From NCBI RefSeq assembly GCF_004115975.1, contig NZ_SDDZ01000003.1, positions 186,001 through 250,000 on the forward strand: a DNA stretch of 64,000 bases. Reading direction: 5' to 3'. This DNA comes from Gelidibacter gilvus. Lineage in GTDB: Bacteria > Bacteroidota > Bacteroidia > Flavobacteriales > Flavobacteriaceae. Positions 1 to 64,000 of the stretch are shown here, one piece after another. Below the pieces are notes generated by a model. It made no database searches. It was not told the origin of the DNA and saw nothing but the letters and a program-made list of their open reading frames with translations. The position numbers were made by a program, and so were the translations under genes. Position 1 is the first letter of the stretch; every line of letters begins with the position of its first letter.

Positions 1-302
1 TTTTTAAAGCTATTGAAACTGCGGTTGAAGTATTCAACAATCGCTCTAAAAAAATAAAAACGAGTAAGCTCAATGAGGTGTTATTGCCAATTATTGAGAA
101 TAATCCACCACCTGCATTAAAGGGGAAATACGTTAAAATTAAGTATATCATGCAGTTGCCAACGCCGCAACCACAGTTTGCTTTTTTCTGTAATTTACCA
201 CAATATGTAAGGGAGCCTTACAAGCGTTTTTTAGAAAATAAACTTCGCGAAGAATTTAACTTTCATGGCGTTCCCATCAGTATTTACATGCGGAAGAAGT
301 AA
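1..302 (+). CDS. der: GTPase Der (EngA), C-terminal end, truncated by window start
   Basis: Only the last ~99 residues are present, reading in frame from base 3; the gene begins before the window. The visible part matches the KH-like C-terminal domain of Der, the double-GTPase needed for maturation of the 50S ribosomal subunit: a [16 protein letters not shown] strand followed by [20 protein letters not shown], the usual Der ending. The GTP-binding domains lie outside the window, so nucleotide-binding motifs cannot be checked. The GTG at 78 is internal and is not a start. Confidence 0.9.
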
Positions 303-386
303 AACTCCGGTTTTATTTATGTTTTTTTTAAGACTTGTGTAGGATTTCTCTTCTATCTTTAAAAGCTATAATCATCAATCAAAAGC

Positions 387-3164
387 ATGAAGAAATTTCT
401 ATGTGTGCTCACCTTGTTGTGTGCATGTATGACTTTTTCCCAAGGTAAACCTTTTAAAATTTCAGGTACTTTAATTTCAGGGGAAGATCAAACACCGTTA
501 GAATCGGCAACCATTTATTTGGAAACTCTTAAAGATTCTACGTTAATTACATACACTATTTCTGATAAGAACGGCGGGTTTGTTTTGGACAATAGAACTT
601 ATGAAGACTCACTAAACTTGATTATTTCCTATATCGGATTTGAAACCTATACCCGAATTCTCAAGATCGGGAAAGATCCTCTCAACCTGAAAACTATTCC
701 GCTAAAAACAGCCAATGTTCTAGATGAAGTCCTGGTGAGGTCCAGAGCACCAATTACCATTAAAAAAGACACCTTAGAATTTAACGTCGCGTCATTTAAA
801 ACCAAAAAAGATGCTACTGTTGAAGATCTTTTAAAAGAACTTCCTGGAGTAGAGGTTGATGAAGATGGAACTATTAAAATCAACGGGAAAGAAGTGAGTG
901 AAATTCTTGTAAATGGAAAACCGTTTTTCGGGAATGATCCTACAATTACCACTAGGAATTTAACCAAGGATCTTATTGAAAAAGTTCAAATCACAGATGC
1001 AAAATCCAAAGCAGAGGCATTTAGTGGAGAGAAAGGGGATAAGGATAGTAAATCCATCAACTTAACAATAAAAGAAGAAAACAATAAAGGTGTTTTTGGA
1101 CGTGTTGCTGCGGGAGCTGGAACTGATGATCATTATGAGTTTGCTGGGCTTGTCAATGTTTTTGATAATGAACAGCGCATCAGCGTTCTAGCTGGCGGAA
1201 ATAATATCAATTCGGCAGGGTTTAGTTTTGGTGAACTTCATAAAATGTTTGGTTCCGTGAACAGCGTGAGTTTCAGCGGGAGTGATTCTTTTGTCATTGA
1301 TGGAAGATCATTTGGTGGTGGTCAAGGTATCACATCCTCACAAACTGCAGGGGTGAACTATGCTGATGAATTAGGAAAGGGTAATGATGTTTCTGCAGAC
1401 TATTTTTATTCTTCAAGTCATTCTGATAACGCATCTATTGTAGAGCGCGAAAATATTTTACCTGACTCCAGATATTTTACCAATTCTTCTTCAAGTTCAA
1501 TAAATGATACAGAAGCGCATAGTGTGAATACCGCTTTTGATATCAAAATTGATTCTACATTTTTAATTAATGTGAGACCTTCCTTTCGCTTCTCAAATTC
1601 AAAGAATAGTTTTGAAAAGGAGGAGACTTCAAGTGATGCGAATAACACATTGATGAATCAAGGAAAAACAGCCTCTTTTGTAGAAAATACAGGTAAGGAT
1701 TTTGGAAACAATTTGAATTTGACCAAACGTTTTGGCAAAGGCGGAAGTTTTATTAGGGTAAATATGAATGCCAATGTAACTGCAAATAATTCTTCTGATT
1801 TTCTAAATTCAGAAACCAATATCTATGGTAATGATCCCAACGATATATTAAGAGATCAATTTACAGATGGTGAAAGAACTTCCAATAGGTTAGATTTAGG
1901 CTTTACCTATCGATTACCTTTGCAGGCGAAAAAATGGTTTTTTGATTTTAAATATGCCTATAATATCGATAAGCGTAAAGACCAGAGAAGCACTTTTGAC
2001 TTTGACCAGGAATCCCAATCTTATGATATTTTCAATACTGCGTTAAGTACGGATTTTATCAATAAGAACCATAAACATACTCCAAATGTTCAATTAGTAT
2101 TTAACTCAGAAAAGGCAAATATTATTTTGGGATCCGGATATAGTTTGACAAGACTTGAAAACGCTGATAGATTAAGACCTGAATTAAGCTTGAATCAAAC
2201 CTACGATTTCTTGGAGTTGAATGCTAATTTAGATTATAAGTTCAATCCGAAATCTTCATTTTATGCCTACTATGATTTAGGAAACAATACACCTGAAATA
2301 GCGCAATTACAGCCATTCACAGACGTTTCCGATCCCTTGAATACCATAATAGGAAATCCCAGCTTAAGTCCGTCAAAAACACATCGAATAAGTGCGGATT
2401 ACAATAATTATGATTATCAAAAGCGCAGCGGATTTTACGTTTATGCTAATGCTTATATTATTGACGATCAGGTGGTTTCAAAATCGCAAGTTGACGAAAA
2501 TTTTGTTCGGACTACAACCTATACAAATGTCAACGGTAACTACAGTTCGTACCTCGGCTCCAGTTTAAGCAAGGATTTTAAAATTGACTCACTTCAAACA
2601 GTAAAGATGAACGTGGGATTATCGGGCAATATGAATAATCGGGTCAATTTCAACAATAATGTTGAATATGCTGCATTAAGCATCGGTCTTAATCCTTCAA
2701 TTGGAGTGACTTATACCTGGAAGAACATATTTGAAATAAGACCTAATTACCGATTGTCAATCACTAATACACGATATGATCTGGACGATTTTGATGATCG
2801 AAATTTTTTAAGACATAGTGTTGGCATTCGAACAGCTACATTTATGCCCAAAAAACTGGAATGGCGCAACGATATCAGTTACACCTATAATAGAGATGTC
2901 GCAGAAGGTTTTCAGAAAAGTGCCTGGTTTTGGAACGCTACCTTAGCGTATTCCGTTTTAAAGGACAAAGGAAATATTACTTTAAAAGTCTATGATTTAT
3001 TGAATCAGAATACAAATGCCCAACGCATTGCCACTGATAATTATATCCAAGATTCACAAAGCACCGTCTTGGAACAGTATTTCATGTTAAGTTTTAGTTG
3101 GAAGTTCAATAGCTTAGGTCCAAAGGGAGAAAGTGGACGGGGTTCGATGTTTATGATGGACTAA
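387..3164 (+). CDS. Outer-membrane beta-barrel protein with CarboxypepD_reg-like N-terminal domain
   Basis: 925 residues. A signal peptide (about 1-20) is followed by a carboxypeptidase-regulatory-like beta-sandwich (about 25-110), a TonB-plug-like region (110-230, with KDTLEFNVASFK, LLKELPGVEVDEDG and ILVNGKPFFGND) and a long barrel rich in aromatic beta-strands with many Asn/Ser turns. This is the OMP_b-brl_3/TonB-receptor-like architecture common in Bacteroidota. It should sit in the outer membrane; no substrate can be read from the sequence and no SusD partner is adjacent. It stands alone, convergent with prfC. Family call firm, transport function inferred. Confidence 0.85.
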   Translation: MKKFLCVLTLLCACMTFSQGKPFKISGTLISGEDQTPLESATIYLETLKDSTLITYTISDKNGGFVLDNRTYEDSLNLIISYIGFETYTRILKIGKDPLNLKTIPLKTANVLDEVLVRSRAPITIKKDTLEFNVASFKTKKDATVEDLLKELPGVEVDEDGTIKINGKEVSEILVNGKPFFGNDPTITTRNLTKDLIEKVQITDAKSKAEAFSGEKGDKDSKSINLTIKEENNKGVFGRVAAGAGTDDHYEFAGLVNVFDNEQRISVLAGGNNINSAGFSFGELHKMFGSVNSVSFSGSDSFVIDGRSFGGGQGITSSQTAGVNYADELGKGNDVSADYFYSSSHSDNASIVERENILPDSRYFTNSSSSSINDTEAHSVNTAFDIKIDSTFLINVRPSFRFSNSKNSFEKEETSSDANNTLMNQGKTASFVENTGKDFGNNLNLTKRFGKGGSFIRVNMNANVTANNSSDFLNSETNIYGNDPNDILRDQFTDGERTSNRLDLGFTYRLPLQAKKWFFDFKYAYNIDKRKDQRSTFDFDQESQSYDIFNTALSTDFINKNHKHTPNVQLVFNSEKANIILGSGYSLTRLENADRLRPELSLNQTYDFLELNANLDYKFNPKSSFYAYYDLGNNTPEIAQLQPFTDVSDPLNTIIGNPSLSPSKTHRISADYNNYDYQKRSGFYVYANAYIIDDQVVSKSQVDENFVRTTTYTNVNGNYSSYLGSSLSKDFKIDSLQTVKMNVGLSGNMNNRVNFNNNVEYAALSIGLNPSIGVTYTWKNIFEIRPNYRLSITNTRYDLDDFDDRNFLRHSVGIRTATFMPKKLEWRNDISYTYNRDVAEGFQKSAWFWNATLAYSVLKDKGNITLKVYDLLNQNTNAQRIATDNYIQDSQSTVLEQYFMLSFSWKFNSLGPKGESGRGSMFMMD

Positions 3165-3167
3165 AAA

Positions 3168-3237
3168 TTCCAAATTCCAAATTCCAAATCACAATGCGCG
3201 AGGCATGTCTTTGGATTGTTTTTTTTGGAATTTGGTA
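3168..3237. terminator. Inverted repeat between convergent genes
   Basis: Short direct repeats of AATTCCAAATTCC just after the stop of the barrel gene pair with TTTTGGAATTTGG at about 3225-3237, giving an AT-rich stem between two convergent genes, with T-runs on both strands. Likely a bidirectional terminator. The loop is long, so the fold is uncertain. Confidence 0.45.
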
Positions 3238-3257
3238 CTTGAGTTTTTGCAATTTAA

Positions 3258-4847
3258 CTACTTGTATTCCGAAACAAAATGAAACTTAATAGTTGGATAG
3301 GTTTGTTGCGTCATTTGCAATGAAAACTGCGAATCCGCTAAAAACACCAATTGATCTTGTTTGTCTTTTGCTAAGTACCGATGTTTTACCCTTAAAAACT
3401 CTTTGAACTCGTCACTTTTTGGATCGGTTGGTTCTACCCAGCAAGCTTTATATACATTTAAGTTTTCGTACGTACATTTCGCACCATATTCATGTTCCAA
3501 TCGGTATTGGATGACTTCATACTGTAAAGCACCAACGGTTCCGATAACCTTTCTGCCATTGAGTTCCAAGGTGAACAATTGCGCCACGCCTTCGTCCATT
3601 AATTGATCGATACCTTTATAAAGCTGTTTAGATTTTAATGGATCAGCATTATTGATGTATCTAAAATGCTCAGGAGAAAAGCTAGGAATGCCTTTGTAAT
3701 TGATGTTCTCACCTTCGGTAAGTGTATCCCCAATCTTGAAATTACCAGTATCATGGATCCCTACAATATCACCTGGATAGGAAATATCCACAATTTCTTT
3801 CTTTTCTGCAAAGAAAGCATTTGGACTGGAGAATTTCATTTTCTTATTGTTTCTGACGTGTAGATACGCTTTGTTGCGTTCAAAAGTACCCGAAACAATT
3901 TTTATAAATGCCAAACGGTCACGATGATTTGGGTCCATATTGGCGTGAATTTTAAATACGAAACCAGTAAACTCCTTTTCATCCGGATATACCAATCGCT
4001 CTTCACTTTGTTTGGGTCTTGGTCTTGGGGCAATTTCCACGAAACAGTCTAATAATTCCCGAACCCCGAAATTATTCAAGGCAGATCCAAAAAAGACAGG
4101 TTGCTGTTTTCCGTTTAAATATTCGTCACGATCAAAAGTTGGATAAATACCTTCTACAAGTTCAATTTCTTCACGAAGATTGTCGGCGGCTTTTTTTCCA
4201 ACCAGAGCGTCTATCTCTTTAGATTCTAGATCGGATATTTCAACAGTTTCCTCAATGCTTTTTCGATTGCTGCCACTAAAGAGATTGATGTTTTTCTCCC
4301 AAAGATTATAAATACCTTTAAAATCGTAGCCCATTCCTATCGGAAAACTCATAGGAACAACTCTTAAGCCAAGTTTTTGTTCCACTTCATCCAACAAATC
4401 AAAAGCATCTCTTCCTTCACGATCTAGCTTATTAATAAACACAATCATCGGAATATTTCGCATTCTACAAACTTCTACTAATTTTTCGGTCTGTTCTTCC
4501 ACACCCTTTGCAACGTCAATCACAACAATCACACTGTCTACAGCGGTTAAAGTTCTGAACGTGTCTTCGGCAAAATCCTTATGTCCAGGTGTATCGAGAA
4601 TATTTATTTTTATGCCTTCATACTCAAAAGCCAACACCGATGTTGCGACAGAAATTCCACGCTGACGTTCAATTTCCATAAAGTCACTCGTAGCACCTTT
4701 CTTAATTTTATTACTCTTAACCGCACCAGCTTCTTGGATGGCACCACCAAATAATAATAATTTCTCGGTAAGTGTTGTTTTTCCAGCATCTGGATGCGCA
4801 ATAATACCAAATGTGCGTCGTCTTTCTATTTCTTTTTTAAAACTCAT
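3258..4847 (-). CDS. prfC: Peptide chain release factor 3 (RF3)
   Basis: 529 residues, the normal RF3 length. It is a translational GTPase that recycles RF1/RF2 from the ribosome after termination. G1 is AHPDAGKT (17-24), G3 DTPGH (85-89) and G4 NKLD (139-142), followed by the RF3-specific domains and an intact C-terminus. A TATCTTTG -7 box reads on the minus strand at 4875-4868, about 20 nt before the ATG, which supports this start. Monocistronic. Confidence 0.96.
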   Translation of the reverse strand: MSFKKEIERRRTFGIIAHPDAGKTTLTEKLLLFGGAIQEAGAVKSNKIKKGATSDFMEIERQRGISVATSVLAFEYEGIKINILDTPGHKDFAEDTFRTLTAVDSVIVVIDVAKGVEEQTEKLVEVCRMRNIPMIVFINKLDREGRDAFDLLDEVEQKLGLRVVPMSFPIGMGYDFKGIYNLWEKNINLFSGSNRKSIEETVEISDLESKEIDALVGKKAADNLREEIELVEGIYPTFDRDEYLNGKQQPVFFGSALNNFGVRELLDCFVEIAPRPRPKQSEERLVYPDEKEFTGFVFKIHANMDPNHRDRLAFIKIVSGTFERNKAYLHVRNNKKMKFSSPNAFFAEKKEIVDISYPGDIVGIHDTGNFKIGDTLTEGENINYKGIPSFSPEHFRYINNADPLKSKQLYKGIDQLMDEGVAQLFTLELNGRKVIGTVGALQYEVIQYRLEHEYGAKCTYENLNVYKACWVEPTDPKSDEFKEFLRVKHRYLAKDKQDQLVFLADSQFSLQMTQQTYPTIKFHFVSEYK

Positions 4848-4933
4848 ATTCTGCTTAAAATGGGATGCAAAGATACTATTATTGAGAGCAAATTTGGTAG
4901 AAGAACTAAGCCGATTTTAATTTTAAGTTAACA

Positions 4934-4967
4934 TTGGTGCTTTTTATAACTTTTGTTGGTATTTTTG
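4934..4967 (+). promoter_or_regulatory. Bacteroidota-type promoter for idi
   Basis: TATTTTTG at 4960-4967 fits the TAnnTTTG -7 element and lies 6 nt before the idi ATG; TTG at 4934-4936 is a possible -33 element with a long 23-nt spacer. The short leader is plausible for this phylum. Confidence 0.4.
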
Positions 4968-4973
4968 TAAGCT

Positions 4974-5495
4974 ATGACTGAAGAAAGAGTAATTCTCGTT
5001 AATGAAAAAGACGAGCAAATTGGCTTAATGCCAAAGATGGAGGCGCACGAAAAAGCACTTTTACACCGCGCTTTTTCCGTGTTTATTTTTAATAATAAAA
5101 ATGAGCTGATGTTGCAGCAACGTGCGGCACACAAATACCATTCGCCATTGCTTTGGGCAAACACCTGTTGTAGTCACCAACGTGATGGAGAATCCAATAT
5201 TCAAGCAGGTAAGCGCAGATTGCAAGAAGAAATGGGTTTTGTGACGGAATTGGAAGATACCATTTCATTTATTTATAAAGCTCCTTTTGACAATGGTTTG
5301 ACTGAACATGAGTTTGACCATGTGATGATTGGAAATTATGAAGACGACCCAGTTATCAATCCAGATGAGGTTGCCGCTTGGAAATGGATGCCTTTAGAGG
5401 ATGTTAAAAACGACATGCTAAAACAGCCAGAGATTTATACAGAATGGTTTAAGATCATTTTCGATAAATTCTACGAACATATAAATAGAGGATAA
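4974..5495 (+). CDS. idi: Isopentenyl-diphosphate delta-isomerase, type I
   Basis: 173 residues with a Nudix fold. It interconverts isopentenyl and dimethylallyl diphosphate in isoprenoid synthesis. The active-site segment NTCCSH (63-68) supplies the catalytic cysteine and a metal-binding histidine; KRRLQEEMGF (80-89) is the degenerate Nudix helix carrying the glutamates. Full length. queD begins 2 nt after its stop, so the two are almost certainly cotranscribed although their pathways are unrelated. Confidence 0.95.
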   Translation: MTEERVILVNEKDEQIGLMPKMEAHEKALLHRAFSVFIFNNKNELMLQQRAAHKYHSPLLWANTCCSHQRDGESNIQAGKRRLQEEMGFVTELEDTISFIYKAPFDNGLTEHEFDHVMIGNYEDDPVINPDEVAAWKWMPLEDVKNDMLKQPEIYTEWFKIIFDKFYEHINRG

Positions 5496-5497
5496 TC

Positions 5498-5908
5498 ATG
5501 ATTGTTACGGTTAGCAGAAAAGCACATTTTAATGCCGCACATAGACTTTTTAGAAAGGATTGGAGCGATGAGAAGAATGCTGAGGTTTTTGGTAAATGCA
5601 GTAATCCCAATTACCATGGGCATAATTATGAATTGACCGTAAGCGTTACTGGTGGTATTGATCATGAGACCGGATTTGTGATGGACCTGAAAGTGTTGAA
5701 GGACATCATAAAGGAAGAAATTGAAGATTATTTGGACCATAAGAATTTGAATATTGAGGTGGAAGAATTTAAAACTTTAAATCCCACCGCCGAAAATATT
5801 GCGGTTGTGATTTACGACAAAATAAAACCAAGATTGAAGTCTACACTTGATCTGACCATTACCTTATACGAAACTCCTCGTAATTTTGTAACCTATTCAG
5901 GAACATAA
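5498..5908 (+). CDS. queD: 6-carboxy-5,6,7,8-tetrahydropterin synthase / 6-pyruvoyl-tetrahydropterin synthase family
   Basis: 136 residues. Zinc ligands are His15 (FNAAHRL), His40 and His42 (YHGHNY), and the catalytic cysteine is Cys34 in GKCSNPNYHGHNY. This Cys-His-His pattern is that of QueD in queuosine/7-deazaguanine synthesis, and of bacterial PTPS-like enzymes. The sequence alone does not fully exclude a pterin role; no queC/queE neighbours are in the window. Second gene of a likely idi-queD-manA transcript. Confidence 0.87.
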   Translation: MIVTVSRKAHFNAAHRLFRKDWSDEKNAEVFGKCSNPNYHGHNYELTVSVTGGIDHETGFVMDLKVLKDIIKEEIEDYLDHKNLNIEVEEFKTLNPTAENIAVVIYDKIKPRLKSTLDLTITLYETPRNFVTYSGT

Positions 5909-5978
5909 CTCATCGAAAATCATAAAGTTTCACCCTAAAATCTTGAAACCTTTCGTTTTTAATAAAAAATAAATCATT

Positions 5979-6950
5979 GTGAAAAACCCACTCTATCCCT
6001 TAAAGTTCCAACCCATCCTGAAAGATAAAATTTGGGGAGGTGAAAAATTAAAAACCTTATTGCATAAAGATTCACAATTACCGAATGTTGGTGAGAGTTG
6101 GGAAATCAGTGATGTGGAAGGTGATACTTCAATCGTTTTAAATGGAAGTTTGGAAAACCAATCCTTAAAACATTTGTTGAGCACTTACAAGGGTGATCTG
6201 ATTGGAGAAAAGAACTATAAACAGTTTGGAAATAAGTTTCCGTTATTGATCAAGTTTATAGATGCCAAAGAAGATTTGTCCATTCAATTGCATCCCAATG
6301 ATGAATTGGCAGCAAAACGTCACAATTCTTTCGGGAAAACCGAAATGTGGTATGTGATGCAAGCCGATCAAGATGCCAATTTGATTGTGGATTTTAATCA
6401 GAAAATGACGCCTGAGCTTTATCTCGAACATCTCAATAACAAATCACTTACCGAAATCCTCAATTTTGACAAAGTGAAAGCGGGAGATACCTATTTTATT
6501 GAAGTAGGTCGTGTACACGCTATTGGCGCTGGGGTTTTGTTGGCAGAAATTCAACAAACCAGTGATATTACGTATCGTATTTATGATTGGGATCGAACCG
6601 ATGATTTCGGTAATGAGCGTGAGCTTCATACAGATTTGGCCATAGATGCCATTGGATTTGATATGGAAGATAATTTCAGGGTCACTTACAACAAGACCGC
6701 CAATCATTCCAATCCTATGGTGACTTGTCAGTATTTTACAACAAATTATTTAAAAGTTGATCAAGCACTTCAAAAGGAAAACACCTACGATTCCTTCATT
6801 ATTTATATATGCGTGGAAGGAGAGGCTGAAATTAAGACGGATAACTATTCTGAAGTTATTAAAAAAGGAGAGACCATCTTGCTTCCAGCGGCAGTTAGTA
6901 CTTACCAAATCATCTCCAAGGACGCCACATTATTGGAGGTTTACGTTTAG
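5979..6950 (+). CDS. manA: Mannose-6-phosphate isomerase, class I
   Basis: 323 residues, typical of the short bacterial type I PMI. It is a cytosolic zinc enzyme interconverting fructose-6-P and mannose-6-P for sugar-nucleotide synthesis. Metal-site segments are visible: LSIQLHPND, GKTEMWYV and GRVHAIGAG; the C-terminal cupin half is complete. The start is GTG at 5979, giving MKNPLYPLKFQPILKDKIWGG, the standard PMI N-terminus; no better ATG lies nearby. It follows queD by 70 nt. Confidence 0.94.
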   Translation: MKNPLYPLKFQPILKDKIWGGEKLKTLLHKDSQLPNVGESWEISDVEGDTSIVLNGSLENQSLKHLLSTYKGDLIGEKNYKQFGNKFPLLIKFIDAKEDLSIQLHPNDELAAKRHNSFGKTEMWYVMQADQDANLIVDFNQKMTPELYLEHLNNKSLTEILNFDKVKAGDTYFIEVGRVHAIGAGVLLAEIQQTSDITYRIYDWDRTDDFGNERELHTDLAIDAIGFDMEDNFRVTYNKTANHSNPMVTCQYFTTNYLKVDQALQKENTYDSFIIYICVEGEAEIKTDNYSEVIKKGETILLPAAVSTYQIISKDATLLEVYV

Positions 6951-7025
6951 TTAAAATATACACAATCCCTGATACATGGGTTGTTATAATTGTTTACTTT
7001 TGTAAAAATTTTAAAAAATATAAAA

Positions 7026-7295
7026 ATGGCAAATGTTAGAGACCTAAAAAAGGATATTAATTATGTTTTAGGCGATATTATTGAAGCAGCTTATGTATGG
7101 GAGTATGCACACACTGGCAAAGACACAAAGAAAACTGAAGCTATTGTTGACGAAGCCATCAACACTTTTGATGAATTGATTGCAAAAGTCAATGAGAAAA
7201 AAGTGGAGAACAAAAAAGCGCATTTCAAAGCTATCAATGCTGAATTGGAAACAAAAGGTCATGCGTTGATTGAAAAAATCAATGCTTTAAATTAA
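7026..7295 (+). CDS. Conserved hypothetical small helical protein (89 aa)
   Basis: 89 residues from ATG 7026. The longer reading from 6990 is unlikely because a TACTTTTG -7 box (6995-7002) sits inside it. The protein is lysine/glutamate/alanine-rich and predicted all-helical, with MANVRDLKKDINYVLGDIIE at the start; no membrane segment, signal or catalytic motif. It looks like a conserved Bacteroidota protein of unknown function, perhaps a small coiled-coil protein. It lies immediately upstream of tRNA-Thr, which has its own promoter. Confidence 0.75.
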   Translation: MANVRDLKKDINYVLGDIIEAAYVWEYAHTGKDTKKTEAIVDEAINTFDELIAKVNEKKVENKKAHFKAINAELETKGHALIEKINALN

Positions 7296-7310
7296 TTTAT
7301 TTTAAAAGAT

Positions 7311-7340
7311 TTGCAAATATGGTTTTCAAGATTATATTTG
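7311..7340 (+). promoter_or_regulatory. Promoter of tRNA-Thr
   Basis: TTG (7311-7313), 19-nt spacer and TATATTTG (7333-7340), ending 11 nt before the tRNA 5' end. One of the best matches in the window to the Bacteroidota TTG/TAnnTTTG promoter. Confidence 0.75.
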
Positions 7341-7351
7341 CAGTCTCTTAC

Positions 7352-7425
7352 GCCGATGTAGCTCAGCTGGCTAGAGCAGCTGATTTGTAATCAGCAGGTC
7401 GTGGGTTCGAGTCCCTCTATCGGCT
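7352..7425 (+). tRNA. tRNA-Thr(TGT)
   Basis: 74 nt folding as a cloverleaf: acceptor GCCGATG/TATCGGC (one G-T pair), D-arm GCTC/GAGC, anticodon arm GCTGA-TTTGTAA-TCAGC with anticodon TGT, and T-arm GTGGG-TTCGAGT-CCCTC (one mismatch). Discriminator T; CCA is not encoded. Confidence 0.96.
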
Positions 7426-7430
7426 CTTTG

Positions 7431-7462
7431 AAAAAACCTCTCATTTTTGAGAGGTTTTTTGT
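7431..7462 (+). terminator. Rho-independent terminator after tRNA-Thr
   Basis: AAAAAACCTCTC-ATTTTT-GAGAGGTTTTTT: a GC-containing stem followed by a T-run, directly after the tRNA. Confidence 0.85.
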
Positions 7463-7663
7463 TTTCTATATTTTAGCAAACGTTTCATTTCTGTTTGTAT
7501 TCAGAATGAATAGTTGGCTTCATTAATCTTCAAATAGATTTCGACACTTTTTCAAATCCTATATTTTTGGAAACGACATCACCGCTGAATTTGAGTCTCA
7601 TCGTTGTCTTTTTTAAACTGAGGATAAGCGCATAATGTTTATTTTATTTAACTTAGCATCACT

Positions 7664-8347
7664 ATGGGGAAAAACAAAGGATTGCTTTTAGTGCTGATTC
7701 TGTTGAGTTTTGCATTTGTAAAATCGCCAGTTGCGCAATTACCTGAAGGGTTTGTATATGTTAAAGATCATATTCCTGATTTGGACGTAGAGTTACGGTA
7801 TTTTACTACTAATAATTTTATAGGGAAGCCTATTGAAGGGTATAAGTCCAACAAATTGATTTTTACTACTGAAGCCACAAAAGCCTTGAAAAAAGTACAG
7901 GAAGATCTCCGAAACCAAAATCTGTGCTTAAAAGTATATGATGCTTATCGGCCACAGCGCGCGGTGGATCATTTTGTGCAATGGTCAAAAGATTTGTCAG
8001 ATACGATCCAGAAGCCTGAGTTTTATCCTGAGGTCGATAAACAGTTTTTATTCAGGGACGGCTATATTGCTTCAAAATCCGGACATAGTAGAGGTAGCAC
8101 TATAGATTTAACCATCCTTGATGCTAATACTGGAGAACCTTTGGATATGGGCGGACCCTATGATTTCTTTGGCGAACAATCTTGGTTGGATTATACCGAT
8201 CTGACAGAAGTCCAACTGCAAAACCGACAAATTCTACAAGATGTAATGCTGAAACATAATTTCAGGAATTACCCGAAAGAATGGTGGCATTTTACCTTAA
8301 GATGGGAGCCCTTTCCAGATACTTATTTTGATTTTTTGGTGGAATAG
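7664..8347 (+). CDS. D-alanyl-D-alanine dipeptidase, VanX/DdpX family, exported
   Basis: 227 residues with an N-terminal signal peptide (about 1-24). The M15D signature is present: AYRPQRAVDHF (substrate-binding Arg), SGHSRGSTIDLT (zinc His and Asp), and EWWHF near the C-terminus (catalytic Glu and third zinc ligand His). It should hydrolyse D-Ala-D-Ala in the periplasm. No vanH/vanA genes are adjacent, so a role in peptidoglycan peptide turnover is more likely than glycopeptide resistance. Confidence 0.88.
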   Translation: MGKNKGLLLVLILLSFAFVKSPVAQLPEGFVYVKDHIPDLDVELRYFTTNNFIGKPIEGYKSNKLIFTTEATKALKKVQEDLRNQNLCLKVYDAYRPQRAVDHFVQWSKDLSDTIQKPEFYPEVDKQFLFRDGYIASKSGHSRGSTIDLTILDANTGEPLDMGGPYDFFGEQSWLDYTDLTEVQLQNRQILQDVMLKHNFRNYPKEWWHFTLRWEPFPDTYFDFLVE

Positions 8348-8366
8348 AACATTTTATTTTAATGTC

Positions 8367-10241
8367 CTATTTGATCACTTCTTCGTCAGGTTCAAATCCC
8401 AATAGTTCATCAATAGTTTTTACAGTAACCGAATGATATTTTGGTCGTGATTTCTCGTAAATTTTTAAAGCATCGTCCATTCTATTATTTCTTTTGAAGG
8501 CTTTGAAAATTGTTTCCACATACCAACGACGTCCTACGGAATTTAGGAATTCGGAAATTTTAGCATCCACGTTTTTTCCGTGATAATCATGATTTAAAGC
8601 CTGTTCATACCAAACCATTTGAATATAGGAGTTTGAAGAATTGGTGAGGTTTAATAGATCGTCCAGTTTCTTCATTTGCTCCACTGTCATGGTCGCAGGG
8701 AAGTTTCTGATGAAATGTACCCATTCTTGAGGTGTCCAATCTTTAGTAACCTCTTTGTCAAAATTATTGTTTACGATGAAATCTTGAAGGATATTTTCGA
8801 CATTTTTCAACTTGTCAGAAGTTATGATGGCTTGATTTTTTGGAACGCCTGGCTGATGGATCCATTCATCCGTATTAAAAGTAATCTTATTTTTTTCTAA
8901 TAAATTCGTCTTGAGGTAAGTCACAAACTTCTCTGTGGTCATTGTTGAGAAGGCATGTTCTTTAAAATACTGTTTTAGAAAAGCATCAAATTGGTCACGA
9001 CCCACAGTTTCTTCCAAAGTTCTTAAAAACAGGTAGCCTTTATCATAGGCGATGCTGTTCATGGCATCGTCAGGATTTTTACCTTTTAAATTGAGTTTTA
9101 GTTTAGTGGCATTTGGAGTATCTTTTAAGTTCTCCAACTCGTCGTCCAAATCCTGTCCGCTGATCAGTGCGAGCATATCGGCACGTTCTTTCCCGTAAAC
9201 GGCTTCCATGATGCGCATTTCAAAATACACAGTAAAGCCTTCGTTGATCCAAAAATCATTCCAAGTGGTATTCGTAACCAGGTTGCCAGACCATGAATGA
9301 GCGAGCTCATGCGCAATCAATGAGGTTAAGCTTTTGTCGCCTGCAATGACCGTAGGCGTGGCAAAAGTCAATCTCGGATTTTCCATGCCACCGAAAGGAA
9401 AACTCGGGGGAAGAACAATAACGTCAAACTGTTCCCAAACATATTTACCGTAGAGGTGTTCTGCGGCCGAAACCATTTTTTCCATGTCAGAAAACTCATC
9501 GTAGGCTTTGTTGAGCATCGATTTCTCAGCATAAACACCGGTACGCTCGCTAATCGCTTTATAACTTAAATCGCCTACTGCCAATGCAATTAGGTAAGCA
9601 GGAATGGCTTGTTTCATTTGGAAATGGTATAAGCCATTTTCGTTTTTTTCCTTAGGATTTTCTGCGCTCATTACGGCCATCAACCCTTTGGGCACTTGCA
9701 CATTGGCCTCATAGGTCATACGTATTTGCGGACTATCCTGAATGGGGATCCAAGTTCTCGTTAAGATAGCTTGGCCTTGTGTGAATAGAAAAGGCTTGGT
9801 TTTATTAGCCGTTTGTTCTGGTTTTAGCCATTGTAATGCTTCGGTGTCTTTTGTGGTTTTATAGACGATTTCAATTTTCTTGGTATTTTTTCCGATGGTA
9901 ATGGTGAGTGGCTGGCCCATTATTTTGTCGTTGGCTCCCAGTGAAAATTCGGTTTCTTTCCCATCGGCCATAACAGACTGAATATCCAAGTGTTTTGAAT
10001 CTAAAATGATCTGTGTGCTGTTATTGTTTACAATATCATAAGTTGCTTTTCCCTTTATAATTTCGTTTTCAAAATCCACCGTAATATCCAGATTTAAGTG
10101 GTTGATAAACGCATTGTTTGGTTTGGCATAAGAGTGTGGCTCTTCCACATAACTGTAAACAATTGCTTTCTCTTCTTTAGGTTGTGCGCAGCCCGCCATA
10201 ATAAAAAGGATTAAATAAAATAAAGATTTTGGAGTGTTCAT
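8367..10241 (-). CDS. M1 family aminopeptidase (leukotriene-A4-hydrolase-like), lipoprotein
   Basis: 624 residues. The N-terminus ends in a lipobox-like MAGCAQ (Cys18), so it is probably a membrane-anchored lipoprotein. Catalytic motifs: GGMENP (284-289, substrate N-terminus recognition) and HELAH-x18-E (His311, His315, Glu334). WSGNLVTNTTWNDFWINEGF and the C-terminal helical domain are those of the LTA4H/aminopeptidase B branch. Last gene of a minus-strand run with the DoxX and CarboxypepD_reg genes upstream (50- and 5-nt gaps). Substrate unknown. Confidence 0.92.
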   Translation of the reverse strand: MNTPKSLFYLILFIMAGCAQPKEEKAIVYSYVEEPHSYAKPNNAFINHLNLDITVDFENEIIKGKATYDIVNNNSTQIILDSKHLDIQSVMADGKETEFSLGANDKIMGQPLTITIGKNTKKIEIVYKTTKDTEALQWLKPEQTANKTKPFLFTQGQAILTRTWIPIQDSPQIRMTYEANVQVPKGLMAVMSAENPKEKNENGLYHFQMKQAIPAYLIALAVGDLSYKAISERTGVYAEKSMLNKAYDEFSDMEKMVSAAEHLYGKYVWEQFDVIVLPPSFPFGGMENPRLTFATPTVIAGDKSLTSLIAHELAHSWSGNLVTNTTWNDFWINEGFTVYFEMRIMEAVYGKERADMLALISGQDLDDELENLKDTPNATKLKLNLKGKNPDDAMNSIAYDKGYLFLRTLEETVGRDQFDAFLKQYFKEHAFSTMTTEKFVTYLKTNLLEKNKITFNTDEWIHQPGVPKNQAIITSDKLKNVENILQDFIVNNNFDKEVTKDWTPQEWVHFIRNFPATMTVEQMKKLDDLLNLTNSSNSYIQMVWYEQALNHDYHGKNVDAKISEFLNSVGRRWYVETIFKAFKRNNRMDDALKIYEKSRPKYHSVTVKTIDELLGFEPDEEVIK

Positions 10242-10291
10242 GGCAATTTTATACGATTAAGTGATCTAAGATAATATTTTATTGGTTGACA

Positions 10292-10651
10292 TTAGAGTTG
10301 GAAATACCAAAAAGCCCAATACATTAATCCGAATTGTAAAGGAATTCGCAATAGTAAAATCCATACCGGAATGCCAGCCCCTGCTTTTTTACTTGTTAAC
10401 ATATAATAATGCACGATTAGAAATACAACGAGCATTGCTATAATACCTGATATGGCAAGGTTTTTTGTTGACGGGAAACACAGGCCAATACCTAACAATA
10501 TTTCAGCTATCCCGCTTAGGATAACCAAGAGTTTAGGATTGGGTAAATATCTTGGCATGATGCGCAAATACATTTTCGGTCTGATAAAATGCATGGTGCC
10601 GGCAAAAATATAGATTGCTGCCATTAAGTAGAGATGCCAAGGATATATCAT
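10292..10651 (-). CDS. DoxX-family membrane protein
   Basis: 119 residues with four predicted membrane helices and the DoxX-like pattern (FAGTMHFIRPKMYLRIMPRYLPNP, then ILSGIAEILLGIGL). Members are small inner-membrane proteins, some linked to redox homeostasis; function here is unknown. It begins 5 nt after the preceding gene's stop, so it is cotranscribed with it. Confidence 0.82.
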   Translation of the reverse strand: MIYPWHLYLMAAIYIFAGTMHFIRPKMYLRIMPRYLPNPKLLVILSGIAEILLGIGLCFPSTKNLAISGIIAMLVVFLIVHYYMLTSKKAGAGIPVWILLLRIPLQFGLMYWAFWYFQL

Positions 10652-10656
10652 GAATT

Positions 10657-11640
10657 TCAGTCTTTATATACATTAAAAGTGAGTCCGATGCCGTAATTGT
10701 TTAATCCTGATTGGAGAAGAGTCGATTGGAAATTATTGCCCCTCTCAAATAATGTCCAATTATTTTCATTGACAAAAACGCGTTTGATGTAGGTTTTATG
10801 CCCTGAAATTTTATCGGTAAAAGGTAGGAGTGGTCTAAAATTGGTCGGAATTTTTATAATACTGCCATAATTGGATTTGATTTCCTTGTATTTTTTGTTG
10901 GACAATAGTTTTCCTTTATCGTCCGTATAGCCAAGAACTTGTAAGGATACGAATACACCCGATTTCGGAATGAAGATGTCTTCATCGGAAACGTCCAAAG
11001 TAAATTTGTCGCCATCTTTCTCAGTCGCTCGGAAAACAATGGTTCGAAGGATGATTTCTTTCCCTGGAAGACCGTTTTCATTGTTGTAAAATTTCACCTT
11101 AAACAAGGTTGAAAAAGGTTTTTTATCGGCATTGGAACGTTTTCGTTTATCCCAATCTTTGGACTCTAGGGTAATAGGGAAGTGGACTTTGGTGATTTTT
11201 TTTAATGACTCGTCCGGATTATTGAAAAAAACGGCGATTTCAGATTCTATAGTGGGCAACCAACAATGGTGATATTCATCATCTAAATAAGGTTTGATGT
11301 CTTCGACTTTAAATTTCCGATCTATTTTCGCGGTAATAAATACTTCATCCAAAGCATTTACTTCTGTATGCATCAGTAGAGTTTCAGGTAAATTTGCTGT
11401 TGCCACCTTGAGGTCTTTAAATCCTAAGGCAGAAATATAGAGCGAGTCAATATCTGGATAAAGCTTTTTTGTAAAGGTAAATTGCCCTTCATCGTTTGCA
11501 AATAAGCCATTTCCGTTGTTAAAGGAGACCGTAGCATAAGACACCGGGTAATTGGTTTGTGCATCTTTTATGGTGGTTTGAGCGAAACTTAGGCTCACAT
11601 AAAATAATAACAAATAAAACGGTGATGATTTATAATTCAT
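10657..11640 (-). CDS. Exported protein with carboxypeptidase-regulatory-like domain
   Basis: 327 residues from ATG 11640, chosen because it begins a clear signal peptide (MNYKSSPFYLLLFYVSLSFA, cleavage near residue 20); the open frame continues upstream without such a signal. Residues 21-90 are a CarboxypepD_reg-like sandwich (DAQTNYPVSYATVSFNNG, GLFANDEGQF). The remainder is a beta-rich domain of unknown function, ending in a barrel-like strand (NNYGIGLTFNVYKD). Probably periplasmic or outer-membrane associated. Confidence 0.78.
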   Translation of the reverse strand: MNYKSSPFYLLLFYVSLSFAQTTIKDAQTNYPVSYATVSFNNGNGLFANDEGQFTFTKKLYPDIDSLYISALGFKDLKVATANLPETLLMHTEVNALDEVFITAKIDRKFKVEDIKPYLDDEYHHCWLPTIESEIAVFFNNPDESLKKITKVHFPITLESKDWDKRKRSNADKKPFSTLFKVKFYNNENGLPGKEIILRTIVFRATEKDGDKFTLDVSDEDIFIPKSGVFVSLQVLGYTDDKGKLLSNKKYKEIKSNYGSIIKIPTNFRPLLPFTDKISGHKTYIKRVFVNENNWTLFERGNNFQSTLLQSGLNNYGIGLTFNVYKD

Positions 11641-11774
11641 AGGGGATGTTGTCTTTAATATGACGTTTTTTTTAAACGCTGTTAACCTTACGGTTTGCAT
11701 ACCATTGTTTTCGATTTTTTTCTTTAAGAGTTGCTTTTTAAAGTTCAAGACTTTAAAGATACATTTATTAATAA

Positions 11775-11806
11775 AAAAAACGGCTAACAAAATGTTAACC
11801 GTTTAA
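11775..11806 (-). terminator. Terminator of the helicase gene
   Basis: On the minus strand AAACGGTTAAC-ATTTT-GTTAGCCGTTT forms an 11-bp stem with one mismatch, followed by a T-run. Confidence 0.8.
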
Positions 11807-11855
11807 TGTTATAGTTTCAAACTTGGATCTCCATGCTTCCAACTTGACACTTTAT

Positions 11856-13097
11856 TTAATACCAACGTTTTTTATTGCTTTTTGACCCTTGTCCTTTGCG
11901 CCCTTTTTTATGTTTACTTCCTGTTTTTTTAGAGGTATGAATTATCGGTTTCGCTTTAGGATCTAAAGGATAAGGATGATCTTCTTCAACGGGAATTTGA
12001 ATGTTGATCAATTGCTGAATGCTTTTGATATAGCCTTTTTCATCCGCAGAACATAAGGAATACGAGTTGCCAAAATGCTCTGCACGTCCCGTTCTTCCAA
12101 TACGATGTACGTAAGTTTCAGGCACGTTTGGGATATCAAAATTAACTACGGCGTCTAGCTCATTAATATCAATGCCTCTTGCCGCAACGTCTGTGGCGAT
12201 AAGAATATTGGCCTCGCCATGCTTGAATTTGCTTAAAGCAGCTTGTCTATCACTTTGGGTTTTATCACCATGAAAACTCTCCACTTTATATCCGTTTTTT
12301 AATAGAGTTTGCTCAAGTTTTTCCACCCCAAATTTGGTGCGTCTAAAAATAAGAATATTCCCTTTGATGGTATTGCGCAATAGATGAAGGCACAATTCTA
12401 TTTTATCCTGTTTTGGTACATAATATAGCACTTGGCTCACGTTTTTTGCCACAGATGAAGTGGGTGTTACTTCCACACGTTCCGGCGACTTTAAAATGGA
12501 GTTAGCCAATTGTTCTACCTTGAAAGGCATGGTAGCAGAAAAGAGCAGAGTTTGCTTTTCTTCCGGGCACAAACGCTCAATTTTTGAAACTTCATCTATG
12601 AAACCCATATCCAGCATCAAATCGGCTTCATCTAAAACTAAAATTTCGATATGATCCAAATTGATCTGATCTTGTTTATGCAAATCGAGCAACCGTCCAG
12701 GAGTGGCGATCACAATGTCAACGCCTTTTTTAAGAAGGTCAATTTGCGGATCAATGGAAGCTCCTCCAAAAATTACCATTGTTTTTAAATTGGTATAGGC
12801 ACTGTAAGTCTTAAAGTTTTGGGCAATTTGTATGGCCAATTCTCGTGTTGGACTAATGATTAGCGCTCTAACTTTCTTTGCTTTTTTAGCTTCGTCCTGA
12901 TGGTCAAAAAGAAGCTGTAAAATTGGAAGTGCAAATGCAGCAGTTTTACCCGTGCCCGTTTGAGCAGAGGCAATCACATCTTTTTTGGCCAAAACCAATG
13001 GGATGGTCTTTTCCTGTACTAAGGTGGGAGTTTGGTAACCAGATTCGGCTACTGCTTTTAAGATAGGTTTATTGAGTTGTAAGTCCTTAAATGACAT
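11856..13097 (-). CDS. DEAD-box ATP-dependent RNA helicase, RhlE type
   Basis: 413 residues. Motifs in order: Q-motif (PTLVQEKTIP), Walker A AQTGTGKT, PTRELA, DEAD in VLDEADLML, SAT, ARGID and HRIGRTGRA. The tail is short and basic (KKTGSKHKKGRKGQGSKSNKK), likely RNA-binding, as in RhlE-like helicases involved in RNA turnover and ribosome assembly. A minus-strand TATCTTTG box at 13121-13114 lies 17 nt upstream of the start. The specific paralogue cannot be set without a tree. Confidence 0.92.
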   Translation of the reverse strand: MSFKDLQLNKPILKAVAESGYQTPTLVQEKTIPLVLAKKDVIASAQTGTGKTAAFALPILQLLFDHQDEAKKAKKVRALIISPTRELAIQIAQNFKTYSAYTNLKTMVIFGGASIDPQIDLLKKGVDIVIATPGRLLDLHKQDQINLDHIEILVLDEADLMLDMGFIDEVSKIERLCPEEKQTLLFSATMPFKVEQLANSILKSPERVEVTPTSSVAKNVSQVLYYVPKQDKIELCLHLLRNTIKGNILIFRRTKFGVEKLEQTLLKNGYKVESFHGDKTQSDRQAALSKFKHGEANILIATDVAARGIDINELDAVVNFDIPNVPETYVHRIGRTGRAEHFGNSYSLCSADEKGYIKSIQQLINIQIPVEEDHPYPLDPKAKPIIHTSKKTGSKHKKGRKGQGSKSNKKRWY

Positions 13098-13162
13098 TTA
13101 TAATTATTTTCTGCAAAGATAGCAGAAAATACAGTGGAAATTTAGGGATGGTCGGTGTGCTT

Positions 13163-13315
13163 TTAATCTATTGCGTTTTTTGTTACGAATACGCGCCAAC
13201 CAATGATGGCCATTTGTAGTTTGGAAGCTTTTGAAAGATCAAGTTGGCGTTTTGAATAGCTTGGAAGTAGTGTCTTATTGATTTTTGCCAAGAATTTAAA
13301 AAAACTTCTTTTCAT
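13163..13315 (-). CDS. Small conserved basic protein (50 aa)
   Basis: An ORF of 50 codons plus stop with sequence beginning MKRSFFKFLAKINKTLLPSY and ending in IIGWRVFVTKNAID. It is basic, with a hydrophobic C-terminal patch. From memory this matches a short protein widespread in Flavobacteriia that is often labelled 'SsrA-binding protein' although it is far too short for SmpB. A TATCTTTG -7 box on the minus strand (13367-13360) lies 44 nt upstream, supporting transcription. Function unknown. Confidence 0.72.
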   Translation of the reverse strand: MKRSFFKFLAKINKTLLPSYSKRQLDLSKASKLQMAIIGWRVFVTKNAID

Positions 13316-13933
13316 AGTGCCCTGCTTGTAAAGTTGATGCTTTTATGACGCATCTGTAACAAAGATAGAAATTTAAGTCCTGAAAATTATTAAAATGAAA
13401 GTTGTTTCGTTAAAACTAAGGTTAAAACTCATTCTAGACTGAGTTTTTCTTAGTTTTTACATTTAGCTAATCGAAAAAATAATGACGATTATAATTTTGG
13501 CAAGTGTGATCATAATAGTAGTGTTTTAAAGGTTAGTATTTTGTTTCGAATTGCAATTGTCTTTTCAATATATAGGTTTTGAAAATGATGTTCCTAATGT
13601 TTTACTGGATATTAATGTGTTTGACTTTAAACTTGTAATTAAAATAATGGTTTCTATTTCACTTGGACACAAGTAATATTTGTTCCTGTTGGTTTATGTA
13701 ATGATAAATGTATGATTGTATTCTTTACTGTTAGTTTGGAAGAGTGTTTTTTCGGTCATTTTCAAAAACTCAGGGGGAATTTATCCCAAAAACTTGCAAT
13801 TTTCGTGTTTTCATCTTTCTGATGACCTCTTGTTCAAGTTTTTTTGAATTTCAGAAATTGTTAAATTCATTGTTTATGGAGTGGCAATGTTTTTCATATG
13901 CGTCTGTTATGTATCTTTATTAAAAACCTCATA
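13316..13933. other. Intergenic region with a long imperfect hairpin
   Basis: About 620 bp without a convincing gene. The main structure is a nested inverted repeat at 13412-13457: AAAACTAAG/CTTAGTTTT outer arms and AAAACTCA/TGAGTTTT inner arms. It is terminator-like, but no gene ends next to it on either strand. The rest is AT-rich leader for the endonuclease gene. Confidence 0.5.
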
Positions 13934-15922
13934 ATGAAACACATAGCTTTAATTCTTCTTTTTCTGTTCTTTTCAACGATAACCTACGCGCAGGTGGTCA
14001 TTTATGAATTGGATTGCGATACGCCAAGTATCGACGACAAGGAGTTTGTAGAACTCCTCTCTGAAACGCCAAACTTTCCATTGGATGGTTATGTCCTGGT
14101 GTTTTTTAACGGTTCAATGTCTGGTGGCAATACGAGTTATTTGGCATTGGATTTGGCCGGTTATGAAACTGATATTAACGGATTGTTGCTTATTGGAAGT
14201 AAGTTTGTGGTTCCAACACCCCAATATTTAATACCAATTTCCGTAATTCAAAATGGTCCTGATGCGGTGGCGCTCTATCGTGGAAATTATGAAGATTTCC
14301 CTGATCACACCTTGGCTTATGTGGATGACAATTTGGTTGATGTGCTGGTATATGGTACCAACGATCCTGATGCTACTGGGCTTTTGGATATTTTTAGGGC
14401 CTTTGATCCGGATATCGAACAGATCAATGAAGGTCCAAACAACAATACGAACTCCATCCAGCGTGTTGTGGACGATGACGGTGTTGTCACCTACATCACA
14501 ACAACGCCTACACCAAGGCAATTAAACGATGGTTCTGGAATTGTGCTTAATGGCATTCTGATAAGTATTGAAGAAACACAATATAATGAAGGCGATATTT
14601 TTGATATCACGTTTACTACAGAACAAAATGTGACTACAGATGTTACATTTACTTTAAGTTTGGATAACTATGGTTTTAATTCATCTGATTTTACAGGTGA
14701 TACGGTACTGACAATTCCGAGCGGGTCGAATACTGTAACTACCACGATCTCCATTATTGATGACGATGAAGACGAAGGTGATGAGGTTATGAAAGTGACT
14801 GTTTCCGGGTTTCCATCAACATTTTTGTTGCTGAATAACCATTTGGAAATTAGAGTTGTGGATAATGATTTTACTATGGCAACTTTTGGCACACCTATCA
14901 ATCCAACGTTTGGAATTGTCAAAAGCACGCAGCCTTCCGATTATTACGACAGTTTGGATGGTTTGGCGGATTCAAATTTAAAGCAAGCTATCCAAGATAT
15001 CATAGCGGAGGAAGATGTGGTAAGGGCGCAAACCTATGCTGATGTTATTGATATTTTAAAAGAGGCCGATCAAAATCCTGAACACAGTAATGAAGTGTGG
15101 TTGGTGTATTCTGAAATTGGACGCCCTAAATTAGATTTTCAGACGACGAGTGAAAGTCTTGGTAAATGGAATCGAGAGCATACCTATCCGCGAAGTAGAG
15201 GCCGATTTTATAGTATTGATTTGGATGAAATTTTCGATGGCAAGGAGATTTACTGGAATACCAATGCCGATTCCCTTCGGCATGGAAACAGTGATGCACA
15301 TGCCTTGCGCGCTGCAGATTCTCGCGAAAACATCAGAAGAAGTAATTTGCATTACGGACAGTATACTGGACCAAAAGGGACTTTGGGTAAATTTAGAGGC
15401 GATGTGGCACGAGGTGTTTTTTATTTGGCATTACGTTACAACGGACTTGAAATTGTTAATGGATTTCCTGAAGGCACAGAAGGCGAGTTAGGAGATTTGG
15501 CAACTTTATTGGAATGGCATCGAAAAGATCCGCCTGACGATTTTGAAATGAACCGAAACAATATCATTTATACTTGGCAAATTAATAGAAACCCATTTAT
15601 CGATCAGCCTGAATTGGTGGAATATATTTGGGGCAATAGGGTAGGACAGGTTTGGAATCAGGCATTGAGTTTGAAAGATGACAAGGTGCTTCATCTTAGA
15701 GTTCATCCCATTCCAACTAGAGACCGACTTTACATCTCAGGAATTAAGAGCGATACGCACATAGAGGTCTTTAGCATCGATAGTCGTAAAGTGATGCAGC
15801 ATCGTGCGACTGAAGATGTTTCTTTGAGTCTTAACTCAGATTTCGGATTAGCAACAGGTGTTTATCTGATGCGTTTGGAATCACAAGGGAAATCTTTGAT
15901 TAAAAAGATTGTGGTAGAGTAA
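13934..15922 (+). CDS. Secreted endonuclease I-type nuclease with T9SS sorting domain
   Basis: 662 residues from ATG 13934, which starts a signal peptide (MKHIALILLFLFFSTITYAQ). Order: lamin-tail-like beta domain (about 20-175), Calx-beta-like segment (about 190-300, with the acidic IIDDDEDEGDEV), endonuclease I domain (about 330-570; WNREHTYPRSRG, then GNSDAHALRAADSRENIRRSN with the His and Asn/Arg of the family), and a ~75-residue type A T9SS C-terminal domain (VHPIPTRDRLYISG ... GVYLMRLESQGKSLIKKIVV). Expected to be secreted or surface-attached and to degrade extracellular nucleic acid. Confidence 0.88.
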   Translation: MKHIALILLFLFFSTITYAQVVIYELDCDTPSIDDKEFVELLSETPNFPLDGYVLVFFNGSMSGGNTSYLALDLAGYETDINGLLLIGSKFVVPTPQYLIPISVIQNGPDAVALYRGNYEDFPDHTLAYVDDNLVDVLVYGTNDPDATGLLDIFRAFDPDIEQINEGPNNNTNSIQRVVDDDGVVTYITTTPTPRQLNDGSGIVLNGILISIEETQYNEGDIFDITFTTEQNVTTDVTFTLSLDNYGFNSSDFTGDTVLTIPSGSNTVTTTISIIDDDEDEGDEVMKVTVSGFPSTFLLLNNHLEIRVVDNDFTMATFGTPINPTFGIVKSTQPSDYYDSLDGLADSNLKQAIQDIIAEEDVVRAQTYADVIDILKEADQNPEHSNEVWLVYSEIGRPKLDFQTTSESLGKWNREHTYPRSRGRFYSIDLDEIFDGKEIYWNTNADSLRHGNSDAHALRAADSRENIRRSNLHYGQYTGPKGTLGKFRGDVARGVFYLALRYNGLEIVNGFPEGTEGELGDLATLLEWHRKDPPDDFEMNRNNIIYTWQINRNPFIDQPELVEYIWGNRVGQVWNQALSLKDDKVLHLRVHPIPTRDRLYISGIKSDTHIEVFSIDSRKVMQHRATEDVSLSLNSDFGLATGVYLMRLESQGKSLIKKIVVE

Positions 15923-15995
15923 CAGACAAGAAAGTAATAGATTAAGCCCAAATCGAATTATTGATTTAGGCTTGCTTAATGGTCTTGAATAGTAG

Positions 15996-17879
15996 TTATT
16001 GCTTTTTTGTTGTAATAAGGATAACGCCGTTTTTACCTTTTTCTCCGTACTTTTTAGTAGAAGCTTCATTTTTTAATACATCCACACTTTCGATATTATT
16101 TGAATCTATAGTTTCCATTTCTTCTTTGGAAATTTCTTTACCATCTAAAATGTATAATGGTCTTATTCCATTATTAGAAGTAGAGCTCGATTTTTGATTT
16201 TCATCTTCAATAATAATGATTATTTCTTCGTTTTTAGTTTTTGAAAAACCATCTTTTTTGGAGGTAATAAGAATCACACCGTTCTCACCTTTTTTTCCAT
16301 ACACTTTAGTGGCAGAATTGTCTTTTAAAACCTCAATATGAGCAATAGAGTTTGGATGAATGTCTTCCATTTCGTCGTTGTTAATTTCTTTTCCATCAAA
16401 AATGACTAATGGTGAGGTCTCAGAGTTTTTAAAAATACCAGTTTCACTGTTTGATTTTTTAACATTTATGACTTTATTGTTTTCGTCAATAGTGTTTTTA
16501 TAGCTGACCTTTTCAGTTGTGTTTTCAATGAAAATCGTATCCTTATTTGTGGCGTCTTTGTTGATTTTATTTCCAGCAATCCGGAAGGAATTCTCTTTAG
16601 ACTTGGTAGTAGCCTCTGAAATTATTGCTTGTCCGTCTTCATCCATTTCAATTGCGAAGGTTTGACTCAAAGTGCTCACTTGCTCGCCCATTTCAATCCT
16701 TCCAGTGGACGGATTCATCGAAATTTCGATAGGCTTAATAGGCTCGGATAATTTTTTAGAATGAACAAGCTTTGTGTTTTTATGATTATAAGCCACCTTG
16801 ATTCCGGTAATTTCATTTTTTGAATTCCGTGTCAAATTTTTAAAAGAAATATTTGCACCCTTATCTGCAAGCTTCTCTTTAATGAAATCGAGTTGTTGGT
16901 CCTTGGTGTCTTTGGTCACCACAAATTTTAAAATATTTTGTTGATCTACTTTCCCGGTTTCTGTCGCATTGGCTGAGGTTTGTGCGATAGTTTCGGTGTT
17001 AAAAGTCATGGCAAAAATGACCAATAATGGCAGAATAATACTGTATTTCCAAGTGTTCATAAGGTTTGATTTTGATTTTTGTAGCATAATGATTCGTTTT
17101 TTGACTTGTCCGAAAGCGGAGAAAAGCGTGATTTGCTTTCCAAATACTTTCAGACGGATTGTTGAATTATAAAAAGTGTTGACGACTATTAATTTCTGTT
17201 CTGGCAAACTGGTTTTAAGCAATAGCTTTTGATAACGTTCATTGCTTTCAGATTGTTTTTGGGTGTGATGGTCCGCAATGAATTCTAAGTTTTGTTTGAG
17301 TGCTTTTCTGTACAGCCAGATAAAGGGATTAAACCAAAATAAAGCAGTGGCAAGATCCATTAAAACAGTGTCTAGGCTGTGGTTTTGAGAAGCGTGGATT
17401 TTTTCATGCTGTAGAATGAGTTCCAGTTCCTTCTCGTTAAATAGCTTCGGATTAAAAACAATCCATTTAAAAAATGAAAAAGGCGAGATATTCTGCGAGG
17501 TCTTTACAAAGGTGTACCTTCCAAGTTTCTCTTTGTCATTTTTAGTGATGAGTTTCATTAATGAAAAGAATTGGATGAGTAATCGACCCAAAATGAAACT
17601 CGCACCAAGGGCATAAGACCAAATTATTAAAGAGCTGATATCAAAGAATGGTTCTGGGGTAGTTTGGATGGTTGTCGCAATCATGCTAAAGCCACCAGAC
17701 GTAGGTGCTGGCATTTCCACATAAATAGGAATCACGATCAATGGAAATAAAATGGCAGTGACCAATCCCATGATTAAAAACCATCGGTTAGCATTAAAAA
17801 AAGTTTCCCTCTGCAAAAATAAAATGTAGCACAAGTAAAAAATAGCTAGCAATGCGCTCGATTTTAATAAATAGGCCAT
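15996..17879 (-). CDS. M56 (BlaR1-like) membrane metallopeptidase with two C-terminal TonB-plug-like repeats
   Basis: 627 residues. Membrane helices lie at about 5-22, 33-52 and 85-110, with a further one near 280-298. The zinc motif is HEKIH (158-162), and E199 in NLEFIADHH is in the position of the third ligand, as in BlaR1/MecR1 gluzincins. The C-terminal ~330 residues are outside the peptidase and end in two homologous repeats, each with a DGKEI start and a YGxKGxNGVILIT end, resembling TonB-receptor plug cores. It begins 2 nt after the BlaI-type repressor stop; the pair is a signal-peptidase/repressor module. The signal is unknown; no beta-lactamase is adjacent. Confidence 0.87.
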   Translation of the reverse strand: MAYLLKSSALLAIFYLCYILFLQRETFFNANRWFLIMGLVTAILFPLIVIPIYVEMPAPTSGGFSMIATTIQTTPEPFFDISSLIIWSYALGASFILGRLLIQFFSLMKLITKNDKEKLGRYTFVKTSQNISPFSFFKWIVFNPKLFNEKELELILQHEKIHASQNHSLDTVLMDLATALFWFNPFIWLYRKALKQNLEFIADHHTQKQSESNERYQKLLLKTSLPEQKLIVVNTFYNSTIRLKVFGKQITLFSAFGQVKKRIIMLQKSKSNLMNTWKYSIILPLLVIFAMTFNTETIAQTSANATETGKVDQQNILKFVVTKDTKDQQLDFIKEKLADKGANISFKNLTRNSKNEITGIKVAYNHKNTKLVHSKKLSEPIKPIEISMNPSTGRIEMGEQVSTLSQTFAIEMDEDGQAIISEATTKSKENSFRIAGNKINKDATNKDTIFIENTTEKVSYKNTIDENNKVINVKKSNSETGIFKNSETSPLVIFDGKEINNDEMEDIHPNSIAHIEVLKDNSATKVYGKKGENGVILITSKKDGFSKTKNEEIIIIIEDENQKSSSTSNNGIRPLYILDGKEISKEEMETIDSNNIESVDVLKNEASTKKYGEKGKNGVILITTKKQ

Positions 17880-17881
17880 AA

Positions 17882-18277
17882 TTAGTGTGTTTCTGATTTT
17901 TTGGAATCTTTTCCTACGGCATTTTTCGTCTCAATTAAAGCGATGATTTCCTTGAGTTCATCAATGCTTATTTTTTCTTCCTTTGCGAAAAACGACACCA
18001 CATTCTTATACGAATTATTGAAATAATTCTCGATGGCGGTACTCATAAAGCGTTTTTTGTAAGCTTCCTTACTAACAATAGGGAAGTATTGATGCGTCTT
18101 TCCGTAGGCTTGATAACTCACGTAACCTTTCTCTTCCAAATTTCTAATGATAGTGGATAAGGTGTTGTAGTGTGGTTGATCGTCGGTGATCTCTGCCATG
18201 ACATCTTTCACGAAAGCTTTTTCAAGCTTCCAGATGATGTGCATGATTTCTTCTTCTTTATTGGTGAGCTTTTCCAT
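17882..18277 (-). CDS. BlaI/MecI/CopY-family transcriptional repressor
   Basis: 131 residues, the usual length. An N-terminal winged helix (LTNKEEEIMHIIWKLEKAFVKDV ... YNTLSTIIRNLEEKGYVSY) is followed by a C-terminal dimerisation helix region. In the family the dimer binds dyads and is released when the partner M56 peptidase triggers its cleavage. Two 16-bp dyads sit on its own promoter (18325-18367), which indicates autorepression of this two-gene operon. Confidence 0.92.
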   Translation of the reverse strand: MEKLTNKEEEIMHIIWKLEKAFVKDVMAEITDDQPHYNTLSTIIRNLEEKGYVSYQAYGKTHQYFPIVSKEAYKKRFMSTAIENYFNNSYKNVVSFFAKEEKISIDELKEIIALIETKNAVGKDSKKSETH

Positions 18278-18324
18278 AAACTGTATTTTTCATTTTCAAA
18301 AACGAGAATATTACTTTTGAAATT

Positions 18325-18353
18325 CAAATATAACTATTTTTATAGTTATACAA
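18325..18353 (-). promoter_or_regulatory. Promoter of the BlaI-M56 operon
   Basis: On the minus strand TTG (18353-18351), 18-nt spacer, TATATTTG (18332-18325), 48 nt upstream of the repressor start. Both dyad operators overlap it. Confidence 0.72.
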
Positions 18354-18367
18354 CTATTAATGTAGTT
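18332..18367. promoter_or_regulatory. Tandem operator for the BlaI-type repressor
   Basis: Two 16-bp dyads, AACTAT-TTTT-ATAGTT (18332-18347) and AACTAT-TAAT-GTAGTT (18352-18367), start 20 bp apart, so they face the same side of the helix. The first fills the spacer up to the -7 element and the second overlaps the -33 element. The dyad form and position fit a BlaI-type operator; binding is inferred. Confidence 0.68.
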
Positions 18368-18404
18368 TTTAATGAATTTTTTTTTATAGCTATTGTTTTA
18401 AACT

Positions 18405-18431
18405 AAAAACACACCGCTTTGGGTGTGTTTG
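18405..18431 (-). terminator. Terminator after the 295-aa exported protein gene
   Basis: Minus strand: AAACACACCC-AAAGC-GGTGTGTTT followed by TT-rich sequence. It separates the upstream gene from the BlaI operon. Confidence 0.75.
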
Positions 18432-18450
18432 CTTCTTCATGAATTTGAAA

Positions 18451-19338
18451 TTACTTGTTGTTCCTGGTGGTGGCAATAATTGCGCCGTCTTTTGCTTTTT
18501 TGCCATAAATACTAACGGCTGTATCTGGTTGGAGATGATCAACAGTTTTTAAGTTATTCGATTTGGACAAGTGATCCAAGGTTTGAAAATCAGATTCTTC
18601 TCCGTCAATTACAATCAGCTTATTTAAGTTTGGATCGTCTTTGAAAATAAATTTGTTAGGCAAAGCGTCATTGTCATGGCCGTCAAAAAACCAAGAAAGA
18701 TTGTTGCCCAAAAATCCGCTGGATGCCATTTGTTTCTTCATCTGTTCTCTTAACTCGTCCAGATTCAAGGTTTTTCCATTCAAAAAGAAGGCATGATCTT
18801 CATCATTAAAAAAATCATCAAAATTGAAATTCCCAAATTGAGACATTCCCGACAGTCCTAAAGAATCTGTATTAAAACTGAATGGCGCCATGTTGGGACG
18901 GTTAAAAAATGCCATTGCACCTTGTTCTTTACTGCTTCGTGTGATATAAAGAGTGCCGTCTTTTTTTCCGAATACAATTTGGGGGATGGGAACATTGCTA
19001 GACATTTGACTGACCGCTTGATTTCCGTTGGCATCGGTCAGTTCTATTTTTATACCTGTAATTTCACCAGTATCATTGCGTTCTATTTGGGTAAAGGATG
19101 CGGTTATCTGTTGTTCTTTTAGTAGTTTTTGAATGTCTTCAAATTCTGAGTTTGAAGTATTGCTATCAATTGTAATAGACGTGTTTTCATCAGGAGATGT
19201 GTTTTTAATAATGGACACCTCACTTTTTACAACAGCAGAAGGTGCTAGTTTATGGGCGAATGTTTTCAAAGAAACAAAGCTTATAATAGCCACAGAGATC
19301 ACGCCCAATCCGAGTTTAATAAATTTAGCAGTTTTCAT
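18451..19338 (-). CDS. Exported/anchored protein related to the C-terminal part of the M56 peptidase
   Basis: 295 residues: short cytoplasmic N-terminus and one hydrophobic helix (about 10-28), the rest extracytoplasmic. Residues 65-105 (FEDIQKLLKEQQITASFTQI, then GEITGIKIELTDANG) resemble a segment of the neighbouring M56 protein (LDFIKEKLADKGANISFKNL, then NEITGIKVAYN). The C-terminus repeats its plug-like ending (LIVIDGEES ... VSIYGKKAKDGAIIATTR). So the same two modules occur in both proteins, here without the peptidase. Separate transcript. No known function. Confidence 0.72.
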   Translation of the reverse strand: MKTAKFIKLGLGVISVAIISFVSLKTFAHKLAPSAVVKSEVSIIKNTSPDENTSITIDSNTSNSEFEDIQKLLKEQQITASFTQIERNDTGEITGIKIELTDANGNQAVSQMSSNVPIPQIVFGKKDGTLYITRSSKEQGAMAFFNRPNMAPFSFNTDSLGLSGMSQFGNFNFDDFFNDEDHAFFLNGKTLNLDELREQMKKQMASSGFLGNNLSWFFDGHDNDALPNKFIFKDDPNLNKLIVIDGEESDFQTLDHLSKSNNLKTVDHLQPDTAVSIYGKKAKDGAIIATTRNNK

Positions 19339-19702
19339 TTTATTTCGTTTTTACTCAAAATTATTATTTAATTAAATAGGATAAAAAAGTTTAACGAAAC
19401 TTTTGTTTAAAATGTTAAAGACTGTGAAAATCAATTGGGTATGTCGTGAAAAAATGATCTTTAATCAAAAGGGTTGATATATAGTATTATCAACTTTCTT
19501 ATATCAATTAAATGGATTTAAATAAAACAACGCTTTTTTTCCATTAGTCGTTTTAGACCGGCCTTTGGATCTCCTGAATACTGATTAATCCGACTTTAGG
19601 TTTATGACGATTTGGCAATGCGCATTGAAATTTTATAAAATTCGTAAACTTCAAAGCCTTCCTCATAATTTGAATATAGTATCTTCGCAAAAAAAATTTT
19701 TT
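19339..19702. other. Divergent intergenic region
   Basis: 364 bp between divergent genes, AT-rich, with no ORF or RNA structure I can support. TATCTTCG at about 19679-19686, one mismatch from a -7 box, is the likely exchanger promoter element. Confidence 0.4.
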
Positions 19703-20656
19703 ATGAGTATAGTTTGGGTGGTTTTAGGATTGATTCTATTGGTAGTTGGTGGCGAGTTTTTGGTGCGTGCCGCTTTGGCCCTCTCTTTAAAATTCAAGAT
19801 CACCAAGCTGGTCATCGGGATGACAGTCGTTTCGTTTGCGACATCAGCTCCTGAACTTCTAGTGAGTTTGCAGGCCGCCTTGGATGGCTCTTCTGATTTT
19901 GCATTAGGAAATGTGATTGGTTCCAACATTGCCAATATCGGTTTGGTTTTGGGGATTACGGTACTTATATCGCCTTTAACGGTTGACAAGAATTTTTATA
20001 AACTCAATTGGCCAATGATGATGTTACTGTCCGTTGTGCTATACTTCATGTTGCAGAGTGGTAATGTTTTAGACCGATGGGAGGGTGCTGCTTTATTGCT
20101 TTCCTTAATTATTTTTCTTGTCGTACTGATCAGGCGCTCTAAAAAAGAGCCTGATATAGCGGTTGGAGCTATTGATGAAACCCTTCAGGTGACCTCTGGA
20201 TTTAAACTCACCGTTTGGTTGCTTATAGGTGCACTGGCACTTTATTTTGGTAGTGAGTGGTTGGTTTTTGGAGCTAAGGAGATGGCAGTGTCACTTGGTG
20301 TAAGTGAACGGGTGATCTCGGTCACGATGGTAGCCATCGGTACAAGTGTTCCGGAATTGGCGGCCTCGGTAATCGCAGCGTTGAAAAAGGAGAAAGCGAT
20401 TTCTTTAGGTAATTTAATTGGTTCCAATATTTTTAATATAGCTTCTGTACTTGGTCTAACAGCGATGATTCAGCCAATTGCAGTAAATAGTCCTAAAATA
20501 TTAAGTAGTGACATGATTTGGATGATTGCAGTTGCTTTTGTTTTGCTCCCAATGATTTTCCTGCCTAAAAAATTTGAATTGGGAAGATTCAAAGGATTTA
20601 TTTTGTTAGCATCTTATCTTGTTTTCATCTTTTTAGCATTCTACATCGAAAAATAG
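19703..20656 (+). CDS. Calcium/sodium antiporter, CaCA family (YrbG-like)
   Basis: 317 residues from ATG 19703, which begins directly with the first membrane helix (MSIVWVVLGLILLVVGGEFL); the upstream in-frame extension is not membrane-like. About ten helices are predicted. The two alpha-repeats that form the ion site are clear: FATSAPELLVS ... GNVIGSNIANIGLVLG and GTSVPELAASV ... GNLIGSNIFNIASVLG. Inner-membrane cation exchange; ion specificity is not readable. A weak inverted repeat (GAGGGTC/GACCCT) follows the stop. Confidence 0.92.
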   Translation: MSIVWVVLGLILLVVGGEFLVRAALALSLKFKITKLVIGMTVVSFATSAPELLVSLQAALDGSSDFALGNVIGSNIANIGLVLGITVLISPLTVDKNFYKLNWPMMMLLSVVLYFMLQSGNVLDRWEGAALLLSLIIFLVVLIRRSKKEPDIAVGAIDETLQVTSGFKLTVWLLIGALALYFGSEWLVFGAKEMAVSLGVSERVISVTMVAIGTSVPELAASVIAALKKEKAISLGNLIGSNIFNIASVLGLTAMIQPIAVNSPKILSSDMIWMIAVAFVLLPMIFLPKKFELGRFKGFILLASYLVFIFLAFYIEK

Positions 20657-20777
20657 AGGGTCTAATGCTACGAATCTCGTAATTTTTACTACTTGACCCT
20701 ATTTATTTTAGGGTATCCATCGATTTGTGTTCAGTTTTTTTTATTTTTGCGATATAATTTTCATTAAAAATATAATT

Positions 20778-22964
20778 ATGTCCACTTTAAGATTTTACGC
20801 AATTAAAAAAACTCTTAATCGCAAACCAGTTCACATCGAAGAAAAACAAAGGCGCTCAGAAATCTTTGGTGCGAATGTTTTTAATGAGGCAACCATGCGG
20901 CAGTTTCTAACAAAAGAAGCTTTTAATAGCGTTATGGCCGCTGTTGAAACCGGAGCGAAGATTGATCGTTCTGTGGCCGATCATATTTCGACAGGAATGA
21001 AGGAATGGTCCATTTCAAAAGGGGCAACCCATTATTCACACTGGTTTCAACCCTTAACCGGCTCTACTGCTGAAAAACACGATGCATTTTTTGAAACGAT
21101 TGGAAACGGATTGGCTATTGAAAAGTTTGGTGGCACGCAATTAGTCCAGCAAGAGCCAGATGCGTCCAGCTTTCCTAATGGTGGGATTAGAAATACCTTT
21201 GAAGCTCGCGGATACACGGCATGGGATCCAACTTCACCAGCATTTATCTACGGGACCACGTTATGTATCCCTACCGTTTTTGTATCCTATACAGGAGAAG
21301 CTTTAGATTATAAAACACCGCTTCTAAGAGCCTTATTTGCCATGGATACTGCCGCAGTTGCAGTTTGTAAATATTTCGACAAAAATGTTAAAAAGGTTAA
21401 TACTTCATTGGGCTGGGAACAAGAATATTTTTTGATTGACAGTGCGCTTGCAGCCTCTAGACCCGATATCGTTCAGACAGGGCGTACATTATTAGGCCAT
21501 TCTGCTGCAAAAGGACAACAATTGGATGATCATTATTTTGGATCTATTCCGGCCAGAGCTTTAGCTTATATGAGGGATTTGGAGGTTGAATGTATGCTGC
21601 TGGGGATTCCGGTTAAGACACGTCATAATGAAGTGGCTCCCAACCAATTTGAATTGGCGCCCATTTATGATGAGGCCAATCTTGCAGTGGACCACAACTC
21701 TTTATTGATGGATGTCATGCACAAAGTTGCGGAACGTCACAATTTTAGGGTATTGTTCCATGAAAAACCGTTTGCTGGCGTTAATGGCTCTGGAAAACAC
21801 AATAATTGGAGTTTGACTACAGATACTGGCATTAACTTGTTAGGTCCTGGTAAAACCCCGATGAGCAATCTACAATTCTTAACATTTTTTATTAATACCA
21901 TCAAGGCTGTCAATGATAATGAAGAGCTTTTAAGGGCTGCAATAGCCTCAGCGAGCAATGACCACCGTTTGGGTGCCAATGAAGCGCCACCGGCAATTAT
22001 GTCGGTTTTTATCGGGGAGCAATTGACGGGAGTCTTAAATGAATTGGAGAATGTTACCAATGGTAAGTTGTCTCCAGAGGAAAAAACAGAATTGAAATTG
22101 AATGTCGTAGGGAAAATTCCGGATGTCTTATTGGACAATACCGATCGGAACAGGACATCTCCTTTTGCCTTTACAGGAAATAAGTTTGAGTTCAGAGCCG
22201 TGGGATCCACTGCTAACTGCGCCAATCCGATGACGGTTCTAAATACGATTGTCGCCAAACAATTGCGCGATTTTAAGCTAGAGGTAGATAAATTGATCAA
22301 GAAAAAAGAAATGAAAAAGGACGATGCCATTTTCAACGTCTTGAGAGATTATATTAAAAAATCTAAAAACATTCTATTTGAAGGAAATGGATATGGTGAA
22401 GCTTGGCAAGAAGAGGCCGCAAAGCGAGGTCTTAGCAATCATAGAACGACTCCTGAAGCATTAAAAGCGAAGGTTTCCGAAAAGGCAATCAAGCTTTTTG
22501 AGGACATGGGCGTCATGAACAGAATTGAGTCTGAGTCGCGTTATGAGATTGAAATGGAAGATTATATTTTGCGCATTCAAATTGAAGGTCGAGTGCTTGG
22601 TGATATCGCGCGTAATCATATTGTGCCAGTGGCCGTCCAATATCAAAATAGATTGATTAAAAACGTAAAAGGCCTGAAGGAGATTTACGGAAAAGACTTT
22701 AAAAAATTCGCCCAAGAACAGTTGAATCTGATCGAAGATATTTCAGGACATATTTCTTCAATTAACTCTGATGTGACCAGAATGACCGATGAGAGAAGAA
22801 CGGCAAATCTTATCGAAGATTTTGAAATTAGAGCGAACGATTATTGCTTTAAAGTAAAACCTTTGTTTGATAGCATTCGTTACCATTGTGATAAATTGGA
22901 ATTGTTGGTGGATGATGAATTATGGCCAATGACCAAATACCGTGAGTTGTTGTTTACAAATTAA
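20778..22964 (+). CDS. glnN: Glutamine synthetase type III
   Basis: 728 residues, the size of GSIII, common in Bacteroidota. It makes glutamine from glutamate, ammonia and ATP. GSIII landmarks: GWEQEYFLID, RHNEVAPNQFELAPIY, NGSGKHNNWS, RLGANEAPPAI, and NRTSPFAFTGNKFEFRAVGS. ATG 20778 was chosen because a TATTTTTG -7 box (20742-20749) lies within the longer open frame and the family N-terminus starts near here. Monocistronic, with a terminator. Confidence 0.96.
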   Translation: MSTLRFYAIKKTLNRKPVHIEEKQRRSEIFGANVFNEATMRQFLTKEAFNSVMAAVETGAKIDRSVADHISTGMKEWSISKGATHYSHWFQPLTGSTAEKHDAFFETIGNGLAIEKFGGTQLVQQEPDASSFPNGGIRNTFEARGYTAWDPTSPAFIYGTTLCIPTVFVSYTGEALDYKTPLLRALFAMDTAAVAVCKYFDKNVKKVNTSLGWEQEYFLIDSALAASRPDIVQTGRTLLGHSAAKGQQLDDHYFGSIPARALAYMRDLEVECMLLGIPVKTRHNEVAPNQFELAPIYDEANLAVDHNSLLMDVMHKVAERHNFRVLFHEKPFAGVNGSGKHNNWSLTTDTGINLLGPGKTPMSNLQFLTFFINTIKAVNDNEELLRAAIASASNDHRLGANEAPPAIMSVFIGEQLTGVLNELENVTNGKLSPEEKTELKLNVVGKIPDVLLDNTDRNRTSPFAFTGNKFEFRAVGSTANCANPMTVLNTIVAKQLRDFKLEVDKLIKKKEMKKDDAIFNVLRDYIKKSKNILFEGNGYGEAWQEEAAKRGLSNHRTTPEALKAKVSEKAIKLFEDMGVMNRIESESRYEIEMEDYILRIQIEGRVLGDIARNHIVPVAVQYQNRLIKNVKGLKEIYGKDFKKFAQEQLNLIEDISGHISSINSDVTRMTDERRTANLIEDFEIRANDYCFKVKPLFDSIRYHCDKLELLVDDELWPMTKYRELLFTN

Positions 22965-22988
22965 TTTTAACTCATAATTTAATAATAT

Positions 22989-23017
22989 AAAAACCTCTAA
23001 TTAAAGAGGTTTTTTTG
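22989..23017 (+). terminator. Terminator after glnN
   Basis: AAAACCTCT-AATTAA-AGAGGTTTTTTT hairpin with T-run, 25 nt after the stop. Confidence 0.85.
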
Positions 23018-23207
23018 TTATTGAAGCTTCAAACATGCTTTTTAATACGTATCACTACGTATATTACCGCTTGAAAAAATGCATTTCATCTTGATAAAAT
23101 GCAACTAGTCGAAATTATTGATTATCGTTAAAAATAGATGCTTTAAAGCTCGTTTTCAGCCTCTTCGTTACCTATCTTTGTAGTGCTATTAATCAATAAT
23201 TATTAAA

Positions 23208-23360
23208 ATGAAAAAACTTATACTCAGCCTTGCGGCTTTGGCATTTGCGACCTATTTGTTTTCTCAAGGTGATTCGAATGATGATGCTCCGGTTATGAAA
23301 AAAGATACTGTAGTTATTGTTCATGATGGATTTCAAAAGAACGCTCAATTTAAATATTAA
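23208..23360 (+). CDS. Small exported peptide (50 aa), unknown
   Basis: 50 codons: a hydrophobic signal-like start (MKKLILSLAALAFATYLFSQ) and an acidic/polar tail (GDSNDDAPVMKKDTVVIVHD and on to FKY). A TATCTTTG -7 box at 23173-23180 lies 27 nt upstream and a strong terminator follows, so it looks like a real monocistronic gene. Predicted periplasmic after signal cleavage near residue 20. No known family recognised. Confidence 0.68.
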   Translation: MKKLILSLAALAFATYLFSQGDSNDDAPVMKKDTVVIVHDGFQKNAQFKY

Positions 23361-23412
23361 TTTGAGTTTTTATTAAGAAAAACCCATTATTCAATCATAT
23401 AGTAAAAACAGC

Positions 23413-23454
23413 AAAGGACAACTAATTCTTTTTGAATTAGCTGTCCTTTTTTTT
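23413..23454 (+). terminator. Terminator after the small exported peptide gene
   Basis: AAAGGACA-ACTAATTC/GAATTAG-CTGTCCTTT stem with a T-run. Confidence 0.85.
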
Positions 23455-23577
23455 ATCTTAAAATCAGTCAGATTTGACCCTCTGCAGCATTAAATAAAAT
23501 TTGTTACAAGTCATTAAAGTGTATATCGATTTACACTAAAATCAATGGTTTCAAGTTTTGACTCAAATTAAAAATTT

Positions 23578-24255
23578 ATGAAAACTTATTCTTGTTTTTT
23601 AAAGACCATAACACTAGTAATTCTGACGCTCTTCAGTTTTAAGTCGCTTGCACAAAACGAAAAGCAAGAGGAGAGTAAAAATTTGGATAGGAAATCTTTA
23701 TTCTTTGACTATAGAGGGACCAATGTTATTGAGGCGGCCATTGGAACGTCAAATATCAATGGCGATCTTCCCGATCCAATGTTTGAACTAGCCTTCCGTG
23801 TGGGTTATAAAAGAAGTCTTTCTCCACATGTCAATATTGGTTTGACCTATAACAAATTCAATCTCGCATTTAAGGATATCTATAACGAGGGTTTTATGTC
23901 TTTTGATGTCAACCTGGAATATCTCATATTTCCGTATAAAAATTTTTCCCCATTTATGTTTGCCGGTGGTGGTTTAAATGCCTCTAATTATTTTACCCAG
24001 ACCGCAGCCAAATTTCAGGGAGGTGCAGGATTTGAAATTATCGTGGCTCCAGGAATGGGTTTAAGGATGCTGGCAGACTACAATTACGTTTTGAGTGATA
24101 CACTTGATGGCAGAATTTATGGAGCGTCTGATGATGCCTATTGGCGTATTTTGGTCGGCGTCAATATGTACTTTGGTGGCCGCGATAAAAAAGATAAGAT
24201 TTTGAAAGGTTCACCTTCTATTATGAATTCAAATCCGATTATCAAGGAAAACTAA
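23578..24255 (+). CDS. Outer-membrane beta-barrel-like protein, unknown
   Basis: 225 residues with a signal peptide (cleavage near SLAQ, residue 26). The mature part has alternating amphipathic strands (ELAFRVGYKRSL, VNIGLTYNKFNLAF, FSPFMFAGGGLNAS, GMGLRMLADYNYVLSD, WRILVGVNMYFGG), giving roughly an 8-strand barrel of the OmpA/OmpW kind; the terminal NMYFGG suits an outer-membrane C-strand, although a ~25-residue tail follows it. Precise family not identified. Precedes purM by 36 nt, but purM has its own promoter. Confidence 0.7.
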   Translation: MKTYSCFLKTITLVILTLFSFKSLAQNEKQEESKNLDRKSLFFDYRGTNVIEAAIGTSNINGDLPDPMFELAFRVGYKRSLSPHVNIGLTYNKFNLAFKDIYNEGFMSFDVNLEYLIFPYKNFSPFMFAGGGLNASNYFTQTAAKFQGGAGFEIIVAPGMGLRMLADYNYVLSDTLDGRIYGASDDAYWRILVGVNMYFGGRDKKDKILKGSPSIMNSNPIIKEN

Positions 24256-24291
24256 GATACAATCCTTATTTTTGCGTTTCCAATTTATATT

Positions 24292-25470
24292 ATGAGTCAA
24301 GATATCAGTAAACGGTATGCTCAAAGAGGCGTCTCCGCTTCTAAGGAGGATGTGCACAATGCCATTAAAAACATAGATAAAGGTCTGTTCCCACAGGCGT
24401 TTTGTAAGATTGTTCCAGATTATCTCACCAATGATGAAGATTACTGTTTGATCATGCATGCTGATGGTGCAGGTACAAAATCCTCATTGGCCTATATGTA
24501 TTGGAAGGAGACTGGTGATATTTCAGTTTGGAAAGGCATTGCGCAAGATGCATTGATCATGAATATTGACGATTTGCTTTGTGTTGGTGCTTCAGATAAT
24601 ATTATGTTGTCTTCTACCATTGGTAGGAATAAAAATTTAATTCCGGGTGAGGTGATTTCTGCCATTATAAATGGTTCAGAAGAATTGATCGCAGAATTGA
24701 AATCTTTTGGAGTCACTATTCATTCTACCGGAGGTGAAACTGCTGATGTAGGTGATTTAGTGCGTACCATCATTGTGGACTCTACGGTTACGGCACGCAT
24801 GAAGCGTTCTGATGTGATCGATAACGCTAACATTCAGGCTGGTGATGTTATTGTTGGTTTGTCCTCTTCAGGACAAGCAAGCTATGAAAGCGAGTATAAC
24901 GGCGGGATGGGCAGTAATGGACTTACTTCTGCACGTCATGATGTGTTTCATAAATATTTGGCGGAGAAATTCCCAGAAAGCTTTGACGCGGCTGTACCTG
25001 AGCATTTAGTGTATTCGGGAAATGTTAAATTAACTGATGCCGTGGAAGGTTCTCCTTTGGATGCAGGAAAATTGGTGCTGTCGCCAACCCGCACCTATGC
25101 GCCAATCATCAAAAAGATGTTATCAAAATACAATTCAGAAGATATTCATGGGATGGTGCATTGCAGTGGTGGTGCCCAAACTAAGATTCTTCATTTTATA
25201 AATGACCTTCATGTCATAAAAGATAATTTATTTCCAATTCCTCCGTTGTTTAAGTTGATTCAGGAGCAATCCAACACCAGTTGGAAGGAAATGTATCAAG
25301 TGTTCAACTGCGGCCACCGTATGGAACTATATGTGTCTTCTTCAATCGCTGAAGATCTGATTTCAATATCAAGATCGTTTAACGTAGAAGCACAAATAGT
25401 GGGTAGGGTGGAAAATGCCGCTAAAAAGCAGTTGACCATTAAAAGTGAATTTGGAGAATTTAATTATTAA
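24292..25470 (+). CDS. purM: Phosphoribosylformylglycinamidine cyclo-ligase (AIR synthetase)
   Basis: 392 residues, somewhat longer than proteobacterial PurM (~345), as is usual in Bacteroidota. ATP-dependent ring closure of FGAM to AIR in purine synthesis. Seen: HADGAGTKSSLAY, MNIDDLLCVGA, HSTGGETADVGDLVRTI, LSSSGQASYE, HGMVHCSGGAQTKI and FNCGHRMELY. The TATTTTTG box (24267-24274) lies 17 nt before the ATG. Confidence 0.92.
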   Translation: MSQDISKRYAQRGVSASKEDVHNAIKNIDKGLFPQAFCKIVPDYLTNDEDYCLIMHADGAGTKSSLAYMYWKETGDISVWKGIAQDALIMNIDDLLCVGASDNIMLSSTIGRNKNLIPGEVISAIINGSEELIAELKSFGVTIHSTGGETADVGDLVRTIIVDSTVTARMKRSDVIDNANIQAGDVIVGLSSSGQASYESEYNGGMGSNGLTSARHDVFHKYLAEKFPESFDAAVPEHLVYSGNVKLTDAVEGSPLDAGKLVLSPTRTYAPIIKKMLSKYNSEDIHGMVHCSGGAQTKILHFINDLHVIKDNLFPIPPLFKLIQEQSNTSWKEMYQVFNCGHRMELYVSSSIAEDLISISRSFNVEAQIVGRVENAAKKQLTIKSEFGEFNY

Positions 25471-25499
25471 AACTGGTCTAAACCATTAATCCCTACTTA

Positions 25500-26450
25500 A
25501 TGAGAACTATTGTGTTTTTGAGCATAGTGTTGCTATGTCAATTTTTAAACGGTCAAACAACAAATAAAGATTCAGTTGCTGCTATAGAGAAGCCAAAATG
25601 GATTCAAAAAAACCGAGTCAGTCTTGATATTAGTGAAGTGACCTTTGTCAACTGGAGTTCAGGGGGGAGTAATTCTATTTCCGGACTCTTGGGATTGAAT
25701 TCATCCTTAAATTATGATCGCCAAAACTTTTTTTGGAAAAATAGCGGTAAGATTCGCTACGGGGTGAATAAACAAGAAGCTCAGACCTTAAGAAAAACTG
25801 AAGATATTCTTGAGATCGACTCTAAAATGGGCTACAGAAAAGATTCCTTGACCAACTGGTTCTTTTCAGGACATCTTAATTTTAAGTCGCAGTTTACCAA
25901 TGGCTATAATTACCCTAATAAAGAAACGCCCATCTCTAAGTTTATGGCTCCTGGTTATATGTTTATTGGTGCTGGTGCTGAGTACGGTAAGGATTTTGAA
26001 AAGTTTTCATTTTATTTTTCACCTTTAACGGTAAAAACCACATTTGTCTTAGATGAGGCCTTGGCCAATAAAGGGGCTTTTGGGGTTGAGCCAGCGGTTT
26101 ATGATCTAGATGGAAACTTGATCCGATCTGGACAAAGAATAAGAAATGAAGTTGGTATTTTAGTGTCCCATTTTTTTGAGACTGAAATGTTTGAAAATAT
26201 TAAAATTTCTACCAAGCTCAATTTGTATACGGATTATCTTGAGAATTTTGGAAATGTGGATGTGGACTGGTTGGTTGCTTTTGATTTTAAGGTCAACCAG
26301 TTTGTAAGAGCCTCTTTAAGTTCCCATTTGAAATATGATGATGATATTAAAATTTCTACACCTACTGGAATAGATGGAGAGTATGTTGAGCGGGGTGCAA
26401 AAGTGCAATGGAAGCAACTCTTGGGCATCGGTGTGACTATTAATTTCTAA
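25500..26450 (+). CDS. DUF3078 outer-membrane-associated protein
   Basis: 316 residues, signal peptide (about 1-19, ending LNGQ). The body matches DUF3078: VTFVNWSSGGSNSISGLLGL, LRKTEDILEIDSKMGYR and FSGHLNFKSQFTNGYNYP, with regularly spaced beta strands ending in an aromatic residue (GIGVTINF), so a barrel is likely. Function unknown. 29 nt after purM, so possibly cotranscribed. Confidence 0.83.
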   Translation: MRTIVFLSIVLLCQFLNGQTTNKDSVAAIEKPKWIQKNRVSLDISEVTFVNWSSGGSNSISGLLGLNSSLNYDRQNFFWKNSGKIRYGVNKQEAQTLRKTEDILEIDSKMGYRKDSLTNWFFSGHLNFKSQFTNGYNYPNKETPISKFMAPGYMFIGAGAEYGKDFEKFSFYFSPLTVKTTFVLDEALANKGAFGVEPAVYDLDGNLIRSGQRIRNEVGILVSHFFETEMFENIKISTKLNLYTDYLENFGNVDVDWLVAFDFKVNQFVRASLSSHLKYDDDIKISTPTGIDGEYVERGAKVQWKQLLGIGVTINF

Positions 26451-26645
26451 ATTTCAAGAACCTACACATATTTAAAATATTTGTTAACTTTATTATGTTG
26501 ATAAATATCTGACACATTGATTGACAATGAGTTGATGTCATTTGTTTGTAAACTTCATGATTTCGATCTTAGACTAAGTTGATTATTTTTCGTTTCTTTA
26601 TACTTTTATAAAACATTTCTTTAATTGATAAAAGTATATTAATCC

Positions 26646-29198
26646 ATGAAAGTTGACACGCTTACCTCCCCAACCCCGACCTACACACAAGAAGAAGCTT
26701 TTAATGCTGCTTTAGACTATTTTAAAGGCGATGATTTGGCCGCAAGAGTTTGGTTAAATAAATATGCCCTTAAAGATTCAGAAGGTCACATTTATGAATT
26801 GACACCAAATGATATGCACAACCGGATTGCAAAAGAAATTGCACGCGTTGAGTCAAAATATCAAAACCCAATGTCAGAACAAGAGATTTTTGATATCATC
26901 AAAGATTTCAAATACATTGTCCCCCAAGGCAGTCCGATGGCAGGAATTGGTAACCCATTTCAGATTGCCTCACTTTCCAACTGTTTCGTAATTGGTAATT
27001 CTGGCGACTCCGATTCGTATGGAGGGATTATGAAAATTGACCAGGAGCAGGTTCAATTAATGAAACGTCGTGGTGGGGTAGGACATGATTTGTCGCATAT
27101 TCGTCCAAAGAGTTCTCCTGTAAAAAACTCGGCTTTGACCTCCACAGGTATAGTTCCATTTATGGAGCGTTATTCCAATTCTACAAGAGAAGTGGCGCAA
27201 GATGGTCGTAGAGGTGCCTTAATGTTGTCAGTTTCCATCAATCACCCGGATGCTGAAGATTTTATTGACGCCAAACTCGAGCAAGGTAAAGTTACGGGCG
27301 CCAACGTTTCTGTAAGAATCGATGACGAATTTATGAACGCTGTGAAATCTAACAGCAAGTACGTTCAGAAATATCCAATTTTTAGTGATAATCCTAAATT
27401 TTCAAAAACCATTGAAGCGAATGCTATTTGGAAGAAAATTGTCCATAACGCTTGGAAATCGGCTGAACCTGGAATTTTATTCTGGGATACCATCATTAAT
27501 GAATCCCTTCCAGATTGTTATGCTGATTTAGGATATAAAACAGTGTCTACCAATCCATGTGGTGAAATTCCATTATGTCCTTATGATTCCTGTCGCTTGT
27601 TGGCCATCAATTTATTTTCATACGTAGAGCAACCTTTTACAACAGAAGCAAAATTCAATTTTGAACTTTTCAAAAAACATGTTGCTGCAGCGCAACGTAT
27701 TATGGATGATATCATCGATTTGGAATTGGAAAAAATAGATGTCATTTTACAGAAAATTGATGCAGATCCTGAAGAAGATGAAGTCAAAGCTACTGAGCGG
27801 AATTTATGGGTCAATATTAGGACTAAAGCAAAAGAAGGAAGAAGAACCGGTGTCGGAATTACAGCAGAAGGCGATATGCTGGCTGCTTTAGGAATTCAAT
27901 ATGGCAGCAAAAAAGGAAATAAGTTTTCAGTAGAAGTTCATAAAACTTTAGCGTTGGCGGCTTATCGTGCATCGGTTGATTTAGCTAAAGAGCGCGGTGC
28001 TTTTGCATTTTTTGATATGGAGCGGGAAAAGAACAACCCATTCATTCAACGATTAAAAGAAGCCGATGAAAAATTATATTATGACATGAGCGAATTTGGC
28101 CGTCGTAATATTGCGCTATTGACTATTGCTCCAACAGGTACTACAAGTTTGATGACGCAAACCTCTTCCGGTATTGAGCCTGTGTTCATGCCAGTCTATA
28201 AAAGACGCCGCAAGGTTAACCCTAATGACAAAGAGGCTCGTGTGGATTTTGTTGATGAGGTTGGTGATTCTTGGGAAGAATATGTGGTTTTTCACCATAG
28301 ATTCCGACAATGGATGGAGGTGAACGGTTACGATATCAGTAAAAATTATGATCAAAAGGAATTGGATGTCCTGATCAAAAAATCGCCATATTATAAAGCC
28401 ACGTCCAATGATGTAGATTGGATGAGCAAAGTTTCTATGCAAGGTGCGGTTCAAAAATGGGTGGATCATTCTATCAGTGTTACCATCAACTTGCCTAATG
28501 ACGCCACTGAGGAGTTGGTAGGGCAACTTTACATGGAAGCTTGGGAGAAGGGTTGTAAAGGCGTTACTGTTTATCGCGATGGCTCACGTTCTGGGGTGTT
28601 GATCTCAAATGAAGAAAAGAAAGAAGAGGCGCAAGAAACCTTGACGACGTTTCCAACTAAGCGTCCACAAACTTTGGAAGCTGATGTGGTCAGATTCCAA
28701 AACAACAAAGAAAAGTGGATTGCCTTTATCGGTTTAATAGATGGTAAGCCTTATGAGATTTTCACTGGACTTGCTGATGATGAAGACGGAATTTTAATTC
28801 CGCGTTGGGCAAATAAAGGGTTTATCATCAAAAACAGAAACGAAGACGGCACGTCTCGCTATGATTTCCAATACCAGAACATGAGAGGTTATAAAACGAC
28901 CATTGAAGGCCTTTCACATAAATTTGATCCAGAATATTGGAACTATGCCAAAATGATTTCAAGTACGTTACGTCACGGGATGCCCATTGATAAAGTTGTG
29001 GATTTAATCAATAGTTTGCAATTGGATACCGAGTCTATCAACACATGGAAAAACGGTGTGGCGAGAGCCTTGAAACGCTATGTGGAAGATGGAACTCAGG
29101 CAAAGGGCCAATCGTGCAGCAGCTGTAAATCTGAAAATCTCATCTACCAAGAAGGTTGTTTGACCTGCAAGGATTGTGGGTCTTCAAAATGTGGATAA
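26646..29198 (+). CDS. nrdJ: Adenosylcobalamin-dependent (class II) ribonucleotide reductase
   Basis: 850 residues. Reduces ribonucleotides with a B12-derived radical. Visible: the first active-site cysteine in SLSNCFVIGNSGDSDSYGGI, the NPCGEIPLCPYDSC cysteine loop, radical-site region, APTGTTSLMTQTSSGIEPVF, and a C-terminal Zn-type tail CSSCKSENLIYQEGCLTCKDC ending GSSKCG, the NrdJ_Z form. No NrdB/NrdD/NrdG partner is nearby, as expected for class II. No cobalamin-riboswitch-like element was found upstream. Confidence 0.9.
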   Translation: MKVDTLTSPTPTYTQEEAFNAALDYFKGDDLAARVWLNKYALKDSEGHIYELTPNDMHNRIAKEIARVESKYQNPMSEQEIFDIIKDFKYIVPQGSPMAGIGNPFQIASLSNCFVIGNSGDSDSYGGIMKIDQEQVQLMKRRGGVGHDLSHIRPKSSPVKNSALTSTGIVPFMERYSNSTREVAQDGRRGALMLSVSINHPDAEDFIDAKLEQGKVTGANVSVRIDDEFMNAVKSNSKYVQKYPIFSDNPKFSKTIEANAIWKKIVHNAWKSAEPGILFWDTIINESLPDCYADLGYKTVSTNPCGEIPLCPYDSCRLLAINLFSYVEQPFTTEAKFNFELFKKHVAAAQRIMDDIIDLELEKIDVILQKIDADPEEDEVKATERNLWVNIRTKAKEGRRTGVGITAEGDMLAALGIQYGSKKGNKFSVEVHKTLALAAYRASVDLAKERGAFAFFDMEREKNNPFIQRLKEADEKLYYDMSEFGRRNIALLTIAPTGTTSLMTQTSSGIEPVFMPVYKRRRKVNPNDKEARVDFVDEVGDSWEEYVVFHHRFRQWMEVNGYDISKNYDQKELDVLIKKSPYYKATSNDVDWMSKVSMQGAVQKWVDHSISVTINLPNDATEELVGQLYMEAWEKGCKGVTVYRDGSRSGVLISNEEKKEEAQETLTTFPTKRPQTLEADVVRFQNNKEKWIAFIGLIDGKPYEIFTGLADDEDGILIPRWANKGFIIKNRNEDGTSRYDFQYQNMRGYKTTIEGLSHKFDPEYWNYAKMISSTLRHGMPIDKVVDLINSLQLDTESINTWKNGVARALKRYVEDGTQAKGQSCSSCKSENLIYQEGCLTCKDCGSSKCG

Positions 29199-29210
29199 AA
29201 TTTGAATTGG

Positions 29211-29239
29211 AAAAAGGAGGTTGATAGCCTCCTTTTTTT
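29211..29239 (+). terminator. Terminator after nrdJ
   Basis: AAAAAGGAGG-TTGATAG-CCTCCTTTTTTT, 12 nt after the stop. Confidence 0.88.
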
Positions 29240-29342
29240 ATTCCCACCAGTGGGTTTTAATACGCCGAGACTCGCGTCTATCGAAAACGTATTTTGTTAT
29301 TCATACCTCGTGGACTTGCCCTGAAGTTCTTGATTATAAATT

Positions 29343-29994
29343 TTAGAGATTAAGATATTTGTAATCTTCGAGTTCTTCCAGTTTTTCGATTTTTTTTGTG
29401 CAGCCATTATTCAAAAGATAAAGAGTGTCACTAATATCTATGATATCCAGGTAATAATGATCTGTGACGATGATGATTTTACCTGCCTTCTCAATTTCTA
29501 TAAGTTGTTTGATTTTTTCAATATGTAGAGGTGAAATATTGGAAAAAGGTTCATCCAATAAAATGATTGGGCTTTCGCTTTTTAAAATGACATAAGTTTC
29601 AATAATCCGTCGTTCGCCACCAGACAATTTAGATATTGCGATGTTCTGATAAGACCGGAAACTTTCAAAATGGCATAGAAAGGTGTCCCAGCTCAACTTC
29701 ATGAGCTGGAATAAAGTTTTAATCTTTAAACCATCAGGAGTAAAGTCATGCTGAGGGAGATAAGATGCTCTTTTTGATAGGTATAATGGGTGCGGTAACT
29801 GGCTTTCCATTGAGTTTTATTAATTTGTACTTTGGTTTTAACGAACCAAATAATATTTGTAGCAAGCAGCTCTTACCCGATCCATTTCTCCCTAGAAGAC
29901 CCACAACCTGATTGGTTTCGGCTTTTAAATAGATGCCATACAAGATGCGTCGTTTGTTAAAATTCAATTCAACGCTATCCAATTCAATTGTCAT
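29343..29994 (-). pseudogene. ABC transporter ATP-binding protein split by a +1 frameshift
   Basis: Two overlapping minus-strand frames together encode one complete ABC ATPase of about 215 residues: 29994 to ~29788 carries Walker A (LLGRNGSGKS) and ~29787 to 29343 carries the Q-loop (LPQHDF), signature (LSGGERR), Walker B (IILLDEPFS) and H-loop (IVTDHYY). The break is at about 29787-29790, in a CCC followed by ATT; removing one base restores ...KPVTAPLYLSKRASYLPQ. So this is a one-base insertion, a sequencing error, or less likely programmed +1 slippage. Its start overlaps the stop of the upstream membrane-protein gene by 4 nt (ATGA). Confidence 0.82.
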
Positions 29995-30281
29995 ATAAAC
30001 GCTTTCATTAACATTAGAAAGCTGATAGTTATTGCCACATCAATCACAAATAGAGTTGAAAATAATCGCCAAGTGGATATTCCTAAATTCTTATAAAATA
30101 TCAATTTGCGTTTAATGTTGGTTTCGCGTACCAAAAACCAAACAAAAAACGTGAGCAGTAGTTTGGTGATGATGCTTGGTAAGATGTAAGGGTTGAAAAT
30201 AACAATCAAAACATTGATGGCCATGGACCATAAAAAGAAGGGTTTGTAAAACAATAATATGGCTCCTAAGCGGTGTGTCAT
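29991..30281 (-). CDS. Small membrane protein paired with the ABC ATPase
   Basis: 96 residues with three predicted membrane helices (about 12-32, 35-52 and 75-95) and a basic loop (VRETNIKRKLIFYKNLG). Translationally coupled to the ABC ATPase (ATGA overlap), so it may be a membrane partner, though it is too short for a normal permease. Family not recognised. Confidence 0.65.
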   Translation of the reverse strand: MTHRLGAILLFYKPFFLWSMAINVLIVIFNPYILPSIITKLLLTFFVWFLVRETNIKRKLIFYKNLGISTWRLFSTLFVIDVAITISFLMLMKAFI

Positions 30282-30450
30282 AAATAGTAAACGAATTTTT
30301 CAAGAACTTATTTTTTAAAAATATTTCAAGTCCGTTTTTTTTTATAGGAGCAAATCATTCCTCTCTGGTGGCATTTCTTTCGGCTATAATGAAAATTCCC
30401 AATTCACAATTAAGAAATTATTGTACTTTTGCATCACAATTAAACCATTT

Positions 30451-31527
30451 ATGTTAGACAAGTTACAAATAGTAAAACAACGCTTTGATGAGGTTAGCGA
30501 TTTAATTATCCAACCAAATATCATGACAGATCAAAAGCGTTATATTGAACTCAATAAAGAATATAAGGACTTGCGCAAGTTGATGAATAAGCGCGAGGAG
30601 TATTTAGAATTGACTAACAATTTGGCCGAAGCCGAAGAGATTTTAAATGATGGCAGTGATCCAGAAATGGTGGAAATGGCCAAGATGCAATATGACGAAG
30701 CGAAAGACGGGATACCAAAACTGGAAGATGAAATCCGCATGATGTTGATTCCGCAGGATCCTGAGGATGTCAAAAATGCAGTTATGGAACTTCGTGCCGG
30801 CACAGGTGGAGATGAGGCAAGTATTTTTGCGGGCGATTTGTTTAGAATGTACAGTAAATATTGTGAGAGCAGAGGATGGAAAGTAGATGTGGTAGATTAT
30901 AGCGAAGGCACAAACGGAGGTTTCAAGGAAATTCAATTTGCAATTTCCGGTGAAGATGTCTACGGAACAATGAAGTTTGAAGCCGGAGTACACCGTGTGC
31001 AACGCGTGCCTCAAACAGAAACCCAAGGACGTGTCCATACGAGTGCTGCAACGGTAATGGTTTTTCCGGAAGCTGAAGAATTTGATGTAGAGATTAATCC
31101 GAAAGATGTGAGAATTGATTTTTTCTGTTCTTCAGGTCCAGGAGGTCAATCGGTAAACACGACCTATTCAGCTGTACGTTTAACCCACATTCCAACCGGA
31201 TTAGTGGCACAGTGTCAGGATCAGAAATCGCAGCACAAGAATAAGGAGAAGGCATTTAAAGTACTGCGTTCACGTATCTATGAAATGGAGTTGGCGAAGA
31301 AAAATGCCGCAGATGCTGAAAAGCGTGGCTCTATGGTAAGTTCGGGTGATAGAAGTGCGAAAATTAGAACCTATAATTATTCGCAAGGACGCGTCACAGA
31401 CCATAGAATTGGGTTGACACTTTATGATCTCGGGAATATTGTCAATGGTGATATTCAGCGGATCATTGATGAGCTGCAATTGGCAGAAAACACCCAGAAG
31501 TTAAAATCAAATACAGACGTAATTTAA
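30451..31527 (+). CDS. prfA: Peptide chain release factor 1
   Basis: 358 residues. Reads UAA/UAG and triggers peptide release. GGQ at 231-233 ([10 protein letters not shown]) and the codon-recognition tripeptide PQT at 187-189 ([15 protein letters not shown]), the RF1-type PxT. ATG 30451 is used because a TACTTTTG -7 box lies at 30424-30431, inside the longer open frame. Confidence 0.97.
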
Positions 31528-31531
31528 TAAC

Positions 31532-31555
31532 AAGCCTCATTTTGAGGCTTTTTTA
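31532..31555 (+). terminator. Terminator between prfA and pyrF, touching the pyrF start
   Basis: AAGCCTCA-TTT-TGAGGCTT followed by TTTTT. The T-run ends about 5 nt before the pyrF ATG (31560), so pyrF can only be reached by read-through or a start site inside the structure. Confidence 0.82.
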
Positions 31556-31559
31556 TGGT

Positions 31560-32378
31560 ATGACAACACCACAACTTATTGAGCAAATCAGACTAAAGAA
31601 ATCTTTTCTATGTATTGGATTAGATGTCGATTTGAGCAAAATCCCAGAACACCTTCTCAAAGAAGAAGATCCTATTTTTGCATTTAACAAAGCTATCATT
31701 GACGCCACGCACCAGTTATGTGTGGCTTACAAACCCAATACGGCGTTTTATGAAGCTTATGGATTAAAGGGCTGGAAATCTCTGGAAAGAACGATTCAAT
31801 ATCTCAATCAAAAACATCCTGAAATTTTCACTATTGCCGATGCCAAACGCGGCGATATTGGAAATACCAGCAGCATGTATGCGAAAGCGTTTTTTGAAGA
31901 CTTAGGCTTTGACAGTGTTACCGTTGCCCCATATATGGGAAAGGATTCTGTTGAGCCATTTTTGGAGTTTAAGGAAAAACATACCATTCTTTTGGCCTTG
32001 ACTTCCAATGAAGGAGCTTTTGATTTTCAAACAAAAACAATCGATGGCAAAGAAGTGTATAAGCACGTTCTGGAAACTTCAAAAACCTGGAAGAATTCCG
32101 AAAACCTTATGTATGTTGTTGGAGCCACAAAAGCGGAATATTTAGCCGATATCCGCAGTATCATACCAAACAGTTTTTTGTTGGTTCCAGGTGTTGGGGC
32201 GCAAGGTGGTAATCTTCAAGATGTTTGCAAATATGGAATGAACAACTCAGTGGGGCTTTTGATCAACTCATCAAGAGGAATTATCTATGCATCAAACGGA
32301 AAGGATTTTGCTGAAGTTTCTGCCGAAAAAGCAAGGGAATTACAGCAGGAAATGGCCACTATTTTAGACGTGTATTAA
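31560..32378 (+). CDS. pyrF: Orotidine-5'-phosphate decarboxylase
   Basis: 272 residues, the longer type found in Bacteroidota, mycobacteria and Myxococcus. Last step of UMP synthesis. Catalytic [11 protein letters not shown] motif, [11 protein letters not shown] near the N-terminus, and [11 protein letters not shown] for phosphate binding. ATG 31560 gives the family N-terminus ([10 protein letters not shown]); the upstream ATG at 31542 would lie inside the terminator stem. Confidence 0.95.
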
Positions 32379-32477
32379 TGTTTTAAGCTTCTGGTTCTGA
32401 AGCACCTAAGAACTCAATAATATGTTAGGTTTTAAACCGAACTTTACTTGGCGTCTTAGCGCCTCTGCGAGGAACAA

Positions 32478-33281
32478 ATGAAAGATCAACTCCATAGACA
32501 TATCGTATTAGATCAAACTCCTAAGCGGATCATCTCCTTGGTTCCTTCACAAACCGAACTGTTGGTAGATTTAGGATTGGAATCTTCAATTGTAGGAATT
32601 ACCAAATTCTGTGTGCACCCAATTCATTTAAAAGAAGAAAAAGTCGTTGTTGGTGGTACAAAACATGTCCATTTTAATAAAATAAAAGACTTGAAACCTG
32701 ATATTATCCTGTGCAATAAAGAAGAAAACACTAAAGAGATGATTCAGGAATTGGAAAAAATAGCCACTGTACATATCAGTGACATTTATACAATAGAAGA
32801 TACCCTCGAATTAATCGAATTATATGGACACCTGTTCTTAAAGAAAGATGCCGCTATTGAAATTATAAAAGAGATCTCTAAAAAGAAATTTGAGTTTGAG
32901 GATTTTATCAAAGATAAACCAAAAAGAACGGCCGCTTATTTTATTTGGAAAGAACCGTGGATGGTCGCGGCAAGACATAATTTTATAGACGAATTATTGC
33001 GCCTAAATGGGTTTGAGAATTATTATGTACAGTTCAGTCGGTATCCAGAAGTTGTACTCGACGCAACACTTCCGGAAAACTCAGAACTTGTCCTGCTCTC
33101 AAGCGAGCCATTCCCATTCAAAGGAAAGCACATCCAACACATCAAACCATTCTTTCCAAACGCCACTATTCTTGTGGTGGATGGTGAAATGTTTTCCTGG
33201 TATGGATCGCGATTATTGAAAGCGTTTGATTATTTTAAAACGCTGCATCAACATCAGTGGTCTCAGAATTCTTTAAGTTGA
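32478..33281 (+). CDS. BtuF-like helical-backbone metal/corrinoid receptor without a signal peptide
   Basis: 267 residues: two Rossmann-like lobes with a long central helix, as in class III periplasmic binding proteins (KRIISLVPSQTELLVDLGLE, VVVGGTKHVHFNKIKDLKPD, AAYFIWKEPWMVAARHNFIDELL). Homologues such as BtuF bind vitamin B12. There is no signal peptide or lipobox, so this copy is predicted cytoplasmic unless an unseen start exists. Two B12 enzymes (nrdJ, IcmF) lie within a few kb, but the ligand is inferred only. Its 3' end overlaps the convergent gene by 47 nt. Confidence 0.78.
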   Translation: MKDQLHRHIVLDQTPKRIISLVPSQTELLVDLGLESSIVGITKFCVHPIHLKEEKVVVGGTKHVHFNKIKDLKPDIILCNKEENTKEMIQELEKIATVHISDIYTIEDTLELIELYGHLFLKKDAAIEIIKEISKKKFEFEDFIKDKPKRTAAYFIWKEPWMVAARHNFIDELLRLNGFENYYVQFSRYPEVVLDATLPENSELVLLSSEPFPFKGKHIQHIKPFFPNATILVVDGEMFSWYGSRLLKAFDYFKTLHQHQWSQNSLS

Positions 33282-33462
33282 GGATGATCTTTCTCAATTT
33301 GGAAGCTTCATGGTATAAAAAGTCACTCAAACTGGCGTCTGATTGTAACAGATTATAGGCTTCTTCAGTAAATTTAATGTAGTTTTTTTCTACTTCTTTT
33401 AAGTTCAAGACTTCGTTGAGGCCAAACTTAACTTTTCCAACTTTGCAATTATGTGTATTCAT
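33235..33462 (-). CDS. Small helical protein, Lacal_2735-like (copy 1)
   Basis: 75 residues. The core EKNYIKFTEEAYNLLQSDAS, then ASKLRKIILNL matches the 65-residue neighbour at 33548 (KRYKQLIEQAYNVRQTDHALSD ... KAIKLLHKLNRL), so the two are paralogues; both resemble the short Lacal_2735 family of Flavobacteriaceae. Function unknown. The last 47 nt overlap the convergent BtuF-like gene. Confidence 0.58.
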   Translation of the reverse strand: MNTHNCKVGKVKFGLNEVLNLKEVEKNYIKFTEEAYNLLQSDASLSDFLYHEASKLRKIILNLKNSETTDVDAAF

Positions 33463-33547
33463 AGGTTATTAGGATATGATCTTAATCTATAAATACGAGT
33501 GATAAGTCGCTAAGGACGTGCAGATAAAGTTAAAATTTTTATAATAT

Positions 33548-33745
33548 TTAATTCAGCCTTTTTATGGGCTCTCTGTTTAAATATTTCAAACGATTCAGTT
33601 TGTGTAAAAGCTTTATGGCTTTATACTCTGAGATATCACTTAAGGCATGATCCGTTTGACGAACGTTGTAGGCTTGTTCAATAAGTTGCTTATACCGTTT
33701 TTGTAGTTTGAGTTGGTGCGATTTAATTTCCAATGAAGTTTTCAT
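33548..33745 (-). CDS. Small helical protein, Lacal_2735-like (copy 2)
   Basis: 65 residues from ATG 33745 (MKTSLEIKSHQLKLQKRYKQ), preferred over the upstream in-frame start because the extension is hydrophobic and unrelated. Highly charged helical hairpin. Paralogue of the gene at 33235; function unknown. Confidence 0.6.
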   Translation of the reverse strand: MKTSLEIKSHQLKLQKRYKQLIEQAYNVRQTDHALSDISEYKAIKLLHKLNRLKYLNREPIKRLN

Positions 33746-33822
33746 GACTACCACAGTTTGAAAGTTAAATATATCTAAAATACACTTAACGAACAAGTTA
33801 AATTTTTAAAAATATTCATAAA

Positions 33823-33856
33823 AAAAGTCGATGGATAATTCCCATCGACTTTTGAT
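33823..33856 (-). terminator. Terminator after the DUF4197 gene
   Basis: AAAAGTCGATGG-(7)-CCATCGACTTTT, a perfect 12-bp stem, T-rich on both strands; on the minus strand it follows the DUF4197 stop by ~45 nt. Confidence 0.85.
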
Positions 33857-33900
33857 CATATCAATCATGTTCAAATCACATGCTTTATGTCTTTTTGAAA

Positions 33901-34614
33901 TTATTTTGAGTCTTGTAGTGCAAAAACCCGTCTTAAAAGATCTGTGCTTCTTGCGCCTACTTTATTTCTGATTTCTTTTTCTTCAACCGCAATCATCGTA
34001 AACACTCCTTTTAGGGCTTGTTCGGTGACGTAATCGGTCAAATCCGGATTGACATTGCTGGTAAAGGGAATGGCATTATATCTGTTGATCAGGTTTTGCC
34101 AAATTTGATCTGCCCCAACTTTTGAAAACGAATTATTGATTACAGGATGGAATTTTGCATATAAAGATGTGTGGGTCTTATTGTTAAGATATTGCGTCGC
34201 AGCATCATCCGTTCCCAAAAGAATATTTCGTGCATCGGCAAAAGTAATGTCCTTAACTGCATTCACGAAAATTGGTGTGGCTTCCTTTACGGCATCTTCC
34301 GCAGCTCTGTTGAGCACTTTTAAGCCTTCATCAGCAAGACTTCCAAGGCCAATATCACGCAACCCTTTGTCTACTTTTTGTAATTCAGCCGGTAAAAGGA
34401 TTTTAACAAGGTCATTTCCATAAAAACCATCGGTTTTGGTCAGTTTGGTCACTTGTTTATCAATACCTAAATCCAGAGCTTGTCTTAGACCAGCTGCAAT
34501 ATCAGTATTGCTAAGCACACCTCCGCCTTGTGGCAAAGAATCAACAACGCTCTGTAACTCTGCACAGGAATATAGTGTAAACAACGTAAGTAAAACAACG
34601 AATGACTTTTTCAT
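33901..34614 (-). CDS. DUF4197 exported lipoprotein-like protein
   Basis: 237 residues; signal with a lipobox-like LYSCAE (Cys17), so probably a lipoprotein. The rest is DUF4197: DIAAGLRQALDLGIDKQVTK, KILLPAELQKVDKGLRDIGLG and FADARNILLGTDDAATQYL. Helical, function unknown. A minus-strand TATTTTTG (34644-34637) lies 22 nt upstream. Confidence 0.85.
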   Translation of the reverse strand: MKKSFVVLLTLFTLYSCAELQSVVDSLPQGGGVLSNTDIAAGLRQALDLGIDKQVTKLTKTDGFYGNDLVKILLPAELQKVDKGLRDIGLGSLADEGLKVLNRAAEDAVKEATPIFVNAVKDITFADARNILLGTDDAATQYLNNKTHTSLYAKFHPVINNSFSKVGADQIWQNLINRYNAIPFTSNVNPDLTDYVTEQALKGVFTMIAVEEKEIRNKVGARSTDLLRRVFALQDSK

Positions 34615-34749
34615 ATATAATTAATTTTAGTGAGTTCAAAAATATATCAAATAGTTTAGATAATAAATGTTCGGGCAAGTTTTTGAAATAAAAACCAAGT
34701 TTTCCGCTTTGTCAGTAAGCGCGCATGTAAATCTAAACTATTCACAATA

Positions 34750-34783
34750 TTGGGTGACTTCTTTTATAAAATCTGTAAATTTG
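34750..34783 (+). promoter_or_regulatory. Promoter of icmF
   Basis: TTG (34750-34752), 23-nt spacer, TAAATTTG (34776-34783), 27 nt before the ATG. Confidence 0.6.
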
Positions 34784-34810
34784 CAGGACGTATAAATTCA
34801 ATTTTTAACA

Positions 34811-37800
34811 ATGATACAAGCACCACCATACAAACCAAAACATAAAGTTAGAATAGTAACCGCCGCTTCTCTTTTTGATGGCCATGATGCCGCTATCAAT
34901 ATTATGCGACGCATCATCCAATCTACAGGCGTTGAGGTCATTCATTTAGGCCATGATAGAAGTGTGGAGGAAGTGGTCAATACGGCCATTCAAGAAGATG
35001 TCAATGCCATTGCAATAACCTCCTATCAAGGTGGACATAATGAGTATTTCAAATACATGTATGACCTGTTAAAGGAAAAAGGGGCGGAACATATCAAAAT
35101 TTTTGGTGGTGGCGGCGGTGTCATTCTTCCATCAGAAATCAAGGAATTGATGGCTTATGGCATTACTAGAATTTATGCCCCAGATGACGGTAGAGAAATG
35201 GGTTTGCAAGGGATGATCAATGATTTGGTGGAAACTTCTGATTATGCTATTGGGGATGTGCTGGATGTTGAATTAAATGATTTAAAGAAAAAGAATCCAA
35301 AAGCTATTGCAAGAATCATCTCTTCAGCGGAAAACTATCCTGAAGTTGCAGAAGCTGTTTTAGATAAGATTCACGTTAAAAATAAAACTTCCAAAACACC
35401 AGTTCTTGGGATTACCGGAACTGGAGGTGCGGGAAAATCTTCTTTGGTGGATGAATTGGTACGTCGGTTTTTAATTGATTTTCCGGAGAAAACAGTGGCT
35501 TTGGTCTCTGTTGATCCTTCAAAACGAAAAACTGGCGGGGCTTTACTTGGAGACCGTATCCGAATGAACGCCATCAACAACCCTCGCGTGTATATGCGTA
35601 GTTTGGCAACACGTCAATCCAATCTTGCACTTTCTAAATATGTCAATGAAGCGATTCAAGTTTTAAAAGCCGCAGAATATGATTTAATCATTATCGAAAC
35701 ATCGGGAATAGGCCAGTCGGATACGGAAATCATTGAGCATTCTGATGTGTCCTTATACGTTATGACGCCAGAATTTGGTGCCGCAACCCAATTGGAAAAG
35801 ATTGACATGCTCGATTTTGCCGATTTGGTGGCCATCAACAAATTTGATAAACGTGGTTCTTTGGATGCGTTGCGCGATGTGAAAAAGCAATACGTACGTA
35901 ACCATCTCTTATGGGATGTAGATCAAAAGGATTTGCCGGTTTTTGGAACGATTGCTTCGCAATTTAATGATCCAGGAATGAATACGCTGTATAAGGCAAT
36001 CATGGATAAAATTGTTGAAATAACAAAAGCCGATTTAAAATCGACTTTTACGATTTCTGATGAAATGAGCGAAAAGATTTTTGTGATTCCTCCGGCAAGA
36101 ACACGCTACCTCTCTGAAATAGCAGAAAGTAATCGCGCTTATGATAAAACGGCCACTGAACAAGTTGAAGTGGCACAAAAGCTTTATGGGATTTATAAAA
36201 CACTCGAATCGGTTGTTGGGCAAACCCCAGAATTGGACAAAGCTGGCATAGATAGTAAATCGATCATTCCAACCGATGACGAAAACAAGGATTTCATAAA
36301 ACTGTTGGTGGGCGAGTTTGATCGTGTCAAATTGAATCTTGATCCCTACAATTGGGAAGTCATCACCGGTTGGGATGAAAAAGTCAATACCTACAAAAAC
36401 CCTATCTATTCGTTTAAAGTTAGAGGAAAGGAAATAAAGATTGAAACACATACAGAATCTCTTTCACATTTACAGATTCCTAAAGTTGCCCTTCCGAAAT
36501 ACCAAGCTTGGGGTGATATTTTAAAATGGATACTGCAGGAGAATGTACCGGGCGAATTTCCTTTTACTTCAGGACTGTATCCTTTTAAAAGAACAGGTGA
36601 AGATCCGGCGCGTATGTTTGCAGGCGAAGGCGGTCCTGAACGGACGAATCGTCGCTTTCATTATGTGAGCATGGGATTACCGGCAAAACGTTTGTCAACT
36701 GCATTTGATAGCGTTACACTTTACGGAAATGATCCCGATCATCGACCTGATATTTATGGTAAGATTGGAAATGCCGGGGTGAGCATCTGTTGCTTGGATG
36801 ATGCCAAAAAACTTTATTCCGGTTTTAACCTGTCGCATCCTATGACCTCTGTAAGTATGACCATCAACGGCCCTGCGCCAATGTTGTTGGGCTTTTTTAT
36901 GAATGCTGCCATTGATCAGCAATGTGAGTTGTACATCAAGGAAAACGGACTTGAAAAGGAAGTGGAGGCCAAAATTGCCAAAATCTATAAAGACAAAGGT
37001 GTGGAACGCCCAAGTTATAAAGGCGAATTGCCAGAGAGTAATAACGGATTGGGATTGATGCTTTTAGGTGTTACAGGCGATCAGGTATTGCCGAATGATG
37101 TTTACCAAGATATCAAAACCAAAACAATTGCCCAAGTACGTGGTACTGTTCAAGCCGATATCTTAAAAGAAGATCAAGCACAGAATACCTGTATTTTTTC
37201 AACAGAATTTGCATTGCGATTGATGGGTGATGTGCAGGAATATTTCATTGAGAACAATGTGCGCAACTTCTATTCTGTATCTATTTCAGGATATCATATT
37301 GCCGAAGCGGGAGCCAATCCTATTACGCAATTGGCATTGACTTTATCCAACGGATTTACTTACGTGGAGTATTATTTAAGCCGAGGGATGGACATCAATA
37401 AATTTGGTCCAAACTTATCCTTCTTTTTCTCCAACGGTATCGATCCTGAATATGCAGTGATTGGTCGTGTGGCCCGTAAGATTTGGGCTAAGGCGATGAA
37501 AAACAAATATGGCGCCGATCCGAGAGCACAAATGTTGAAATATCACATTCAAACTTCCGGGCGTAGTTTGCACGCGCAGGAGATTGATTTTAATGATATA
37601 AGAACCACACTTCAGGCATTGTATGCGATATATGATAATTGTAATTCGCTGCACACAAATGCCTATGACGAAGCCATTACGACACCTACCGAAGAATCCG
37701 TGAGACGCGCCATGGCCATTCAATTGATTATCAATAAGGAATTAGGACTGGCTAAGAACGAAAACCCGATCCAAGGCTCGTTCATCATCGAAGAATTGAC

Positions 37801-38233
37801 CGATTTGGTAGAAGAAGCAGTGTTGTTGGAATTTGATCGTATTACCGAAAGAGGAGGTGTTCTAGGGGCTATGGAAACCATGTACCAACGCAGTAAGATT
37901 CAGGAAGAAAGCTTGTATTACGAAACTTTAAAACACAATGGCGAATTTCCGATCATTGGTGTGAATACTTTTTTAAGCAGTCAAGGATCACCAACGATTA
38001 TTCCAAAGGAAGTTATTAGAGCAACGGAAGAAGAAAAGCAATTTCAAATCCAAACACTTGAAAATCTTCACAAAGGAAATGATATTGAAGACTTATTAAA
38101 AGACTTACAGCACAAAGCCATTCATAACGAGAATATTTTTGAGGCTTTGATGGAAGTATGTAAAGTAAGTTCATTGGGTCAAATCACCGAAGCCTTATTT
38201 GAAGTAGGCGGGCAGTACAGACGAAATATGTAA
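34811..38233 (+). CDS. icmF: Fused isobutyryl-CoA mutase (IcmF), B12-dependent
   Basis: 1140 residues in the IcmF order: B12-binding domain (about 10-145; DGHD at 23-26 supplies the cobalt-ligand His25, and GGGGG at 99-103), MeaI-type G-protein chaperone (about 195-430; P-loop GTGGAGKS 203-210), linker, and mutase TIM barrel (about 560-1140; [38 protein letters not shown]). It interconverts isobutyryl- and n-butyryl-CoA; some homologues also act on pivalyl- or isovaleryl-CoA, and substrate specificity cannot be fixed here. The fused GTPase loads and protects the cofactor. Monocistronic. Confidence 0.93.
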
Positions 38234-38238
38234 GCAGC

Positions 38239-38645
38239 GAACCAAGTTTTCCTTTTCGGAAAACTTGTGTGAAAAGTTTACCCTGAGCTCAGCCGAAGGG
38301 CTTATCCCGCTTTTGGCGGGATCTTTTGATGCTTAGCTGATACTTGCTGAACCAAGTTTTCCTTTTCGGAAAACGTGTGTGAAAAGTTTACCCTGAGCGT
38401 AGCCGAAGGGCTTATCCCGCTTTTTAGCGGGATTTTTTGATGCTTAGCTGATACTTGCTGAACCATATTTTCCTTTTCGGAAAACTTGTGTGAAAAGTTT
38501 ACCCTGAGCGTAGCCGAAGGGCTTATCCCGCTTTTTAGCGGGATCTTTTAATGTCAATCTGAGACTTGTTGAACCACATTTTCCTTTTCGGAAAACGTGT
38601 GTGAAAAGTTTACCCTGAGCGTAGCTGAAGGGCTTATCCCGTTTT
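38239..38645. repeat. Four tandem ~110-bp repeats, each with three hairpin-like elements
   Basis: Units start at 38239, 38349, 38460 and 38571 (period 110-111). Each has TTTTCC-TTTT-CGGAAAAC, then CCCTGAGCGTAGCCGAAGGG, then ATCCCGC-TTTTTA-GCGGGAT with a T-run; the last unit is cut short before the final stem. The third element looks like a rho-independent terminator, so IcmF transcripts meet several stops in a row. Units differ by only a few bases, so the expansion is recent. Confidence 0.9.
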
Positions 38646-38702
38646 AGGGTTAAAGGATTTAAGACATTCGTTTTTTTTCACATTTCTTAATCAAATAAAA
38701 TC

Positions 38703-38733
38703 ATCCTGAACATAAAACGTTCAGGATTTTTTG
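38703..38733 (+). terminator. Terminator-like hairpin after the repeat array
   Basis: ATCCTGAAC-ATAAAAC-GTTCAGGAT followed by TTTTTT. Confidence 0.75.
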
Positions 38734-38823
38734 ATTATAGTCTTCACCATTCATCGTCTTTTTTTGTAAGTCTGTGCTTATTAGGTAGTTAAATTTGTAA
38801 AACAACTAATATGTCTTACCAAA

Positions 38824-38856
38824 TTGTGCTGTTATCATTTTTCAGGACTAGTTTTG
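38824..38856 (+). promoter_or_regulatory. Promoter of the 43-aa ORF
   Basis: TTG (38824-38826), 22-nt spacer, TAGTTTTG (38849-38856). A second -7-like box, TAAATTTG, lies at 38790-38797. Confidence 0.55.
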
Positions 38857-38905
38857 TAGAGTCGCTATTTACCTATTTAAGTATAACCTATAAAATGATT
38901 CAACT

Positions 38906-39037
38906 ATGGAAACTACACTTCGTTACAAGTTTACTAGACAATCCAAAAACTATTTTGAATGGTTGATCTACACTATCAAATCGGAAAAATATCATTTGGC
39001 AGAAAGCCAGATAGAGGGTTGGAATGGTTTTGATTAG
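38906..39037 (+). CDS. Small protein (43 aa), unknown
   Basis: 43 codons starting METTLRYKFTRQSKNYFEWL and ending SQIEGWNGFD. Basic, aromatic-rich N-terminal half, no signal peptide. Supported by a good promoter 50 nt upstream and a strong terminator 36 nt downstream; no homologue recognised. The gene could instead be a regulatory RNA of about 250 nt. Confidence 0.45.
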   Translation: METTLRYKFTRQSKNYFEWLIYTIKSEKYHLAESQIEGWNGFD

Positions 39038-39072
39038 TTTTTTTAATTAAATTTTTTAAGATAATTTTATTC

Positions 39073-39110
39073 AGACCTCACAGGTTTTTAAAACCTGTGA
39101 GGTCTTTTAT
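39073..39110 (+). terminator. Strong palindromic terminator
   Basis: AGACCTCACAGGTTTT and AAAACCTGTGAGGTCT form a near-perfect ~16-bp stem followed by TTTA. A related palindrome, AACCTGCAAGGTTT/AACCTTGTAGGTTT, occurs at 60464-60495. Confidence 0.8.
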
Positions 39111-39180
39111 ATTCAATAATCTGTATGATAATTTGGTCTTAAAAGAATCCAATGGGATATAAATAAATCCATCCACCAAT

Positions 39181-39402
39181 TTTTCGGTTAGAATAAAATT
39201 TTTGTCAAGTTTAATCGGGGCTTTTAAAACAACATCTTCAAAAATGATCCATCGCGCTGGTTTTGCAGATTTCGTCTGGAAAAGGTCATTACATGTCCAT
39301 ATTATTAGACAAAAGAAATCTATTCAAAACATTTTGAATCATATCGATGCAAATCCTGACAAATGGCATTAGGATCGTTTCTATTTGAATGTTTAAAAAA
39401 TT
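39181..39402 (+). pseudogene. Remnant of an IS200/RAYT-type (Y1) transposase
   Basis: In one frame from about 39181: LSSLIGAFKTTSSKMIHRAG, FADFVWKRSLHVHIIRQKKS, IQNILNHIDANPDKWH, an in-frame TAG at 39370, then DRFYLNV. This is the C-terminal part of a Transposase_17/RAYT protein (usual pattern: GAFKS...K, WQRSYHDHIIR, YI..NP.KW..D.FY). The N-terminal HUH and tyrosine regions are missing. A decayed fragment with no visible flanking ends. Confidence 0.72.
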
Positions 39403-39546
39403 CCAGTTGCGATATTATTTTAGGTAAAATCCAATTTAAAAATGGGTTTTGCTCAACTATTGATCAAAGCTTATAAAAAAGTATCAAAAAATGCATCTTT
39501 ATCCCTCTTTTCACGTCTATTAGATGAACCTTAAAATATATAGATC

Positions 39547-39648
39547 ATGAATAATAAAGAATGCACATGTAATTGTGACAGTTGTCATATGGGAAACTGC
39601 GCGGCATGTACCTGTGAAAATTGTACCTGTCAGAATTGCAACTGTTAA
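39547..39648 (+). CDS. Metallothionein-like cysteine-rich peptide (33 aa)
   Basis: 33 residues, 11 of them Cys plus one His: MNNKECTCNCDSCHMGNCAA followed by CTCENCTCQNCNC. Repeated CxC and CxxC spacing without other structure is what a metallothionein-like metal-binding peptide shows; it has no signal peptide, so it is cytoplasmic. It lies 79 nt upstream of a SigZ-type sigma factor whose C-terminus is also Cys-rich. No TAnnTTTG box is evident upstream. Metal binding is inferred from composition only. Confidence 0.72.
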   Translation: MNNKECTCNCDSCHMGNCAACTCENCTCQNCNC

Positions 39649-39673
39649 GCTTAGTTTAAAATGTTAATAATAG

Positions 39674-39717
39674 GAGTCTGTTTTTAGTAATTTTATACTA
39701 AAGTGGACTCTTTTTTA
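39674..39717 (+). terminator. Terminator/attenuator between the Cys-rich gene and sigZ
   Basis: Two-part stem: GAGTC (39674) with GACTC (39706) and TTTAGTA (39683) with TACTAAA (39696), followed by TTTTTT. It ends the Cys-rich transcript or attenuates read-through into sigZ, whose ATG is 11 nt further on. Confidence 0.7.
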
Positions 39718-39727
39718 ATGAGCTTTT

Positions 39728-40267
39728 ATGAAAACGAAAACCGTTTGGGATTTATACGCGCAAGACATTAAACATTTTATTTTAAGTAAGGTGAAAGATG
39801 GCGTTATAGCTGATGATTTGCTTCAAGAGACGTTTATCAAAGTCCACGTAAAATTGGATACTTTAAAAGATGATCGTAAATTAAAACCATGGGTATTCTC
39901 GATTGCCCGTTATACGGTCGTGGATTATTTTAGACAAAATAACCTTAGTTATCCAATTGAAGATAATGATATTATTGAAGAGCACACCAATTCTAATCAT
40001 ACCAGAGAGGATTGTTTGCATGGCATCATCAAATCATTACCAAAAAAATATAGAGATCCGTTAATTTTAGCAGATATACAAGGTTTGAAACAGGCTCAAA
40101 TTTCTGAGCAATTGGACCTGCCCTTGCCAACGGTGAAATCGCAGATTCAGCGTGCAAGAAAACTCGTTGCACAAGGTTTTGTGGAATGTTGTAATTTTAA
40201 GATCAACGATAATGGGTATTTGGTGGGCGAATTGCAAGAAAAGGAAAACTGTAAAATCTGCAATTAA
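39728..40267 (+). CDS. sigZ: ECF-type RNA polymerase sigma factor SigZ with Cys-rich C-terminus
   Basis: 179 residues. Region 2 (about 5-72; DDLLQETFIKVHVKLDTL, KPWVFSIARYTVVDYFR) and region 4 (about 95-150; LPKKYRDPLILADIQGL, LPLPTVKSQIQRARKLV) are typical of ECF factors. The extension of ~30 residues, FVECCNFKINDNGYLVGELQ then EKENCKICN, has Cys154-Cys155 and Cys175-x2-Cys178, the SigZ hallmark and a likely metal or redox sensor. No anti-sigma factor is adjacent. Its position next to a metallothionein-like gene suggests a metal- or thiol-responsive role. Confidence 0.85.
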   Translation: MKTKTVWDLYAQDIKHFILSKVKDGVIADDLLQETFIKVHVKLDTLKDDRKLKPWVFSIARYTVVDYFRQNNLSYPIEDNDIIEEHTNSNHTREDCLHGIIKSLPKKYRDPLILADIQGLKQAQISEQLDLPLPTVKSQIQRARKLVAQGFVECCNFKINDNGYLVGELQEKENCKICN

Positions 40268-40362
40268 GCAATTTTATTTTTTTCTTGAAGATTCTTATTG
40301 GAATGTGGCCTGTATATCGAAAACTCGGAATTTGGAATTTGTTTTGTTTGGAATTTAAAATA

Positions 40363-40758
40363 TTACAAAGTCATCATCCAAGTGTGTTGCAATCTTCTAA
40401 ATTTCCTTAACTCTCTTCTTAATATAGGAAGATATTCCCTACCATTACTATGGCTTTTTTCTAATCGTTTGCAATTTTTATAGAGTAAATTGGTCAAACG
40501 TTCCAAAGAGGCAATATGCTTGTATTTTTTATCAGAATGACGTTCCATTTCTGCATTGACAATTTCAGGAGCCAAAGACGTGGATTGTTGTACAATATCA
40601 CCAGAAAAATAAATATCTGTATCTTCAGAACCGTCTGGTTTTAAGTATGCTAAGTCTTGATTCAAATATGTGGAAATACTTCTGGATAGAATAATGATTT
40701 CTATCGCCTTTTTATAAAGCGGCATTTCGGGTAGGTGAGATGGAATTGGGTACGACAT
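40363..40758 (-). CDS. Helical-bundle protein (paralogue of 41381 gene)
   Basis: 131 residues from ATG 40758 (MSYPIPSHLPEMPLYKKAIE); the upstream frame would cross the divergent regulatory region. All-helical, resembling four-helix-bundle/S23-type proteins. It aligns over its length with the protein at 41381 (LPVFQKAREIMDLVGSI), including REYLPILRRELRKFRRLQHTW against TEYLDILRNEVEEFRVLFAEW. Divergent from the AsnC gene. Function unknown. Confidence 0.7.
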   Translation of the reverse strand: MSYPIPSHLPEMPLYKKAIEIIILSRSISTYLNQDLAYLKPDGSEDTDIYFSGDIVQQSTSLAPEIVNAEMERHSDKKYKHIASLERLTNLLYKNCKRLEKSHSNGREYLPILRRELRKFRRLQHTWMMTL

Positions 40759-40810
40759 GTTTGTTAAAAGCTTTTTATCAAATTTAGTGACAAATTCACT
40801 GGTATTATAA

Positions 40811-40838
40811 TTGATTTTAAAGTAAAACACTATATTTG
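40811..40838 (+). promoter_or_regulatory. Promoter of the Lrp/AsnC regulator gene
   Basis: TTG (40811-40813), 17-nt spacer, TATATTTG (40831-40838), 37 nt before the ATG. An AT-rich stretch with TTTAATAATTAAA follows it and could host autoregulation. Confidence 0.75.
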
Positions 40839-40875
40839 CTTTAATAATTAAAGTTTTATAGTTAATTTTCTTTAA

Positions 40876-41319
40876 ATGAGTATAGATTCGCTTAATTGGA
40901 AGATTCTGAAGTGTTTACAAAACGGAGCACGTCAGTCTAACGCTGAAATTGGAAGACAGGTGGGAATAAGTTCTCCTGCAGTCTCTGAACGTATTAGAAA
41001 GATGGAAGATGCCGGAATTATTCAGGGCTATCATGCCTTTGTTTCTCCCTTTGAAGCCGGTTATCAGTTAAAGGCGATAATTACCTTAAGGGCTTTTATG
41101 GGCATGCTGAAACCGTTTTTGGAAAAAGTAAAAACTTATGATGAGGTTTTGAATTGCTACAGAATAACAGGTAATGAAAACATTGTTATGGAAGTGGTGC
41201 TTAAGAACCAGAAACATTTAGAAAGTTTTATTGACCAGCTCATTGTTTATGGTGAAACTAAAACGCAGATTGTTTTATCTCATGTGATAAAATACAATGA
41301 AGTGCGACCAATCAATTAA
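40876..41319 (+). CDS. Lrp/AsnC-family transcriptional regulator
   Basis: 147 residues: N-terminal HTH (SLNWKILKCLQNGARQSNAE, then QVGISSPAVSERIRKMEDAG) and a C-terminal RAM ligand-binding domain (GYQLKAIITLRAFMG, VLNCYRITGNENIVMEVVLK). Such regulators respond to amino acids. It sits between two paralogous helical-protein genes on the opposite strand. Confidence 0.92.
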   Translation: MSIDSLNWKILKCLQNGARQSNAEIGRQVGISSPAVSERIRKMEDAGIIQGYHAFVSPFEAGYQLKAIITLRAFMGMLKPFLEKVKTYDEVLNCYRITGNENIVMEVVLKNQKHLESFIDQLIVYGETKTQIVLSHVIKYNEVRPIN

Positions 41320-41380
41320 TCCATTGACGTAAGATTTGACAGACACGTTCCTTAATTTTAAATAAGCTTTTATCTGTTAT

Positions 41381-41890
41381 TTAAAGGTCGTCAAATCCGT
41401 CGAAATCATCAAAATTGAAAGGAATATCGTCGTCAGGATCCACGTCGTCATAGTTAACTCCTGGAGGATTAAAAAGTCCCCATCGGTCAATAATATAGTT
41501 CCAGCAATCAAAGGTTTTAACCCATTCAGCAAATAATACCCTGAATTCTTCTACCTCATTTCTTAAGATATCTAAATATTCAGTATCAGGATATCCATGC
41601 ATCTGTAAGCCCCTCGCATCAGTTATCAACTCCATTGCTGCTTTTCTAATAATAGTGGCATTTTCCATTCTAATGTCGTAGAGCATATCTTCAGACGACG
41701 CACCAGCTATTTTAGCAGGAATGATGGAGGCGTTCATGCCCATGTATTTGAGATTGTGTTGCATCATTTCGACCTCAATAGGGTCACCAAATTCAATATC
41801 GGTTTTTTCAACGGACTCGATAATGGAGCCTACAAGGTCCATGATTTCGCGTGCCTTTTGGAATACAGGCAGTTTTTCCCACTGTTCCAT
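41381..41890 (-). CDS. Helical-bundle protein with acidic tail
   Basis: 169 residues. The first ~130 are helical and paralogous to the 40363 product; the C-terminus is very acidic (DDVDPDDDIPFNFDDFDGFD). It begins 3 nt after the stop of ypdA, so they form an operon. Function unknown. Confidence 0.75.
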   Translation of the reverse strand: MEQWEKLPVFQKAREIMDLVGSIIESVEKTDIEFGDPIEVEMMQHNLKYMGMNASIIPAKIAGASSEDMLYDIRMENATIIRKAAMELITDARGLQMHGYPDTEYLDILRNEVEEFRVLFAEWVKTFDCWNYIIDRWGLFNPPGVNYDDVDPDDDIPFNFDDFDGFDDL

Positions 41891-41893
41891 GCG

Positions 41894-42874
41894 TTAATCT
41901 TTTTTAATGTTTGTGCTTTCGATATGTTCAGCAATCATTTTGGCATGAATCCTAGAGTTTTCAATAAACCATTTATGGGTTTCCATGCCTCCACAAATAA
42001 CCCCAGCTAAATATAATCCTATTATATTAGTTTCCATGGTGTCTGGATTATATTGGGGTAAGCGGGCACTATCGTTGGATAGTTTGATGCCTGAATCGAT
42101 TAAGAATTTGAAATTAGGCATGTAGCCCGTTAGTGCCACAACAAAATCATTAGGAAATGTGATTTCACCATCTGGCGTATTAATGGTTATTTCCTTTTCT
42201 TCAATTTTAACGACCTGTGAATTGTAGTAAGCCTTTATGCTTCCTTCTTTAATTCGATTGATAATATCTGGTTTTACCCAATATTTAACACGCTCTCCAA
42301 TTTCAGAACCTCTGATGACCATGGTTACATGGCCACCTTTTCGCCATATCTCAAGGGCTGCATCTACGGATGAATTGCTTGCCCCAACTACAACCACATT
42401 CTGCATGGCATAAGGATGTGCTTCATCATAATAATGGGTGACTTTTGGTAAATCTTCTCCTGGAACCTTTAGTAATGTTGGAATATCATAAAACCCAGAT
42501 GCAATTATCACTTTTTCGACGCGATATTCTGTTTTGGAGGAAGTGACCACAAAATGCTCTTCCAATTTCTTAACGGTCATTACTTCTTCATATAAATGAA
42601 TGTTCAATGCGTTGGCCGTAGCCACACGTCTATAATATTCAAGTGCTTCGTCTCTATTGGGTTTTGGATTGTTGCTAATAAATGGGATCTCATCAATTTC
42701 AAGCTTTTCAGAAGTTGAAAAAAAGGTCATGTTTTTTGGATAGTTGAACAAAGAATTGGTCAGAGCACCTTTTTCAATAACTACATAGTCCCAATTTCTT
42801 TTTTTGCATTCCAATGCACAGGCAATACCAATGGGACCTGCGCCAATAATTAATACTTTATATGTGCTTGTCAT
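41894..42874 (-). CDS. ypdA: YpdA-type FAD/NADPH reductase (bacilliredoxin reductase-like)
   Basis: 326 residues. FAD-binding GAGPIG (11-16) and a second Rossmann motif for NADPH (VVVVGASNSSVDAALEIWR); the sequence follows YpdA/Bdr rather than thioredoxin reductase, since no CxxC is present: KNMTFFSTSEKLEIDEIPF, GYMPNFKFL, LAGVICGGMETHKWFIENSR. It is thought to reduce bacillithiol disulfide, and Bacteroidota make bacillithiol. First gene of a two-gene operon. Confidence 0.9.
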   Translation of the reverse strand: MTSTYKVLIIGAGPIGIACALECKKRNWDYVVIEKGALTNSLFNYPKNMTFFSTSEKLEIDEIPFISNNPKPNRDEALEYYRRVATANALNIHLYEEVMTVKKLEEHFVVTSSKTEYRVEKVIIASGFYDIPTLLKVPGEDLPKVTHYYDEAHPYAMQNVVVVGASNSSVDAALEIWRKGGHVTMVIRGSEIGERVKYWVKPDIINRIKEGSIKAYYNSQVVKIEEKEITINTPDGEITFPNDFVVALTGYMPNFKFLIDSGIKLSNDSARLPQYNPDTMETNIIGLYLAGVICGGMETHKWFIENSRIHAKMIAEHIESTNIKKD

Positions 42875-43043
42875 TTATTTACGTTTGTTTTTTGAGGTTT
42901 TTGAGTGTTGTTTATTTGTTTTCATGATTTCTAATTGTTGGAATTCTGAAACATCAACCTCTTATTTGTAAAAATACGGAATCGTCGAAATAAACGATGC
43001 TCATTAAGTTTAAATTGTATGTTTGTAAATCAATTACTTTTTT

Positions 43044-43646
43044 ATGAAAACGTTATACTCATTTTTGTTGGGATTCCTTTTCTTATGGAGCTGTGCCACG
43101 GATAAACAGCCTATTCAAGGCGAAACCGAATTTCAGAGAAACCTGAATGCAGAGTTTAAAGATGCTTCAAAATCGCCTTTAAAAAAGAAAGACAGGAGAG
43201 CCTTTAATGCCTTGGATTTTTTTAAAGTTGACTCGCTTTATGTTGTTCAGGCTACTTTTACGAAATCTGACGATGAAAAGCCTTTCCAAATGAAAACCAC
43301 AACGGATAGGCTTCTGACATATATTAAATATGGCGAAATCTCTTTTGATTTAAAAGATGAAACGCACACCTTAAGCGTTTACCAAGATCAGGATTTGATG
43401 AATGAAGATGGTTTTGAAGACTATTTGTTCTTGCCCTTTTTAGATGACACCAATGGCGATGAAACATATGGAGGTGGTCGTTACATCGACTTGCGTATTC
43501 CCGATGGCGATGTCATAACTATCGATTTCAATACGGCATATAATCCTTATTGCGCCTACAACGAGGCATACTCATGTCCGATCGTACCTCGTGAAAACTA
43601 TGTTGATGTTGAGGTTAAGGCGGGAGTTAAGTCGTTTGAGCCGTAA
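43044..43646 (+). CDS. DUF1684 lipoprotein
   Basis: 200 residues; lipobox-like FLWSCA (Cys17). DUF1684 signatures: YGGGRYIDLRIPDGD, IDFNTAYNPYCAYNEAYSC, then PIVPRENYVDVEVKAG. Beta-rich and of unknown function. A TATGTTTG -7 box (43018-43025) lies 18 nt upstream. Its 3' side is followed by a large tandem repeat array. Confidence 0.88.
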   Translation: MKTLYSFLLGFLFLWSCATDKQPIQGETEFQRNLNAEFKDASKSPLKKKDRRAFNALDFFKVDSLYVVQATFTKSDDEKPFQMKTTTDRLLTYIKYGEISFDLKDETHTLSVYQDQDLMNEDGFEDYLFLPFLDDTNGDETYGGGRYIDLRIPDGDVITIDFNTAYNPYCAYNEAYSCPIVPRENYVDVEVKAGVKSFEP

Positions 43647-43659
43647 GGAGGGGGGTGAG

Positions 43660-44816
43660 TGGGTAGTGTTCAGGCTTCAGTCAGCAGTCTTCAGTTTGAC
43701 AGCTGTTTTATGTGTGAGTTTTCTGTAGTAGTTTCTGCGCACATCTGCGAGATTTGCGGTAGATTATGATCTTGAGTAACTAATCTGTCTTTTAAAAAAC
43801 CTCCGTGAACCTCCGTGCCATCTCTATGAATCTCTGCGAAATAACTAGCCTAAACTTTTCACGACATGCATTCCAAAGAAAACTGATGAAAACTTAATAA
43901 CTTAAAGGGATTCAGTTCTTCAGTCAGCAGTATTCAGTTTGACGGCTGATTTATGTGTGAGTTTTCTGTAGTAGTTTCTGCGCGCATCTGTGCTATCTGT
44001 GGGAGATTTTTAACATGAGTAACTTAATTCATCTTAAAAAAAACCTCCGTGCCATCTCTGTGAATCTCTGCGAAACAACCAATCTCAACTTTTCACGACA
44101 TGCATTCCAAAGAAAATAGATGAAAACTCAATAACGTAAATGGATTCAGATCTTCAGTCTTCAGTAAGCAGTATTCGGTTTGACGGCTGATTTATGTGTG
44201 AGTTTTCTATAGTAGTTTCTGCGTACATCTGCGCTATCTGCGGGAAATTTTTAACATGAGTAACTAATTCATCTTTAAAATACCTCCGTGAATCTCCGTG
44301 CCATCTCTATGAATCTCTACGAAACAACCAATCTCAACTTTCCACGACATGCATTCCAAAGAAATCAGATGAAAACTTAATAACTTAAAGGGATTCAGTT
44401 CTTCAGTCAGCAGTCTTCAGTTTGACGGCTGATTTATGTGTGAGTTTTCTATAGAAGTTTCTGCGGGCATCTGCGCTATCTGCGGGAGATTTTTAACATG
44501 AGTAACTAATTCATCTTTAAAATACCTCCGTGAATCTCCGTGCCATCTCTATGAATCTCTACGAAACATCCAATCTCAACTTTTCACGACATGCATTCCA
44601 AAGAAAACAGATGAAAACTCAATAACCTAAATGGATTCAGTCTTCAGTAAGCAGTCTTCAGTTTGACGGCTGTTTTATGTGTGAGTTTTCTATAGTAGTT
44701 TCTGCGTACATCTGCGCTATCTGCGGGAGATTTTTAATATGAGTAACTAATTCATCATTAAAAAACCTCCGTGAACCTCCGTGCCATCTCTGTGAATCTC
44801 TGCGAAATAACCAATC
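43660..44816. repeat. Five tandem ~241-bp repeats carrying degenerate crcB 3' ends
   Basis: The landmark TTTATGTGTGAG recurs at 43707, 43950, 44191, 44433 and 44674 (spacing 241-243). Each unit has TCTTCAG/CAGCAG simple-repeat text, TTTGACGGCTG, CTGCG-type motifs, CCTCCGTGAA-type motifs and CTCTGCGAAA, then a 35-40-bp segment matching the end of crcB. On the minus strand that segment reads SVFFGMHVVKS-stop (stops at 44087, 44336 and 44577; altered near 43853), against AVFLGMYLVKS-stop in real crcB (stop 44819-44817). The last unit abuts crcB itself. Confidence 0.92.
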
Positions 44817-45185
44817 TCAACTTTTTACCAAATACATTCCTAAGAAAACAGCTAAAAAACCAACCACAAAACTCGCTATAGTATAGATTGCAAAGCTCAT
44901 GAAATCGCCCGATTTTAAAAAGACGTGATTCTCATAAGCAAAGGTCGAAAAGGTTGTAAAGCCACCACAAAAACCTGTGGCAAGAAATAAAATTTGATTT
45001 TGGGATAAGGTGTTGTTCTTTAATGCCAAACCTAAAATGATACCAATCAATAAACTTCCTAAAATGTTAGCAGCAAACGTACCGTAAGGAATACCAGTTG
45101 CAGGGCTATTGAGGTACTTTCCGATAATAAATCTCAAGACACTACCAAATCCACCTCCAATAAAAACTAACAGGAATTGTTTCAC
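44817..45185 (-). CDS. crcB: Fluoride ion exporter CrcB/Fluc
   Basis: 122 residues, four membrane helices. Fluc signatures: GGGFGSVLRFIIGKYL, TFAANILGSLLIGI with the conserved Asn, and FCGGFTTFSTFAYE with the Phe-box and central Na+ site. Forms a dimeric fluoride channel in the inner membrane. Start overlaps the upstream SRPBCC gene stop by 4 nt. No fluoride riboswitch was recognised. Its 3' end appears to have seeded the tandem array downstream. Confidence 0.94.
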   Translation of the reverse strand: MKQFLLVFIGGGFGSVLRFIIGKYLNSPATGIPYGTFAANILGSLLIGIILGLALKNNTLSQNQILFLATGFCGGFTTFSTFAYENHVFLKSGDFMSFAIYTIASFVVGFLAVFLGMYLVKS

Positions 45186-46138
45186 AAGGCTTCGGTGATT
45201 TCTTTAATAGGAATGTAGATTTCAGTAACCCAATGTGCAGGGTTTGGAAGGTTGGTAGGATCATTCTTATAAACCTCAAAAGGACTCATCTCTGAAGCTT
45301 CCAGATTCTGATCTTGAAGATATTTGTTGGCAGTTGCCCAAGCTTCTTTAAGATTGGAATAGTTGCCTTTAAGAGTCACTTTAACTGCTTTGGTGCGCTC
45401 CATAAAACCGCTAAGGACATTGCCATCCTCTGCACAAATGACCATGTCGCTTACTGGAATGGCGTTAGTCATGATAACATTACCATTGTCTGGGCTCCTT
45501 TCAATGTAAATTGTAAAAGGCATCCCGCTGGCAGTGATATTATGGGCATTCATAAATATCGTGATGTCTTCAAACTGTTTTTTCATGGCAGTACTTTTGT
45601 TGCTGCCTGTGGAAGAAATAGTTTTATACATGTAAAATCCTCCACCATATTCTGTAATGCCATCAATATTTATGGAATAGGTGGCCATGCTTTTTGCCAC
45701 CTTTTTATCGATACCTTCTAGATCTGTTTTAAATTGCTGTGAGAGTTCCTCTTCGTTGTCACCAAACAATGCGAATTTAGCCTTGGTCAGGAATGCTAAT
45801 TTATCTGCATCAAGCGTTCTTGTGACAGTAGTTGAGCCATCCTCATTGGACACAAAAGTCCATTTTAATTCTGATTTTTTGATGCGTTTACTTGTAAAGA
45901 TCTGGACTATGGAGTCGCTAGCAGTGGATTCCCCATTTTGCATGGTTTCTGATAGTTTCCAAAAGGAAGACCAATCCACATCAGTGGTGTCTGAAACAAT
46001 ATCGTAAACCACCGCTTTTGGAGCGTTTATAGTGGTACTTTCCGTTACTTCAAAATCATTGGGCTGAACAGCAACATAAATAGCCATTCCGATAAAAGCA
46101 ATTAACAGTAGAAATAAGAGGTATTTTAGAAATTTCAT
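45182..46138 (-). CDS. SRPBCC (START-like) plus GyrI-like effector-binding domain protein
   Basis: 318 residues: N-terminal membrane helix (about 3-23), SRPBCC/polyketide-cyclase-like domain (about 30-150; ESTTINAPKAVVYDIVSDTT) and a GyrI/AraC-effector-like domain (about 155-318; FTIYIERSPDNGNVIMTNAI). Membrane-anchored small-molecule-binding protein; ligand unknown. Minus-strand TATCTTTG (46168-46161) lies 22 nt upstream. Coupled to crcB. Confidence 0.78.
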   Translation of the reverse strand: MKFLKYLLFLLLIAFIGMAIYVAVQPNDFEVTESTTINAPKAVVYDIVSDTTDVDWSSFWKLSETMQNGESTASDSIVQIFTSKRIKKSELKWTFVSNEDGSTTVTRTLDADKLAFLTKAKFALFGDNEEELSQQFKTDLEGIDKKVAKSMATYSINIDGITEYGGGFYMYKTISSTGSNKSTAMKKQFEDITIFMNAHNITASGMPFTIYIERSPDNGNVIMTNAIPVSDMVICAEDGNVLSGFMERTKAVKVTLKGNYSNLKEAWATANKYLQDQNLEASEMSPFEVYKNDPTNLPNPAHWVTEIYIPIKEITEAL

Positions 46139-46230
46139 TGGGTGATTTTGTAGAGTTTATCAAAGATAGACAATTTTATAGTATCTTAATAAATATTACA
46201 TTTGTAGTATTAAAATTTAAAAATCAAGAA

Positions 46231-48282
46231 ATGAATTTAAAATCGATATTGGGGATTGCATTAGTAATGAGCTTAACTTTCTCCTGTAAAAACGAATCAA
46301 AAACAGACAAAAATTCGACAGCAGTTGCTGTTGAAGCAGAAAAAGATGTTAAGGCGTTTGATTATACCGTTGAGCAATTTGCCGACGTTAAAATTCTTCG
46401 CTACCAAATTCCTGGATGGGAGAATCTCACTTTAAAAGAACAAAAATTAGTCTATTATTTAACCCAAGCCGGATTAGCGGGGCGCGACATTATGTGGGAT
46501 CAAAACTACCGTCACAACCTCAAAATCAGGAAAGCATTGGAAAATGTCTATAGCAATTATGCCGGCGACACATCTTCTGAGGACTGGAAAGCTTTTGAAA
46601 CGTATTTAAAACGTGTTTGGTTTAGCAATGGTATTCATCACCATTATTCCAATGATAAACTAAAAGCAGAATTTTCACAGGACTATTTGAAATCTTTATT
46701 GACAGCCACCAATACGCAATTGGAAGGCGAGGCTTTTGATGTGATTTTTAATTCCCAGGATTCGAAGAAAATCAATCAAGCCAAAGGCGCGGACAATGTA
46801 GCGAAATCTGCTGTTAATTTCTATGGACCAAATGTGACCACTGCCGATGTGGTTCAATTCTACAAGAATAAAAAATCGCCTAATCCAGATAAACCCTTGT
46901 CTTTTGGGTTGAATTCTAAATTGGTAAAGGAAAACGGCGAATTAAAAGAATTGGTATATAAATCTGGTGGCTTATACGGCTCCGCTATTGATGAAATTGT
47001 GAAATGGTTGGAATTGGCTCAAGGTGTAGCTGAAAATCAAGAACAAGGTGACGCTTTGGGTCTTCTAATCCAATACTATAAAACCGGAGATTTGCAAACC
47101 TGGGATGATTATAATGTTGCATGGACTGCAGCCACTGCTGGAAACGTAGATTATATCAATGGTTTTATTGAAGTTTACAACGATCCAATTGGGTATAGAG
47201 GTTCTTATGAGAGCATCGTCCAAATCAATGATTTTGATATGTCACAGAAAATGAAAGTATTGTCTGATAACGCCCAATGGTTTGAAGACAATTCTCCATT
47301 AATGGATGAACATAAAAAGAAAAATGTGGTTGGTGTCACTTATAAAGTGGTTAACGTAGCTGGTGAAGCTGGAGATGCTTCTCCAAGCACACCAATTGGA
47401 GTGAATTTACCAAATGCCAATTGGATTAGAGCCGCGGTAGGAAGTAAATCGGTTTCTCTTGGAAATATTATCGAAGCTTATAATAATGCAGGGAGCGCAG
47501 GCAGATTACAGGAGTTTGTCAATGACGAAGAAGAGTTGCAATTGGAGCAGGAATATGGACAAGTTGCTAGTAAATTGCATACTGCTTTACATGAAGTGGT
47601 TGGTCATGCTTCAGGACAATTGAATCCTGGCGTAGGTGAAACCAAAGAAACACTTAAAAATTATGCGTCAACCTTAGAAGAAGGTCGTGCTGATTTAGTG
47701 GGTCTTTATTATCTGTACAATCCAAAATTACAAGAGCTTGGTTTGGTAGATGATTGGAAAAAAGTGGGGATGGCCGCATATAATAGCTATATCCGCAACG
47801 GATTAATGACCCAGTTGATCCGATTGAATTTGGGCGATAATGTTGAACAAGCTCATATGAGAAATAGACAATGGGTGAGTGCGTGGGTTTTTGATAAAGG
47901 TAAAAAAGATAATGTCATCGAAAAAGTGACTCGTGATGGGAAAACCTATTATAATATCAACGATTATGAAAAACTTCATGATCTTTTCGGACAATTACTT
48001 CGTGAAACCCAACGTATCAAATCTGAAGGTGATTATAAAGCGGTTGAAGCTTTGGTAGAAACTTACGGGGTTAAGGTAGATCAACCGTTACACAAAGAAA
48101 TTTTAGAAAGAAATGCACAATTTCCAGATGCACCTTACAGCGGATTTGTAAATCCTGTTTTGGTGCCAGATATGGATGACAATGGTGAGATTACTTCAAT
48201 AAAAGTGACCCAACCAGAATCCTTTCCAAGCCAAATGCTGGAGTATAGTAAAACACATAGTTTTTTGAAAGGAGAAAACTAA
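46231..48282 (+). CDS. M49-family dipeptidyl peptidase III-like zinc peptidase, lipoprotein
   Basis: 683 residues from ATG 46231, which starts a lipoprotein signal (MNLKSILGIALVMSLTFSC); the upstream extension covers the TACATTTG -7 box (46197-46204), so it is rejected. The M49 signature HEVVGH is at 454-459 (two zinc His plus catalytic Glu) and EEGRAD at 483-488 gives the third ligand. Removes dipeptides from N-termini. DPP III is usually cytosolic; the lipobox here suggests a periplasmic or membrane-anchored form, as in other Bacteroidota. Confidence 0.9.
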   Translation: MNLKSILGIALVMSLTFSCKNESKTDKNSTAVAVEAEKDVKAFDYTVEQFADVKILRYQIPGWENLTLKEQKLVYYLTQAGLAGRDIMWDQNYRHNLKIRKALENVYSNYAGDTSSEDWKAFETYLKRVWFSNGIHHHYSNDKLKAEFSQDYLKSLLTATNTQLEGEAFDVIFNSQDSKKINQAKGADNVAKSAVNFYGPNVTTADVVQFYKNKKSPNPDKPLSFGLNSKLVKENGELKELVYKSGGLYGSAIDEIVKWLELAQGVAENQEQGDALGLLIQYYKTGDLQTWDDYNVAWTAATAGNVDYINGFIEVYNDPIGYRGSYESIVQINDFDMSQKMKVLSDNAQWFEDNSPLMDEHKKKNVVGVTYKVVNVAGEAGDASPSTPIGVNLPNANWIRAAVGSKSVSLGNIIEAYNNAGSAGRLQEFVNDEEELQLEQEYGQVASKLHTALHEVVGHASGQLNPGVGETKETLKNYASTLEEGRADLVGLYYLYNPKLQELGLVDDWKKVGMAAYNSYIRNGLMTQLIRLNLGDNVEQAHMRNRQWVSAWVFDKGKKDNVIEKVTRDGKTYYNINDYEKLHDLFGQLLRETQRIKSEGDYKAVEALVETYGVKVDQPLHKEILERNAQFPDAPYSGFVNPVLVPDMDDNGEITSIKVTQPESFPSQMLEYSKTHSFLKGEN

Positions 48283-48307
48283 TTTTATAGCGTTATAATA
48301 TAAAGGA

Positions 48308-48340
48308 ACAAGCAGGATATTTTAAATGTCCTGCTTGCTC
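48308..48340 (+). terminator. Terminator after the M49 peptidase gene
   Basis: CAAGCAGGA-TATTTTAAATG-TCCTGCTTG then CTCTTTTT. Confidence 0.82.
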
Positions 48341-48414
48341 TTTTTATTGATGCTAAAGATTAGCAACAGAAAGTTAATTACAAGCAGTACAATTAGTGAG
48401 ATAAGGATATTCAT
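48322..48414 (-). CDS. Possible membrane micropeptide (30 aa)
   Basis: 30 codons: a single hydrophobic helix (MNILISLIVLLVINFLLLIF) then SINKKSKQDI. The topology is like regulatory micropeptides, but the 3' end overlaps the terminator stem of the opposite gene and there is no -7 box upstream. Low confidence. Confidence 0.3.
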   Translation of the reverse strand: MNILISLIVLLVINFLLLIFSINKKSKQDI

Positions 48415-48472
48415 GATGTTATTTTAGATGACATCGCGACATTTTTAAAATGTCATCATAAAAAAATGAAAA

Positions 48473-48658
48473 TTAAGTAAACATGTACTTTACGGCCATG
48501 ATCATTAATATAAAACCAATAAATGCTATGAGGATCCAAATACTTCCTTTGTAGTGCTTTCTGTGAAGTTTTAAATCTTTACGATAGGTGTAAATCAAGA
48601 TTATGGCAAAGACAATTGCAAATAAAATCCCGAAAATCAATTGACCATTTGTAAACAT
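48473..48658 (-). CDS. Small two-helix membrane protein (61 aa)
   Basis: 61 residues: two membrane helices (about 7-23 and 40-58) separated by a basic loop (YTYRKDLKLHRKHYKGS). This pattern is conserved in Flavobacteriaceae to my recollection; no function known. Confidence 0.68.
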   Translation of the reverse strand: MFTNGQLIFGILFAIVFAIILIYTYRKDLKLHRKHYKGSIWILIAFIGFILMIMAVKYMFT

Positions 48659-48819
48659 ATCGCTATTTTTATGCGAAATTAACCAAACCTTTTAGAATCT
48701 GAACAAGCTTCTGCTGAAAATGGCAAGTTGATCTTCAATATCATGGCTTATTTTCGAGTTTGTGACCATTCCTGATTGCTCAGCACTTAAAATAGACAAC
48801 ATTATTAAATCTTATTGTT

Positions 48820-49206
48820 ATGAAGAAAAAACTGGATGCAGTAAAAGCGTTTCATACGGCATTTAAAATCGGACATCGGGAAACCCCAAAAGCCGATTTA
48901 GGAATGGAGAAAAACATGCTTAGATATAAATTGATGCGGGAGGAAAATGAAGAGTATCTAGAGGCTGCGAATGACAATGACCTCGTGGAGGTAGGGGATG
49001 CCTTAGGAGACATGCTCTATATTTTGTGCGGAACCATCATAGAACATGGTTTTCAGCATAAGATCGAAGAGATTTTTGATGAAATCCAAAGAAGTAATAT
49101 GAGTAAGTTGGGAGCCGATGGCGAACCTATCTATCGTGAAGATGGAAAAGTGCTAAAAGGACCCAATTATTTTCAGCCAAATATTGAAAAAATTCTTGAT
49201 TCATAA
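48820..49206 (+). CDS. MazG-like NTP pyrophosphohydrolase family protein
   Basis: 128 residues, all-alpha. The Mg-binding pattern EENEEYLEAANDNDLVEVGD, ALGDMLYILCGTIIEHG, i.e. ExxE followed by ExxD, is that of MazG/dUTPase-2-type pyrophosphatases. Probably hydrolyses a (d)NTP or related nucleotide; the substrate is unknown. Convergent with ilvE, shared terminator. Confidence 0.82.
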   Translation: MKKKLDAVKAFHTAFKIGHRETPKADLGMEKNMLRYKLMREENEEYLEAANDNDLVEVGDALGDMLYILCGTIIEHGFQHKIEEIFDEIQRSNMSKLGADGEPIYREDGKVLKGPNYFQPNIEKILDS

Positions 49207-49237
49207 AAAAAAGACCAAAAGACAAAAACACCAAATA

Positions 49238-49283
49238 AAAAACTCCAAATTCCAATAGGTTATTAATTGGATTTGGAGTTTTT
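49238..49283. terminator. Bidirectional terminator between the MazG-like gene and ilvE
   Basis: AAAAACTCCAAATTCCAAT pairs with ATTGGATTTGGAGTTTTT, with A/T-runs at both ends; lies between two convergent genes. Confidence 0.82.
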
Positions 49284-49326
49284 GTTTGAAAATTATTTTT
49301 GAAAATAGAAGATTGCCTACTGAGGA

Positions 49327-50397
49327 CTAAACCTTATATCTCCATCCATGCTTATCGGCATCCAAGTTATGTTGAATGTTAAGCATCTTGTCTTTTAAAG
49401 TGTCAGCGTAAGAGTTTTCAATAGTTGGCAATTCAAAAAGCTCTTCTGCATGTTCGAATGCTGAGATAGGACTGATTACAACTGCCGTTCCTGCGCCAAA
49501 AATTTCTTTTAGGGAACCGTTTTTTGAGGCTTCCTTTATTTCGGTCACGGTGATAGGTCTTACCTGTACCTCGATTCCGTTATCTTCTGCGAGTTGAATG
49601 ATACTTCTTCTGGTAACACCATCTAAAATACGATCACTTAAAGGCGCGGTGATTAAAGTGTCATTTATTCTAAAGAATACGTTCATGGTTCCTGCTTCCT
49701 CCAATCTTTCGTGGGTATCGGCATCTGTCCAAATAACTTGTTGGAAACCTTTCTTTTGAGCCAAACTTGTAGGATAGAATTGTGCGGCATAGTTTCCGGC
49801 TGCTTTAGCAAAACCTACACCTCCGTTGGCAGATCTACTATATTCTTCAGCAATCAACACGCGAATTTTACCAGTGTAATAAGCTTTTGCCGGAGCGCAG
49901 ATAATCATAAATCGGTAATTGCTTGAAGGAGAAGCTGAGATTGCAGGATCTGTAGCAATGATAAATGGTCTGATATATAGGGAGTTTCCTTTTCCAGGTT
50001 TTACCCAAGCACTGTCCATTTTCAACAAGGTGGTCAAGCCCTCCATAAAGTAGTCTTTAGGAAATTCAGGCATAGCCAAACGAGCTGCCGATTTGTTAAT
50101 TCGGTTAAAATTATCTTCTGGTCTAAAAAGCCATACTTTGCCATCGTCATCCTTATAGGCTTTCATGCCTTCAAAAACTGCCTGCCCATAATGGAATACC
50201 CGTGCAGACGGATCCATGGTCATTGGTTGATAAGGGATTATTTTTGGCGTTTGCCATTCATCGTTTTCATAGTCACAGATAAACATGTGGTCAGTAAAAG
50301 TTCTACCAAATATTAAATTGTCAAAATCAACAGCGTCAATTTTAGTAGTATCTGATTTTACGATATCGATTTCGTGTGAAGTGTGTTTTGTCATCAT
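49327..50397 (-). CDS. ilvE: Branched-chain amino acid aminotransferase
   Basis: 356 residues, PLP fold type IV. Final step of Ile/Leu/Val synthesis or first step of their breakdown. Seen: YGQAVFEGMKAY, GVGFAKAAGNYAA (the PLP lysine region), QVIWTDADTHERLEEAGTMN and GAGTAVVISPI. A second ATG lies one codon on. A minus-strand TAAATTTG (50421-50414) is 17 nt upstream. Could feed isobutyryl-type acyl-CoAs to IcmF, but they are not linked. Confidence 0.95.
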   Translation of the reverse strand: MMTKHTSHEIDIVKSDTTKIDAVDFDNLIFGRTFTDHMFICDYENDEWQTPKIIPYQPMTMDPSARVFHYGQAVFEGMKAYKDDDGKVWLFRPEDNFNRINKSAARLAMPEFPKDYFMEGLTTLLKMDSAWVKPGKGNSLYIRPFIIATDPAISASPSSNYRFMIICAPAKAYYTGKIRVLIAEEYSRSANGGVGFAKAAGNYAAQFYPTSLAQKKGFQQVIWTDADTHERLEEAGTMNVFFRINDTLITAPLSDRILDGVTRRSIIQLAEDNGIEVQVRPITVTEIKEASKNGSLKEIFGAGTAVVISPISAFEHAEELFELPTIENSYADTLKDKMLNIQHNLDADKHGWRYKV

Positions 50398-50508
50398 ATT
50401 TTTTTTGATGCTGCAAATTTAGTCATTTCTTGCAGTATAAAAAATCAAATATTTGTTTTAAAAAAAACTTATATTTGTACTATTAATTTCATAGAAAATC
50501 AACAAATT

Positions 50509-51015
50509 ATGAAGAAAATTCTTATCGTTTTTGGAATTGCGTTAACCATTATCGCCTGTAAAACCGAAGATAAAAAAACAGAAATCCAGGACGTAGAAAA
50601 AGAAGCCGTTGTCTATACATCAATCGGTGAAGAGATAACAGCCGATGCCGCAAAATCGGCATCAGATATGGCTGAAGCTTATAAATCGATGCATGTTGGT
50701 GATACCATAAACGCCAAAATGATTGGTAAAGTAGATGAGGTTTGTCAGTCTAAAGGCTGTTGGATGAAAGTTAATCTCGAAGACGGCAATCAAATCATGG
50801 TGAAATTTAAAGATTATGGGTTTTTTATGCCGAAAGATATTGCAGGAAAGGAAATTGTGATTAACGGAAAGGCTTATGTAAATGAAGTTCCAGTTGACGA
50901 ATTGCAACATTATGCTGAAGATGCAGGCAAATCTGCCGAGGAAATTGCAGCAATCACTGAGCCTAAAGTAACCTTTTCTTTTGAGGCTGATGGTGTGTTG
51001 TTGAAAGGCGAATAA
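50509..51015 (+). CDS. DUF4920 lipoprotein
   Basis: 168 residues from ATG 50509; lipobox-like TIIACK (Cys17). The DUF4920 core has EVCQSKGCWMKV and VKFKDYGFFMPKDIAGKEIV, a small beta-barrel. The CxxxxC pair may bind metal or form a disulfide. TATATTTG (50470-50477) lies 31 nt upstream. Followed by mnmD after 3 nt, so cotranscribed. Confidence 0.86.
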   Translation: MKKILIVFGIALTIIACKTEDKKTEIQDVEKEAVVYTSIGEEITADAAKSASDMAEAYKSMHVGDTINAKMIGKVDEVCQSKGCWMKVNLEDGNQIMVKFKDYGFFMPKDIAGKEIVINGKAYVNEVPVDELQHYAEDAGKSAEEIAAITEPKVTFSFEADGVLLKGE

Positions 51016-51018
51016 CAA

Positions 51019-51711
51019 TTGCAACGCAAAATAATTACAACGGCCGATGGTTCTAAGACCATCCAAATTGAAGAATGGAATGAACAGTACCATTCAATTC
51101 ATGGTGCCATACAAGAAGCAAACCACGTGTATATCAAGCATGGTTTGCTTTTTTGCTTTGATCGGTTAAATTCTTCAAATGACGGAAGTCAAAAGATGTC
51201 AGTTTTAGAAATAGGCTTTGGCACAGGTCTTAATGCGTTTTTGACCTTGTTGCAGGCAGACGAGCATAATATAGACATACATTATACAGGTGTAGAGGCA
51301 TTTCCGATTTCAGCAGATGAAATGGCCGATTTAAATTATGCAGAAGAGCTTCATGTTCCTGAAAAAACATCGCTTTTTGAAGAGATGCATCATATTCCTT
51401 GGGAAATAGACCAACGGCTAACATCGTATTATACACTTCAGAAGCAACAAAAATTATTTAAGGATATCACTGATAAAGAGCAATTCGATCTCATTTATTT
51501 TGATGCATTCGGAGCTCGGGTACAACCGGAACTTTGGACGGAATCTATTTTTGAAATCATGTTTGCTGCTTTAAAAACAAATGGGGTTTTGGTGACCTAT
51601 GCCGCAAAAGGAAGTGTTCGTCGAGCCATGCAAGCGGTTGGTTTTAATGTTGAAAAGCTACCAGGTCCTCCCGGAAAAAGAGAAATGTTAAGAGCCAGAA
51701 AAGGTTTTTAG
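51019..51711 (+). CDS. mnmD: tRNA 5-(aminomethyl)-2-thiouridine methyltransferase (MnmD, DUF752)
   Basis: 230 residues. SAM-dependent methylation completing mnm5s2U34 in tRNA; the single-domain form lacking the MnmC oxidase. Motifs: EWNEQYHSIHGAIQEA, VLEIGFGTGLNAFLT, LIYFDAFGARVQPELWT, YAAKGSVRRAMQAVGF, KLPGPPGKREMLRA. The start is TTG 51019: homologues begin just here with (M)xRxIxxTxDGSKT and no ATG is available. Confidence 0.9.
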   Translation: MQRKIITTADGSKTIQIEEWNEQYHSIHGAIQEANHVYIKHGLLFCFDRLNSSNDGSQKMSVLEIGFGTGLNAFLTLLQADEHNIDIHYTGVEAFPISADEMADLNYAEELHVPEKTSLFEEMHHIPWEIDQRLTSYYTLQKQQKLFKDITDKEQFDLIYFDAFGARVQPELWTESIFEIMFAALKTNGVLVTYAAKGSVRRAMQAVGFNVEKLPGPPGKREMLRARKGF

Positions 51712-51712
51712 A

Positions 51713-51811
51713 ATTCAGCGAGTTTGCGAGCTAAATGCGCCTTTTGCAGAAAGGGCATTTGACATTCAGCGAGGTACGAGCTAAATGTACTCTTTTGCAG
51801 AAAAGGCTCTT
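51713..51811. repeat. Two 51-bp direct repeats with hairpin
   Basis: ATTCAGCGAG-x-ACGAGCTAAATG and a TTTTGCAGAAA core occur at 51713 and 51764. The first copy forms AAATGC-G-CCTT/AAGG-GCATTT and could terminate the mnmD transcript. The remaining ~180 bp before the next gene hold nothing further. Confidence 0.65.
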
Positions 51812-51990
51812 AGTGTTTTTGGAAAAGGCACTTATCATACAGATGCAAGCCAATCACGTCTTTTAAGAAAAATATACCTATTTCTGAACGTTAAAAAATT
51901 CGATTATTTGTTAATTCTGTTAAACCTTGTGTTAAAGTGATAAACAATAAGTTTTTCATTGGTTAACTTTATAAAAAGCAGAGGAAATAG

Positions 51991-52899
51991 ATGAAGGTAT
52001 TAATTACGGGAGCAACAGGTTTAATAGGGAAGGAAATTGTAAAACGATGTCATGAGCAGGATATTTCGGTTCATTATTTGACAACTTCCAAAGAAAAAAT
52101 AAAAACTAAAGACAATTATAAAGGGTTTTATTGGGATCCCAATAAAAATATCATAGACAGCAACTGTTTTGAAGATGTAGATGCCATTATTAATTTGGCA
52201 GGCGCAGTCATCGCGAAACGTTGGACCGAAAGCTATAAAAAAACCATTCTTGAAAGTAGGGTGCAATCACTGCAGTGTTTGAAAAATGCGCTTTCAAAAA
52301 TAGAGAACCACCATGTCAAACAGATTCTTTCAGCTAGCGCCATTGGTTTTTATCCAGATTCTCTTACCAAATATTATGACGAATCCTGTTCTAAACAATC
52401 TCCAACTTTTTTGGGCGAGGTGGTTTCAGCCTGGGAGAAAGCCGTTGATGAGTTTACCGAATTGGGATTGCTAGTTTCTAAAGTTAGGATTGGTTTGGTG
52501 TTGGATGACAGTGAAGGTGCTTTACCTCAAATGGCAAAGCCTATTAAATTTGGATTGGGATCAGCTTTTGGCTCCGGAGAACAATGGCAATCATGGATTC
52601 ATGTTTATGATTTATCCAGAATTTTCGTCCATATTATTCAGAATGAATTGGAAGGTGTTTACAACGGTGTTTCGCCAAATCCTGTTACCAATACAGAGCT
52701 TACAAAAGCGATCGCAAAAACACTTAACAAACCTCTTTTTCTGCCAAACATCCCTAAGTTTCTCATGGAACTGGTGCTTGGTAAAATGTATATTCTGCTT
52801 TTTGAAAGTCAACGGGTAAGTTCGAAAAAAATTGAAGATTCTGGTTTTGACTTTACCTATTCCAACGTTCAACCGGCTCTGGAGGCTATTCTGAAATAA
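51991..52899 (+). CDS. TIGR01777-family NAD(P)-dependent epimerase-like oxidoreductase (YfcH/SDR39U1)
   Basis: 302 residues, extended SDR fold: N-terminal GATGLIGKEI, INLAGAVIAKRWT, ILSASAIGFYPDS, SKVRIGLVL, WIHVYDLSRIFVHII. The TIGR01777 group; substrate unknown. Complete, monocistronic. Confidence 0.9.
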   Translation: MKVLITGATGLIGKEIVKRCHEQDISVHYLTTSKEKIKTKDNYKGFYWDPNKNIIDSNCFEDVDAIINLAGAVIAKRWTESYKKTILESRVQSLQCLKNALSKIENHHVKQILSASAIGFYPDSLTKYYDESCSKQSPTFLGEVVSAWEKAVDEFTELGLLVSKVRIGLVLDDSEGALPQMAKPIKFGLGSAFGSGEQWQSWIHVYDLSRIFVHIIQNELEGVYNGVSPNPVTNTELTKAIAKTLNKPLFLPNIPKFLMELVLGKMYILLFESQRVSSKKIEDSGFDFTYSNVQPALEAILK

Positions 52900-52982
52900 C
52901 AGTTGTAAGAGCATTTAATTCCTCTCATATCTTTGTCAACTGTCATGATATGTCAAGTAAATTAAAGTCGTCGTGCGAAAAT

Positions 52983-53483
52983 CTAAATCTTTGCGCCACA
53001 CTTACACAAGAATTGCTTCATGGGCGATAAGTGCAATTGCCCTCTATTCTTTAAATTTAACGCTTCCTTCAATTCCTTGAAATTCGAGTATTGAAATGAA
53101 GAAAAGGACTTGGCCATTTTTTCGTCCTTAATTAGCCAAACGGCTTCAAATTCTCCATTTTCAGACTCTTCGTAAATCGTTTTGTAATAATCATAATTCT
53201 TAAACGGCACTTCCTTTATGTTGGAAGCGTACACATGTTTCTGAAAGATAATACACTCAGATTTTATACGTATTGTTTCCATTTTAAAAAGGAGAAGACA
53301 TCCGATACCTAGGCTTACTGCTGCACATAAGAAAATAAGGATGGAATGGAGATTATTCCAAGGTTCGGGTTCTACGATGTCTGGCGACGATATGAAAAAC
53401 AGCATAAAAGATAATAGGGTAGACAGTCCAAAGACACCATAAACCATTACCTTATATTTTACAGTGAAATGTGATTCAACCAT
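52983..53483 (-). CDS. Two-helix membrane protein, unknown
   Basis: 166 residues: two membrane helices (about 10-30 and 45-65), then a cytoplasmic beta-rich domain (IRIKSECIIFQKHVY, VPFKNYDYYKTIY, EFEAVWLIKDEK), somewhat PH-like, and a CKCGAKI terminus. Family not recognised. Confidence 0.65.
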   Translation of the reverse strand: MVESHFTVKYKVMVYGVFGLSTLLSFMLFFISSPDIVEPEPWNNLHSILIFLCAAVSLGIGCLLLFKMETIRIKSECIIFQKHVYASNIKEVPFKNYDYYKTIYEESENGEFEAVWLIKDEKMAKSFSSFQYSNFKELKEALNLKNRGQLHLSPMKQFLCKCGAKI

Positions 53484-53598
53484 GATAAATTAAGAAAATA
53501 GATCCATTCAAGTATCCATCGATAAATATTAAGAATGTCAGCATTTCAATTGCTAAGCGTTCCAAGGTGGCGAGTAATAGAAAATATATTGTGACATT

Positions 53599-53630
53599 TT
53601 GACATTTTTTGAATAATGGCAGTACTTTTG
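53599..53630 (+). promoter_or_regulatory. Promoter of grpE-dnaJ
   Basis: TTG (53599-53601), 21-nt spacer, TACTTTTG (53623-53630), 24 nt before the ATG. Two direct TGACATTT repeats at about 53592-53609 overlap the -33 region and may be a heat-shock control site. Confidence 0.68.
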
Positions 53631-53654
53631 CCAATTGAAAAATGAAGATAAAAA

Positions 53655-54206
53655 ATGAAGTTCAAGAATATGGGCAAAAAAGATAAAATTGAAGACATTG
53701 AAAACAATGTCGAAGAGGCTATAAATGAGGCTACTCAGACTGAGGAAGTTAGTATTGAGGACCAATTGAAAGAGGAATTGGGCAAAGAAAAAGATAAATT
53801 TTTAAGACTATTTGCAGAGTTTGAAAATTATAAAAAACGGACTACAAAAGAACGCATGGAATTGTTTAGAACTGCTGGTCAGGAGGTAATTCAGTCACTT
53901 TTGCCAGTTATGGACGATTTTGACAGAGCGATCCATGAAATTTCTAAAACTCAAGATCAAGATAATGAGCTATTGACAGGTGTAGAGCTTATTCGTAATA
54001 AGTTCAAGAGCACACTAAACAGTAAGGGTCTTGAAGAAATTGATGTTCAAATAGGTGATGTTTTCAGTGCAGATAACCATGAAGCCATAACTCAAATCCC
54101 AGCGCCTTCAGATGATTTAAAAGGAAAAATTGTAGATGTTATTGAAAAAGGCTACAAGTTGGGTGATAAAGTGATTCGTTTTCCTAAAGTAATTACAGGA
54201 TTTTAA
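53655..54206 (+). CDS. grpE: Nucleotide exchange factor GrpE
   Basis: 183 residues: acidic N-terminal coiled coil (about 10-60), the ...RLFAEFENYKKRT helix, and the C-terminal beta-wing (VGDVFSADNHEAITQI, GYKLGDKVIRFPKVITG). Releases ADP from DnaK. An alternative ATG at 53670 gives MGKKDKIEDI. Operon with dnaJ (48-nt gap); dnaK is not in the window. Confidence 0.95.
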   Translation: MKFKNMGKKDKIEDIENNVEEAINEATQTEEVSIEDQLKEELGKEKDKFLRLFAEFENYKKRTTKERMELFRTAGQEVIQSLLPVMDDFDRAIHEISKTQDQDNELLTGVELIRNKFKSTLNSKGLEEIDVQIGDVFSADNHEAITQIPAPSDDLKGKIVDVIEKGYKLGDKVIRFPKVITGF

Positions 54207-54254
54207 ACAAGCGAGTAAGGATTTAGGATAGGAATTGATTAGAAATAGCATACC

Positions 54255-55364
54255 ATGAAGGAAGATTATTACGACATACTAAAAATTGACAAAAGTGCAA
54301 CGGCGAATGAAATTAAAAAAGCATATCGCAAGAAGGCCATAAAATTTCATCCAGATAAAAATCCGGACGATAAGACAGCAGAAGATAAGTTCAAGAAAGC
54401 AGCTGAGGCTTATGAAGTATTGAGCAATCCTGAAAAGAAAGCACGTTATGACCAATTTGGCCATCAGGCATTCCAGGGTGGCGGTGGCGGCTTTAATGGT
54501 GGTGGCATGAATATGGATGACATCTTTAGCCAATTTGGAGATATTTTTGGTGGTGGTTTTTCTGGTTTTGGTGGCGGTTTTGGCGGCCAACAAAGACGCG
54601 TTAAAGGGAGCAATCTGAGAATTAGAATCACCTTGACTTTAGAAGAAATAGCCAATGGTGTTGAGAAAAAACTTAAGGTAAAACGTAAAGTTCAGGCTGA
54701 AGGTACAACTTACAAAACATGTTCAAGTTGTAATGGCTCTGGACAAGTCATGCGAATTACCAATACAATTTTAGGCCGTATGCAAACATCTTCTCCATGT
54801 CCTACATGTGGTGGTGCAGGAGAGATGATCGATAAAAAATCATCTGATGCTGATGCTCAAGGCTTGATCCTTAAAGAAGAAACTGTATCCGTTAAAATTC
54901 CGGCAGGTGTGGTTGATGGCATGCAGTTGAAAGTTTCTGGAAAAGGAAATGATGCGCCTGGCAACGGGGTTCCTGGAGATTTATTGGTGGCCATTCAGGA
55001 GGAAGAACACAGCACTTTAAAGCGCGACGGTGATAATTTACATTATGATTTATACGTGAGTTTGCCAGATGCTGTTTTGGGTACCAGTCAAGAAATTGAT
55101 ACGGTTACAGGAAAAGTACGCATCAAGATTGAATCTGGCGTACAGTCAGGTAAGATTTTGAGATTGAGAGGTAAGGGAATCCCAAGTATCAATGGTTATG
55201 GAAAAGGTGACTTATTGGTGCATATCAATGTTTGGACCCCAAAAACCCTGAATAAAGAACAGAAAGAGTTTTTTGAAAGCGTGAGAAATGACGAACATTT
55301 TGAACCAAAACCTGAAAGTTCGGATAAATCATTCTTTGAGAAAGTTAAAGATATGTTTTCATAA
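54255..55364 (+). CDS. dnaJ: Chaperone DnaJ with only two CxxCxGxG motifs
   Basis: 369 residues. J-domain with HPD at 32-34, G/F region (about 75-112), a zinc region holding just two motifs (Cys156/159 in CSSCNGSGQV and Cys182/185 in CPTCGGAGEM) instead of four, then the client-binding domains and dimer region. By position these are the second and third motifs, which form Zn centre II; the first and fourth (centre I) are replaced by YKTC... and KKSSDADAQG. J-protein co-chaperone of DnaK. Confidence 0.95.
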   Translation: MKEDYYDILKIDKSATANEIKKAYRKKAIKFHPDKNPDDKTAEDKFKKAAEAYEVLSNPEKKARYDQFGHQAFQGGGGGFNGGGMNMDDIFSQFGDIFGGGFSGFGGGFGGQQRRVKGSNLRIRITLTLEEIANGVEKKLKVKRKVQAEGTTYKTCSSCNGSGQVMRITNTILGRMQTSSPCPTCGGAGEMIDKKSSDADAQGLILKEETVSVKIPAGVVDGMQLKVSGKGNDAPGNGVPGDLLVAIQEEEHSTLKRDGDNLHYDLYVSLPDAVLGTSQEIDTVTGKVRIKIESGVQSGKILRLRGKGIPSINGYGKGDLLVHINVWTPKTLNKEQKEFFESVRNDEHFEPKPESSDKSFFEKVKDMFS

Positions 55365-55398
55365 CCCATAGGTAAATTGAGAAAATTTACTATATTTG

Positions 55399-55430
55399 AA
55401 TATCACTAATTCAATTTAGTGATATTTTTC
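55399..55430 (+). terminator. Terminator after dnaJ
   Basis: AATATCACTAA-TTCAAT-TTAGTGATATTTTT. Confidence 0.82.
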
Positions 55431-55449
55431 TTTTTCATAGCAATTTTTT

Positions 55450-55487
55450 CCCATCCTTAATTTATTAAGGGTGGGTTTTGTTTTTTA
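55450..55487 (+). terminator. Second terminator after dnaJ
   Basis: CCCATCCTTAA-TTTA-TTAAGGGTGGG then TTTTGTTTTTT; stacked on the previous one. Confidence 0.8.
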
Positions 55488-55618
55488 GGACATTCTGTTT
55501 TCTGAAATTCTAGGAATATTACTAATTTTCAGATAAAATAAAAGTATAAAAGCAATCCTAAAAGCTAACATTTAATATATTTACACCTGTTTACACTCAA
55601 CTATTCAATCGCTATTTT

Positions 55619-56545
55619 ATGAACAACTTATTAGTTGCTAATTCGGTTTCCAAGAGTTTTGGAGATTTTAAAGCACTAAATGAAGTCTCCATCTCAGTTC
55701 CCAAAGGAAGTATCTTTGGACTTCTGGGTCCAAATGGAGCAGGTAAGACCACACTCATTCGTATTATCAATCAAATTACCATGCCAGATTCTGGCGAGGT
55801 GCTTTTGGACGGATTGCCTTTAATGCCCATGAACATCCGTGATATTGGTTATTTACCAGAAGAACGAGGTCTTTATAAATCCATGAAAGTAGGAGAGCAG
55901 GTTCTCTATTTGGCACAGTTAAAAGGCTTGTCAAAACAAGAAGCGAGAGAGCGTCTTAAGTACTGGTTTGAGAAATTGGAAATAGGCGATTGGTGGAACA
56001 AGAAAATACAAGAACTCAGTAAAGGACAGGCGCAAAAAATTCAGTTCATTGTTACGGTAATTCACCGACCGAAACTTTTGATTTTTGACGAGCCTTTTTC
56101 TGGATTTGACCCTATCAATGCTTCGCTCATTAAAGATGAAATATTACAGTTGAGAGATGAAGGTGCAACGGTTATTTTTTCAACCCATCGTATGGAATCG
56201 GTGGAAGAGTTGTGCGACCATATAGCGTTGATTCACAAATCCAACAAAGTTTTGGATGGGAAATTGACGGATGTCAAACGTCAATTCAAAACCAACACCT
56301 TTGAAGTTGGTATGCAGTCTGATAATCCTGAAGAGGTAACCCGAATAATTAAGGAGAAATTTGAAGTTTTTCCGGCAACTTTCAAAAACTTGAATGATGA
56401 TATCAAATTAAATATCAAACTGCCTGAAGATACATCTTCCAATGATTTGTTGAGCTTTTTAACTTCAAAAGCAGAGATTCATCACTTTGTAGAAGTGATT
56501 CCTAGTGCCAATGACATTTTTATTCAAACTGTAAAAAATAACTAA
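55619..56545 (+). CDS. ABC transporter ATP-binding protein (NatA/ABC-2 type)
   Basis: 308 residues: Walker A GPNGAGKTT, Q-loop, signature LSKGQAQKIQF, Walker B LLIFDEPFSGFDP, H-loop STHR, and a DUF4162-like C-terminal domain (FEVGMQSDNPEEVTRIIKE). Partner permease begins 2 nt after its stop. An ABC-2 exporter of the NatAB type; substrate unknown. Confidence 0.93.
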   Translation: MNNLLVANSVSKSFGDFKALNEVSISVPKGSIFGLLGPNGAGKTTLIRIINQITMPDSGEVLLDGLPLMPMNIRDIGYLPEERGLYKSMKVGEQVLYLAQLKGLSKQEARERLKYWFEKLEIGDWWNKKIQELSKGQAQKIQFIVTVIHRPKLLIFDEPFSGFDPINASLIKDEILQLRDEGATVIFSTHRMESVEELCDHIALIHKSNKVLDGKLTDVKRQFKTNTFEVGMQSDNPEEVTRIIKEKFEVFPATFKNLNDDIKLNIKLPEDTSSNDLLSFLTSKAEIHHFVEVIPSANDIFIQTVKNN

Positions 56546-56547
56546 AA

Positions 56548-57861
56548 ATGAACCATTTACCGCTCATCATCAAAAGAGAGTATTTGAATAAAGTTCGGAA
56601 TAAATCGTTCATTGTCATGACGTTTTTAAGTCCCATGATCATGATTGCCCTCGTGGCCGTTGTGGCTTATCTATCTCAGATCAATAATGATAAGAAACGT
56701 ACCATTTCAATTTTGGATGAAACAGGAGTTGTGGGAGAAGTTTTTGAGAACACTGAAAACACTACATATACACTCATAAGCGATACAGGATTTGAAACCG
56801 CTAAGGAGTTGGTAAAAGCCAAAAAGGATTTTGGATTATTGTATGTCAAGAAAAGTTCTGATACACTTAACCTGGTTGAATCTGTGAATTTCTATTCAGA
56901 TGAATCCCCTTCCGTATCGATAATTTCCAATTTAGAGCGAAAGATTGAAAAACGCTTGTCTGATATTAAATTGCAAAATGACGGTGTTGATATTGCCCAA
57001 ATACGTGCTTCCAAAACTACGGTTAATATTGCTCAGGAAACTTTTGGTGGCGAAAAAACGTCTAAAATTGACAGTTATTTAAAGCTCGCTTTTGGAGGCG
57101 CTGCGGGATATCTGCTGTTTATGTTCATTATCATTTATGGCAATATGATCATGCGGAGTGTGATTGAGGAAAAAACAAGCCGAATTATTGAGGTTATTAT
57201 TTCTTCTGTAAAACCAATTCAATTGATGTTAGGTAAAATCATAGGAACCTCATTGGCTGGCATCACCCAATTCTTAATCTGGCTTATTCTTGGAAGCGTG
57301 CTATTGTTTTTGGTTTCTGCAATTTTCGGTATTGATTTGATGCAAATCCAATCGCCACAGCAGGATATGATCAATCAGGCCATGGCTTCTTCCGAAGCTC
57401 AAAATATTGCCCAAGATTTAATTACTGGATTTGTCAATTTGCCAATCCTTAATTTATGTGTGGCGTTCTTATTTTTCTTTATTGGTGGCTATCTTTTATA
57501 TAGTTCTTTCTATGCTGCAATTGGTGCCGCGGTAGACAATGAGACAGATACTCAGCAGTTTATGATGCCTATTATTATGCCACTCGTTTTGGCTGTTTAT
57601 GTAGGTGTGTTTACGGTTATAGAAGATCCTCACGGAACTGTTTCAACAATATTTTCATTTATCCCATTAACATCACCAGTAGTTATGCTGATGAGAATTC
57701 CGTTTGGAGTCCCAATATGGCAACAACTTTTATCGTTTGCAATATTGGTGTGTACCTTCATATTTACCGTGTGGTTTGCCGCCAAAATTTATAGGGTAGG
57801 TATTTTAATGTACGGTAAAAAGCCTACTTATAAAGAACTGTTTAAATGGTTAAAGTATTAA
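56548..57861 (+). CDS. ABC-2 type permease (NatB-like)
   Basis: 437 residues: N-terminal helix (about 22-45), a large periplasmic domain (50-175), then five or six helices, the ABC-2_membrane_3 layout (MRSVIEEKTSRIIEVIISSV, KPIQLMLGKIIGTSLAG). Forms an exporter with the preceding ATPase. Confidence 0.9.
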   Translation: MNHLPLIIKREYLNKVRNKSFIVMTFLSPMIMIALVAVVAYLSQINNDKKRTISILDETGVVGEVFENTENTTYTLISDTGFETAKELVKAKKDFGLLYVKKSSDTLNLVESVNFYSDESPSVSIISNLERKIEKRLSDIKLQNDGVDIAQIRASKTTVNIAQETFGGEKTSKIDSYLKLAFGGAAGYLLFMFIIIYGNMIMRSVIEEKTSRIIEVIISSVKPIQLMLGKIIGTSLAGITQFLIWLILGSVLLFLVSAIFGIDLMQIQSPQQDMINQAMASSEAQNIAQDLITGFVNLPILNLCVAFLFFFIGGYLLYSSFYAAIGAAVDNETDTQQFMMPIIMPLVLAVYVGVFTVIEDPHGTVSTIFSFIPLTSPVVMLMRIPFGVPIWQQLLSFAILVCTFIFTVWFAAKIYRVGILMYGKKPTYKELFKWLKY

Positions 57862-58302
57862 TTATCTTGAGTTCAGACTTTGTGTTTGGATATTATGTCT
57901 GATATATTTAAATCGATGAACGAGTAATTATCCATTTGTAATGGCTTAAAAAAAACGATTGGTATGACGGTTTTATCCGTGGTTATGTTTGGCATCTAAC
58001 TCCGATTTCAAAGTTGATATGAGCTGATTATTTGTATCTTGTTAGCGCATACACCATATATCTTTAGTTTGAAATTTCACGAAAATTTTCATTCCCATCG
58101 TCCTTTTTAGTTTGGATTGTCAAAAACCAATTTACGATTTAGGTTTGATAACAAAATTTACGGAACGTCTTTTGCATAGGGTTATGCTGCCTAAAGTATT
58201 CACAACGGATATAGATTTGGTAAAAAAATAGAAAACATATTTATACTCATGTTCACGATAATAGTTTCTATTTTCGTACAACAATAAAATTAAACATTAA
58301 GC
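57862..58302. other. Intergenic region upstream of the AAA+ response regulator
   Basis: 441 bp with no ORF I can support. It contains a sigma-54-like -24/-12 pair (58162-58175) and, nearer the gene, TATTTTCG (58269-58276), one mismatch from the housekeeping -7 box and 26 nt from the ATG. The remainder looks like non-coding or decayed sequence. Confidence 0.45.
58162..58175 (+). promoter_or_regulatory. Possible sigma-54 promoter
   Basis: GG-N10-GC in the context cGGAACGtcttTTGCAt, close to the YTGGCACGN4TTGCW consensus; 127 nt upstream of a receiver-AAA+ regulator. A chance match cannot be excluded. Confidence 0.4.
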
Positions 58303-59466
58303 ATGGCAAAAATATTAGTCATAGAAGACGAAGCAAGCATTAGAAGGGTTTTAGTGAAAATCCTTTCTGAAGAAAATGATACCTATCAAGTCGACGAAGC
58401 AGCGGATGGCCTGATTGGTTTGGAAAAAATAAAAAAAGAGGATTATGACTTGGTGCTTTGCGATATCAAAATGCCAAAAATGGACGGAGTGGAAGTTTTG
58501 GAAGCTGTCAAGAAAATTAAACCAGAAACTACGATTGTTATGATTTCTGGTCATGGTGATATTGATACCGCTGTAAATACCATGCGTTTAGGTGCTTTCG
58601 ATTATATCTCAAAACCACCAGATTTGAACAGATTGCTCAATACGGTCAGAATTGCCTTAGATCGTAAGGAGTTGGTGGTGGAAAATAAAATGCTCAAGAA
58701 AAAAGTGAGCAAAAATTATGAAATGATTGGCGAAAGCAAAGCCATTTCCCACATAAAAGACTTGATCGAAAAGGTGGCAGCTACCGATGCCAGAGTTTTG
58801 ATTACAGGACCAAACGGTACAGGGAAAGAGCTTGTGGCACACTGGCTTCATGAAAAGAGCGAGCGTTCCAGTGGACCGCTAATAGAAGTCAATTGTGCAG
58901 CCATCCCATCTGAATTGATAGAAAGTGAATTATTTGGTCACGTTAAAGGTGCTTTTACAAGTGCTGTACGTGATCGGGCAGGCCGATTTGAAGCTGCCAA
59001 TGGTGGGACTATTTTCCTTGATGAGATTGGCGATATGAGTCTTTCAGCACAAGCAAAGGTGTTGAGAGCTTTACAGGAGAGCAAGGTGCAACGTGTAGGA
59101 AGTGATAAGGATATAAAGGTGGATGTACGTGTCATTGCAGCAACAAATAAAAATCTGAACAGAGAAATTGAAGAGGGGAGATTTAGGGAGGATTTATACC
59201 ATAGGTTAGCAGTTATTTTAATTCAAGTACCACCTTTAAATGATAGAAGGGAAGACATTCCGTTATTAATAGAGCATTTTGCAAGTAAAATAGCCGAACA
59301 AAATGGTACGGCGCCAAAATCATTTTCTTCAAAAGCCATCAAACAATTACAGGAATATGACTGGACCGGAAATATTAGAGAGCTGCGCAACGTGGTGGAG
59401 CGTTTGATCATTCTTGGGGAAAAGGAAGTGAGTGAAAGTGATGTCAAACTGTTCGCTTCTAAATAA
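58303..59466 (+). CDS. NtrC-type response regulator (receiver + AAA+) lacking a DNA-binding domain
   Basis: 387 residues: receiver (about 1-120, phospho-acceptor Asp54, KPP 104-106) and sigma-54-activator AAA+ (about 140-385; Walker A GPNGTGKE 169-176, Walker B TIFLDE 236-241, R-finger region FREDLYHRL). The sigma-54 contact loop reads GAFTSA (216-221) instead of GAFTGA. The protein ends right after the AAA+ lid (NIRELRNVVERLIILGEKEV), without a Fis-type HTH. I recall this short form as conserved in Flavobacteriia. No kinase adjacent. Confidence 0.9.
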   Translation: MAKILVIEDEASIRRVLVKILSEENDTYQVDEAADGLIGLEKIKKEDYDLVLCDIKMPKMDGVEVLEAVKKIKPETTIVMISGHGDIDTAVNTMRLGAFDYISKPPDLNRLLNTVRIALDRKELVVENKMLKKKVSKNYEMIGESKAISHIKDLIEKVAATDARVLITGPNGTGKELVAHWLHEKSERSSGPLIEVNCAAIPSELIESELFGHVKGAFTSAVRDRAGRFEAANGGTIFLDEIGDMSLSAQAKVLRALQESKVQRVGSDKDIKVDVRVIAATNKNLNREIEEGRFREDLYHRLAVILIQVPPLNDRREDIPLLIEHFASKIAEQNGTAPKSFSSKAIKQLQEYDWTGNIRELRNVVERLIILGEKEVSESDVKLFASK

Positions 59467-59530
59467 TATATTATATTTACTAGATCCGAATAATGAAACT
59501 ACTGTTCGGATAAAAAGCGCAATTTATACT

Positions 59531-60409
59531 ATGGAAAACATCACTATTGAAGACTTTAAAGTCTCAGGTCCCATAAAGTTGGAGGATTTAAAAACGGAAT
59601 ACAACCTTGATGCTTCTAAAAGCGACCTAAAAGATAATCTGAAGGACGTTCGAAAAGGTCTTGGTAAAATACAGGACAAAATGTACGCCCATGGCAAATA
59701 TGCTGTTTTGGTGTGTTTGCAAGGGATGGACACTGCTGGAAAAGACAGCTTGATCCGTGAGGTTTTTAAAGATTTTAATTCGCGTGGGGTGGTCGTTCAT
59801 AGTTTTAAAACACCAACTAGTTTAGAATTAAAACACGACTATTTATGGCGCCATTATATTGCACTTCCTGCACGAGGTAAGTTTGGTATTTTCAATCGTA
59901 CCCATTATGAAAACGTCCTAGTGACCAAAGTTCACCCATCTTATATCTTAAATGAAAATATTCCAGGAATTGACACGGTTGCGGATATTGACGATGCTTT
60001 TTGGGAACGACGCTTTGAAGACATTAATAATTTTGAGAAACACATCGCCGATAATGGTACCGTAGTTTTTAAATTCTTCTTAAACATCTCTAAAAAAGAA
60101 CAAAAAAACCGATTGCTGAGACGTTTGGAGCGTGAGGATAAAAACTGGAAATTTTCTCCTGGCGATTTGGATGAGCGTAAACTTTGGGATGAGTATATGA
60201 CGTGTTATGAGGACCTTCTAAATAAAACCTCGAAACCTCATGCGCCTTGGTACGTTATTCCTTGTGATGACAAAAAAACGTCAAGATATTTAGTAGCACG
60301 GGTTTTATATGATACTTTAAAAACCTATACAGATATTAAGGAACCTGAATTGGATGATGATATAAAAGCTAATATCGATTTGTATAAAAAACAATTGGAA
60401 AAAGAATAG
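59531..60409 (+). CDS. Polyphosphate:nucleotide phosphotransferase, PPK2 family
   Basis: 292 residues from ATG 59531; the longer open frame overlaps the preceding gene in another frame. Walker A GMDTAGKDS, lid/Walker B FNRTHYENVLV, and the PPK2 pattern of the TIGR03709 group (LWRHYIALPARGKFGIFNRT). Transfers phosphate from polyphosphate to (A/G)MP or ADP/GDP. Follows the regulator by 64 nt, possibly the same transcript. Confidence 0.9.
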   Translation: MENITIEDFKVSGPIKLEDLKTEYNLDASKSDLKDNLKDVRKGLGKIQDKMYAHGKYAVLVCLQGMDTAGKDSLIREVFKDFNSRGVVVHSFKTPTSLELKHDYLWRHYIALPARGKFGIFNRTHYENVLVTKVHPSYILNENIPGIDTVADIDDAFWERRFEDINNFEKHIADNGTVVFKFFLNISKKEQKNRLLRRLEREDKNWKFSPGDLDERKLWDEYMTCYEDLLNKTSKPHAPWYVIPCDDKKTSRYLVARVLYDTLKTYTDIKEPELDDDIKANIDLYKKQLEKE

Positions 60410-60463
60410 CTCTACTATTTTAGTGAGAAGCCTTTTCCAACCAATCAATAAGTTTCCAAAACT

Positions 60464-60495
60464 AACCTGCAAGGTTTCCAAAACCTTGTAGGTTT
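60464..60495. repeat. Palindrome related to the 39073 terminator
   Basis: AACCTGCAAGGTTT-CCAA-AACCTTGTAGGTTT; a plausible terminator after PPK2 without a T-run. Confidence 0.55.
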
Positions 60496-60586
60496 GAATC
60501 TATATATCTCTTTCGATAGTCCTATCTGCTCAATTTCTCCCCTAAAATAGTATATTTAGTACTTCAAATCCATCATACCATTCCTA

Positions 60587-61966
60587 ATGAAGCAACTTCT
60601 TTTAATATTAAGTATTTCACTATCCATTACTATTTCGGCGCAAACCGATGCTGAAAACATCAAAAAAATCTACAGTAATTCTCTGACCAATGGAAAAAGT
60701 TATGAATGGTTGGATCATTTGTCCAATAAAATTGGCGCGCGACTTTCGGGATCGTTAGGTGCAGAACGTGCCGTGGCATATACCAAAGAAGAATTAGAAA
60801 AATTAGGTTTGGACAAAGTATGGCTGCAACCGGTTATGGTGCCAAAATGGATTAGAGGTTTACCTGAGTTTGCCTATATCGAAACCTTGCCGGGAATGAC
60901 TACCCATGTCAATATTTGCGCCCTGGGTGGATCAGTCGAAACGCCTGACGGAGGCGTACGTGCACATGTAGTGGAAGTTCAAGGTATAGATGAGTTGAAG
61001 GCCTTAAGTCCAGATAAGGTAAAAGGAAAGATCGTATTCTTTAACCGTGCCATGCAGGCAGATTTGATTGATACCTTTGAAGCTTACGGGGGTTGTGCAG
61101 ACCAGCGTTACGCAGGTGCTATGGAAGCTGGAAAATTGGGTGCTGTTGGCGTTATTGTTCGCTCGTTAAACTTACGTTTGGATGATTTTCCACATACAGG
61201 CAGCATGACTTATGGTGATTTACCAGTATCCCAACGGATCCCATCTGCGGCAATAAGCACCAATCACGCGGAGTTGTTAAGTACGATGTTGGCATTGGAT
61301 CCGAGCATTAATTTCTTCTTTAAACAAAACTGTAAGCAATTGGCAGATGTGGAGTCCTATAATGTCATTGGTCAAATTACAGGATCAGAATTTCCAGATG
61401 AGTATATTGTTGTTGGAGGGCATTTGGATTCCTGGGATTTGGGCGATGGTTCCCACGATGATGGTGCTGGCGTTGTACAATCTATGGACGTGCTCCGACT
61501 GTTAAAAGAAAGTGGAATTACACCGAAACGCAGTATTAGGGTCGTTTTATTTATGAATGAAGAAAACGGACTCAGAGGTGGAAAAAAATATGCTGAAATA
61601 GCAAAGTCCAAAAAAGAAAATCACATTTTCGCTTTGGAAAGTGATTCAGGCGGCTTTACACCACGAGGATTTTCATTTGATTGTAGTGATGAGGTATTCA
61701 ATAAGGTATTGGCTTGGCAAGACTTGTTTAAACCTTATTTGATCCATTATTTTGAAAAAGGCGGCAGTGGCGCTGATATTGGTCCGCTAAAATCTGATAC
61801 CATTGTTTTAGCGGGTTTAAAACCGGATTCTCAACGTTATTTTGACTATCACCATGCAGCTACAGATGTTTTTTCAGCCGTTAACAAAAGAGAATTGGAG
61901 TTGGGAGCTGCAACCATGGCGTCTTTGGTGTATTTGTTTGACACCTACGGAACTGGAACTAAATAA
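60587..61966 (+). CDS. M28-family metallopeptidase (carboxypeptidase Q-like), exported
   Basis: 459 residues: signal peptide (about 1-18, ending TISA), a PA insert (about 120-235), and the M28 zinc core: GGHLDSWDLGDGSHDDGAGV (His and bridging Asp), NEENGLRGGKKYAE (catalytic Glu-Glu), ESDSGG, and HHAATDVF (final His). Periplasmic or secreted aminopeptidase/dipeptidase. Confidence 0.92.
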   Translation: MKQLLLILSISLSITISAQTDAENIKKIYSNSLTNGKSYEWLDHLSNKIGARLSGSLGAERAVAYTKEELEKLGLDKVWLQPVMVPKWIRGLPEFAYIETLPGMTTHVNICALGGSVETPDGGVRAHVVEVQGIDELKALSPDKVKGKIVFFNRAMQADLIDTFEAYGGCADQRYAGAMEAGKLGAVGVIVRSLNLRLDDFPHTGSMTYGDLPVSQRIPSAAISTNHAELLSTMLALDPSINFFFKQNCKQLADVESYNVIGQITGSEFPDEYIVVGGHLDSWDLGDGSHDDGAGVVQSMDVLRLLKESGITPKRSIRVVLFMNEENGLRGGKKYAEIAKSKKENHIFALESDSGGFTPRGFSFDCSDEVFNKVLAWQDLFKPYLIHYFEKGGSGADIGPLKSDTIVLAGLKPDSQRYFDYHHAATDVFSAVNKRELELGAATMASLVYLFDTYGTGTK

Positions 61967-61986
61967 CCAAGGCTTAGAAATAAATC

Positions 61987-62463
61987 ATGGAATCTATTGC
62001 TGGTTTGTTGGCAGAATTGCTACTGATATTTGAGGATTTTAAATTTTGGCTTAAAAGACGAAGGCAACGCAAATATGAACTGAAATACAGATCACCAAAA
62101 AAAAGATGGTTTTACCGGTTTCAGAAGATTGCAATGGTAGGAATAATAGTGGTACTCACTTTTTATTTGGTACGATTTTCTGCTTTTTTATTTGGAAATC
62201 CTGAAAAACAAACTCTCAAAAGGCTAACAGAAGTGGCATCGCTCTTAAAGCATGAAAAATCCACATCAGGCTATTATCCTCAGGACTTAGAAGTTATTGT
62301 TAGAAAGAATCCCTTGCTTAAAAATGTCCATAAGGATTATTGGGGTCGGGAAATTTTTTATGAACGCCATTCCTCAGGAGAAAGTTATATTTTGATTTCA
62401 TTGGGAGCGGATGGCCAATTAAACACTTTGGATGATATTGTGCATGAATTTCAAGTTGATTGA
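61987..62463 (+). CDS. Membrane protein with GspG-like pseudopilin C-terminal domain
   Basis: 158 residues. Cytoplasmic basic N-terminus (WLKRRRQRKYELKYRSPKKR), one helix (about 50-70), then a domain like the C-terminal half of GspG: YYPQDLEVIVRKNPLLKNVHK, DYWGREIFYERHS, ISLGADGQLNTLDDI. The usual prepilin leader (G-FxxxE) is absent. 20 nt after the M28 gene. Function unknown. Confidence 0.68.
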   Translation: MESIAGLLAELLLIFEDFKFWLKRRRQRKYELKYRSPKKRWFYRFQKIAMVGIIVVLTFYLVRFSAFLFGNPEKQTLKRLTEVASLLKHEKSTSGYYPQDLEVIVRKNPLLKNVHKDYWGREIFYERHSSGESYILISLGADGQLNTLDDIVHEFQVD

Positions 62464-62580
62464 AAAGATAACTTAAATTCTGGCACTGCATTTATGAGTG
62501 GTTTTATGGCCAAAGACAGTTAAAGATTGATCGGATTACTAATTTAAAACGCTAATATGAAGAGAATAGAAGAGATGGTT

Positions 62581-63351
62581 TTAGTGCATGTTGATATACA
62601 AATATTTAGCTTTTACGAACATAAAAAGTCCGAAAGATAAAAACCCAAGAGCGACAAGACCAAGAACCACGTCACCGAATTCATTGTTCAAGAATTGAAA
62701 AGCATCCGTTAAGGTGCTCATTTCTTTATTTCGAAATGTCACTCCTGTTCTTATGGTTAAAAATGACATGACGCCAAATACAAGAGCTCGAGCTGAATGT
62801 CCAATAACACCAAATTTCAATAAGGTAGCTTTAGCTTTTGGTGGCATTTCTGAAGATTGTACATTCTTCTTAAATTTATTCGAGACCACAAAATAAATCT
62901 CAAAGAGGGCTTTCCCTGCCAGAACCAATCCAAATATAATAGCAAATACACTTCCGTATTGTGAATTTAAAGCACTAATTATGAGTTTTTGTTGATCATC
63001 ATAGCCGCCACCAAAGAGCAATTTCACGGCTACAAATCCTAATCCCCCATAAAACAGACCTCCGGTAAAGTAGCCAGCTCGCGTAAAAAGTGCTTTAAAA
63101 TCTGAGCCTAAGTTTCGGGTATCATAAAACGTTTGATACATCCTCCAAAAAGTATAACTAAACAACCCTATGGCCATTGTAGCTAGAAGAATTTTGCCAA
63201 ACGGCTGGTCGGCCAGATAAGCAATGGCTCCTTTTGTACCGGTTTTTTGCCCACCCCAATTGAGGGTGGGCATGGCTGTTAAGGTACCAATGAGGATGTA
63301 GACAAAACCTATGGCACTGAGTCCAAACCGTGCAAGATTCTCTTTGAACAT
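62581..63351 (-). CDS. DUF1206 membrane protein
   Basis: 256 residues with six predicted helices in three similar pairs (ARFGLSAIGFVYILIGTLTA, FTRAGYFTGGLFYGGLGFVA, FGVIGHSARALVFGVMSFLT), the DUF1206 pattern. Starts 3 nt after the stop of the upstream hydrolase gene, so cotranscribed. Function unknown. Confidence 0.86.
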   Translation of the reverse strand: MFKENLARFGLSAIGFVYILIGTLTAMPTLNWGGQKTGTKGAIAYLADQPFGKILLATMAIGLFSYTFWRMYQTFYDTRNLGSDFKALFTRAGYFTGGLFYGGLGFVAVKLLFGGGYDDQQKLIISALNSQYGSVFAIIFGLVLAGKALFEIYFVVSNKFKKNVQSSEMPPKAKATLLKFGVIGHSARALVFGVMSFLTIRTGVTFRNKEMSTLTDAFQFLNNEFGDVVLGLVALGFLSFGLFMFVKAKYLYINMH

Positions 63352-63354
63352 GTT

Positions 63355-64000
63355 TTATTTCTCTGGAAAACTACCGTCATTCACATCTTTTATAAATCCT
63401 ATCAATCCATTAAAAAAGTTGTCAGCATCATCATATTGCGTCAAATGCGCACCATTCGTGGTCAAACTTCTTCCGTTTTGTACCTGAGTACTCATCCATT
63501 CCATATATTTTGGATCCATAGTATCATGCTTACCACCAATCATCAAAGTAGGGACTTTTAGTTCGTTTAATCGATCAGAAATATCCCAACCTTTTAGAGT
63601 AGCATCACCGGTAACGCCAAATTCACTGTAGCCTTGCATATAAATATAAATATTAGGGTTCATATGGGAAAAGGAGCGATTTATGAATTCTGGCCATTCA
63701 TCTAAAGGTAAATGCAATACGTGTTTGATGTAATAATGTTGGGTCACAAGTTCTGAATATCGCGGATTGCTAAAATCTTCCTTGGCTTCCATATCTTTAA
63801 TTTCTTTATGGATTTCGGGTGGTAATTGCGGTCCTAATACCTCTGCGGCGTATTTTTCATATTCGGGAATACTGGCCATCATATTCGCAACAATAAGTCC
63901 TTTTAAATGATCCTGATGTTTGAGTGCATATTCCATTCCCAGAAGACCGCCCCACGACTGTCCAAATAAGTAAAAATTATCTTTATCAAGATTTAGGGCT
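63355..64000 (-). CDS. Proline iminopeptidase-like alpha/beta hydrolase, truncated by window end
   Basis: The C-terminal ~214 residues are present; the frame runs out of the window without a start. The nucleophile elbow GQSWGG and LLGMEYALKHQDHLKGLIVA are visible, then the cap (YYIKHVLHLPLDEWPEFINR), the catalytic Asp in GGKHDTMDPKYM and His in TNGAHLTQYDD. It matches the S33 proline iminopeptidase/tricorn-associated group. The internal ATG at 63936 lies after the active-site Ser and is not a start. Confidence 0.85.
   Translation of the reverse strand, partial: ALNLDKDNFYLFGQSWGGLLGMEYALKHQDHLKGLIVANMMASIPEYEKYAAEVLGPQLPPEIHKEIKDMEAKEDFSNPRYSELVTQHYYIKHVLHLPLDEWPEFINRSFSHMNPNIYIYMQGYSEFGVTGDATLKGWDISDRLNELKVPTLMIGGKHDTMDPKYMEWMSTQVQNGRSLTTNGAHLTQYDDADNFFNGLIGFIKDVNDGSFPEK

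Follow-up and report, generated by a model that had tools for sequence, protein, structure and literature searches.

In the window, by which we mean the whole 64,000-nt stretch of DNA analysed here, a small metallothionein-like peptide and a SigZ-like ECF sigma factor are encoded one after the other, and we consider it fairly probable, judging from sequence, that they form a two-gene, SigZ-dependent and autoregulated operon that would buffer metal without an anti-sigma factor. The window is part of a 4.63-Mb genome (G000), and the nearest named relatives of the sigma factor come from Gelidibacter (Flavobacteriaceae). The reading of a metal-buffering peptide that may be driven by SigZ is strengthened by the predicted promoter, by a sister clade with a variant peptide, and by arsenic-linked relatives of the sigma factor. 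The elements of the locus are as follows:

39492..39500, + strand: -35-type box TGCATCTTT of the predicted SigZ promoter, whose boxes are conserved and whose spacer bases vary
39514..39520, + strand: -10-type box CGTCTAT, 33 nt before the peptide ATG
39547..39648, + strand: metallothionein-like peptide gene, 33 aa with 11 Cys in the pattern C.C.C..C..G.C..C.C..C.C..C.C
39672..39716, + strand: covarying hairpin with a T-run between the peptide gene and sigZ, a putative terminator or attenuator
39728..40267, + strand: SigZ-like ECF sigma gene, 179 aa with regions 2 and 4
39998..40015, + strand: codons of linker His91 to Cys96, invariant in 81/81 aligned sigma factors (the window plus 80 named relatives, all linked to an 11-Cys peptide)
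40187..40192, + strand: codons of Cys154-Cys155, invariant in 81/81 of the same rows
40250..40261, + strand: codons of Cys175-x2-Cys178, present in 80/81 rows

The ORF list of the window places the peptide ORF 79 nt ahead of the sigma ORF, both on the + strand, with the hairpin and T-run in between. The first-pass annotation had described the peptide in the same terms (33 codons, 11 Cys, one His, 79 nt to the sigma gene), and our ORF check confirmed this description for the window, although the single His is replaced in relatives by Q, K, T, S and other residues. The Cys fraction of the peptide was 0.33, against 0.17 for the next among the 731 window ORFs of 20-60 aa and a top value of 0.24 in 20 first-order Markov windows; a chance Cys-rich ORF is ruled out by these comparisons. 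Aligning the 17 11-Cys sequences with three 14-Cys ones showed no change at any of the 11 Cys or at one Gly. The peptide matched no family at E up to 1 in Pfam and NCBIfam, and its sole structural match, a defensin at E 0.65, was taken as noise. Small, rich in Cys, and built of CxC and CxxC repeats at conserved spacing, it has the sequence traits by which metallothioneins are recognised, and we infer that it is metallothionein-like, i.e., a predicted metal binder. Comparison of the neighbouring ORFs with Pfam and NCBIfam revealed no anti-sigma gene beside the pair, in agreement with the earlier annotation, and no metal transporter was seen adjoining the pair in the window. Downstream lie an ORF on the - strand (40363-40767) without a significant family match and then an Lrp/AsnC regulator.

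We also noticed two tandem arrays in the window. One (38239-38645; 111-nt unit, 3.7 copies, 92% matches) directly follows the mutase gene upstream of the operon. The other (43669-44858; 241-nt unit, about 4.9 copies, 88% matches) carries a similar short ORF within each copy and is flanked by a small lipoprotein-like ORF and a CrcB-like ORF, both named by eye.

The sigma protein scored above the cut-offs of PF04542 and PF08281, which identifies it as an ECF factor with regions 2 and 4 only. Its best-matching curated models, TIGR02959 and NF007215, are both SigZ models and align across nearly the whole protein, yet its scores (157.8 of 168.65 bits and 173.8 of 212 bits) fall short of both NCBIfam cut-offs, hence we call it SigZ-like, whereas it had previously been named SigZ outright. 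A fold search with the AlphaFold2 model (mean pLDDT 83.6, pTM 0.64; linker and tail least certain) matched ordinary ECF factors. The Cys-Cys and C-x2-C pairs that had been noticed in the C-terminus were found at 154-155 and at C175-x2-C178, and linker His91 and Cys96, absent from the first-pass annotation, add to them; the one row without C175 and C178 is a shortened reference protein (L133) whose DNA keeps both Cys. Because His91 and Cys96 in the linker are equally invariant, the C-terminal tail is probably not the whole sensor. In sigma factors linked to a 14-Cys peptide, the tail reads CC...G.L.G..x-C-x2-C, except in L163, where the last tail Cys is missing. Three tail Cys are found in some arsenic-linked members (L001, L170, and L178), and the L001 protein has no Cys at the C96 position.

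Following sigZ neighbours into other genomes, as had been suggested earlier, we show that the pair is conserved both among the closest relatives of the sigma factor and in a wider family sample. A lack of such linkage in related genomes, which had been named beforehand as a refutation, was not what we observed. A search of 148 relatives yielded 30 SigZ loci, of which 17 (the window included) have an adjacent 11-Cys peptide, three a 14-Cys variant, two another Cys-rich peptide, and eight none that was found. The 11-Cys peptide was present in 80/80 of the best of 462 confirmed named SigZ relatives, 51-97 nt ahead of the SigZ match, these best 80 being the nearest clade by construction. By profile search of an even sample of Flavobacteriaceae, the peptide was detected in 71 of 397 genomes, with SigZ 7-253 nt downstream on the same strand in 54/71. 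This was not so in the other 17, where no sigma-like match occurred around the peptide in the stretches examined; judging by these 17 genomes, a linked SigZ is not required for the peptide to work. The 65 best SigZ rows of the family sample comprise the 54 peptide-linked ones and 11 others, nine of which (L029, L161-L163, and L165-L169) have a 14-Cys peptide. No peptide was found at L164, which has the sigma factor, or at L160, where sigZ is broken and the promoter intact. Outside Flavobacteriaceae, the peptide was not found: the positives among class-level (4/395) and phylum-level (5/296) genomes all belong to this family, in draws that included few Flavobacteriaceae genomes and in which distant variants may escape.

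In three small genomes without a linked SigZ (L147, L148, and L156), the peptide gene adjoins one for a PqqB-like hydrolase, identified by eye in L148 and L156, and the L156 peptide has 12 Cys instead of 11. A cation-diffusion-facilitator gene lies near the peptide in L147 and, by eye, in L156, which fits a metal role without SigZ.

A midpoint-rooted tree of 62 SigZ proteins, for which 14 of the 80 named loci were chosen by hand and L180 was left out (its SigZ is the same as that of L002), gathers the 31 11-Cys rows in one group (97/85). Its sister, at 98/92, is the 14-Cys clade, made up of 15 rows and L164; the arsenic-linked and CC-peptide SigZ fall outside both. Of 69 full-length loci in the 11-Cys clade, 66 have a mutase gene on the upstream side and 58 have Lrp on the downstream side; the linkage there is therefore partly inherited order. 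At 12/12 of the longer 14-Cys loci, none of these neighbours is present; the pair is thus kept together in other surroundings.

ECF promoters typically have CGTC in the -10 box, and we take TGCATCTTT-N13-CGTCTA upstream of the peptide gene to be the predicted SigZ promoter. The exact motif has a single site in the 4.63-Mb genome, which is the peptide locus (G000:C37:225492-225520). Among nine Gelidibacter genomes, six have one exact site, always at this locus, and three have none, their own site differing or not having matched. Of the 80 loci, 76 carry TGC[AG]TCTT together with a CGTCT-type box ahead of the peptide gene, and the spacer is exactly 13 nt long in 76/76; L068 and L089 are one base off, L138 has its site further upstream, and L131, with just 146 nt of upstream sequence, has none. 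When mismatches to TGCATCTTT-N12-14-CGTCTA were counted over the 81 linked loci (the window plus 80), 69 had zero, 11 had one, and one had seven. SigZ-less peptide loci had 3-7 mismatches in 16/16 cases (16 of 17 loci, L151 having been left out for an internal stop in the peptide and no open frame), and 405 shuffled stretches had 2-7, mostly 5-6. Because the promoter tracks SigZ (80/81 versus 0/16 with at most one mismatch), the peptide gene is probably SigZ-dependent, which lends support to the idea, already put forward in the first-pass annotation, that the small ORF depends on SigZ.

Three SigZ-less loci (L143, L144, and L154) have kept the ORF and Lrp as neighbours and show 3, 6, and 4 promoter mismatches, respectively, as expected if the site decays after SigZ loss. 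The peptide copy in L143 (L143:1406-1507), with just 8 Cys and a 3-mismatch promoter remnant, is possibly a case of such decay. The TAnnTTTG box, whose lack had been pointed out previously, is absent from the 120 nt upstream of the peptide; as a discriminator between groups it was discarded, being present in 3/81 linked and 3/16 SigZ-less loci. Upstream of the 14-Cys genes, [TA]GTATC-N16-xRTC, with boxes of the [TA]GTATC[TC] type, occurs in 15/15 loci, each match 26 nt long and spaced as in the 11-Cys loci; the pattern was drawn from the same 15 loci, but it matches only 10/7500 shuffled upstream stretches. A wide Gelidibacter regulon was rejected, since TGCATC-N15-17-CGTCTA has one site in G000 and its reversed control also one. 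The relaxed motif gave one off-locus site in G000, which we read as background, and missed the site of the window itself (its TTTA); overall, off-locus sites with relaxed motifs occurred at about the control rate.

The two-part hairpin with a T-run reported earlier between the genes held up in both folding and covariation. In the window, the folding energy between the two genes is -19.3 kcal/mol, which 200 dinucleotide shuffles place at z -3.33, and 94.8% of cells pair in the covariation set A5, made up of the window and those 43 of the 80 loci that were picked by eye for their bipartite stem. Changes on both sides occurred in 11/16 pairs (reached by 9/500 shuffles) and in 135 cells versus 39.7 in shuffles (0/500 reach 135), and sliding the partner by 1-3 columns lowered pairing to 34.5-52.0%. 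Against mononucleotide shuffles, z is under -2 for every one of the 81 intergenic stretches and for 14/15 stretches after the 14-Cys genes, with L177 showing no clear hairpin (z -0.3). No Rfam element was detected at gathering scores in window positions 30000-50000. The simplest role for the hairpin would be that of a terminator-like attenuator setting the peptide-to-SigZ ratio. Within A5, the sequence of the upper stem TTTTAGTAAnTTTATACTAAA (about 39681-39703) is nearly fixed and the lower stem covaries, as if the upper stem were also a candidate binding site.

Some SigZ factors beyond these two clades adjoin arsenic-related genes. Four loci (L173, L176, L178, and L180) have a SigZ-adjacent gene above the NCBIfam ArsM cut-off, one (L179) has a neighbour above the ArsI/CadI cut-off (117.8 of 116 bits), and the SigZ-adjacent methyltransferase of L170 has the same Pfam families as the ArsM genes; no partner gene was found for eight SigZ that lack an 11- or 14-Cys peptide. 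Related promoter boxes precede both arsM and sigZ in L173 and L176, arsM in L170 and L178 (with weaker -10 boxes), sigZ in L180, arsI in L179, and the CC-rich peptide in L182. Three such boxes occur in L181, before an ArsO-like gene (below cut-off), two CC-rich ORFs, and a PatB lyase gene, and none of the relaxed-pattern sites in that genome lies outside the SigZ locus. The two CC-rich ORFs of L181, which comes from another family, encode 51 and 26 aa ahead of sigZ (L181:3812-4091). Across 20 genomes picked for these clades, the relaxed motif returned 28 sites, of which 18 belong to SigZ loci and 10 do not, compared with 12 for the reversed control pattern; three of the 20 had no site, and the motif fails to pick up some known sites, that of the window included. 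All 3, 2, and 3 relaxed-motif sites in G797, G577, and G090, respectively, are at a SigZ locus.

For the window, we propose that SigZ would recognise TGCATC-N16-CGTCTA and thereby amplify its own operon. A thiophilic metal (Cu, Zn, Cd or As(III)) or the thiol state may switch SigZ without an anti-sigma factor, with Cys96/Cys154/Cys155/Cys175/Cys178, and perhaps His91, as the candidate sensing site. The hairpin would stop most transcripts after the peptide gene, yielding much peptide and little SigZ, and the peptide would sequester metal and so close a negative feedback loop. More tentatively, and short of calling it probable, we suggest that the SigZ family may comprise one-component sigma factors that work without an anti-sigma factor and detect thiophilic metals and metalloids. 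Their Cys sets would be lineage-specific (some arsenic-linked members have three Cys in the tail, and the metallothionein-linked ones have four there plus the linker His/Cys), and they would control micro-regulons of one to three adjacent operons from TGYRTC-N15/16-NGTC. The output in Flavobacteriaceae would then be a new metallothionein family that buffers the metal being read, a closed loop in about 0.8 kb.

The same Cys set could serve a thiol or electrophile switch. Disulfide stress, HOCl or aldehydes would then act on the SigZ Cys, which might or might not hold a structural Zn, and the peptide would be a thiol buffer or Zn reservoir. A PatB C-S lyase above cut-off at the CC-peptide locus L181, with a related box before its gene, agrees with such a switch, which we nevertheless regard as unlikely: genes for ArsM and ArsI, which handle metalloids, lie next to SigZ in other clades, and CorE, though of another group, is not induced by peroxide or diamide according to the available part of PMC3107203. 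More doubtful still is that the peptide is itself the anti-sigma factor, its apo- or metal-form binding SigZ or taking its metal as in a sigma/anti-sigma operon. No other anti-sigma gene is adjacent, and peptide and SigZ, both Cys-rich, are co-encoded in two clades; however, 17/71 peptide genomes have no linked SigZ, three SigZ-less loci adjoin a PqqB-like or cation-efflux gene (L147, and by eye L148 and L156), and invariant Cys spacing among otherwise variable residues suits metal clusters better than a protein interface. We attach very little probability to inherited synteny as the sole cause of the linkage, with SigZ controlling other genes and the peptide on its own promoter. The gene order kept around most 11-Cys loci would agree with it, but the 14-Cys pairs are located elsewhere (12/12), the promoter tracks SigZ presence, and in the nine Gelidibacter genomes no exact promoter site lies off-locus, with relaxed motifs giving off-locus sites near the control rate.

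The SigZ-dependent operon that we favour can be set beside known systems. SmtA and MymT are named bacterial metallothionein families; like them, the peptide is small and Cys-rich with CxC and CxxC repeats, but it matches none of the known bacterial metallothionein models in Pfam or NCBIfam. Known bacterial metallothioneins, SmtA and MymT among them, are under the repressors SmtB and RicR (PMC10141476, in part), whereas a co-encoded sigma factor is predicted here. When sigC expression was forced in M. tuberculosis, mymT rose only late, an effect that the authors put down to copper gain (PMC7924339, in part). CorE and CorE2 of Myxococcus xanthus (former ECF44) are, in the available parts of these sources, ECF factors that share with ours the lack of a linked anti-sigma factor, Cys in both the C-terminal extension and the sigma2-sigma4 linker, and metal-handling targets (here predicted). 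Metal switches CorE, which lacks an anti-sigma factor, through a Cys-rich C-terminal domain with four Cys (181, 184, 192, and 194; PMC3107203, in part). Here, H91-x4-C96 stands in place of the CXC linker motif (PMC3107203 and PMC8999054, both in part) and CC-x19-C-x2-C in place of the four-Cys tail spacing (PMC3107203, in part), and the predicted target is a metallothionein-like peptide, whereas those of CorE are ATPases and oxidases (PMC3107203 and PMC8999054, in part). Because the CXC linker and the Cys spacing differ, we do not file the SigZ-like factor as CorE, though its residues make it CorE-like in principle. For SigZ of B. subtilis, no function is given in the available part of PMC10141391.

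Control of a metallothionein by a co-encoded sigma factor was not reported in the open-access literature searched, and no open-access paper was found to name both 'sigZ' and 'metallothionein', absences that carry little weight within that scope; open-access papers naming 'sigZ' and 'arsenic' were unrelated, judged by their titles. If the predictions hold, a co-encoded sigma factor in place of a repressor would add a mode of metallothionein control, and the peptide would add a metallothionein-like family, confined to Flavobacteriaceae within the genomes sampled. The target, promoter and candidate sensor site of a SigZ-like factor can here be read from sequence and are testable in culturable marine bacteria. 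The conservation of the pair and its promoter in many marine bacteria suggests an unrecognised route of metal sensing and buffering.
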